Below, piece after piece: positions 1-37,571 of a stretch of DNA of 37,571 bases (within the stretch, counting starts at the first letter, position 1; each line of letters starts with the position of its first letter). The position numbers and the translations under genes were made by a program. The notes under the pieces were generated by a model. The model was not told the origin of the DNA. It was given only the letters and a program-made list of their open reading frames with translations, and searched no databases. Origin of the DNA: Janthinobacterium sp. (GTDB lineage Bacteria > Pseudomonadota > Gammaproteobacteria > Burkholderiales > Burkholderiaceae_D). The stretch lies in contig JANXSQ010000254.1 of the NCBI GenBank assembly GCA_025356595.1, forward strand, positions 1 to 37,571, written 5' to 3'.

Positions 1-140
1 CCGTTCCGGGCTACGCCCTCCACGGATTCCCCTTCTTTATTTGGTACACTTATCCACAGCTGCTACTCAAAAACGCAGCGTCCCGCCCTGGGTCAAATTT
101 GGATCGGCGCGGTGGGTCAATATTGGATCGGCGCCAACAT
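1..140. mobile_element. Probable end of an IS21-type insertion sequence (remnant)
   Basis: No complete gene is present. The stretch carries two tandem copies of a 21-bp motif that begins GGGTCAA and ends GGATCGGCGC, an arrangement seen at the ends of IS21-family elements just outside istB. The first 60 bases may be the sequence just after an istB gene lying outside the window. The element name and exact boundary cannot be fixed from this sequence. Confidence 0.35.
90..134 (+). repeat. Tandem 21-bp direct repeats
   Basis: Copies at 90-110 and 114-134 match at 19 of 21 positions. They differ only at the two bases after GGGTCAA and are separated by 3 bases. They look like the multiple terminal repeats bound by an IstA-type transposase, though their function is inferred. 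Confidence 0.6.
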
Positions 141-185
141 ACTTAGCATTTCGAAGCGATGGCCGACCGCGACCTTGATTTCAAC

Positions 186-263
186 CGCGTTCCGGAACCT
201 GGCACGCTGACGCTATTGGACCTGGGGCGGTCTGGATCGTCCAAGCGCGCTACCCGCAGGTCC
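186..263 (+). pseudogene. Decayed PEP-CTERM sorting-signal fragment
   Basis: One plus-strand frame reads RVPEPGTLTLLDLGRSG followed by a basic stretch KRATRR. This follows the plan of a PEP-CTERM tail: a VPEP motif, a short hydrophobic helix, then arginines. The helix is interrupted by charged residues (D and R), and the frame runs on past the arginine cluster for about 57 codons instead of stopping. No PEP-CTERM gene body lies upstream. It is read as the degraded 3' end of an exported-protein gene, possibly cut by the upstream insertion element. A chance match is possible because the motif is short. Confidence 0.35.
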
Positions 264-528
264 TTTTTACAAGCCGTCCGACACGCTCATTCGGCGCCCA
301 AAACCTCCACCCGCGCCCGATTGCGCAAAAGCTTGGCTTGGCTTGGCGCGATGTGCGGTGCCGTGCCGTGCCGTGAATCATCGATGCAAGCGACGGCGTC
401 CGGGTATTCCGTTTACTTCACTATGCATTGAGCAATCTCAAAATTTCCAGTGGAACTAAATAGTTAAATGATAGTTATGCTGATCTTTCCTTTCCAGCCA
501 GCGTTGTCCCCTGAATCGAGATATCCGG
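264..528. other. Gene-free stretch upstream of the ATP-grasp cluster
   Basis: I see no recognisable gene here. The part from about 430 to 480 is AT-rich compared with its surroundings and is the likely promoter zone for the following cluster, but no convincing -35/-10 pair stands out. A GAG at about 517 is only a weak ribosome-binding site for the start at 529. Confidence 0.4.
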
Positions 529-1971
529 ATGCCAAGAGAAACCACCAGCACGCAAAATTTTTTCGATGAAATGTACCTCGATGCGACGCAAGTGCGGCCG
601 CATTATCATGAGTTCGGCACTTGGCTGGCGCGCCAGCCGGCGCATGTGATTGCGCAGAAACGGGCGGAAGCCGAGCTCATTTTCCGCCGGGTGGGCATCA
701 CTTTCTCCGTCCACGGCGACAATGCGGGGCAGGAACGGCTGATCCCGTTCGACATCATTCCGCGCGTCATCGATGGCGCCGAATGGAAGCAGCTGGAAGC
801 CGGGCTGGTGCAACGCGTCACCGCCCTGAATCTGTTTTTGCACGATATCTATCACGAGCAAAGTATCTTGAAAGCGGGCCTCATCCCTGCCGAACAGATC
901 CTCCAGAACCCGCAGTATCGGCCCGCCATGCAAGGCGTCAACGTCGCCTGCGGAACGTATGCGCACATCGCGGGGATCGATATCGTACGGGCCGGCAAGG
1001 GCGAATTCTTCGTCCTGGAGGACAATCTGCGCGTGCCATCGGGCGTCTCGTACATGCTGGAAAACCGCAAGATGATGATGCGTCTGTTTCCCGAACTGTT
1101 CGCGCGCCACGCGATAGCGCCGGTCGAACATTATCCCGACCTGCTGCTCGACACCCTGCGCTCGGTGGCCCCGCACGACGCCGGCAATCCGACCGTCGTG
1201 CTGTTGACGCCGGGAATGCACAACTCGGCCTACTTTGAACACGCTTTTTTGGCGCAACAAATGGGCGTGGCCCTGGTGCAAGGCCAGGATATGTTCGTCT
1301 CGGACAACACCGTCTTCATGCGCACCACCCGCGGGCCGAAGCGGGTCGACGTGATTTATCGCCGCATCGATGACGATTTCCTCGATCCACAAGCCTTCCG
1401 CGCCGATTCCACCCTGGGCGTGCCGGGACTGCTGAAGGTGGTGCGGGCCGGCCGCGTCGGCCTGGCCAACGCCATCGGCACCGGCGTGGCCGACGATAAA
1501 TCGATCTACCCCTTCGTCCCCGACATGATTCGATTCTATCTGGCGCAGGAACCCATCCTCAACAACGTCCCGACCTACCAGTGCAGAAAGAAAGAGGACC
1601 TCGCCTACACCCTGGCGCACCTGCCCGAACTGGTGGTCAAGGAAGTGCACGGCGCCGGCGGCTACGGCATGCTGGTCGGACCGGCCGCGAGCAAAGCCGA
1701 AATCGAGGCCTTCCGCCTGCGCATTCTGGCCAAGCCGCAAGGCTATGTCGCCCAACCGACCCTGGCCCTGTCGGCTTGCCCGACCTATGTCGAATCCGGC
1801 GTGGCGCCGCGCCACATCGACCTGCGCCCCTTCGTCCTGTCCGGAAAAAGCATTTCGATCGTGCCGGGGGGGCTGACCAGGGTGGCCTTGAAGGACGGCT
1901 CGCTGGTGGTCAATTCCTCGCAGGGCGGCGGCACCAAAGATACCTGGATACTGGAGGATTCAACATGTTGA
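529..1971 (+). CDS. Circularly permuted ATP-grasp protein (DUF404/DUF407 type)
   Basis: This 480-residue protein matches stand-alone circularly permuted ATP-grasp proteins. The N-terminus has the family opening FFDEMY at residues 11-16. Further on are VVKEVHGAGGYGMLVG near 369-384 (lysine and glycine-rich nucleotide-binding loop) and, near the C-terminus, PGGLTRVA followed by SSQGGGTKDTW. Family knowledge: ATP-grasp ligases activate a carboxylate with ATP and join it to an amine or thiol, and this branch has been predicted to be a peptide or amide ligase of unknown substrate. The stop overlaps the start of the alpha-E gene by 7 bases, so the two are probably translationally coupled. The start was chosen because homologues begin shortly before FFDEMY. 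A shorter paralogous domain is fused to alpha-E at 6345-8912. Confidence 0.9.
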   Translation: MPRETTSTQNFFDEMYLDATQVRPHYHEFGTWLARQPAHVIAQKRAEAELIFRRVGITFSVHGDNAGQERLIPFDIIPRVIDGAEWKQLEAGLVQRVTALNLFLHDIYHEQSILKAGLIPAEQILQNPQYRPAMQGVNVACGTYAHIAGIDIVRAGKGEFFVLEDNLRVPSGVSYMLENRKMMMRLFPELFARHAIAPVEHYPDLLLDTLRSVAPHDAGNPTVVLLTPGMHNSAYFEHAFLAQQMGVALVQGQDMFVSDNTVFMRTTRGPKRVDVIYRRIDDDFLDPQAFRADSTLGVPGLLKVVRAGRVGLANAIGTGVADDKSIYPFVPDMIRFYLAQEPILNNVPTYQCRKKEDLAYTLAHLPELVVKEVHGAGGYGMLVGPAASKAEIEAFRLRILAKPQGYVAQPTLALSACPTYVESGVAPRHIDLRPFVLSGKSISIVPGGLTRVALKDGSLVVNSSQGGGTKDTWILEDSTC

Positions 1972-2918
1972 GCAGCACCGCGGATCACTTGTTCTGGATG
2001 GCCCGCTACACCGAACGGGCCGAAAACACGGCCCGCATGCTCGATGTCCGCATCCAGAGCGCGCTCTTGCCGCAAAGCGCCCTGGCGGCGGAGCGGGGAT
2101 GGCGCGCCCTGCTGGGCATCTCCGAACTGGAGCACGCCTTCGATGAAAAGTACGCCTCGCCCAGCCAAAAGAATGTGATCGATTTCCTGGTGCGCGACCG
2201 CGACAATCCGTCCTCGATCGCCAGTTGCCTGACCGAGGCGCGCGAGAATGCCCGCGCCGTGCGCGGCACCTTGACGACGGAAGTGTGGGAAACCGAGAAT
2301 TCGACCTGGCTCGAACTGCAGCAGCATCTCCAGGGCGACTTGCTCGAACAAAACCCCGGACGGTTTTTCGAATGGGTCAAGCATCGCTCCCACCTGTCGC
2401 GCGGCGTGACGGTGGACACCATGCTGCAAGATGAGTCGCTCAACTTCATCTGCCTTGGCACTTTCCTTGAGCGCGCCGACAACACGGCGCGCATCCTCGA
2501 TGTGAAGTTCCTGGCCGCCGATACGATAGGCGCGGGAAGCCAGCCGGAGTTCTATTACATGGCGGCCCTGCTGCGCTCCGTCTCGGCGTTCGAGATATAC
2601 CGCAAGGTGTATCGCGACGCCATCACCCCGGCGCGCGTGGCCGAACTGCTGATGCTGCAGGCGAACATGCCGCGCTCCCTGCTCGCCTGCATGGCCGCCG
2701 TGGTGGCCAACCTGAACGATGTGCGCAACCACGTCTCGCACGACACCGAGCGCTTCGCCAGGAGCTTGCACGCCGAACTGCAGCTCGCCAACATCGACGC
2801 GCTGCTCGAACAAGGCCTGCATGCCTATCTGACGCACTTCCTGTCCTCGATCGACGTGCTGGGAAGCCGCATCAGCCGCGATTTCCTGGTGCCGGCGGCG
2901 AGCATGGACGCCGCCTGA
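1965..2918 (+). CDS. Alpha-E domain protein (DUF403)
   Basis: This 317-residue, largely alpha-helical protein opens with MLSSTADHLFWMARYTERAE, the characteristic start of the alpha-E family. A second, similar segment, LGTFLERADNTARILDVK, sits near residues 164-181, so the family's repeated helical pattern is visible. Biochemical function is unknown. The family nearly always accompanies circularly permuted ATP-grasp proteins and transglutaminase-like proteins, and is thought to assist the ligase or its product. A clear GGAG sits about 8 bases before the ATG, and the ATG overlaps the upstream stop. That fixes this start rather than a longer reading of the same frame from 1581. Confidence 0.9.
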   Translation: MLSSTADHLFWMARYTERAENTARMLDVRIQSALLPQSALAAERGWRALLGISELEHAFDEKYASPSQKNVIDFLVRDRDNPSSIASCLTEARENARAVRGTLTTEVWETENSTWLELQQHLQGDLLEQNPGRFFEWVKHRSHLSRGVTVDTMLQDESLNFICLGTFLERADNTARILDVKFLAADTIGAGSQPEFYYMAALLRSVSAFEIYRKVYRDAITPARVAELLMLQANMPRSLLACMAAVVANLNDVRNHVSHDTERFARSLHAELQLANIDALLEQGLHAYLTHFLSSIDVLGSRISRDFLVPAASMDAA

Positions 2919-2989
2919 CGCCCCACCGCCCCCGTGACCGGCAGGTCGCGGGGCGCGCCACACGCCACCTCATGAAAAGGCACCATCGC

Positions 2990-5900
2990 ATGGCCATCCG
3001 TATCGCGTTGCATCATAAAACCAGTTACCAATATGACCGCCAAGTCAGCTTGTCGGCGCACGAAGTGCGTTTGCGTCCCGCGCCCCATGCGCGCACCCCG
3101 ATTCTGGCGTATTCGCTCACGGTGCTGCCGCAGCAGCATTTCATCAACTGGCAGCAAGACCCTTACGGCAATTACGTCGGCCGCTTCGTGTTCCAGGAAA
3201 AGACCGACAGGCTGGAGTTTACGGTCGACCTGGTGGCCGACATGACGGTCATCAATCCCTTCGATTTCTTCGTCGAGAAATACGCCGAGCACTTCCCCTT
3301 CAGCTACCCGGCCCAGCTGAATGCCGAACTCGGCGCCTATTTGCAGGTGGAGCCGCCGGCTCCCTTGCTGCTCGAATGGATCGCGGCGGCCCGCCGCGCC
3401 CTGTTGGCGCAGCCACTGGCGACCAACGATTTCCTGGTGGCCATCAACCAACGCCTGCAAGGCGACATCGCCTACCTGCTCAGAATGGAGCCCGGCGTGC
3501 AGACGCCCGAGGAAACCCTGGAAAAACGTTCGGGCTCCTGTCGCGACAGCGCCTGGCTGTTGGCGCAAATCCTGCGCGGCATGGGTTTGGCGGCCCGCTT
3601 CGTGTCGGGCTATTTGATCCAGTTGCGCGCCGATCAGGCTTCGCTCGACGGCCCCAGCGGCGCGGCCGAAGACTTCACCGACCTGCACGCCTGGACCGAG
3701 GTGTATATCCCCGGCGCGGGCTGGATCGGCCTCGACCCCACCTCGGGCATGCTGGCCGGCGAAGGCCATATTCCGCTGGCCTGCACGGCCCTGCCCTCCT
3801 CGGCGGCGGCGGTGAGCGGCTTCACCGACAAGGCCGAAGTCACCTTCTTCCACGAAATGACGCTCACCCGCATTCACGAAGACCCGCGCGTCACCAAGCC
3901 CTACACGGAGGAGGAATGGGACAGGATCGACGCGCTCGGCCACCAGGTCGACCTGGACCTGAAGCAGCAGGATGTGCGCCTGACCCAGGGCGGCGAACCG
4001 ACCTTCGTCTCGCTCGACGACCACGACGGGGCGGAATGGAACACCGAGGCGCACGGCGAGAAAAAGCGCGCCCTGGCGGGACAGCTCCTGGGGCGGCTGA
4101 AAAATCATTTCGCGCCCGGCGGCATGCTCCATTACGGCCAGGGAAAATGGTATCCGGGCGAGCCCATGCCGCGCTGGGCCCTGAACATCTTTTGGCGCGT
4201 CGACGGGCAACCGATGTGGCTCGACGCGACCTTGTTTTCGGATGAAGAGGAGAGCGAAGCCTACGGCCACGAGCAGGCCGCCCGTTTTTCCGCCGAATTG
4301 ACGAGGGCGCTCGGCTTGCCGGCCAACAGCCAGATCGCCGCGTATGAGGACGTCATGCTGCACGCCCAGCACGAGCAAGGCATGCCCGCCAACCTGGACC
4401 CGCTGGTCGCCAACCTGGACGCGCCGGACCAGCGCCGCCGTCTGGCGCGCCTGCTGGACCGGGGGCTGGGCCAAGTGGTGGGCTACGTTTTGCCGCTCGC
4501 GGCGAAGGAGCATGACCCGGCCATCGCGCTGGGCACCGCCTGGCGCACCTCGGCCTGGCCGTTCAAGCGCGAGCATCTGTATCTGATCGAGGGCGACTCG
4601 CCGATGGGGCTGCGCCTGCCGCTGGAGGCGCTGCCGTGGGAGCTGCCCGAGGAAAAGGCGGCCGACTTCGATGTCGATCCCTTCGCGCCGCGCGCCGTGC
4701 TGGCCGGCGCCAGAAAGGAAAAGCGCGGCACGCTCAAATTGGCGGGCGACGCGGCGGCGCCGCGCAAAGTGATCCATACCGCGCTGTGCGTCCAGGTGCG
4801 GGACGGGCGCCTGCATGTTTTCATGCCGCCGCTCAAGCGCGTCGAGGATTACCTGGCGCTGGTCACGGCGGTGGAAGGCAGCGCCGCCAAACTGAAGCTG
4901 AAGCTGTGGATCGAAGGCTACCCGCCGCCGCGCGATCCGCGCATCAAGCTGCTCAGCGTCACGCCCGACCCCGGCGTGATCGAGGTCAACATCCATCCGG
5001 CGGCCAGTTGGGACGAGCTGGTGTACAACATGAGCACCCTGTACCAGGAGGCGCGCGCCACCCGCCTGGGGACGGAAAAATTCATGCTCGACGGCCGCCA
5101 CACGGGCACCGGCGGCGGCAACCACGCCACGCTGGGCGGCGCCAGCGCGGAGGACAGCCCGATGCTGCGGCGCCCCGATCTGCTGAAGAGCCTGATCACC
5201 TACTGGCAGAACCATCCGGCCCTGTCCTATCTGTTCTCGGGCACCTTCATCGGCCCGACCAGCCAGGCGCCGCGGGTGGACGAGGCGCGCGACGACAATC
5301 TGTATGAACTGGCGATCGCCTTCCAGCAGATGGATCGGGTCTTGCCCACCCTGCAGCCGGGCGACAAGCCCTGGATGGTCGACCGCCTGCTGCGCAACCT
5401 GTTGGTGGACTTGACGGGAAACACGCACCGCTCGGAATTCTCCATCGACAAACTGTATTCCCCCGACGGCCCCACCGGCCGGCTGGGCCTGGTCGAATTC
5501 CGCGCCTTCGAAATGCCGCCGCACGAGCGCATGAGTTTGTTGCAAATGCTCTTGCTGCGCGCCCTGGTGGCGCGTTTCTGGCGCCAGCCCTACCAGGCCC
5601 AACTGGTGCACTGGGGCACCGCCCTGCACGACCGCTGGATGCTGCCGCATTTCGTCGCCCAGGATATCCGCGACGTCGCCAGGGATTTGCGCGCCGCCGG
5701 TTATGCCTTCGAGGACAAGTGGTTCGACCCTTTCATCGAATTCCGCTTCCCCCGTTTCGGCACCGTCGTCTACGAAGGCGTGGAGATGGAGTTGCGCCAG
5801 GCGATAGAGCCGTGGAACGTGCTGGGCGATGAAGTGCGCGCGGGCGGCACGGCGCGCTATGTCGATTCCTCGGTGGAGCGCCTGCAATTGCTGGTGCGCG

Positions 5901-6292
5901 GGCTCAGCGACGGGCGCCACCTGGTCGCCTGCAACGGCCGGGCGCTGCCCCTGCATCCGACCGGCGTGCCCGGCGAATACGTGGCCGGTGTGCGCTTTCG
6001 CGCCTGGTGTCCCTGGTCGGCCCTGCATCCGACCATCAAGGTGCAGGCCCCCCTGACCTTCGACCTGGTCGACACCTGGAGCGGACGGGCCATCGGTGGT
6101 TGCACCTATCATGTGGCGCACCCGGGCGGGCGCAGCGAAACGGGCGCGCCGGTGAACGCGAATGCGGCGGAGGCGCGCCGCCTGGCGCGCTTCTGGCCGC
6201 ACGGGCATACGCCGGGCCCCATGCGCGTGGACAAGGAGGCGCTCAATCCGCGTTTTCCGATGACGCTCGACTTGCGCTGGCAGCCGTTTTGA
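2990..6292 (+). CDS. Transglutaminase-like/DUF2126 two-part protein
   Basis: This 1100-residue protein has an N-terminal bacterial transglutaminase-like part and a long C-terminal DUF2126 part. The N-terminal part runs from [16 protein letters not shown], the usual beta-strand entry. It carries a cysteine-protease-like triad at Cys184 (GSCRDSAW), His233 (DLHAW) and Asp249 (GLDP). The C-terminal part begins near residue 300, has the conserved [11 protein letters not shown] segment, and is annotated in Pfam as a putative amidoligase. Hydrolase and ligase modules are thus joined in one chain. The start at 2990 is preferred over 2972 because homologues begin here and an AAAGG lies about 10 bases upstream. 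It follows the ATP-grasp and alpha-E genes on the same strand. Substrate unknown; no signal peptide is visible. Confidence 0.88.
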
Positions 6293-6344
6293 TCGGACCT
6301 TGGCGGTCCACCGTCCACAAAAGAAAAGAAGAGTCCACGAGCCA

Positions 6345-8912
6345 ATGCCAAGTCAACTACTCGCCAACTATCTGGCCGCGCCGGATGGTTTCAATGAAAT
6401 GCTGGACGCGTCGAACCTGCCGCGGGCGCACTGGCGCGCCATGCTCGCCAGCCTGGAGGGGGAAGCGCCCGACGCGATGCGCCAGCGCTACGAAATGGTG
6501 CAGCGCCAGGTGCGCGAAAACGGCGTCACCTACAATGTCTCCGCCGACGCCGAGGGCACGCAACGTCCGTGGGCCTTGAATGTGCTGCCGCTGATCCTGC
6601 CGCACGAGGAGTGGAGCGGCATCGAGGCGGCGGTGATCCAGCGCGCCACGCTGCTGAACCGCATCCTGACCGACGTGTATGGCGAACAGAAAATCCTCGG
6701 GCAGGGGCTGTTGCCGCCCGCATTGATCCACGGCCATGCCGGTTTCCTGCGCCCGTCCCATGGCATGGCGCACCGCGACGGCATCGCCCTGCATTTTTTG
6801 GCGCTCGACCTGGCGCGCGCGGCCGATGGGCGCTGGTGGGTGGTGGCCGACCGGACGCAGGCGCCGTCGGGCGCCGGCTATGCGCTGGAAAACCGCGCCA
6901 TCATCGCGCCCACCTTCCCGGACCTGCTGCGCGAGCTGAAGGTCCGCCCGCTGGCGGGGTTTTTCCGCACCATGCGCGACGCTCTGGTCCAATGGGGACG
7001 CGCCTGCGCCGCCCACGGCGACGGCGGCGTGCCGCTGCGCGACAGCGAGCAGCCGCTGATCGTGCTGCTCACGCCAGGGCCGCGCAACGAAACCTATTAC
7101 GAACAGGCGTATCTGGCGCGTTACCTGGGCTTGCCGCTGGTCGAGGGCGGCGACCTCACGGTGCGCAAGGGCATGGTCTGGCTGAAGACCCTGTCCGGCC
7201 TGCAGAGGGTGCATGTGATACTGCGCCGCGTCGAGGATGACTTTTGCGATCCACTCGAGTTGCACGCATCGACGCTGGGCGTGGCGGGACTGACGCAGGC
7301 GGCCAGGCGCGGCAATGTGCTGATCGCCAACAGCCTGGGCGCCAGCCTGTTGGAGTCGGGCGCCCTGCTGGGCTTCCTGCCGGCGCTGTGCGAACGCCTG
7401 CTCGGGGAACCGTTGAGGATGCCTTCGGTCGCCACCTGGTGGTGCGGCGAACCGGCCGCGCTGGAGGAGGTGATCGACAAGCTGGACCAGTTGGTGATCA
7501 AGCCCAGCTTTTCGCAACTGCGGCAAATCTCCGTCTTTGGACAGGACCTGAAGGGCGCGCCGCGCGCCGCCTTCATCGACAAGCTGCGCGCCGACCCGAA
7601 CAACTACGTGGCCCAGGAACTGGTGCGCCTTTCGCAGGCGCCGGTATGGAAGGCGGGCCCGCCCGGCGGTTTGCACGCGCGAGCCGTCGGCCTGCGGGTG
7701 TTCGCCTGCGCCGGGCCGCATGGCTATGTGGTGATGCCGGGCGGGCTGACGCGGGTCGCGACGGGGCCCGATGCGCGCGTGCTGACGATGCAGATGGGCG
7801 GCGGCAGCAAGGATACCTGGGTACAGGCCAGCGCGCAGGTCGAGCCGCACCGAGTCTCGCAACACAGCACCCGCAGCGCCGACCTGGTGCGCGACGACAG
7901 CAATTTGTCGAGCCGCGTGGCGGAAAACCTGCTGTGGTTTGGCCGCAACGTCGAACGCTGCGACAACATCGCCCGGCTCCTGCGGGTGGCCTTGAATTTC
8001 CTGTTCGATGTCCGCTTCGCGCAGCGCAGCGCCGAATGGCCGGCCGTCGAGGCATTGTGCGTCTGGTTCCATTTGATCGACAGCAAAAAACCGCGCAAAG
8101 CGCCACTCCCGACCCAGTCGCAGAGCCAAGGCGGGGCCGGCGCGCCCGCGGCCCTCCGCGGCGACGCGCAAATCGAGGCGGCCTTGTTGTTGGCGGTGGT
8201 GTCGCCCGACGTCGCCGGATTGGCGCGACAAAAACAACAGATGTATCGCGTCGCCTGTCAACTGTATGAACGCTTCTCGGTCGACAACTGGCGCGCGCTG
8301 ACCCGCATGGTGGAACGGGTGGCGGACCCCGGACAACTGCCGTCCCAGTCGGAGGCGATGGTGATCCTCGACGACGCGGCCGCGTCCTTGATGACGATGG
8401 CCGGCTTCGCCCTGGACGGCATGACCCGCGATATCGGCTGGCGCTTCCTGTCGCTGGGCCGGCGCCTGGAGCGGCTGCAATTCCAGTGCGTGGTCCTGCG
8501 GCACGCGCTGGACATGGATGCCGACGGCAATCTGGACTGGCTGCTGGAGCTCTCCGACAGCATCGTTACCTATCGGGCGCGCTACCGCGCCCAGCCCGAA
8601 TGGTTGCCGGTGCTCGACCTGCTGCTGCTCGACGAAAGCAATCCGCGCTCCATCCTGTTTCAGCTTGACGGCATCCTCGGCGCCCTGCGGAAAATAGCGC
8701 TGACCTACGGCGCCTGCGGCGAGGAGCTGCTGGCGCCGCTCAAAGATGAATTGCTGGCGCTGGCGCCGGAGGCCGACTTGTATGGCGGCAATGCGCGCCT
8801 GATCGCCTTGCTGCGCCGCATCAGAGTCGCCAGCGAGGCGCTGTCGGAGCGGATCAGCGTGCAGTTTTTCAGTCATTCCGACCATCACAAGGATAGGACC
8901 CAGACACCATGA
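6345..8912 (+). CDS. Fused circularly permuted ATP-grasp/alpha-E protein
   Basis: This 855-residue protein combines in one chain the two families encoded separately at 529 and 1965. Residues 1 to about 500 are the ATP-grasp half. It has FNEMLDASNLPRAHW near the N-terminus, VIKPSFSQL in the nucleotide-binding region, and PGGLTRVA followed by GGGSKDTW near 465-490. From about residue 522 (SSRVAENLLWFGRNVERCDN) to the end is the alpha-E half. In the lysine loop the HGAGGYGM of the upstream paralogue is replaced by a serine-containing SFSQL, so substrate or activity may differ. The ATG at 6345 was chosen over the in-frame 6300 start because MPSQLLANYLA matches the family opening and a purine-rich AAGAAGAG lies upstream. 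The 3' end overlaps the next gene by 4 bases (ATGA). Confidence 0.88.
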   Translation: MPSQLLANYLAAPDGFNEMLDASNLPRAHWRAMLASLEGEAPDAMRQRYEMVQRQVRENGVTYNVSADAEGTQRPWALNVLPLILPHEEWSGIEAAVIQRATLLNRILTDVYGEQKILGQGLLPPALIHGHAGFLRPSHGMAHRDGIALHFLALDLARAADGRWWVVADRTQAPSGAGYALENRAIIAPTFPDLLRELKVRPLAGFFRTMRDALVQWGRACAAHGDGGVPLRDSEQPLIVLLTPGPRNETYYEQAYLARYLGLPLVEGGDLTVRKGMVWLKTLSGLQRVHVILRRVEDDFCDPLELHASTLGVAGLTQAARRGNVLIANSLGASLLESGALLGFLPALCERLLGEPLRMPSVATWWCGEPAALEEVIDKLDQLVIKPSFSQLRQISVFGQDLKGAPRAAFIDKLRADPNNYVAQELVRLSQAPVWKAGPPGGLHARAVGLRVFACAGPHGYVVMPGGLTRVATGPDARVLTMQMGGGSKDTWVQASAQVEPHRVSQHSTRSADLVRDDSNLSSRVAENLLWFGRNVERCDNIARLLRVALNFLFDVRFAQRSAEWPAVEALCVWFHLIDSKKPRKAPLPTQSQSQGGAGAPAALRGDAQIEAALLLAVVSPDVAGLARQKQQMYRVACQLYERFSVDNWRALTRMVERVADPGQLPSQSEAMVILDDAAASLMTMAGFALDGMTRDIGWRFLSLGRRLERLQFQCVVLRHALDMDADGNLDWLLELSDSIVTYRARYRAQPEWLPVLDLLLLDESNPRSILFQLDGILGALRKIALTYGACGEELLAPLKDELLALAPEADLYGGNARLIALLRRIRVASEALSERISVQFFSHSDHHKDRTQTP

Positions 8913-9844
8913 GCGACTTGTCGACGAACCTGGCCGCGTGCGGGCGTTACCGTATCGACCACGAAACCCATTACACCTACCAAAGCATGGTCACGCTGTC
9001 GCAGCAATACCTGCACATGACGCCGCGCTGCTTTTCCTATCAGTACGTCGAGTCGCACCGGATCTGCTTCGACCCGGCCGGGGAGGATGGCGCCGAGGGC
9101 ACCGATTACTTCGGCAACAGCACCCGCCACGTCGCGCTGACCGTGCCGCACAAGACGCTGCTGGCGCGCGCCGAATCGAGCGTCGCGCTGAGCGCCCGGC
9201 ACACGCTGGCGCAGATCAAGGGCACGCCGCCGTGGGAAGAGCTGCGCGAAACGATGCGGCATGACAAAAGCGCCGCCACGCTGGAGGCCTGCCGCTATTT
9301 GTACGCCTCGCCCCATGTCCGTTGCAGCGCCGAGCTGGCGGACTACGCGCGCATCAGCTACACCAAGGCCCGCCCGCAGCTCGACGCCGCGCTCGAGTTG
9401 ACGCAGCGCATCTTCGAGGATTTCGAATTCGACGACAAGGCCACCGATATATCCACCCCGCTGGAGCAGGTGCTCAAAGGCCGGCGCGGGGTCTGCCAGG
9501 ATTTTGCCCAACTGATGATAGGCTGCCTGCGCAGTCTCGGCCTGCCGGCGCGCTACACCAGCGGCTACATCCTGACGCACCCGCCGGCCGGACAGTCGCG
9601 CCTGGTCGGCGCCGATGCCTCCCACGCCTGGGTGTCGGTGTATTGCCCGGAGCTTGGCTGGATCGATTTCGACCCCACCAACCGCTGCCTGGTGCAGTGC
9701 GAGCACATCACGCTCGGTTGGGGGCGGGATTTCAGCGACGTCACCCCGATGCGCGGCATCGTCCTCGGCGGCGGCAAGCACAAACTCGATGTGCGCGTCA
9801 CGGTCACGCCGCTGGCCTTGCCGGCCGAAGGGGCGGCGGCATGA
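8909..9844 (+). CDS. Transglutaminase-like cysteine protease family protein
   Basis: This 311-residue protein shows the bacterial transglutaminase N-terminal beta region (YRIDHETHYTYQSMV, residues 14-28) followed by the catalytic core. The triad is visible as Cys196 (GVCQDFAQL), His239 (DASHAWVSVY) and Asp255 (WIDFDPTN). Members of this family act as peptidases, or form or break isopeptide bonds. Next to ATP-grasp ligases they are thought to trim or cleave the product. Its ATG overlaps the stop of the fused ATP-grasp/alpha-E gene, so translation is probably coupled. It lacks the long DUF2126 extension of the paralogue at 2990. No export signal is evident. Confidence 0.88.
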   Translation: MSDLSTNLAACGRYRIDHETHYTYQSMVTLSQQYLHMTPRCFSYQYVESHRICFDPAGEDGAEGTDYFGNSTRHVALTVPHKTLLARAESSVALSARHTLAQIKGTPPWEELRETMRHDKSAATLEACRYLYASPHVRCSAELADYARISYTKARPQLDAALELTQRIFEDFEFDDKATDISTPLEQVLKGRRGVCQDFAQLMIGCLRSLGLPARYTSGYILTHPPAGQSRLVGADASHAWVSVYCPELGWIDFDPTNRCLVQCEHITLGWGRDFSDVTPMRGIVLGGGKHKLDVRVTVTPLALPAEGAAA

Positions 9845-9974
9845 CGCTTGCCTGATACGGACGAGCATATTTTTACCCGACAAGGCCAATTTCCCACACC
9901 CGAAGCGACGCGTCGCCGGACGACGACGCGCCCGGGGCCGCCACCGCGGCAATCCCACAGACAGGAAAACCACC

Positions 9975-10892
9975 ATGCAACAACTTTCTCCAAACGGGCA
10001 ACAAGCAATTGACGAGATCGCCAGGCGCCACGGATTCGGCGTCGATGCGGTCTTGAGCATGCTTGAATCCGTCATCAACGGCAATGGCAGCATGGCGCAA
10101 TTCAACCATCCCGAATTTTCCGGCTCGGGCCAGTGGATGAGGGGCGGCATGACCATGGTCTCCGACATGTTCAACAACAACCTCAAAGGCCGCGTCGATG
10201 GACTGTGTTCGGAATTGGCGCGCCTGCTTGCAAATCAGCCGGATTTGATCAGGAGCGGCAGTTTTCAGTCGCAAAGCCAGGGCGGCCAGCATCAGAACAG
10301 CCAGGTCGGCCAACAAAGCCACAACGGCGGCGGCGCCCAGATGGCGGCGGCGAGCCTGTTCGTGCCGCCCGCGGCCGGCGCGGCGCATGACTGGTGGGGC
10401 CCGGACTTGCGTTGGCCCAACAGCACGGGCGCCCAAAACGGCATGCGCTACGCCTACTTCGCGCAGGCCCGCCGCCTGGCCATCGACTTGCATGGCAGGG
10501 TGACCATCTATGACACGCTGCAGCACCAGATCGGCGGCTTCTCGCAGCAGCAATCCGCCGGCGCCACGCTCAACTTTACCAGCCAATGCGGCCTGGTCGA
10601 CGTGAGCCGTCTGCCCATCATCTCAATCGACGGCGTGGCACCGACGGCCGGCAACACAAGCGGATTTGGCGATGCGCAGGGCGCCACGGCAAGCAACATG
10701 GCGACTGGATACGCGCCGGTTTCCGGCGCCGCCACGCCGCCCCTGGCCGCGCAGCAGCGCTTCGCCGGCCCGGGCGCGGGAGCCGAAGAGGTCTTCGCCA
10801 TGATCGAGAAACTGGCCGACCTGAGAAACCGGGAACTCCTCAGCGCGGAGGAATTCGTCACGAAGAAAACCGAGTTGTTGGCGCGGCTATAG
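9975..10892 (+). CDS. SHOCT-domain protein of the ATP-grasp cluster
   Basis: This 305-residue protein ends in a SHOCT domain (short C-terminal domain), seen as [18 protein letters not shown] followed by TKKTELL in the last 30 residues. The N-terminal 90 residues are helical ([19 protein letters not shown]). A Gln/Ser/Gly-rich linker spans about 96-118. The middle part contains [12 protein letters not shown] and a stretch around [16 protein letters not shown]. Function is unknown; SHOCT domains often sit at the end of proteins acting in oligomeric or membrane-linked assemblies. The start is supported by a GACAGGAAA ribosome-binding site. Its place between two transglutaminase genes suggests it is a partner or substrate of that system, which is an inference from position only. 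Confidence 0.75.
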
Positions 10893-10956
10893 CGGCGGCG
10901 CCACGCTCAAACCCCGCGGCGCGAGTCCGCAACCGCGATTTAACGAGGAATTTCCC

Positions 10957-11754
10957 ATGTGGTTACGTACGCATTGCATGCTGGCCTTCAGCGTGCCCAG
11001 TCCCACGCCCTTTATCCTGATGCTGCGTCCGCGCAGCGGTGCCCAGCAATGGGTGGCGCGTGAAAGCTACACCCTGAAGCCGAGCGTGCCGGTGGTGGAA
11101 TTCACCGATGTTTACGGCAACTTGTGCCAGCGCCTGATCGCGCCGCCCGGCGAATTTTTGATCCGCACGTCGGCCGACGTGATGACCACCGACGCGATCG
11201 ACGTGGCGCCGGGCGCCCCGTTCGACGAAGTGCAGAATCTGCCCGACTCGGTGCTGACCTATCTATTGCCCAGCCGCTATTGCGAAACCGAGCAGTTCTT
11301 CGTCATGGCCAAGGAGATCGTGCAAGACAGCGCGCCGGGATACGATCAGGTCGCCTGCATCGTCGCTTGGATTCAGCGTTCCGTGACATTCAATCCCGCC
11401 TCCGGCCACGCCTACATGTCCGCTGTCGAAGTGAACCAGCGGCGCGAGGGCGTCTGCCGCGATCTGGCCCATTTGGGCATCGCCGTATGCCGCGCCCTGT
11501 GCATTCCGGCGCGCATGGTGGTGGGGTATCTGCATGGACTGGAACCAATGGACTTGCACGCATGGTTCGAGGCCTATGTGGGCGGCCGCTGGTACACCTT
11601 CGACGCGACACAGCGGGAACCGCGCGGCGGGCGCGTGACTGTCGCGTATGGACACGACGCCGCCAACGTGGCGATCTTCAGTCAATTCGGTCCCTCGCTG
11701 CGCCCGACGGTGATGCACGTCGCCGTAGAACTGCTGGAGGCCGCGCCCGATTGA
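10957..11754 (+). CDS. Third transglutaminase-like protein
   Basis: This 265-residue protein has the transglutaminase-like triad at Cys167 ([10 protein letters not shown]), His201 ([10 protein letters not shown]) and Asp216 (YTFDATQ). The N-terminal 80 residues form the beta-rich entry domain, with [16 protein letters not shown] in place of the longer N-terminus of the other two paralogues. Members of this shorter branch are annotated as transglutaminase family proteins of unknown substrate. A GAGGAA precedes the ATG at the right distance. It is the last gene of the cluster. The next gene, catR, is convergent and starts a different functional block. With 2990 and 8909 this makes three intact catalytic triads within 9 kb. 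Confidence 0.85.
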
Positions 11755-11988
11755 CGAGCGCGCCACCAGCGAGCCTCGCCTCCATGCCCCCTTCACGATC
11801 CCTGCCCGGTTAGAAGCGGAAAAAAAAGCGCGGCCGGGGGCGGACAACAAGTGGCCAACATTGACGAAGAACAGATCGTCCCGACTCTGTCTCAGCTCGC
11901 GCAAGGCCAGGAGCACGTGCAGCGAAAGCCATCGCCGCCCACGCACCCGTCGAGCGAGCAATGCCCGCCTCCCAGCGAACGCGGCGCG

Positions 11989-12903
11989 TTACAAGGTCTC
12001 GCGCACATGCGCGATACCCGCCGCCGTATAAATCTCGTAGATCATCGCCAACATGTTCTGCAACTCCTCCGACTTGTCCATCTTACGCACGCTGAACATC
12101 ACCGGCGACACGGCGTGGTGGTCGGCCACGCGGCGATAGACCACGTCGTCACGCTTCATCCCCTGCACGCTTTCCGGCACGATGGCCACGCCCTGTCCGG
12201 CCGCCACCAGACCGATGGCGATCTGCAACTCGCGCACCTCCAGCACCTGTTGCGGCGTCAGCGCGCGCTCGCTGAAGGCCGCCAGCACCTGATCGGCGAA
12301 ACTGGGGCGCGGCGCCTTCGGATAAATGATCAGCGTTTCCGCCTGCAGATCCACCAGCCTGATCGCGTCGCTCGAGGCGCTGCGGGGATGGCCGCTGGGC
12401 AGCGCCACCACCAGGCGCTCCTCGCGCAGGACGATGCGGCGGATGTTGGGATCCTCGCTCTTCACGCGTCCGAAGCCGACATCGATCACGCCGTCTTTCA
12501 GGGCGCGGATCTGCTCCATGGTGGTCAGCTCGTGGAAGCTCACCGCGACCGTCGTGTAACGCTCGCGGAAACGCCGCACGATTTCCGGCAGCAGGCCGTA
12601 CAGCGTGGACGCCACGAAGCCGATCGACAGCGTGCGCTCGATCTTGCCCACCCTTTGCGTCATGGTCTTCAGTTCGGCGGCCTTGGCCAGCAAATCCTGC
12701 GCGTGGATGTGGAAGAAGCGCCCCGCCTCGGTCAGGCGCAGCGGCCGGCTGGACTTTTCAATCAGGACCACGCCCAGTTCTTCCTCCAGTTGCTGGATCT
12801 GGCGGCTGAGCGGCGGCTGGGCGATAAACAGCCGCTTGGCCGCACGCGTGAAATTCTTCTCGTCGGCGACGGCGACGAAGTAACGCAAATGACGCAATTC
12901 CAT
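11989..12903 (-). CDS. catR: LysR-type regulator of catechol/benzoate degradation
   Basis: This 304-residue protein has a winged helix-turn-helix at residues 1-60 (MELRHLRYFVAVADEKNFTR, then LFIAQPPLSRQIQQLEEELG) and a periplasmic-binding-protein-like effector domain from about 90. It closely resembles CatR/CatM/BenM, which respond to cis,cis-muconate (BenM also to benzoate) and activate divergent cat or ben operons. It is transcribed away from catB. The ATG at 12903 was preferred over 12909 because AAAGG lies 7 bases before it but only 1 base before the other. The operator half-sites at 12908-12934 cover this ribosome-binding site, so the regulator probably represses itself. It is the only LysR gene in the window and may serve both the cat and ben functions. 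Confidence 0.88.
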   Translation of the reverse strand: MELRHLRYFVAVADEKNFTRAAKRLFIAQPPLSRQIQQLEEELGVVLIEKSSRPLRLTEAGRFFHIHAQDLLAKAAELKTMTQRVGKIERTLSIGFVASTLYGLLPEIVRRFRERYTTVAVSFHELTTMEQIRALKDGVIDVGFGRVKSEDPNIRRIVLREERLVVALPSGHPRSASSDAIRLVDLQAETLIIYPKAPRPSFADQVLAAFSERALTPQQVLEVRELQIAIGLVAAGQGVAIVPESVQGMKRDDVVYRRVADHHAVSPVMFSVRKMDKSEELQNMLAMIYEIYTAAGIAHVRETL

Positions 12904-12907
12904 ACTC

Positions 12908-12934
12908 ATACCTTTCGGGTATCCAAACCATACC
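12908..12934. promoter_or_regulatory. CatR/BenM-type operator, three half-sites
   Basis: ATACC (12908-12912), GGTAT (12918-12922) and ATACC (12930-12934) form two interleaved dyads with spacers of 5 and 7 bases. The first dyad fits the ATAC-N7-GTAT site known for BenM and CatM. It covers the catR ribosome-binding site and lies about 84-98 bases upstream of catB. Binding by CatR is inferred. Confidence 0.65.
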
Positions 12935-13005
12935 AACTCAGTGTTGGACTGGCATATCTGGGTGGCATATCGTGTTCCTACCCGAACCAATTATACAAAT
13001 TAAAT
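12935..13005 (+). promoter_or_regulatory. catB promoter region
   Basis: Two copies of GGCATATC (12951-12958 and 12964-12971) lie 13 bases apart between the operator and catB. A TATACA at 12992-12997 could be a -10 box, which would place the transcript start only a few bases before the catB ATG. No clear -35 is seen, as is usual at LysR-activated promoters, and no Shine-Dalgarno sequence precedes the ATG. Confidence 0.35.
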
Positions 13006-14115
13006 ATGATTCAGCATATACAGGTCATTCTGGCGGACGTGCCGACGATACGTCCCCACAAGCTCTCCGTGGCCACCATGCATACCCAGACCCTGGTGCT
13101 GGTGCGCATACTCTGCGCCGACGGCATCGAAGGCTGGGGCGAAGCGACCACGATCGGCGGCCTCAATTACGGCGGCGAGAGTCCTGAAAGCATCAAGGCC
13201 AACATCGACGCCCACATCGCGCCGCTGCTGCTCGGCATGAAGGCCGGCGAGGTGGCGATGGCGATGGCGAAACTGCGCAAGACCATCCAGGGCAACCGTT
13301 TCGCCAAGTGCGCGATCGAAACCGCCCTGCTCGACGCGCAGGCGCGCCGGCTGGGCGTGCCGCTGAGCGAATTGCTGGGCGGCCGGGTGCGCGAGACTTT
13401 GCCGGTGGCCTGGACCCTGGCCAGCGGCGACACGGCCCAGGATATCGCCGAGGCCGAGCACATGCTTGAGTTGCGCCGCCACCGCATCTTCAAACTCAAG
13501 ATCGGCGCCCGGGCGGTGGATGAGGACGTGCGCCACGTGCTGGCCATCAAGAAGGCGCTGGGCGACGCCGTCAGCGTGCGGGTCGACGTCAACCAGGCCT
13601 GGAGCGAACTCGAGGCGATGCGCGGCATCGCCGCGCTGGAGGCCGGCGGCATCGACCTGATCGAACAGCCCGTCCGTGGCGGCAACGTGGCCGCGATGGC
13701 CCGCCTGGCCGAGCGTTTCTCGGTGGCGCTGATGGCCGACGAGGCGCTGCACGGCCCGCTTGACGCCTACGCGCTGGCCAAGGCCGCCGCCGCCGACGTG
13801 TTCGCCGTCAAGATCACCCAGTCGGGCGGACTGCTGCCGGCCGCCCAGGTGGCGGTGGTGGCGCAGTTGGCCGGCATCGACCTATACGGCGGCACGATGC
13901 TGGAAGGCAGCGTCGGCACGGCGGCGTCGGCCCAGTTGTTTTCCACTTTTGGTGATCTGGCCTTCGGCACGGAGTTGTTCGGCCCGCTGCTGCTGACGCA
14001 GGAAGTGCTGCGCGAGCCGCTGGTGTACCGCGACTTCATGCTGGAGCTACCCCAGGGACCGGGCTTGGGCGTCGACATCGACATGGACAGACTCAAACAT
14101 TTGCAACGTCAATAA
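13006..14115 (+). CDS. catB: Muconate cycloisomerase
   Basis: This 369-residue enolase-superfamily enzyme converts cis,cis-muconate to (+)-muconolactone, the second step of the catechol branch. The catalytic K-x-K is seen at Lys163/Lys165 (FKLKIGA). Metal ligands are Asp194 (VDVNQAW), Glu220 (IEQPV) and Asp245 (MADEA). Lys269 (VFAVKITQSGG) and Glu323 (FGTELFGP) complete the active site by comparison with the Pseudomonas enzyme. Length fits the family (about 370). The ATG at 13006 starts MIQHIQVILADVPTIRPHKL, the conserved N-terminus, although the same frame is open far upstream through the antisense of catR. It lies 15 bases before catC and is divergent from catR. There is no visible ribosome-binding site. 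Confidence 0.95.
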   Translation: MIQHIQVILADVPTIRPHKLSVATMHTQTLVLVRILCADGIEGWGEATTIGGLNYGGESPESIKANIDAHIAPLLLGMKAGEVAMAMAKLRKTIQGNRFAKCAIETALLDAQARRLGVPLSELLGGRVRETLPVAWTLASGDTAQDIAEAEHMLELRRHRIFKLKIGARAVDEDVRHVLAIKKALGDAVSVRVDVNQAWSELEAMRGIAALEAGGIDLIEQPVRGGNVAAMARLAERFSVALMADEALHGPLDAYALAKAAAADVFAVKITQSGGLLPAAQVAVVAQLAGIDLYGGTMLEGSVGTAASAQLFSTFGDLAFGTELFGPLLLTQEVLREPLVYRDFMLELPQGPGLGVDIDMDRLKHLQRQ

Positions 14116-14130
14116 ATCCAGGAGAGCAGC

Positions 14131-14421
14131 ATGTTATTTCACGTACGAATGGACGTCGAACTCCCGCCGGCGATGCCGGAAGCGCAGGCCGGCGCATTGA
14201 AGCAGCGCGAGCGCGAACTGGCGCAAGCCTTGCAGCGCAGCGGCAAATGGCGCCACTTGTGGCGCATCGCCGGGCAGTACGCCAACGTCAGCGTGTTCGA
14301 CGTCGCCAGCGTGGACGAACTGCATGCCTTGCTGACCTCGCTGCCGCTGTTCCCCTACATGCGCATCGCCGTGATGCCGCTGTGCCGCCACCCGTCCTCG
14401 GCGCGCGAGGACGACGCCTGA
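14131..14421 (+). CDS. catC: Muconolactone delta-isomerase
   Basis: This 96-residue protein matches the full length of CatC, the small decameric isomerase that turns muconolactone into 3-oxoadipate enol-lactone. The family opening MLFHVRMDVELP is present, as are the central WRHLWRIAGQYANVSVFDV-like segment and the C-terminal LPLFPYMRIAVMPLCRHPS. AGGAGAG lies 5-6 bases before the ATG. It sits between catB and catA in the same direction with short gaps and belongs to the same operon. Confidence 0.95.
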   Translation: MLFHVRMDVELPPAMPEAQAGALKQRERELAQALQRSGKWRHLWRIAGQYANVSVFDVASVDELHALLTSLPLFPYMRIAVMPLCRHPSSAREDDA

Positions 14422-14485
14422 GCTTCATCTATAAGCAAGCCCGAACACCAAGCCAACACCCCCACCCACACCGAAGGAGACTAGC

Positions 14486-15406
14486 ATGACCCACAATGAA
14501 ATCGATACCCTGGCGAAGACTTGGATCATTGACACTGCAACCGGCCCCGTCAACCCGCGCGTACAGCAAATCGTGCTGCGCCTGGTGAGCGATCTGTGCA
14601 AGAGCATCGAAGACCTCGACATCCAGCCCAGCGAGTTCTGGAAGGGCCTGGAATATCTGAGCGAGGCGGGCGGGCGCAATGAGCTGGGTCTGCTGGCGCC
14701 GGGCCTGGGCCTGGAGCGTTTCCTCGACATCCGCGCCGACGAAGCGGAAGCGCGCGCCGGCCTGGCCGGCGGCACGCCGCGCACCATCGAAGGCCCGTTG
14801 TACGTGGCCGGCGCGCCGGTCAGCCAGGGCTACGCCCGCCTCGACGACGGCAGCGAGAGCGCCGGCGCCGAGGTGCTGTTCATGCAAGGCACGGTGCGCG
14901 ATCAGCGCGGCCGGCCGCTGCCGGGCGCGCAGGTCGAGGTATGGCATTGCAATCTGCTGGGCAATTACTCCTTCTTCGACAAGAGCCAGTCGCACTTCAA
15001 CCTGCGCCGCACCATCATCGCCGACGCCGAGGGGCGCTATCAATTGCGCAGCATCCTGCCGGTCGGTTACTCCTGTCCGCCGGACGGCACCACCCAGCGC
15101 CTGCTGGACCAGTTGGGCCGCCACGGCCACCGTCCGGCCCACATCCACTTCTTCATCAGCGCCGCCGGCCAACGCAAACTGACCACCCAGATCAACATCG
15201 ACGGCGACGCCTACCTGTGGGACGACTTCGCCTTCGCCAGCCGCGAAGGCCTGGTGCCCGCCGTGCGCCGGGTGACATCCGAGCAGGCCATCGCGGCCCG
15301 CGGTCTGCAGGCGCCCTTCGCCGAGATCGATTTCGACTTCAGCCTGCATGCCGACATCCCCACCGCGCCGGCCAGCGTGGTCGAGCGCAGCCGCGCCGGC
15401 GCCTGA
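14486..15406 (+). CDS. catA: Catechol 1,2-dioxygenase
   Basis: This 306-residue intradiol dioxygenase opens the ring of catechol to cis,cis-muconate using non-haem Fe(III). The four iron ligands are visible: Tyr161 (LLGNYSFFD), Tyr195 ([11 protein letters not shown]), His219 and His221 (RPAHIHFF). The N-terminal helical dimer/lipid-binding domain covers residues 1-100, followed by the beta-sandwich core. The length matches CatA (about 300-311). AAGGAGA stands 7 bases before the ATG. It is followed by benA after 11 bases, so the ring-cleavage enzyme and the benzoate dioxygenase that supplies its substrate are made from one message. Confidence 0.95.
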
Positions 15407-15417
15407 GGAGTCCGATC

Positions 15418-16788
15418 ATGATTCCCATCCATCCCGTGAAGCAGCCCGGCCCGGGCAGCCTGGACGATTTCCTGGTCGAGGACCACGAGCGCGGCGACTA
15501 CCGCCTGCACCGCAGCGCCTTCACCGACCCGGCCCTGTTCGAACTGGAGATGAAGCATATCTTCGAGGGCAACTGGATCTACCTGGCCCACGAAAGCCAG
15601 CTCGCCAACAACAACGACTACTACAGCACGCACATCGGCCGCCAGCCGGTGTTCATCGCGCGCAACCGCCAGGGCGAGCTGAACGCCTTCATCAACGCCT
15701 GCACCCACCGTGGCGCCCAGCTGTGCCGCAACAAGCGCGGCAACAAGGCCACCTACACCTGCCCCTTCCACGGCTGGACCTTCAACAACAGCGGCAAGCT
15801 GCTCAAGGTGAAGGACCCGGAGGGCGCCGGCTATCCGGACTGCTTCAACAAGGAGGGTTCGCACGACTTGAAGAAAGTGGCACGTTTTGAAAACTACAAG
15901 GGCTTCCTGTTCGGCAGCCTGAACCCGGACGTGCTGCCGCTGGAGGAATTCCTCGGCGAGGCCGGCAAGATCATCGACATGATCGTCAACCAGTCGGCCG
16001 ACGGGCTGGAGGTGCTGCGCGGCGCGTCCACCTACACCTTCGACGGCAACTGGAAGCTGCAGGCCGAAAACGGCGCCGACGGCTACCACGTCTCGGCGGT
16101 GCACTGGAACTACGCGGCCACCACCAACCGCCGCAAGGACCAGGGCGAAACGCGCACCGACACCATCCGCGCCATGGATGCGGGCGGCTGGGGCAAGCAA
16201 GGCGGCGGTTTCTACGCCTTCAAGCACGGCCACCTGCTGCTGTGGACCCAATGGGCCAATCCCCAGGATCGCCCCAACTATGGCCGCCGCGAGGAATTCG
16301 CGCAGCAGTTCGGCGCCGCCACGGCCGACTGGATGATCGAGCGCTCGCGCAATCTGTGCCTGTATCCGAACGTCTACCTGATGGACCAGTTCGGGTCGCA
16401 GATCCGCCTGCTGCGCCCGATCTCGGTCGACAAGACCGAGGTGACCATCTACTGCATCGCGCCCAAGGGAGAGCCCGACGAAGCGCGCGCGCGGCGGATT
16501 CGCCAGTATGAGGATTTTTTCAACGTCAGCGGCATGGCCACGCCGGACGATCTGGAAGAGTTCCGCGCCTGCCAGCAAGGCTACGCGGCCAGCGCGCTGG
16601 AATGGAACGACATGTGCCGCGGCGCGCGCCACTGGGTGGACGGCGCCGACGGCGCGGCGCGCGAGATCGGCCTGCGGCCGCTCATGAGCGGAGTCAAGAC
16701 CGAGGACGAGGGGCTGTACACCATCCAGCACCGCTATTGGCTGGAAGTGATGAAGCAGGCCGTCGCCAAGGAAGGGGAAGCGGCATGA
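15418..16788 (+). CDS. benA: Benzoate 1,2-dioxygenase, large (alpha) subunit
   Basis: This 456-residue Rieske oxygenase alpha subunit hydroxylates benzoate to its cis-1,2-dihydrodiol. The Rieske [2Fe-2S] ligands are Cys95 and His97 (ACTHRGA), then Cys115 and His118 (CPFHGW). The mononuclear iron site is His224 and His229 with bridging-region Asp221 ([11 protein letters not shown]). The sequence and the following benB, benC and benD genes identify it as BenA rather than a toluate or anthranilate enzyme, though a broader substrate range cannot be excluded. The ATG at 15418 has GAGGAG 8 bases upstream, overlapping the end of catA. The longer open frame running back into catA is not the gene. Confidence 0.93.
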
Positions 16789-17276
16789 CGAACATCGACA
16801 TCGGCGCCGTGTGCGCCTTCCTCTACCGCGAAAACCGCTGCCTGGACGACCAGCGGTGGGACGACTGGCTGGCCTGCTACCACCCCGAAGTGCAGTACTG
16901 GATGCCGGCCTGGGACGACGACGATACCCTGATCAGCGATCCGCAGCGCGAAATCTCGCTGATCTACTATCCGACCCGGCAGGGCCTGGAGGACCGCGTG
17001 TTCCGCATCAAGACCGAACGTTCCAGCGCCACCATGCCCGATACGCGCACCAGCCACAACATCTCCAACGTGGAGATTGAGGGGCAGGACGGCGAAATGC
17101 TCACCGTGCGCTTCAACTGGCACACGCTGAGCCACCGCTACAAGGGCGATCACAGCTACTTCGGCATGATGCGCTACGTGATCGATTTTTCCGGTCCTCG
17201 CCCGCTGATCAGAAACAAGTACGTCGTGCTCAAGAACGACTACATCAACCAAGTCATCGACATATACCACCTTTAA
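16785..17276 (+). CDS. benB: Benzoate 1,2-dioxygenase, small (beta) subunit
   Basis: This 163-residue beta subunit has the NTF2-like fold of ring-hydroxylating dioxygenases. Recognisable segments are [47 protein letters not shown] and the C-terminal [20 protein letters not shown]. It has no cofactor ligands of its own and builds the alpha3-beta3 hexamer with BenA. Its ATG overlaps the benA stop by 4 bases (ATGA), so equal production by coupled translation is likely. Length is normal for the family. Confidence 0.94.
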
Positions 17277-17302
17277 GCGTGGTCTTACGATTCAGGAGAT
17301 AG

Positions 17303-19107
<1,805 letters not shown>

Positions 19108-19134
19108 AGCGACAATCCAAAGGGAGAACAAAGC

Positions 19135-19923
19135 ATGCCCATCGCACGCGTCAACGATATCGACATCCACTACCGGACGGACGGGCGGCGCGACCGTCCC
19201 TGCCTGATGTTTTCCAATTCGCTGGGCACCGACCTGCGCATGTGGCAGGCGCAGGCGGAAGCCTTCAGCGCCGATTTCCACGTGATCCGCTATGACACCC
19301 GCGGCCATGGCCGCTCGGCCAGCCCGCCCGGGCCATACAGCCTGCCCCAGTTGGGCCAGGATGCGCTGGCGCTGCTGGATTTTCTGGAGATCGAGCGGAC
19401 GCATTTCTGCGGCCTGTCCATGGGCGGCGTGATCGCGCAGTGGCTGGGGATCCACGCGCCGCAGCGCATCGGCAAGCTGGTGATCGCCAACTCGGCAGCC
19501 CGCGTCGGAACGGAGCAAGGCTGGCGCGAGCGGGCTGCCCTCGCCCGCTCGGCGGGATTGGACGGCATCGCCGCCGGCGCCGCCGCGCGCTGGTTCGGCG
19601 CCGATTTCGCGGCGCGCCAGCCGGAGCGGGTCGAAGACATGCTGGCCACGCTGCGCGGCGGCAGCGCGGAAGGTTACGCGGCCTGCTGCGACGCGCTGGC
19701 CGGGGCCGACCTGCGCCAGGACATCCAGGCGATCCCGAACCCTACCCTGATCGTCGTCGGCGCCATTGATCCCGTGACGACGGCCGTCGACGCCGCCCTG
19801 ATGCAGGGACAGATCCGCGCGGCGCGAACGGTAACGCTGCCGGCCTCGCACCTGTCCAGCGTCGAAGCGGCGGCGGCGTTCAACCAGGCGCTGCGTCAAT
19901 TCCTGAACGCAGACCAGACTTGA
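19135..19923 (+). CDS. catD: 3-oxoadipate enol-lactonase
   Basis: This 262-residue alpha/beta hydrolase opens 3-oxoadipate enol-lactone to 3-oxoadipate. The nucleophile is Ser95 in GLSMGG, the acid Asp212 in GAIDPVT and the histidine His239 in PASHLSS. YDTRGHGRS at 53-61 is the family's oxyanion-loop region. PcaD and CatD are not separable by sequence alone. The name catD is used because the gene ends the cat/ben run. AAAGGGAGAA precedes the ATG. The 127-base gap after it contains a separate regulatory dyad and is the largest gap inside the pathway block. Confidence 0.9.
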   Translation: MPIARVNDIDIHYRTDGRRDRPCLMFSNSLGTDLRMWQAQAEAFSADFHVIRYDTRGHGRSASPPGPYSLPQLGQDALALLDFLEIERTHFCGLSMGGVIAQWLGIHAPQRIGKLVIANSAARVGTEQGWRERAALARSAGLDGIAAGAAARWFGADFAARQPERVEDMLATLRGGSAEGYAACCDALAGADLRQDIQAIPNPTLIVVGAIDPVTTAVDAALMQGQIRAARTVTLPASHLSSVEAAAAFNQALRQFLNADQT

Positions 19924-19926
19924 TTT

Positions 19927-19960
19927 GTTCCATAAACGGTCCGGTGTACGTTTATCGCGC
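19927..19960. promoter_or_regulatory. PcaR-like inverted repeat upstream of catI
   Basis: ATAAACG (19932-19938) and CGTTTAT (19949-19955) form a 7-bp-arm dyad with a 10-base spacer. Each half, read outward-in (19927-19941 on plus, 19946-19960 on minus), matches 11 of 15 bases of the PcaR box as I recall it, GTTCGATAATCGCAC. An IclR-type regulator site for catIJF is therefore likely. A role as a catD terminator stem is a weaker alternative. Confidence 0.45.
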
Positions 19961-20050
19961 ACCAACCACATCCAGAAACTGCGGCGTCAAGCCGCCATGA
20001 CGCGCCCCATCGCCGCCAGCGGCCGAGCAGGCGCATAAAGAGAGAGCAAC

Positions 20051-20719
20051 GTGATTGATAAAATTTCCCCATCACTGCAAGCGGCCGTGGCCGATGTGCG
20101 CGACGGCGCCACGGTGATGATCGGTGGTTTCGGCAACGCCGGCATGCCGTCGGCGCTGATCGACGCCCTGATCGAGCAGGGCGCGCGCGAGCTCACCATC
20201 GTCAACAACAACGCCGGCAACGGCGACACCGGGCTGGCCGCCCTGCTCAAGGCCGGCCGGGTACGCAAGATCATCTGCTCCTTCCCGCGCCAGGCGGACT
20301 CGCATGTGTTCGACGCGCTCTACCACGCCGGAAAAATCGAGCTGGAATTGACCCCGCAGGGCAATCTGGCCGAGCGCATCCGCGCCGCCGGCGCCGGCAT
20401 CGGCGGCTTTTTCTCGCCCACCGGCTACGGCACGCTGCTGGCCGAGGGCAAGGAGACGCGCCTCATCAACGGCCGCCACTACGTGCTGGAAGCGCCCATC
20501 CACGCCGATTTCGCGCTGATCAAGGCGCTGCGCGGCGACCGCTGGGGCAATCTCGTGTACCGCAAAACGGCGCGCAACTTCGGCCCCATCATGGCCATGG
20601 CCGCCGCGTGCACCATCGCCCAGGTCAGCGAAGTGGTGGCGTTGGGGGAACTCGATCCGGAAGCGATCGTCACGCCGGGAATTTTCGTACAGCGCCTAGT
20701 GGCGCAAGGGAGTCTGTAA
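20051..20719 (+). CDS. catI: 3-oxoadipate CoA-transferase, subunit A
   Basis: This 222-residue family I CoA-transferase alpha subunit, together with the next gene product, moves CoA from succinyl-CoA to 3-oxoadipate. The signature GGFGNAGMPSALIDAL lies at 25-40 and the later SPTGYGTLLAEGKET is conserved. The start codon is GTG at 20051, giving MIDKISPSLQAAV, with AAAGAGAGAG about 7 bases upstream. The gene could equally be called pcaI. It is probably transcribed from its own promoter given the upstream dyad. Its stop overlaps the next start by one base (TAATG). Confidence 0.93.
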   Translation: MIDKISPSLQAAVADVRDGATVMIGGFGNAGMPSALIDALIEQGARELTIVNNNAGNGDTGLAALLKAGRVRKIICSFPRQADSHVFDALYHAGKIELELTPQGNLAERIRAAGAGIGGFFSPTGYGTLLAEGKETRLINGRHYVLEAPIHADFALIKALRGDRWGNLVYRKTARNFGPIMAMAAACTIAQVSEVVALGELDPEAIVTPGIFVQRLVAQGSL

Positions 20720-21387
20720 TGCAACGCATGAATCGTGACCAGATCGCCGCCCGCGTGGCGCGCGACATTCCCGAAGGCAGTTACGTCAATCTGGGCATCG
20801 GCCTGCCGACCATGGTGGCCAATCACCTGCCGCCGGAGCGCGAAGTGTTCCTGCACAGTGAAAACGGCGTGCTGGGCATGGGCCCTGCCCCGGCGCCCGG
20901 CGCCGAGGACGGCGACCTGATCAACGCCGGTAAGCAGCCGGTGACCCTGCTGGCCGGCGGCAGTTACTTCCACCACGCCGACTCATTCGCCATGATGCGC
21001 GGCGGCCATCTCGATATTTGCGTGCTCGGCGCCTTCCAGGTGTCGATGGGCGGCGACCTGGCCAACTGGCACACCGGCGTGGCCGGCGCCATTCCCGCCG
21101 TGGGCGGCGCCATGGACCTGGCGATCGGCGCCAAGCAGGTCTTCGTGATGATGGAGCACCAGACCAAGAGCGGGGACAGCAAGATCGTGGCCCGCTGCAC
21201 CTACCCGCGGACCGGCGTGGCCTGCGTCGCGCGCATCTACACGGACCTGGCCGTCATCGACGTCACGCCGGACGGACTGGTGGTGCTGGAAATGGTCGAC
21301 GGCCTGACGCTGGCCGAATTGCAACGCATCAGCGGCGTGCCGCTGCGCGCCGCATCCGCATTCCCCCCTGCCCCACGGAGCCTTTGA
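20719..21387 (+). CDS. catJ: 3-oxoadipate CoA-transferase, subunit B
   Basis: This 222-residue beta subunit pairs with CatI. The catalytic glutamate is Glu48 in HSENGVLGMGP, which forms the glutamyl-CoA thioester in this family. NLGIGLPTMVANHLP at 24-38 is the usual N-terminal signature. Start and upstream stop share an A (TAATG), a classic coupled arrangement for two subunits needed in equal amount. It could also be named pcaJ. The thiolase gene follows after 3 bases. Confidence 0.93.
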   Translation: MQRMNRDQIAARVARDIPEGSYVNLGIGLPTMVANHLPPEREVFLHSENGVLGMGPAPAPGAEDGDLINAGKQPVTLLAGGSYFHHADSFAMMRGGHLDICVLGAFQVSMGGDLANWHTGVAGAIPAVGGAMDLAIGAKQVFVMMEHQTKSGDSKIVARCTYPRTGVACVARIYTDLAVIDVTPDGLVVLEMVDGLTLAELQRISGVPLRAASAFPPAPRSL

Positions 21388-21390
21388 AAC

Positions 21391-22593
<1,203 letters not shown>

Positions 22594-22627
22594 GCGCCAG
22601 CGCTGTAGAAGCACCTTGACGATGCGC

Positions 22628-22656
22628 GGGCGGCCGGCCATTTCGGCAGGCCGCCC
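22628..22656. terminator. GC-rich hairpin between convergent genes
   Basis: GGGCGGCC (22628-22635) pairs with GGCCGCCC (22649-22656), and an inner GCC/GGC extends the stem. It lies between the end of catF and the end of the convergent membrane gene. No T-run follows on either strand, so its role as a bidirectional terminator is likely but not certain. Confidence 0.5.
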
Positions 22657-22701
22657 CCGAGTCGGGCCTGCGCCAGACCATCCGAACGGTTCCGGAGCTT
22701 C

Positions 22702-23121
22702 TCAGGCGGGACCGCCGGCGATTGCGCGCCACCGGTCGCCCGACTTCGTCACGTAGTGCGCAAACACGTAGCGCCACGGAATGCCAATGTAGTAGAGCAC
22801 GACGAAGGAACAGGCGAAGAGATTGGGCACGATGGCCTCGTCGATATGGCCGGCCCGCCATTGCGGCAAGGCGACGATACCCAGCCACAGCGTTTTCCAC
22901 ACCACTTCCCACAACAATACCGGCAGCATCTGCAAGGGGTAGCGCAGCCCCAGGATGCAGAGCAGGGAAAAAGAGGCCAGCATGCAGGCGACCACGCCTT
23001 CGAACAATTCCCAATGCGGGTGATGGAACATGCCCGGCCATACATTGACACCGGTTCCGACGACGATCAACAGGTATAGCGCTCTCAGAAAATTCAGGCG
23101 AAACGGCGACACTGCGTTCAT
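22702..23121 (-). CDS. Four-helix membrane protein, unknown function
   Basis: This 139-residue protein has four hydrophobic segments, at about 9-29, 40-60, 64-86 and 97-117, with short loops. It ends in a hydrophilic tail. I do not recognise a named family. It is the last of three minus-strand genes headed by an ArsR-type regulator and a small membrane protein, and is probably controlled by that regulator. The frame is open on the minus strand with membrane-protein composition, so the gene is likely real. Transport of a small solute or a membrane-sensing role is possible, but nothing in the sequence decides between them. Confidence 0.7.
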   Translation of the reverse strand: MNAVSPFRLNFLRALYLLIVVGTGVNVWPGMFHHPHWELFEGVVACMLASFSLLCILGLRYPLQMLPVLLWEVVWKTLWLGIVALPQWRAGHIDEAIVPNLFACSFVVLYYIGIPWRYVFAHYVTKSGDRWRAIAGGPA

Positions 23122-23175
23122 GTTGTAGCTCCCGGTAAGTGATCTTTGCCTGCTGCGTTGGAAACGGACTGAGTG

Positions 23176-23433
23176 CTACTCGACTTCCTTGAGAATTTTC
23201 TCGAGCGCGATCAAGCGCGATTGCATCTGTGTCAGCGTGCCACCCATGGCCGCCAGCGCCGCCGCCGTTTCGGCCGGGGCCGCCACGGCTTGGGCCGCGA
23301 TCGCCCGATAGGCTTCGTCCTGGGCCAGACGCACCCTGGCCTGCAAGACGGCGGACACGTATTTCATGAAAAAGACCAGCACGGCGGCGGCGGCCGGGAA
23401 GAAGAACGCTGCAAAAAACACATTTTCGGACAT
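23176..23433 (-). CDS. Small membrane-anchored coiled-coil protein
   Basis: This 85-residue protein has one N-terminal hydrophobic helix (FFAAFFFPAAAAVLVFFMKYV, about 6-26). It is followed by an alanine-rich helical part with a heptad-like end (LTQMQSRLIALEKILKEVE). It starts 9 bases after the stop of the ArsR-type gene and is surely co-transcribed with it. Function is unknown. A single-span anchor with a cytoplasmic coiled coil next to a winged-helix regulator could tether or modulate the regulator or the four-helix membrane protein, but this is speculation. Confidence 0.65.
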   Translation of the reverse strand: MSENVFFAAFFFPAAAAVLVFFMKYVSAVLQARVRLAQDEAYRAIAAQAVAAPAETAAALAAMGGTLTQMQSRLIALEKILKEVE

Positions 23434-23441
23434 ATGAGCCT

Positions 23442-23774
23442 CTAGGATTCAGGGTTGCGTGCCAGGGATTGCACCGCCTCGGCGACCAGCTCCGGGGTAA
23501 GCGCGAGATTGAAACTGTTCACTTCAAAGTAATTGAGTGCCTTGCCGTCCTGCGACAGTTCGAGCTGGCTGCTGACCAGACCCGCGCCTTCCAGCTTTTG
23601 TAGATGCAGATGCAGCAAGGGACGACTGATGCCCAAGTCCCGCGCCAGCTGGCTGACGTAGTTGCGCCCGCCGCTGGAGAGCGCCGCGACGATGCGCAGC
23701 CGGTGCGGATTGTCGAGCGCGGCCAGCACCGCCAGCAACTGATCTCCGCTAAGTTGAATTTTTTTATCTGCCAT
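23442..23774 (-). CDS. ArsR-type winged-helix transcriptional regulator
   Basis: This 110-residue protein has a winged helix at about 12-75. It includes ALDNPHRLRIVAALSSGG, the recognition region NYVSQLARDLGISRPLLHLH and the wing LVSSQLELSQDGKALNYFEV. There is no metal-binding cysteine motif, so it is not a classic arsenic or zinc sensor. It heads a three-gene minus-strand set with two small membrane proteins. A dyad overlaps its start codon (23773-23796), which suggests autorepression. A promoter-like pair places transcript start almost at the ATG, and no Shine-Dalgarno sequence is visible. Confidence 0.85.
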   Translation of the reverse strand: MADKKIQLSGDQLLAVLAALDNPHRLRIVAALSSGGRNYVSQLARDLGISRPLLHLHLQKLEGAGLVSSQLELSQDGKALNYFEVNSFNLALTPELVAEAVQSLARNPES

Positions 23775-23796
23775 GTGTAAACATTATCTTACATAT
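23773..23796. promoter_or_regulatory. Dyad at the ArsR-type gene start
   Basis: ATGTGTAA (23773-23780) and TTACATAT (23789-23796) are an imperfect inverted repeat, 7 of 8 bases matching, with an 8-base spacer. The dyad overlaps the putative -10 box and abuts the start codon. Autoregulation by the adjacent ArsR-type protein is the natural reading. Confidence 0.45.
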
Positions 23797-23809
23797 GAAA
23801 CGGCGTCAA
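23783..23809 (-). promoter_or_regulatory. Putative promoter of the ArsR-type operon
   Basis: On the minus strand TTGACG (23804-23809) and GATAAT (23783-23788) each match the sigma-70 consensus at 5 of 6 bases, with a slightly short 15-base spacer. A start a few bases later would nearly coincide with the ATG at 23774, giving a leaderless transcript. Confidence 0.4.
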
Positions 23810-23938
23810 GCGAATTTCCGTTCCGGCCCGGACTCGCAGTCGTCCGCGTCGATTTGTGCCGCGCAGACAGGCATTCCGCTTGCCGGGTGAGTACATGACG
23901 TTCGCCGCCAAGCAAGCGCGCCCTGCCGGACGCAGCCC

Positions 23939-23973
23939 AAAAAAATCCAGGGACCTCGTTCGATGTCCCTGGA
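23939..23973 (-). terminator. Rho-independent terminator of the cache-domain gene
   Basis: On the minus strand a perfect 9-bp stem (TCCAGGGAC at 23965-23973 read inward, partner at 23946-23954) with a 10-base loop is followed directly by seven T residues (23939-23945). It lies 33 bases after the stop of the gene ending at 24006. Confidence 0.85.
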
Positions 23974-24005
23974 TACACGGCGTCAAAACCCTCGTGCCGT
24001 ATCGC

Positions 24006-24458
24006 CTATCTGCGATAAATACCCACACCCAGCCACAGCGTATCGTTGACCTTCTCGACGTAGGAAGTCTTCGGCTCGATCACCTGGGTACTGGGGTTGA
24101 CCCATCGGTAGTCGACCCAACCCGCACCCTTGGTTTTGGCAAGCTCCGTCATCGCAGCCGAAAACAGCTTGCCGTCGGCGTCCTTCAGGGCCGACAAATC
24201 CTTGCCGTTGATGCGCTTGTTGGCGGCGTGGCATACCATCGTGCTATGCATATCCTGCACGAACACGTACAAGTCCCCCTGCCTGAAACCGCCCCGCGGA
24301 TCGGCGAAGTCCCGGCAGGCCGCTTCCACGCCATCCTTCTTCAGGTGGGCAACGGCCTTCCTGACCAAGGCCACCGCATCGTCCTTGCCGGCGTTCTGCG
24401 CCTGCGCCGCACTTCCAACGACAAGCAAGCCAGCCGCGAGATACATTCTTTTCTTCAT
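24006..24458 (-). CDS. Periplasmic single-cache-domain protein
   Basis: This 150-residue protein has a signal peptide (MKKRMYLAAGLLVVGSAAQA, cleavage likely before QNAGK). The mature part of about 130 residues resembles a single cache domain: ACRDFADPRGGFRQGDLYVF, then GKDLSALKDADGKLFSAAM, then AGWVDYRWVNPSTQ and the closing SYVEKVNDTLWLGVGIYR. Cache domains bind small organic ligands in the periplasm. A stand-alone one without membrane or signalling parts may be a ligand-binding helper. AAGGAAGGAA precedes the start. It lies 56 bases after the porin gene on the same strand and ends in a strong terminator. Confidence 0.8.
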   Translation of the reverse strand: MKKRMYLAAGLLVVGSAAQAQNAGKDDAVALVRKAVAHLKKDGVEAACRDFADPRGGFRQGDLYVFVQDMHSTMVCHAANKRINGKDLSALKDADGKLFSAAMTELAKTKGAGWVDYRWVNPSTQVIEPKTSYVEKVNDTLWLGVGIYRR

Positions 24459-24514
24459 ATTCCTTCCTTTGAAATTCGCTTGCGGAATGCGGCCGCGGCC
24501 GCCTGTCCGCGCGA

Positions 24515-25615
24515 TCAGAACGTGTGACGCAAACCCAGCACCAGCCCGGACTGGCTCTTGCCGACGCCGACCGTGCCGCCGGCATCGAGCGCAATGGCGG
24601 CTTTGCCGGCGTTTTTCATATGACCAAGCGAGCCGTGCAAAGCGGTGCGTTTGGAGAGAAAATAGCTCAGGCGCAGCACGGCCATGGTCGAATCGCTGTC
24701 GCTGTGTTTGACATCCAGGCGCGCGATTTGGGCATCGACTTGGAAAAGCGGAGTCAGCGGATAACTCGCCCCCAGGTAATACAGGTCCGATGAAAAGTCA
24801 TTGATCGCGGCCGCCGCCACCTTCTTGCGGTCCATCACGCCGGCGCCTATCTTGACGGCGCCCGCCATCGCATAGCCGTTCAGCGTGACGCGCTTGTCGC
24901 TGCTGTCGCTGGTGCTCAGGCCGGCGGCGGCGCCGGTGTTGCCATACATGATGTCGTACGACGCGCTCAGGCCGTAGGCCTGGTTGTCGTACGCCAGCAA
25001 GCCCGTCACTTGGCGGCAGGCCTTGGCATTGCCGGCCACCTCGCCCGCGCACGCGGTCCCGGCCGCCCCGCCCGCCGTCGAGGCGTCGCGGCCAAAGCTG
25101 TAGGTCGCGCCAAAGGAAAAGTCGGAATACGTGCCCAGATAAGCGATCGCGTTGTCGCTGCGCGCGTTGGGTATGTACAGATCGATCGCCGACATGCTGA
25201 ATAGATTTGGCCCGAGCACGTCCGACTTGAGCGCGGCCAGGTAAGTCATGTTGACCTGGCGCCCCACGGTCACCGTTCCGTAACTGCCGCGCAGCCCGAC
25301 GCTGGCCTGCCGGCCGAACAGGCGTGCGCCCTGCCCGCTGGTGCCGGTATCGACCCCGAAACCGCCCTCCAGCACAAAGATGGCGCTCAGCCCCCCTCCC
25401 AGGTCCTCGCCGCCGCGCACACCGAAGCGCGACGGCACGCTGCCGGTCAGGCCCGGCATCTTGACCTGGGCATCGCCGGCGCTGTTGACGTTGTTCGTGT
25501 AGACCAAGCCGGTATCAAGGATGCCGTAGACGGTCACCTGGCTTTGCGCCAGGGCTGGAATGGCGCACATGGCGCCGCTCAGCGCGCAGGCGGCGCCGAT
25601 CATTTTTTTTTGCAT
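24515..25615 (-). CDS. General outer-membrane porin (Gram-negative porin family)
   Basis: This 366-residue protein has a signal peptide cleaved after ALA at residue 23 and a mature start QSQVTVYGILDTGLVY, as in Burkholderia/Bordetella-type trimeric porins. Other family marks are RFGVRGGEDLGGGLSAIFVLEGGF, GRQASVGLRGSYGTVTVGRQ and a C-terminal phenylalanine in LGLRHTF needed for barrel assembly. Its place next to benzoate transporter genes suggests entry of aromatic acids, but such porins are usually unspecific. AGGAGA stands about 8 bases before the ATG. Codons 2-5 contain a run of nine A bases (see the repeat at 25603). Confidence 0.9.
   Translation of the reverse strand: MQKKMIGAACALSGAMCAIPALAQSQVTVYGILDTGLVYTNNVNSAGDAQVKMPGLTGSVPSRFGVRGGEDLGGGLSAIFVLEGGFGVDTGTSGQGARLFGRQASVGLRGSYGTVTVGRQVNMTYLAALKSDVLGPNLFSMSAIDLYIPNARSDNAIAYLGTYSDFSFGATYSFGRDASTAGGAAGTACAGEVAGNAKACRQVTGLLAYDNQAYGLSASYDIMYGNTGAAAGLSTSDSSDKRVTLNGYAMAGAVKIGAGVMDRKKVAAAAINDFSSDLYYLGASYPLTPLFQVDAQIARLDVKHSDSDSTMAVLRLSYFLSKRTALHGSLGHMKNAGKAAIALDAGGTVGVGKSQSGLVLGLRHTF
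25603..25611 (-). repeat. Nine-base A tract in porin codons 2-5
   Basis: On the minus strand the porin start reads ATG, C, nine A bases, then TG. The tract lies inside the signal-peptide coding part. A gain or loss of one base would shift the frame, though an ATG directly follows the tract in the correct frame. Confidence 0.8.
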
Positions 25616-25771
25616 TGTTATGTCTCCTAATTTTTATATGGGAAATTCCCGGGTCTTACCATGTGCGCTGCCGTGTCCTGCCACCTCCCTGCCCCGCCCG
25701 CGCCGCAACCGGATCGAAACGCCATGGCGGCGCCGCCGCCAGCGTAGCGTTGCGTTCCCGCTTGGCGGCGA

Positions 25772-27130
25772 TCATGCTGTCTTGAACGGATCCGCCATCC
25801 GGGAATCGACCGGGACTTCGCCGGCCGATGCGGAGCGACTGTGACTGATCAGGGCCACCGCGATCATGGCGATCAGCGCCGGAATAGCGATGGCCATGAA
25901 ATTCTGCTCGAGTGGCAGCGCCATGCCGACCAGCGTCCCGATCGCAATGGGCGCAAGAATCGCTCCGCTGCGGCCCACACCGGAGGCCCAGCCGATGCCG
26001 GTCGAACGTATGGCCGTCGGGTAAAACTGGCCGGCGTAGGCGTAGGTGACGATCTGCGTACCGATCGTCGACGCGCCCGCCAGACCAACCAGCAGAAACA
26101 GCAGTTCCGTGGACACCTTGTAGCCAAGCAGAGTAATCGACACCCCCGCCAAGGCGTACATGCCAATCAGCACGTATTTAATGGGGAAACGGTCGGCCAG
26201 CCAACCACCGCCGATGGCGCCGATGACCGCACCGAAATTCAGGACGAGGACGAAGGTCAGCGCGGAGCCGAGGCTGTATCCGGCGCCGGCCATCAACTTG
26301 GTCAGCCAGGAACTGAGCGCATAGACCATGAACAGACACATGAAAAAGGCAATCCAGAACATGGCGGTGCTGAAACCACGGCCATCCTGGAACAGTTTCC
26401 CGATGGGCGCCCCCTCCACCCTGGCGTCGGCTGCGTTCACGAAACGATCGTCGGCACTCGCCCTGTAGCGCGGCTCCATCCGCGACAGGATCTTCTTCAA
26501 TTCGTCCAGGCGGTTTTCCTTGATCAGGAAAGGCATCGATTCCGGCATCGATCTCAGAACGAATGGAATCAACACGACCGGCACGCCGGCGGCCAGAAAC
26601 ACCGACGACCAGCCATACGCCTCGATCAACCCTTTTCCCAGCAAGGCGGCGAGCATGCCGCCTATTGCGTAGCCGCTGAACATCAAGGTGACCATGGTCG
26701 AGCGGATTTTCTTCGGCGAGTACTCGGTCATCTGCGCCACCACGTTCGGCATCACGCCACCAATGCCCAAGCCGGCAAGAAAGCGCATGGCGCTGAACAC
26801 ATAAGGGTCCTGCGCCAGTCCCGCAGCGGCGGTAAAGACGCTGAACAGCCCCAGACAGATGGCGATGGCCCGGCGACGGCCGATGCGGTCCGCAACGGTG
26901 CCCAGAAATATGGCGCCGAACATCATGCCGAACAGCGCGGAACTGACCATGAAGCCCGCGTTCTGAGCGGTGACGCCCATACTCTTCATGATCGACGGGA
27001 GTGCGATCCCGGCTACGGCAAGGTCATAGCCATCGCAGATAATGATGCTGGCGCACCAGGCAAGGACTCCGGCATGGAAGCGATTGAAGCTGGCTCCATC
27101 AGAAAGTTTGTGAACATCGATGTTTTGCAT
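25772..27130 (-). CDS. benK: BenK/PcaK-type aromatic acid:H+ symporter (MFS)
   Basis: This 452-residue major facilitator protein has 12 predicted membrane spans. The aromatic acid:H+ symporter mark DGYDLAVAG is in the first span at residues 33-41. The loop 2-3 motif has DRIGRRRA at 81-88, and the central cytoplasmic loop spans about 200-255. It probably imports benzoate across the inner membrane. 4-Hydroxybenzoate or other aromatic acids are possible substrates. AAGGAGA precedes the start at a good distance. It lies after benE on the same strand with a 176-base gap, and before a general porin. Confidence 0.85.
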   Translation of the reverse strand: MQNIDVHKLSDGASFNRFHAGVLAWCASIIICDGYDLAVAGIALPSIMKSMGVTAQNAGFMVSSALFGMMFGAIFLGTVADRIGRRRAIAICLGLFSVFTAAAGLAQDPYVFSAMRFLAGLGIGGVMPNVVAQMTEYSPKKIRSTMVTLMFSGYAIGGMLAALLGKGLIEAYGWSSVFLAAGVPVVLIPFVLRSMPESMPFLIKENRLDELKKILSRMEPRYRASADDRFVNAADARVEGAPIGKLFQDGRGFSTAMFWIAFFMCLFMVYALSSWLTKLMAGAGYSLGSALTFVLVLNFGAVIGAIGGGWLADRFPIKYVLIGMYALAGVSITLLGYKVSTELLFLLVGLAGASTIGTQIVTYAYAGQFYPTAIRSTGIGWASGVGRSGAILAPIAIGTLVGMALPLEQNFMAIAIPALIAMIAVALISHSRSASAGEVPVDSRMADPFKTA

Positions 27131-27200
27131 AATTTTTGTCTCCTTCTTTTTTTAAGTAATGGTATTGCGGTCTTCTACCGCGACAGAACCCGGCCCGCCG

Positions 27201-27215
27201 CTTATCCGAGATAAG
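27201..27215. promoter_or_regulatory. Short palindrome upstream of benK
   Basis: CTTATC (27201-27206) and GATAAG (27210-27215) form a perfect 6-bp dyad with a 3-base centre, about 71-85 bases before the benK start. It does not fit the ATACC-N5-GGTAT sites seen upstream of catB and benE. It could be an operator for another regulator or a chance palindrome. Confidence 0.25.
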
Positions 27216-27306
27216 TCGGGGTTGGCGTACCGGATGGTGTGGGGGAAATGCGCGCGCGGATACCCGCATCGCCTTGCTCAGCGCGCGCTGGTTTTAACGG
27301 AACATT

Positions 27307-28647
27307 TCAGAGTGCGAGGTCCGACTTCGCTCCGGAATGGGGGCCGCTGACACCGGAGCGCAACACCCGGTAAGCGATAATTCCGATCAAAATCCCCCAA
27401 AATGCCGAACTCAGGCCAAAGAGGGTCATGCCGGAGGCCGTCGCCAGAAAAGTGATGAGCGATGCGTCCCTGTCGGGGGAGGCGGCGATATTCTCGAGGT
27501 TCGATGCAATGGGCCCCAGCAAAGCCAGGCCGGCCAGCGTCACGATCAACTCTCTGGGCAGCGCGTCGAACAGCATGACGACGGAACCGCCACACAGTCC
27601 CGCGAGCAGATAAAACACGCCGTTTGAAATTCCGGCGACGTAGCGCCTGTCGCGGTCCGGGTGCGCATCGCGACCAGTGCACATCGCCGCGGTGATGGCC
27701 GCGATGGTAATGGTAATGCCGCCAACGAAAGCCGCCGCCAAGGAGGCAAGGCTGTTCACTGCGATGATGTTTCGGACGCCACTGTCATAGCCGGCGGTCC
27801 TGAGAATAGCCATACCCGGAAGGTATTGTCCGGTCAGCGTCGTCAGGACCAGGGGCAAGGCAAGGCTGAAGGTGCTGCTCCACCGCCACGACGGGGAGAT
27901 GAGTTGCGGTGTCACCAGTCCGAAGTGGACGCCGGAAAAATGCGTCAGGTCGCTCAGGAAGGCGATCAGGACGCCTGCGGCCAGCAGCAGCACGATACTG
28001 TAGCGCGGACAATAACGTCTGCATGCAATGTAAGCGCCTATCATGCCGCAGGTGAGCAAGGGTAAGCTGCTCGTTCCCTTGAACGCACTCAGACCGAACG
28101 GCAGCAAGATCCCGGCCATCATTCCGCTGGCGACACCCTTGGGCACATGCTCCATCAGGCGGTTGAAACAACCGGACAGTCCGATAAGGAGAAGAATCAA
28201 GGCGGCCGTGATATATGCGCCTACCGCCTCGTGAATCGACAGCCCTGGAAACAAGGGTATCAGCAGCGCAGTACCGGGTGCCGACCAAGCGGTGATGACG
28301 GGGGCTCTCAAGATCCAGCTCAGCAGGATGCCCGACACGCCCGCGCCCATGGAAATACCCCAGACCCACGAGGCAAACATTTCATGCGGCATGTTGGCCG
28401 CTTGCGCAGCTTGATAGAAAATCGCCAGCGGGCCGGAAAATGAGATGAACACAGCCAGGAATCCCGCAGCCACCGCTGAAACGGAGCAATCGGACCAGGA
28501 TGCAGTCTGGCCACCTTCATGGCTGCGCGTTTGGCGACCAGCGGCGCGCGAGGGAGCGCGTGCGAGGCCTCTTGTTGCGTCCTCGCCGCCACCGCGCATA
28601 TGGAGGGGGAGTGCCTCGTCGTGCCGCTCAGGTCCGGATCTTTGCAT
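27307..28647 (-). CDS. benE: Benzoate/H+ symporter BenE family protein
   Basis: This 446-residue membrane protein matches BenE throughout: SAVAAGFLAVFISFSGPLAIFYQAA at 57-81, TAWSAPGTALL near 119-129, and a late NGVFYLLAGLCGG. It has about 12 membrane spans and is thought to import benzoate with protons. It carries a hydrophilic, Arg/Gly-rich N-terminal part of about 50 residues that usual BenE proteins (about 390-400 residues) lack. The ATG at 28647 has GGAAGA 5 bases upstream, and no later ATG precedes the first span except at residue 17, so the extension may be real. A strong LysR-type palindrome lies about 117-141 bases upstream. Confidence 0.87.
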   Translation of the reverse strand: MQRSGPERHDEALPLHMRGGGEDATRGLARAPSRAAGRQTRSHEGGQTASWSDCSVSAVAAGFLAVFISFSGPLAIFYQAAQAANMPHEMFASWVWGISMGAGVSGILLSWILRAPVITAWSAPGTALLIPLFPGLSIHEAVGAYITAALILLLIGLSGCFNRLMEHVPKGVASGMMAGILLPFGLSAFKGTSSLPLLTCGMIGAYIACRRYCPRYSIVLLLAAGVLIAFLSDLTHFSGVHFGLVTPQLISPSWRWSSTFSLALPLVLTTLTGQYLPGMAILRTAGYDSGVRNIIAVNSLASLAAAFVGGITITIAAITAAMCTGRDAHPDRDRRYVAGISNGVFYLLAGLCGGSVVMLFDALPRELIVTLAGLALLGPIASNLENIAASPDRDASLITFLATASGMTLFGLSSAFWGILIGIIAYRVLRSGVSGPHSGAKSDLAL

Positions 28648-28763
28648 GGGTATCTTCCAGTGTTTTTAGCAAGGTCGCCTGCTTCGCCGGCAGCCGCCTT
28701 TTATGAGGAGAATTTGCAGGTTAGAGGACTTCCGCAAACAGGTCCAACACTGATAAAGTATGT

Positions 28764-28788
28764 TTTTCATACCTAAAAGGTATGAAAA
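28764..28788. promoter_or_regulatory. CatR/BenM-type operator upstream of benE
   Basis: TTTTCATACC (28764-28773) and GGTATGAAAA (28779-28788) form a perfect 10-bp-arm palindrome with a 5-base centre. The core fits ATAC-N7-GTAT and has the same geometry as the dyad at 12908-12922. It lies 117-141 bases before the benE start. Binding by the catR product is inferred. Confidence 0.7.
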
Positions 28789-29078
28789 TAGAGTTATTTT
28801 CCATGCGCAAGCTACTGCCCGGCCGGCCTGTTCGGATGCCCGCTTGCTCCAGGGGCCGCGAGCGGACAAAGATCGTGTCCCACGGAGTGGTGTAGAAAGA
28901 GGCCGCGAAGTTTGGCGTGGCCGCCTGCTGGAAGCGAGGTCGGCCGCTGTGATTTTTTGGGGAGGCTTGAGTTGACAACTACCTGAGTCCAGCCGCCGTG
29001 CCAAGACCCGCATGACCGTATGCGGCCAAACGGGCTTTGACGTCGCGCCGGCCAGACTTTTTAGCCTCGGTCAATTCT
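28789..29078. other. Gene-free stretch between benE and the oxygenase gene
   Basis: With the operator and benE leader this makes a gap of about 430 bases. A minus-strand frame at about 28721-28978 and a short one near 28980-29070 (reading KELTEAKKSGRRDVKARLA) stay open but lack a ribosome-binding site and match nothing I know. They may be decayed remnants. I see no RNA gene or repeat here. Confidence 0.35.
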
Positions 29079-31379
29079 TTATCCTTTCACCGTGGCCAGT
29101 TGCTCGACCAGCGCCAGGTCGGCGGCGCGCTGCCGGCACCTCGCCTCATAGCCGGCCTGGTTTTTTGTGCAGGCCAGACCATGTGGACTGCCCTGGCGCA
29201 CGGTCACGCAATCGACCTCGCAATGGCTGTCGCGTATGGTGCCCTGCACATGGCGGCGATGCGTTTCAGCCGCCTTCAGGGTCCACCCGGCGCACGTCGA
29301 ATCGGCCAGGAACAGCGCCAGCTGCGCGCAGTACCGGCAGGTGCAGGACAGCGCGCTGGCGCGCCGCCAATCGCGCGGCGGCGCCAGCGGCAAGGCGATG
29401 CGCTCCTCGATGCGCTCCAGCACCCAGGCGCGTAACCGGTCGGCGGGACCGAAGTGCAGCAGCGCAGCATCGGCGGCCACCGCCAGCGCCGCGTCCACAA
29501 GCACCGCGTCGAATGGGCAACTGGCAAGCAAGCGCTCCACCACTTGCCGGCCCAGCACGTCGTCGGCGACATCGCGCAGCGCCGCCAGCACCGCCACTGC
29601 CGCTTGCGCGTCGATGTCCACGGGCCGGCGCAGCGCATCGGCCGGCTGCGGGGAGGCATAGCGCCCCAGCAGCGCATCGGCAAAGCGGTGCACCGCCGGC
29701 GCCAGCCATGCGGTGCCATCGGACGGTCCGGTACAGCAGTGGCTCAGCAACTCCGCACACGGGCCGGGCGCAAAGCTGACGTTGGCCGCGATGATCGCAT
29801 CGATCAACGACGCCGCCCTGGGCCGGTGCAGCAAAGAGGCGGCGCTCGCCAGACTGGCGGCCTCGCCACCGGCAAAGCACCCCGCCGCCGCGACCTGCTC
29901 CATATAAACATCGATCAGCGCCGTATGCCGCAAATACGCCAGGCTGGTCAACATGCGCGCGGCGTGCGCGCTGCTGTGCTGATAGAAGCGCGGCCAGCCG
30001 CGCACCATGAGCTCGGCCAGCACGCAAGCGGCGCGCCATTGCGGGCTATCGGCCGGGGCGCCGGCTTGCAGCCATTCGCCCACCAGGTGCTCCAGATAGG
30101 GCAGGCTGCCGGCCAACGGTGCGGCAGCGATGGCCGCCATGCGCCGGCCGCGCGGCCACAGCACCAGCGCCGCGCGCCGGTAAGCGCGCTCGAACGACGC
30201 GCCCTCGTTGCCGGTCGCCTCGTGAAAATGCAATTCATCCGGCTCGCAGTCATCGAACACCCCCGGCGGACACAGCTCCTCATCCAACAACGGCAAGGCG
30301 CCCAGCGGCGGCGCGCCGCCGTCGCTGGCGCGCCATGTCGACAGCGTGGCGCTGCGGTCGACAATTTCGCCTATCTCGAATTCGTCGTCCTCCACCGCGT
30401 GGTCCGCGTCATCGTGCCCGTAGTGGCCGCGGTGGCGGCGGGGCCGGTAACCGTCATACTCCGCGCTGCCTTGCTCCTCAATGTCCAACAGCGCCAGGTG
30501 GACTTCGCAATCGGCCTGCGCCGCCGCCGCGACCAGCACTTGCGCCACGGCCGCGTCGACCTGCTTGAGCTTCTCGAAACACAATCCCTCCATCGAATAC
30601 GCGTGTTCCAATGGATAGACCAGCTTATCTGGTGCGCCGTCGGCGCCCTGCCCCGCAGTCCAGCCGCGCAGCAATTCGGCCGCCGCGCGCACTTCTTGCG
30701 CATGCTCCGGCGCGGACAAGCCGCCCTTGCCGCCGTCGCGGATCAGGTTATACACCAGCGCAAGCCGCGCGCCGCCCGTAACGGGCAGCACCTCATGCAC
30801 GCAATCGGCATAAAAGGCGGCGTAGGCCGCCTCGTCCGCATCGGTGTTCGCCAAATCCAGGCGCACTTCACGCTCACCGTGCCGCACCAGCAATTCACCG
30901 CCGATATACAGGGAAGGCAAGACCAGCACCAGCGTGGCAAACATGCCCGCCGCCTTTTCCGTGTCGCGGTGTTCGACAAAAAAGCCGCCGGTGTCGTAGA
31001 TCAGCAATTTGTACAGTTGGGCCAGCACCGGTTCCGGCACGCCGAGGCCATCGGCGGCGCGGGCGACGATCGCGTCTAGTGAGCGCTGCCAGTTGCGCCC
31101 ACCGAACGCGAGGGCGCCGGCATCGATTTGCCAGGTGTTGCGCACGCTCGTATCGATGAGGGTTTGCTCGCCGCGCCCGAACGGCGCCAACTCAGCCCTG
31201 GCAAGCAATGCCGCCAGTTGACTGTGCTGGAACGGCAGCGACAACATGCCCATGCCCTGCACGCTCAAGTTGGGAGCTGAGATTTCGGCGCTGCCGGTCG
31301 CATAAAAATCACCGTGGCGCCGGATGGTGTGTAGTAACGCCGCCAACGCGGTGCTCGAAAATACGGTATTTTGTTTCAT
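29079..31379 (-). CDS. Large 2-oxoglutarate/Fe(II)-dependent oxygenase family protein
   Basis: This 766-residue protein has an N-terminal 2OG-Fe(II) oxygenase domain. The iron ligands are His137 and Asp139 (EHRDTEK) and His195 (DCVHEVLPV). The 2-oxoglutarate anchor Arg205 is in GARLALVYNL. The rest, from about 225 to 766, is mainly helical and of unknown role. It includes a long acidic patch near 305-340 and a cysteine-rich tail (CTCRYCAQ, then several spaced Cys near 685-745). The substrate is unknown; proteins of this type act on proteins, nucleic acids or small molecules. The start at 31379 (MKQNTVFSSTALAALLH) is chosen over 31439 because the extra 20 residues look non-conserved, though neither start has a good ribosome-binding site. 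The Tn3 element ends only 97 bases upstream. Confidence 0.75.
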   Translation of the reverse strand: MKQNTVFSSTALAALLHTIRRHGDFYATGSAEISAPNLSVQGMGMLSLPFQHSQLAALLARAELAPFGRGEQTLIDTSVRNTWQIDAGALAFGGRNWQRSLDAIVARAADGLGVPEPVLAQLYKLLIYDTGGFFVEHRDTEKAAGMFATLVLVLPSLYIGGELLVRHGEREVRLDLANTDADEAAYAAFYADCVHEVLPVTGGARLALVYNLIRDGGKGGLSAPEHAQEVRAAAELLRGWTAGQGADGAPDKLVYPLEHAYSMEGLCFEKLKQVDAAVAQVLVAAAAQADCEVHLALLDIEEQGSAEYDGYRPRRHRGHYGHDDADHAVEDDEFEIGEIVDRSATLSTWRASDGGAPPLGALPLLDEELCPPGVFDDCEPDELHFHEATGNEGASFERAYRRAALVLWPRGRRMAAIAAAPLAGSLPYLEHLVGEWLQAGAPADSPQWRAACVLAELMVRGWPRFYQHSSAHAARMLTSLAYLRHTALIDVYMEQVAAAGCFAGGEAASLASAASLLHRPRAASLIDAIIAANVSFAPGPCAELLSHCCTGPSDGTAWLAPAVHRFADALLGRYASPQPADALRRPVDIDAQAAVAVLAALRDVADDVLGRQVVERLLASCPFDAVLVDAALAVAADAALLHFGPADRLRAWVLERIEERIALPLAPPRDWRRASALSCTCRYCAQLALFLADSTCAGWTLKAAETHRRHVQGTIRDSHCEVDCVTVRQGSPHGLACTKNQAGYEARCRQRAADLALVEQLATVKG

Positions 31380-31475
31380 CGACGTTTGAATTAACTTGTT
31401 TAGCGTTGCGGATCGCAACAATGATAGGCACCGCGCCATACCCGGTATGATAGCGCCGTTCCCGCACCGCTATCG

Positions 31476-31513
31476 GGGGAGAAGAGGGAAAACGGAAAAT
31501 ATAGCACGCTAAG
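31476..31513 (+). repeat. 38-bp terminal inverted repeat of a Tn3-family transposon
   Basis: The sequence begins GGGG, contains AAAACGGAAAAT at 31489-31500 and ends GCACGCTAAG at 31504-31513. That is the plan and length of Tn21-like Tn3-family ends. GGGG faces the oxygenase gene, so this is the outer left end and the element extends to the right. The partner end is absent from the window. Confidence 0.85.
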
Positions 31514-31532
31514 CCTACGGCGCGACTTTGAA

Positions 31533-31574
31533 GGTCTTTCAGCTGGGATGAAAGACCGCTTACGCCCGAAGCGG
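31533..31574 (-). terminator. Double hairpin after the passenger genes
   Basis: GGTCTTTCA (31533-31541) pairs with TGAAAGACC (31549-31557), and next to it CCGCTT (31556-31561) pairs with AAGCGG (31569-31574). Both lie just after the minus-strand gene ending at 31593 and inside the transposon end. There is no clear T-run, so termination is probable but unproven. Confidence 0.45.
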
Positions 31575-31592
31575 ACGCACGCATTCAGGTGT

Positions 31593-31928
31593 TTAGTCGT
31601 GTCTGAACACTTTTGCGTGAAACTCTGCGCGAACTTCCGCCGGGGAGAAAGCCCTAGCTAGAACTTCATGCGGGTAGATAGCTCCAGCGCGTCGAGCGTC
31701 GTCGATGCGGTGAATTACGCCCGCTGAAAGGGCGTGGTCCTTCAATCCAACGGCGATGCTCGTGATCAGTGTTCGCCTGGTCAGGAATGCCCGCATTTGC
31801 TCGATAGTCAGCCCTATCGAGTAGCCAGCGGCAACCTCAGCCCCAATGTTCGTCGGTAAGGTATCAACACCGTCGCAATCGATACCCCTGTTAAATTCGG
31901 CAAAATATTCGTCTAGATTCATCTTCAT
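31593..31928 (-). CDS. Small acidic passenger protein, unknown function
   Basis: This 111-residue protein starts MKMNLDEYFAEFNRGID. No family is recognised. It looks globular and helical, with LTIEQMRAFLTRRTLITSIAVG at mid-protein, and has no signal or membrane segment. The start at 31928 is chosen because a longer reading would overlap the upstream gene; ATG at 31922 is also possible. It follows the 123-residue gene after 43 bases in the same direction. Lower GC than the flanks and a place inside a Tn3 element mark it as acquired DNA. Small soluble proteins in such pairs are often immunity proteins, but nothing in the sequence proves that. Confidence 0.55.
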   Translation of the reverse strand: MKMNLDEYFAEFNRGIDCDGVDTLPTNIGAEVAAGYSIGLTIEQMRAFLTRRTLITSIAVGLKDHALSAGVIHRIDDARRAGAIYPHEVLARAFSPAEVRAEFHAKVFRHD

Positions 31929-31971
31929 GAGAGTCAGGTGTGAGTGACTGCTACTGGCCGTAGGCCTGCCG

Positions 31972-32343
31972 TCAAGCGGCGTTGGCGTACGAAAATTCTT
32001 CAAAAGGAAGTTCAATTGGCGAAAGCAAGTACGAAATGCCATCCTCACTTTGCTTGACGTGCCAGATTACGATGCCAACAGGGGAAACTTTCAATGAAAA
32101 TGGAAATGCGAATGGCGGAATCCATAACAGTTCGACATCGCCGTCCCCTTGCCATTCCATCTCAAGAAAGAGGCGTTTCGCTTCTTCGACATATGGAAGT
32201 GCCCTCTCGAGAGTGCCAAGTACCACTTCGGGCTTGAGAGCGAATTGGCGATTATCGATGTACTCATAGCCGTACGAGTGGAACTCTCTCAGCTTTTCCG
32301 GCGAATAATCGATAATTTTTTCAAGTGGAATTGTGTAGCCCAT
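31972..32343 (-). CDS. Acidic passenger protein, immunity-like, unknown function
   Basis: This 123-residue acidic protein reads MGYTIPLEKIIDYSPEKLREF at the start and ends in PIELPFEEFSYANAA. The middle carries EAKRLFLEMEWQGDGDVELLWIPPFAF, with an alternating hydrophobic pattern suggesting a mixed alpha/beta fold. No family is recognised. AGGAAAAG precedes the ATG. The upstream frame (32350-32613) stops 6 bases before, as is common when a toxin gene precedes its immunity gene, but that frame is not recognised as a toxin. Codon use is less GC-rich than in the flanking chromosome. Confidence 0.55.
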   Translation of the reverse strand: MGYTIPLEKIIDYSPEKLREFHSYGYEYIDNRQFALKPEVVLGTLERALPYVEEAKRLFLEMEWQGDGDVELLWIPPFAFPFSLKVSPVGIVIWHVKQSEDGISYLLSPIELPFEEFSYANAA

Positions 32344-32349
32344 CTTTTC

Positions 32350-32477
32350 CTAAATACGTTGTAGTTTGATCGGTACGAACCCACGGCACGACCGGCAACT
32401 CCTGGGCGATCCCTGCCGTTTGTACTCGACGGCAACGGGCACCTCAACTGCCGGGAGCTCGCGCCCCGAAGCGGCGC
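32350..32477 (-). other. Possible 3' remnant of an unrecognised gene
   Basis: A minus-strand frame ending at 32350 reads SGRELPAVEVPVAVEYK followed by a Cys/Arg-rich end (SCRSCRGFVPIKLQRI). It stops 6 bases before the start of the 123-residue gene. Its upstream part lies in another frame under the gene starting at 33275, so the two may once have been one gene joined by a frameshift or recombination near 32500. There is no independent start signal. Confidence 0.25.
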
Positions 32478-33275
32478 CTAACAGGGTCCAGTTGGCGCTC
32501 TTATTACAGTTTCCCATGGAAATTTTAAAACTGCCGCCTGTTGCAGTGTAAGTAGACCAGGAGCGCCATATGCCATAGCCGCATATAACAACGCACTGGT
32601 GGCCCCGCTCCAAGGCGCTTGCAGTTCCACCTCACCTTCAACATCAATAGCGATTGCGGCTGGTCCACTCACCGCACGACCCTGGTTCAGTACCATGGAT
32701 GACACCAGCGATAGTGCGTATCCGACAGGTGAGACTTCATTGCCCACCCTAATCTGCAAAGTATCTTCTTGATTGTCATCTAGACAGTCCGAATTCCTAT
32801 CCGTACTAGCGAGCCAATTTTTCCAAGCGGTCGAATAGATTGCCTGCGACAACGGTTGGAGGGCGGCTGATAGAGCGAGCGCCTCGGCAAGCGTCAGAGT
32901 GCTAATCCGGTCAAGAATGACCGCAAGGGTCGCGCCATGTTCTCCGAAAAGGGAGCGCGCCGGCAATTCCTCGACTACCAAGGCCGCGACAGCCCTTGTG
33001 TAGTTGGCATAAGGTAATGGCTGCTCTTTTGCTTTTTCCAGTATCGCAACTCGAAGTAGCCTGCCCGGCCAACGCGAAACTAACACCGCAGCCAACGAAT
33101 GATTTACAACTATCCACGGCGGCCCGGCATTGGCGTTACGCACTGTGGCACCCACGCTGACACCTTGCCAAGCGATTGCTTCTGTTTCGGTAACGAATAC
33201 GAAGCCGTCCGAACCAATTTGTGATTTCGATTTCGGGATGGTGGGTTGCAAGAGATTCTTAATTCGTTCGAACAT
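32478..33275 (-). CDS. Passenger protein of unknown function
   Basis: This 265-residue soluble protein starts MFERIKNLLQPTIPKSKSQIG and has no signal peptide. It has an alanine/leucine-rich middle (LTLAEALALSAALQPLSQAI near 129-148) and an acidic stretch around DCLDDNQEDTLQIRVGNEV. No family is recognised. The C-terminal 20 residues (AVLKFPWETVIRAPTGPC) look unlike the rest and lie where a different frame takes over, so the original C-terminus may have been lost. It is the first of three co-directional passenger genes of the Tn3 element and lies directly next to the res-like region. Confidence 0.55.
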   Translation of the reverse strand: MFERIKNLLQPTIPKSKSQIGSDGFVFVTETEAIAWQGVSVGATVRNANAGPPWIVVNHSLAAVLVSRWPGRLLRVAILEKAKEQPLPYANYTRAVAALVVEELPARSLFGEHGATLAVILDRISTLTLAEALALSAALQPLSQAIYSTAWKNWLASTDRNSDCLDDNQEDTLQIRVGNEVSPVGYALSLVSSMVLNQGRAVSGPAAIAIDVEGEVELQAPWSGATSALLYAAMAYGAPGLLTLQQAAVLKFPWETVIRAPTGPC

Positions 33276-33489
33276 TTTTTAATTTGGCGACAGATGAAGT
33301 CAACGAATGCGACGAAGGTCTGCTATCGGCAGCCGAATGCGGCCTGTCGGAAAACAGTTGTTTGGCGACAGATCGACAGGCGACACCGGAAGCTTACACG
33401 TGAAGGCGCGTGTAGGGGCGAAAAATGTGCGGAAAACTATGTCGTCATGGTGTAGCATACGCCAACTACATTGCACAGGTTTTCCGTAT
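33276..33489. promoter_or_regulatory. Res-like recombination region before the resolvase
   Basis: The 214-base gap before tnpR holds repeats that may be resolvase subsites. TTTGGCGACAGAT occurs at 33283-33295 and 33361-33373. CGGAAAAC occurs at 33348-33355 and 33430-33437, with the inverse GTTTTCCG at 33479-33486. The position next to tnpR is typical for res in Tn3-family elements. The tnpR promoter should be here too. Confidence 0.5.
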
Positions 33490-34068
33490 ATGCTTGTCGG
33501 GTACATGCGCGTTTCGTCTGAGTCGGACCGTCAAAACACTGATTTGCAGCGCGACGCGCTGCTGGCGGCGGGTGTCGATGCCCGGCACCTGTATGAAGAT
33601 CGAGCTTCCGGTGCTAAGGATGATCGGCCCGGCTTGGTTCAGGCGCTTGAATTTGTGCGGCCTGGTGACGTGCTCGTTGTCTGGAAGCTAGACCGGCTTG
33701 GACGCTCATTGCCGCACTTGCTCACCATCGTGAACACGCTGAAAGACAGACAGGTTGCCTTTCGTTCCCTCACCGAAGGCATGGACACCACGACAGCGTC
33801 GGGCGAATTGCTGTTCCATGTGTTCGGCGCGCTCGCCCAGTACGAACGCGCCTTGACCAAGGAGCGCGTGACCGCCGGGCTCGCCGCCGCGCGCCGGCGC
33901 GGCCGTGTCGGTGGCCGTCCGCCAACGATCACCGGTGAGAAACTGGACTCCATCGTTGCCGCCCTGAACGGTGGCATGTCCAAGGCTGCTGTATGTCGAA
34001 CCTTCGGAGTCAAGCGCACCACGCTCATTGAAACGATTGCACGTATCGGCGGAACCGGGACAACGTAA
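33490..34068 (+). CDS. tnpR: Tn3-family serine resolvase
   Basis: This 192-residue serine recombinase resolves Tn3 cointegrates at res. The N-terminus MLVGYMRVSSESDRQNTDLQ has the nucleophile Ser9. Other family marks are YEDRASGAKDDRPGL near 35-49, VVWKLDRLGRS near 62-72 and SGELLFHVFGALAQYERAL near 97-115. The C-terminal DNA-binding helix-turn-helix is KAAVCRTFGVKRTTLIETI. The ATG at 33490 was chosen because the family starts just before YMRVS; the same open frame further upstream covers the res-like region. The transposase gene begins 3 bases after the stop. Confidence 0.93.
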   Translation: MLVGYMRVSSESDRQNTDLQRDALLAAGVDARHLYEDRASGAKDDRPGLVQALEFVRPGDVLVVWKLDRLGRSLPHLLTIVNTLKDRQVAFRSLTEGMDTTTASGELLFHVFGALAQYERALTKERVTAGLAAARRRGRVGGRPPTITGEKLDSIVAALNGGMSKAAVCRTFGVKRTTLIETIARIGGTGTT

Positions 34069-34071
34069 CGC

Positions 34072-35261
34072 ATGCCGCGCCGCTCTATACTTTCCGCGAC
34101 GGAACGGGACAGCCTGCTGGCACTCCCAGAAAGCCAGGACGACCTCATTCAGCATTACAGCTTCACCGAGTCCGATTTGTCCTTGATTCGGCAGCGTCGA
34201 GGCGACGCCAACCGGCTCGGCTTCGCCGTCCAGTTGTGCCTGCTGCGCTATCCAGGCTATCCGCTGGCGGTCGACATGCTGGTGCCGGACCCGATCATCC
34301 AGTGGATATCCCGCCAGATACAAAGCGATGCCGCCGCTTGGTCGCAGTATGGCGTGCGCGATCAGACCCGACGCGAACACTTTCAGGAATTGCGCGTCTA
34401 CCTCAGCCTGTCCGCGTTCGGCCTGCCGGATTTCCGCAAGCTGGCGCAGAGCCTTGCAGATCTCGCCATGCAGACCGATAAAGGATTGGTGCTCGCAGCC
34501 CAGGCCTTGGAGACATTACGGCAGCGCAATATCATTCTACCGACTCTGGCGGTGATTGAGCGGGCATGCGCGGAAGCCGTGACACGCGCCAACCGGCGCA
34601 TTTATCGGGCATTGGTGGAGCCGCTACAGCCGCATCACCTGCGGGGATTGGATAATCTGCTCAACGTTGCACCGGCCCTCAATATCACTTGGCTGGTCTG
34701 GTTGCGTCAATCGCCGCTGAAGCCGAACTCCAGGTACATGCGGGAGCACATCGAGCGCCTCAAGATCTTTCAGTCGCTCGCCCTGCCAGACGGGATCGGT
34801 CGCCAGATCCACCAGAACCGGTTGCTGAAAATGGCGCGGGAAGGCGCGCAAATGACACCGCGCGACCTGGCCAAGTTCGAGGATGAACGACGCTACGCGA
34901 CCCTGACCGCGCTAGCAATCGAAGGCATGGCCACCGTCACTGACGAGCTGGTCGACCTGCACGACCGGATCATGATCAAGCTATTCAGCGCCGCCAAAAA
35001 CAAACATCAGCAGGAATTCCAGAAGCAGGGAAAGGCATTTAACGACAAAGTGCGTTTGTACTCGAGGGTAGGCCGCGCGCTGGTCGAAGCTAAAGAATCG
35101 GGCGCTGACCCGTATGCTGCCATCGAGGCAGTGCTCCCATGGAATGAGTTCACACAAAGCGTCACTGAAGCGGCACAGCTTGCCCAGCCACAGACGTTCG
35201 ATCATCTACACCTGATCGGGGAGCACTACAGTACGCTGCGCCGGTATACGCCTGAGTTCTT
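34072..35261 (+). pseudogene. tnpA: Tn3-family transposase, 3' part lost
   Basis: About 396 residues remain of a protein that normally has about 970-1000. The N-terminus [20 protein letters not shown] opens a DUF4158-type DNA-binding part (to about 170), including [28 protein letters not shown]. The remainder to FLERVHNL is the linker region. The DDE catalytic part is missing because an IS5-family element begins at 35262. The reading frame happens to continue into the IS transposase, giving a 532-codon chimera that is not a functional Tn3 transposase. Confidence 0.9.
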
Positions 35262-35280
35262 AGAACGTGTTCACAATCTT
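35262..35280 (+). repeat. Left terminal inverted repeat of the IS5-family element
   Basis: AGAACGTGTTCACAATCTT matches the inverse of 36091-36109 at 17 of 19 positions. Its outer edge lies inside the Tn3 transposase frame. The last one or two outer bases may belong to the target. Confidence 0.8.
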
Positions 35281-35304
35281 GCCGCATGGCCGGATAATGA
35301 CGGA

Positions 35305-36100
35305 ATGAGAAAGCCCTACGCCAGCGACATCAATCGAGAGAAGTTTGAAGAAATCCTGCCGGTGCTGCAAAGCGTGAGGAAGCGCACGAAGCCAACCACG
35401 GTGGACTTGTACGAAGTGTTCTGCGCGGTGCTGTACCTGCTGCGCAGCGGCTGCCAGTGGAGGATGCTGCCGAGGGATTTTCCCAAATGGAGGACGGTGC
35501 ATTCGTACTTTGCCAAATGGAGCGAGCCTGACCAGCACGGCATCAGCGTGCTGGAGCGGGCATTAAAAAAATCAGGTTGGCGCGGCCCGCGAGAGACTGG
35601 GGCGCAGCGCCAAGCCGACGCTTTTGATCGTGGATGCGCAGAGCGTGAAGAACACGGACACAGCCGGTAGTAAGGGTTACGACGCGGGCAAGAAGGTTTC
35701 AGGCATCAAGCGCCACATCGGTGTAGACACGCAGGGGCTGCCCCATGCCATTGCGGTAACGACGGCCGAGGTGACGGACCGCAAAGGGGCGCTGCAAGCG
35801 ATGCAGCGTTGCAAAGAGAGTCTGAATGAAGTGCAAAGCGTGCTTGCCGACAGCGGCTATATGGGCAAGCCCTTTGCTCAAGGTGTACAGGAAACCTTGA
35901 GCGAGGCAGTCACGGTCCAAATTGCAAAGCGCAGTGAGTTGCACAAGTTCGCTGTGATTCCCAAGCGCTGGGTAGTCGAGCGTAGCTTCGCCTGGCTGGA
36001 GAAAAACAGGCGACTGTGGAAGAACTGCGAGCGATGGCTCAACACCAGCTTGCAGTTCATCCACCTGGCCTACCTGGCGATGCTGCTCAGAAGATCGTGA
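35305..36100 (+). CDS. IS5-family transposase made by frameshifting (orfA/orfB)
   Basis: OrfA starts at 35305 ([20 protein letters not shown]) and carries the N-terminal DUF4096-like part with [20 protein letters not shown]. Read alone, its frame runs to 35670. OrfB continues in the +1 frame after a run of seven A at 35565-35571, with the DDE core. The first Asp is in [13 protein letters not shown], the second in VLADSGYMG and the Glu in [15 protein letters not shown] net +1 shift at the A run joins ALKK to [13 protein letters not shown]. This is the usual expression mode of IS427-type elements. The enzyme looks complete. Confidence 0.85.
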
Positions 36101-36109
36101 ACACGCTCT
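36091..36109 (-). repeat. Right terminal inverted repeat of the IS5-family element
   Basis: Read on the minus strand it is AGAGCGTGTTCACGATCTT, 17 of 19 bases like the left end. Its outermost base is shared with the stop codon of the convergent histidine-kinase gene. Confidence 0.8.
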
Positions 36110-37485
36110 CAGGCCGCGGCGGCCAGCGGCAGGCGGATGCGGATCGCGCAGCCGCGCGCCGCCGCGCCGTCCACGGCCACCTGACCGCCCAGTTGCTGGA
36201 CGATGGTGTAGACGATGTGCATGCCCAGGCCGGAACCGCCCTGCCCGCGCTTGGTCGTGAAGAAGGGTTCGAAGACCCGCTCGCGCACGCCCGGCGCCAG
36301 GCCGACGCCGTCGTCGGCGAAATCGAGCCACAAGCATGCCGCGCCGGCCGCGCCGGCGTCGATGCCGGCGCTGATCGTGACCAGCCCCGGTCCGCCGTCC
36401 GGATAGGCGTGCTTGGCCGCGTTCATCAGCAAATTCGATAAAATCTGCGCCACTTTCCCGGCCGCCAGGCGCACCCGGATGGCCGCGTCGATGCGCAGCT
36501 CGACCGCGATGGCCGCCTTGCGCAACTCCGGGCTGTGCGCCGACACCAGGCCCTGCACGTAGTCGCGCAGCGCCAGCTCGGTGACGTGCTCGCTGCCCTG
36601 GTCCACCGCCAGTTGCTTGAAGTTGCCGATCAACTCGGCCGCCCGCGCCAGGTTCTGCTCGACCAGCCCGGCCGCCGCCTTCAGGCGCCCGGCCAGCTCG
36701 CCCAGCTCCCTGCGGCTGACCTTCTCGCCGCCCAGCGTGGCGATCAGCTTGTCGGCGTAGGCGCTCAGGCCCGAGGCCGCCGTCACCGCCACGCCGATCG
36801 GCGTATTCACCTCGTGCGCGACGCCGGCCACCAGCGCGCCCAGCGCGGCCATCTTCTCCTGTTCGACCAGGCTCGATTGCGCCGCCCGCAGGGCCTCGGT
36901 GCGCTGCGCCACCTTCAGTTCCAGCAGCGCCTCGCGGTCCTGGTGCTGCAGTTCGGCGGCGCCGCGCGCGGCGAAGATCGACAGCAGCGACAGCGCCAGC
37001 AGGCGCTTGTCCTCGTCGATGGGGCGGCTGTCGATGGCCGACAGGATGCCCAGGGTCTTGCCCTCGGTGTCGATCATCGGCATGCCGACGTAGCTTTCCG
37101 CGCCCATGTCCACCAGCAGGGTGTCGAGCGGATAGGCCGCCTGGATGGCGCAGCCGTGGAAGCACATGGTCTGGTCGCTGACGTCCTGGCAGGGCGTGTG
37201 CCGCAAACCGTATTCCATGTTCGGCAGATAATCGTCGCCGCCCCACACGGCCAGCGTGCGGATGCCCTCGGCGCCGTCGGCCAGGCGCGCCACGCGGCCG
37301 GCGATGACGTATCTGACGTCCAGCGCGGCGGCCAGGTCGCGCACCAGCACGCGCAGGAAATCGGCGCCGCGCACGCGCGCCGTGGCGGCGGTGATCGAGC
37401 GCAGCGCCGCCTCCGCCAGCACGCGGCGGTCGCCGGCGTCGAACAGCGCGGCGCCGTCCTGCTTGTCGTCTTGTTTCAGGTCCAT
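36109..37485 (-). CDS. GAF-domain sensor histidine kinase
   Basis: This 458-residue protein has a GAF-type sensor domain at about 40-170, with a Cys/His patch TPCQDVSDQTMCFHGCAIQ. A short coiled coil follows, then the dimerisation helix with the phosphorylated His224 (GVAHEVNTPIG) and an ATPase domain from about 300 with DDGVGL and GQGGSGLGMHIV. There are no membrane spans, so it is cytoplasmic. The ATG at 37485 is preferred over 37542 because GGGAG lies 8 bases upstream. The partner regulator is not in the window. The stop codon TGA (36111-36109) shares its last base with the IS5-family end. The C-terminus IRLPLA is normal for the family, so the gene is probably intact. Confidence 0.87.
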   Translation of the reverse strand: MDLKQDDKQDGAALFDAGDRRVLAEAALRSITAATARVRGADFLRVLVRDLAAALDVRYVIAGRVARLADGAEGIRTLAVWGGDDYLPNMEYGLRHTPCQDVSDQTMCFHGCAIQAAYPLDTLLVDMGAESYVGMPMIDTEGKTLGILSAIDSRPIDEDKRLLALSLLSIFAARGAAELQHQDREALLELKVAQRTEALRAAQSSLVEQEKMAALGALVAGVAHEVNTPIGVAVTAASGLSAYADKLIATLGGEKVSRRELGELAGRLKAAAGLVEQNLARAAELIGNFKQLAVDQGSEHVTELALRDYVQGLVSAHSPELRKAAIAVELRIDAAIRVRLAAGKVAQILSNLLMNAAKHAYPDGGPGLVTISAGIDAGAAGAACLWLDFADDGVGLAPGVRERVFEPFFTTKRGQGGSGLGMHIVYTIVQQLGGQVAVDGAAARGCAIRIRLPLAAAA

Positions 37486-37571
37486 GTCGTGCTCCCGCGC
37501 TGAAGGTTGATCAAGGAGGCGGCGTCTAGGCCGGCGGCGCACCCTGCCGGGGCGCGGCGCCGGCCAGCCTG

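Follow-up and report, generated by a model that had tools for sequence, protein, structure and literature searches.

What do seven same-strand genes built from ATP-grasp, alpha-E, transglutaminase-like and DUF2126 domains make, and do they work together? The genes occupy positions 529-11754 of the window, the whole 37,571-nt stretch of DNA analysed here (Table 1). Because adjacent reading frames overlap or are separated by short gaps (in order: overlap, 53-71, 7-52, overlap, 130 and 64 bp, by ORF coordinates), the arrangement fits a predicted single transcription unit. We consider it probable that the cluster is one self-contained system of amide-bond ligases and hydrolases, with set A as a core and set B as an extension, probably for nitrogen limitation.

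Table 1 Features of the cluster and the DNA upstream of it (positions in the window).
Feature	Position	Strand	Details
ATPgA, set A ligase: circularly permuted ATP-grasp	529..1971	+	480 aa; Pfam CP_ATPgrasp_2 E 1.4e-167; PDB 3n6x E 2.6e-223
Set A alpha-E protein	1965..2918	+	317 aa; Pfam Alpha-E E 3.8e-92; start inside ATPgA end
TG-DUF2126: transglutaminase-like domain fused to DUF2126	2972..6292	+	Transglut_core 4.6e-17, DUF2126 E 0; start 2972 or 2990
ATPgB-aE, set B ligase: circularly permuted ATP-grasp and alpha-E fusion	6300..8912	+	CP_ATPgrasp_2 1.1e-143, Alpha-E 3.4e-54; start TTG 6300 or ATG 6345
TG5, transglutaminase-like	8909..9844	+	Transglut_core 4.1e-22; 4-bp overlap with ATPgB-aE
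SHOCT-type protein, accessory	9975..10892	+	Weak C-terminal SHOCT match
TG7, transglutaminase-like, own family	10957..11754	+	Transglut_core 4.9e-22; separate clade
IS21-associated-like DNA, upstream of cluster	42..148	.	blastn to plasmid records

Pfam searches confirm the domain inventory of an earlier sequence-only reading, which comprises a pair each of circularly permuted (CP) ATP-grasps and alpha-E units, plus three transglutaminase-like proteins and one DUF2126. The SHOCT match that it named is present, although weak, with E values of 0.00079 and, on the trimmed protein, 0.00025 that are both below the Pfam cut-off. Its gene bounds hold once corrected: the alpha-E gene starts at 1965, the SHOCT-type gene starts at 9975, and the second ATP-grasp and alpha-E units are a single fused protein. 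The description of the two sets as duplicated was mistaken. ATPgA and ATPgB are only 33% identical and lie in separate clades on fully supported sides of a 57-row tree (made, like the transglutaminase trees, by a quick method), and local duplication of one set was rejected on these grounds. TG5 follows ATPgB-aE in many relatives. The SHOCT-type gene was rejected as a core part, being adjacent to the cluster in two loci (L065 and L087) and unlinked in four genomes (G054, G077, G096 and G112).

Structure models point to two kinds of ligase. The ATPgB model has a predicted glutathione/glutathionylspermidine-synthetase (GSS/GspS) fold and the DUF2126 model a predicted glutamine-synthetase (GS) fold, for which Foldseek by itself returns GS hits no better than E about 0.1. 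Residues invariant in DUF2126 include E336, H704 and R838. The accessible part of one report describes release of phosphate from ATP by the ATP-grasp protein of Y. bercovieri. The Cys-His-Asp triads that the earlier reading had called intact are invariant in all three transglutaminase-like families, with C184/H233/D249 of TG-DUF2126 (numbered from the start at 2990) conserved in 60/60 aligned sequences and one Cys, one His and one Asp conserved across 29 TG5 and 10 TG7 sequences. With GSS/GspS-like and GS-like folds predicted and papain-like triads present, the formation and trimming of amide or peptide bonds, as first proposed, remains the best reading at the family level.

In the set A core, the ATP-grasp enzyme would activate a carboxylate and couple this to an amine; alpha-E would be its helical partner. 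In the set B extension, the putative GS-fold DUF2126 and the second ATP-grasp/alpha-E would form a second amide bond on the core product or use a second substrate, and the three papain-like transglutaminase enzymes would cut or rearrange the amide bonds made by the ligases. TG7 stands at the end of the predicted operon, where Anbu sits in some relatives. The ATP-grasp/alpha-E fusion in set B also speaks for this scheme. The domains, the folds of two models, the triads, the co-occurrence, the gene order and the lack of Anbu are observations made here; the order of steps, the substrate and the product are inferred. As the product we would guess a small amide or non-ribosomal peptide, not a tag for proteins, because the genes are at most 130 bp apart, hardly enough to hold a gene for a precursor or tag, and the cluster contains no unfoldase gene.

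Searched with a genus relative's Anbu (cut-off E 1e-20), the source genome yielded no match, and its sole PF00227 match is HslV, directly before HslU. An Anbu hidden elsewhere in the genome was therefore rejected, both family and protein searches having given HslV only. A search with TGx, the Anbu-operon transglutaminase, gave six matches in this genome (28-40% identical), all at TG5, TG-DUF2126, TG7 or their copies, and no TGx was found. ATPgA-alphaE-TGx-Anbu is present in both genus relatives read (L057 and L078). Where the cluster ends in TG5-SHOCT-TG7 after ATPgA, alpha-E, TG-DUF2126 and ATPgB-aE, genome G125 has the same order ending in TG5-TG7, and five loci end in TG5-Anbu. In four of these five, TG5 and Anbu are 1.5-1.7 kb apart, so the positions of TG7 and Anbu are alike, not identical. 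In a 62-row ATPgA tree, from which rows with a stop or broken frame were dropped (G125 and G045 among them), the window's ATPgA falls in a nine-row group of DUF2126-adjacent sequences from loci showing no Anbu; two rows of the tree, L047 and L060, are labelled as having Anbu and lacking DUF2126, yet carry DUF2126 split in two matches.

TG7 forms a clade separate from the other transglutaminase-like proteins in the quick-method tree, and is thus a conserved family of its own rather than the mere extra that the phrase "third protease" had implied. Anbu is absent from 5/9 genomes with TG7, compared with 9/96 others, and from 13/56 DUF2126 genomes in the family sample. Given this enrichment, the parallel operon ends and the Anbu-less ATPgA group, we tentatively raise the possibility that in this lineage Anbu was lost from a nitrogen-starvation ligase system and its hydrolytic step taken over by the papain-like TG7. 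A strict replacement of Anbu by TG7 is not supported, with Anbu retained in 4/9 TG7 genomes and TG7 lacking from 9 of the 14 Anbu-less genomes that have a CP-ATP-grasp.

Anbu also bears on a different account of the cluster, in which the ligases would put a peptide or amino acids on proteins and the transglutaminases, with Anbu where present, would remove the tag or degrade the tagged proteins in a pupylation-like manner. We regard such protein tagging as doubtful. The cluster holds neither a tag gene nor an unfoldase gene, Anbu is absent here, and, according to the accessible part of the report on the Y. bercovieri enzyme, Anbu had no peptidase activity on peptides and no specific interaction with other operon products was found. 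Nor is there a recurrent neighbour: no family with more than four members was found among 113 flanking ORFs of 67 named loci, and no conserved neighbouring gene hints at a pathway. These loci remained after 13 near-duplicates were dropped from 80, which are the best-matching among the matches listed and are weighted towards close relatives; the ORFs are 113 of the 114 called (L126:7191-8501:- was omitted), with those of at least 700 aa excluded.

Evidence for the conditions of use comes from promoters and from relatives. Sigma54-like elements, scored with what we take to be the consensus and weights, precede 31/65 leading ATPgA genes (1.3 expected) and 31/85 leading DUF2126 genes (1.9 expected). 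Among 313 internal genes, 12 have one, where about 7.7 would be expected. Few leading loci in the window's own family have such an element (4/16 and 1/16, non-redundant), and before the window's ATPgA none was found in 250 bp, the best candidate in 520 bp scoring 12/18. Upstream of the cluster, 42..148 matches 724 plasmid records by blastn (best identity 80%), and in one annotated record a similar stretch has istB of an IS21-like element (ISPst3 family) on one side and the neighbouring gene on the other. Nitrogen data are available from other species, mainly for set A. In the accessible parts of these reports, I35_5080-83 of B. cenocepacia have values of -6.0 to -9.4 for an ntrC mutant in a table shown without its column heads, PP2685-2687 of P. 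putida are up under nitrogen limitation, PP_2685 and PP_2688 are up on nitrate, and a correlation with urea-metabolism domains is seen in marine metagenomes. On this analysis, nitrogen limitation is the most likely condition for use of the system. Neither this nitrogen link nor the lack of Anbu figured in the earlier reading.

The same expression data and urea correlation, together with the intact triads, would also suit nitrogen salvage, in which the three transglutaminase-like enzymes would chiefly be amidases, releasing ammonia or amino acids from amides that the cell has stored or scavenged, and the ligases would load or recycle a carrier. We find this unlikely, as a purely catabolic role would be costly with two ATP-consuming ligases, and no transporter or ammonia-handling family is prominent in the top 25 neighbour families.

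Whether the two sets belong together was addressed by their distribution. In a phylum sample of 299 Pseudomonadota genomes, 174 have a CP-ATP-grasp, and 92 of these have DUF2126. Set B itself includes a CP-ATP-grasp, so the presence of at least one in all 92 is in part a given; the very small Fisher p values for the association share this limit and ignore kinship, and the genus-level test also assumes that the 54 DUF2126 genera fall within the 105 CP-ATP-grasp genera. At least two CP-ATP-grasps are present in 87/92 genomes with DUF2126 and in 11/82 without it, a contrast to which the set B enzyme likewise contributes. The type was assigned by score rather than trees, and the ranges of the test proteins touch (517-571 bits for 10 A-type proteins; 414-527 bits for 10 B-type proteins from other lineages). 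By this measure an A-type ATP-grasp is clear in 79/92 DUF2126 genomes, where the best match among those listed has E ≤2.5e-162 (at least 540 bits); it is probable in 12 more, where the best match, outside those listed, has E 3.2e-159 or better, and ambiguous in one (G180, E 1.2e-157), where either type is possible. In the family sample, 54/56 DUF2126 genomes have an A-range score, and the other two, G064 and G087, are fragmented assemblies. DUF2126 thus occurs without sign of an A-type ATP-grasp in at most 1/92 genomes of the phylum sample and 2/56 of the family sample.

Set B therefore looks nested in set A and would seem, from these sequence scores, to presuppose it. Independent occurrence of the sets, which the sequence-only reading had named as evidence against a link, is found in one direction: 82/174 genomes have a CP-ATP-grasp without DUF2126, the converse is rare, and a common substrate of the two sets is accordingly not required. 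The apparent nesting fits the two-stage pathway proposed earlier, as core plus extension, and the two-substrate option remains part of the same proposal. The order ATPgA-alphaE-TG-DUF2126-ATPgB-TG5 on one strand occurs in 8/36 family loci and in 10 of the 80 best-matching named loci, including Planctomycetota and Verrucomicrobia; neighbour assignments by tblastn are lower bounds. That sets A and B are unrelated systems with separate jobs and a merely historical adjacency, as these 82 genomes and the looser arrangements elsewhere (separated by about 337 kb of a single contig in G072, sometimes divergent or about 3 kb apart) might suggest, is improbable given the rarity of DUF2126 without an A-type ATP-grasp, a gene order common to several phyla and the sigma54-like elements that precede leading genes of set A and set B alike.

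Extra copies of cluster genes lie on two short contigs of the source genome, C148, which carries a second TG7, and C151. Their G+C contents are 0.614 and 0.686, against 0.641, and genome contamination is given as 2.45%. For 19.9 kb of the window's other DNA, the genome contains no duplicate of this kind except one 1.2-kb stretch (77%), plus short repeats and weaker matches, with 40 of 1104 first-look candidates scored. These copies may be recent paralogues.

The component families are common in bacteria, yet we found no established product for them. The problem becomes more testable through three results: a set B that seems to presuppose set A, a GS-fold model for DUF2126 and regulation in relatives that suggests nitrogen limitation as a condition for a product search. 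Across genomes, the core occurs with Anbu, with TG7, with both and with neither, which offers natural contrasts for identifying the hydrolase target. A literature search for DUF2126 found no paper naming it, and one for four COG numbers found no paper combining two of them.

A system of this kind has reportedly been predicted already: Iyer 2009 is said to describe a peptide-ligase system with a circularly permuted ATP-grasp, a GS-like ligase, an NTN peptidase and an alpha helical domain. The CP ATP-grasp, the alpha helical domain and the GS-like ligase (DUF2126) are all present here; the NTN peptidase is absent, and there are two ATP-grasps and three transglutaminases. The Anbu operon, which in the accessible part of its description consists of ATP-grasp, alpha-E, transglutaminase and Anbu, shares with set A the same ATP-grasp and adjacent alpha-E. 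In contrast, neither Anbu nor TGx was found in the source genome, TG7 takes their place, and set B and the SHOCT-type gene are added. From the accessible part of the paper on the rlo and rim operons of Pseudomonas, these resemble the cluster in linking ATP-grasp enzymes to peptidases and, in rlo, to a transglutaminase. However, their peptidases are aspartic, the rlo transglutaminase is inactive and membrane-bound, and the paper makes no mention of alpha-E, a component of the present cluster. Glutathionylspermidine synthetase/amidase and eukaryote-type glutathione synthetase would have the GSS/GspS-type ATP-grasp fold in common with the cluster protein, which is ~10-13% identical to them, has alpha-E and is without the amidase domain. 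DUF2126, for which ligase activity is predicted from the model, is ~6-14% identical to glutamine synthetase, gamma-glutamylmethylamide synthetase and Dop, and differs from them in its N-terminal transglutaminase fusion.

The seven same-strand genes of the sequence-only reading are real: Pfam places domains on all of them, with the SHOCT match falling below threshold. Genes 1 and 2 overlap, as do genes 4 and 5, and the remaining intergenic gaps are at most 130 bp. Set A comprises the first circularly permuted (CP) ATP-grasp (A, or ATPgA) and alpha-E, while set B comprises the transglutaminase-like TG-DUF2126 protein (D), the fused ATP-grasp/alpha-E protein (B, or ATPgB-aE), and TG5. The cluster is a real member of a widespread, previously predicted amide-ligase system, without the proteasome-like NTN hydrolase Anbu, and its mechanistic core consists of two kinds of ATP-dependent ligase fold and three triad-bearing hydrolase-like enzymes.

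Genes of the cluster and their Pfam matches
Position	Pfam content	Strand
529-1971	CP_ATPgrasp_2	same
1965-2918	Alpha-E	same
2972-6292	Bact_transglu_N + Transglut_core + DUF2126	same
6300-8912	CP_ATPgrasp_2 + Alpha-E, single fused protein	same
8909-9844	transglutaminase domains (TG5)	same
9975-10892	SHOCT at gene end, sub-threshold	same
10957-11754	transglutaminase domains (TG7)	same

Co-occurrence was assessed from raw genome counts that ignore kinship. Among 299 Pseudomonadota genomes, DUF2126 is found in 92 and CP-ATP-grasp in 174, including 92 of the 92 with DUF2126, an overlap expected in part from the CP-ATP-grasp that set B itself includes. The best CP-ATP-grasp match listed reaches E 2.5e-162 or better, with at least 540 bits, in 79 of the 92, and E 3.2e-159 or better in a further 12, with one genome (G180) ambiguous for the A type; as a yardstick, ten B-type proteins of other lineages score 414-527 bits and ten A-type proteins 517-571 bits. 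Two or more CP-ATP-grasps occur in 87/92 genomes with DUF2126 versus 11/82 CP-ATP-grasp genomes without it. In the window's family (145 genomes; DUF2126 in 56, CP-ATP-grasp in 105), scores in the A range are found in 54/56 DUF2126 genomes, and two or more CP-ATP-grasps in 53/56 with DUF2126 versus 4/49 without. The proposed co-occurrence of both sets therefore holds in one direction: CP-ATP-grasp often stands without DUF2126 (82/174), but DUF2126 without an A-type ATP-grasp is rare if it occurs at all. This one-sided dependence fits set A as a core and set B as an optional extension. The step of A would precede that of B, as judged only from co-occurrence and gene order.

The cluster had been described as duplicated, which is contradicted by the 33% identity between the window's two ATP-grasps and by a tree in which a fully supported branch separates the 29 A rows from the 28 B rows. 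Local duplication of one set is thereby ruled out, and the sequences argue that A and B are two old sets. The transglutaminases form four families in their tree, the window's three and TGx, the classical Anbu operon's own transglutaminase; the four labels jointly need 3 changes, the minimum, and TG5 alone needs 2. TG7 is probably old as well, because relatives with 53-71% identity occur at Methylococcales, Zetaproteobacteria, Ectothiorhodospiraceae, and Desulfuromonadales loci.

Around DUF2126, the one-strand order A-alphaE-D-B-TG5 is found at 8 of the 36 loci from the window's family and at 10 of the 80 best-matching named loci, which lean to close relatives; an eleventh named locus (L120) has this order with an extra transglutaminase inserted within. 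A divergent layout, with A-alphaE pointing away from D-B-TG5, is common too. Where a locus extends 6 kb or more to each side (53 named, 32 family), A is near DUF2126 in 31 and 21, B in 42 and 28, and neither in 4 and 2, respectively; D also occurs with only A or only B as neighbor. Among 113 flanking ORFs of the named loci, no further family recurs in more than 4 members, and PF15887, a putative zinc metallopeptidase, accounts for 2. Two loci from Polaromonas (L087, 17599-19486; L088, 7048-7845) carry one or two additional, diverged transglutaminase-like genes after the cluster.

Published regulation of relatives points to nitrogen and sigma54. Excerpts of the respective reports state that Burkholderia cenocepacia H111 I35_5080-83, encoding DUF404/407, DUF403, transglutaminase-like, and large transglutaminase-like proteins (table values -8.2, -9.4, -9.4, and -6.0, respectively), is controlled by sigma54 and NtrC in nitrogen deprivation (PMC5491218); that P. 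putida PP2685-2687 increase under nitrogen limitation (PMC3325844); that growth on nitrate raises PP_2685 and PP_2688 (PMC8050072); and that urea metabolism correlates with these cluster domains in marine metagenomes (PMC3597751). The excerpt of another report notes no change in various other conditions (PMC5666114). The last I35_5080-83 member is presumably TG-DUF2126. We therefore scanned for sigma54-like elements, using a weighted consensus. They precede 31/65 leading ATPgA genes (shuffled sequences give an expectation of 1.3; 4 were found on the reverse strand), 31/85 leading DUF2126 genes (1.9 expected; 4 on the reverse strand), and 12/313 internal genes versus ~7.7 expected (ATPgB 1/81, alpha-E 0/72, TG5 5/87, DUF2126 2/28, Anbu 2/26, ATPgA 2/5, TG7 0/8, TGx 0/6). 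Other leading genes gave ATPgB 0/10, Anbu 0/9, TG7 0/7, and TG5 1/1. Counted once per 85% cluster, elements precede 27/47 ATPgA and 20/58 DUF2126 genes, mainly outside the window's family, within which the counts are 4/16 and 1/16. Because the same scan finds no element in the window, we can only infer nitrogen control of its own copy. Loci L005, L041, L061, L064, L069, and L089 share a conserved element upstream of TG-DUF2126, GGTAYGAATCATGCT (GG-N10-GC spacing); it resembles a variant sigma54 site and is found in relatives whose DUF2126 leads the operon.

Upstream of the cluster, positions 42-148 are similar to DNA beside an IS21-like element and match 724 plasmid records. The DNA at 1-528 may be rearranged, and the IS21-like-associated DNA could have removed the native promoter. 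Downstream, an opposite-strand LysR regulator is followed by muconate cycloisomerase and catechol dioxygenase genes, with no evident tie between these and the cluster; the aromatic-degradation genes at 11989-19923 also encode a Rieske oxygenase, a ferredoxin/FAD/NAD reductase, and an alpha/beta hydrolase. Short stretches at ~35250-35398 and 35970-36123 have 99-100% identical copies elsewhere in this genome, on further contigs and frequently at their ends, a pattern expected for insertion-sequence ends that split the assembly. Positions 34072-35670 encode a transposase-like DUF4158/DUF4096 protein. Contigs C148 (L005) and C151 (L006) of this genome hold more cluster copies with ~82% DNA identity, arranged as TG7-alphaE-ATPgA divergent from TG-DUF2126 and as TG-DUF2126/ATPgB-aE/TG5, respectively. 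Because their overlapping DUF2126 parts differ (82%), they would be either two further copies or contaminants.

No Anbu was found in the window's genome when it was searched with that of a genus relative; the sole proteasome-type protein detected there is HslV, beside HslU, and TGx was not found either. Anbu is present in all 7 other genus members sampled. In the family sample, Anbu is missing from 14/105 CP-ATP-grasp genomes, 13 of which have DUF2126 (13/56 with DUF2126 versus 1/49 without). TG7 orthologues (at least 71% identity) occur in 9/145 family genomes, and Anbu is absent from 5/9 of these versus 9/96 other CP-ATP-grasp genomes. The operon ends with TG7 in genome G125 and with Anbu at L047, L053, L060, L066, and L067, at four of which Anbu is 1.5-1.7 kb from TG5. 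Replacement of Anbu by TG7 is at most partial, since Anbu is retained in 4/9 genomes with TG7, and 9 genomes without Anbu lack TG7 too. The window's ATPgA belongs to a 9-row tree group (support 94/87, slightly under the 95 mark) of D-adjacent sequences with no Anbu at their loci, and the ATPgA of two genus siblings to an 11-row group with Anbu at every locus.
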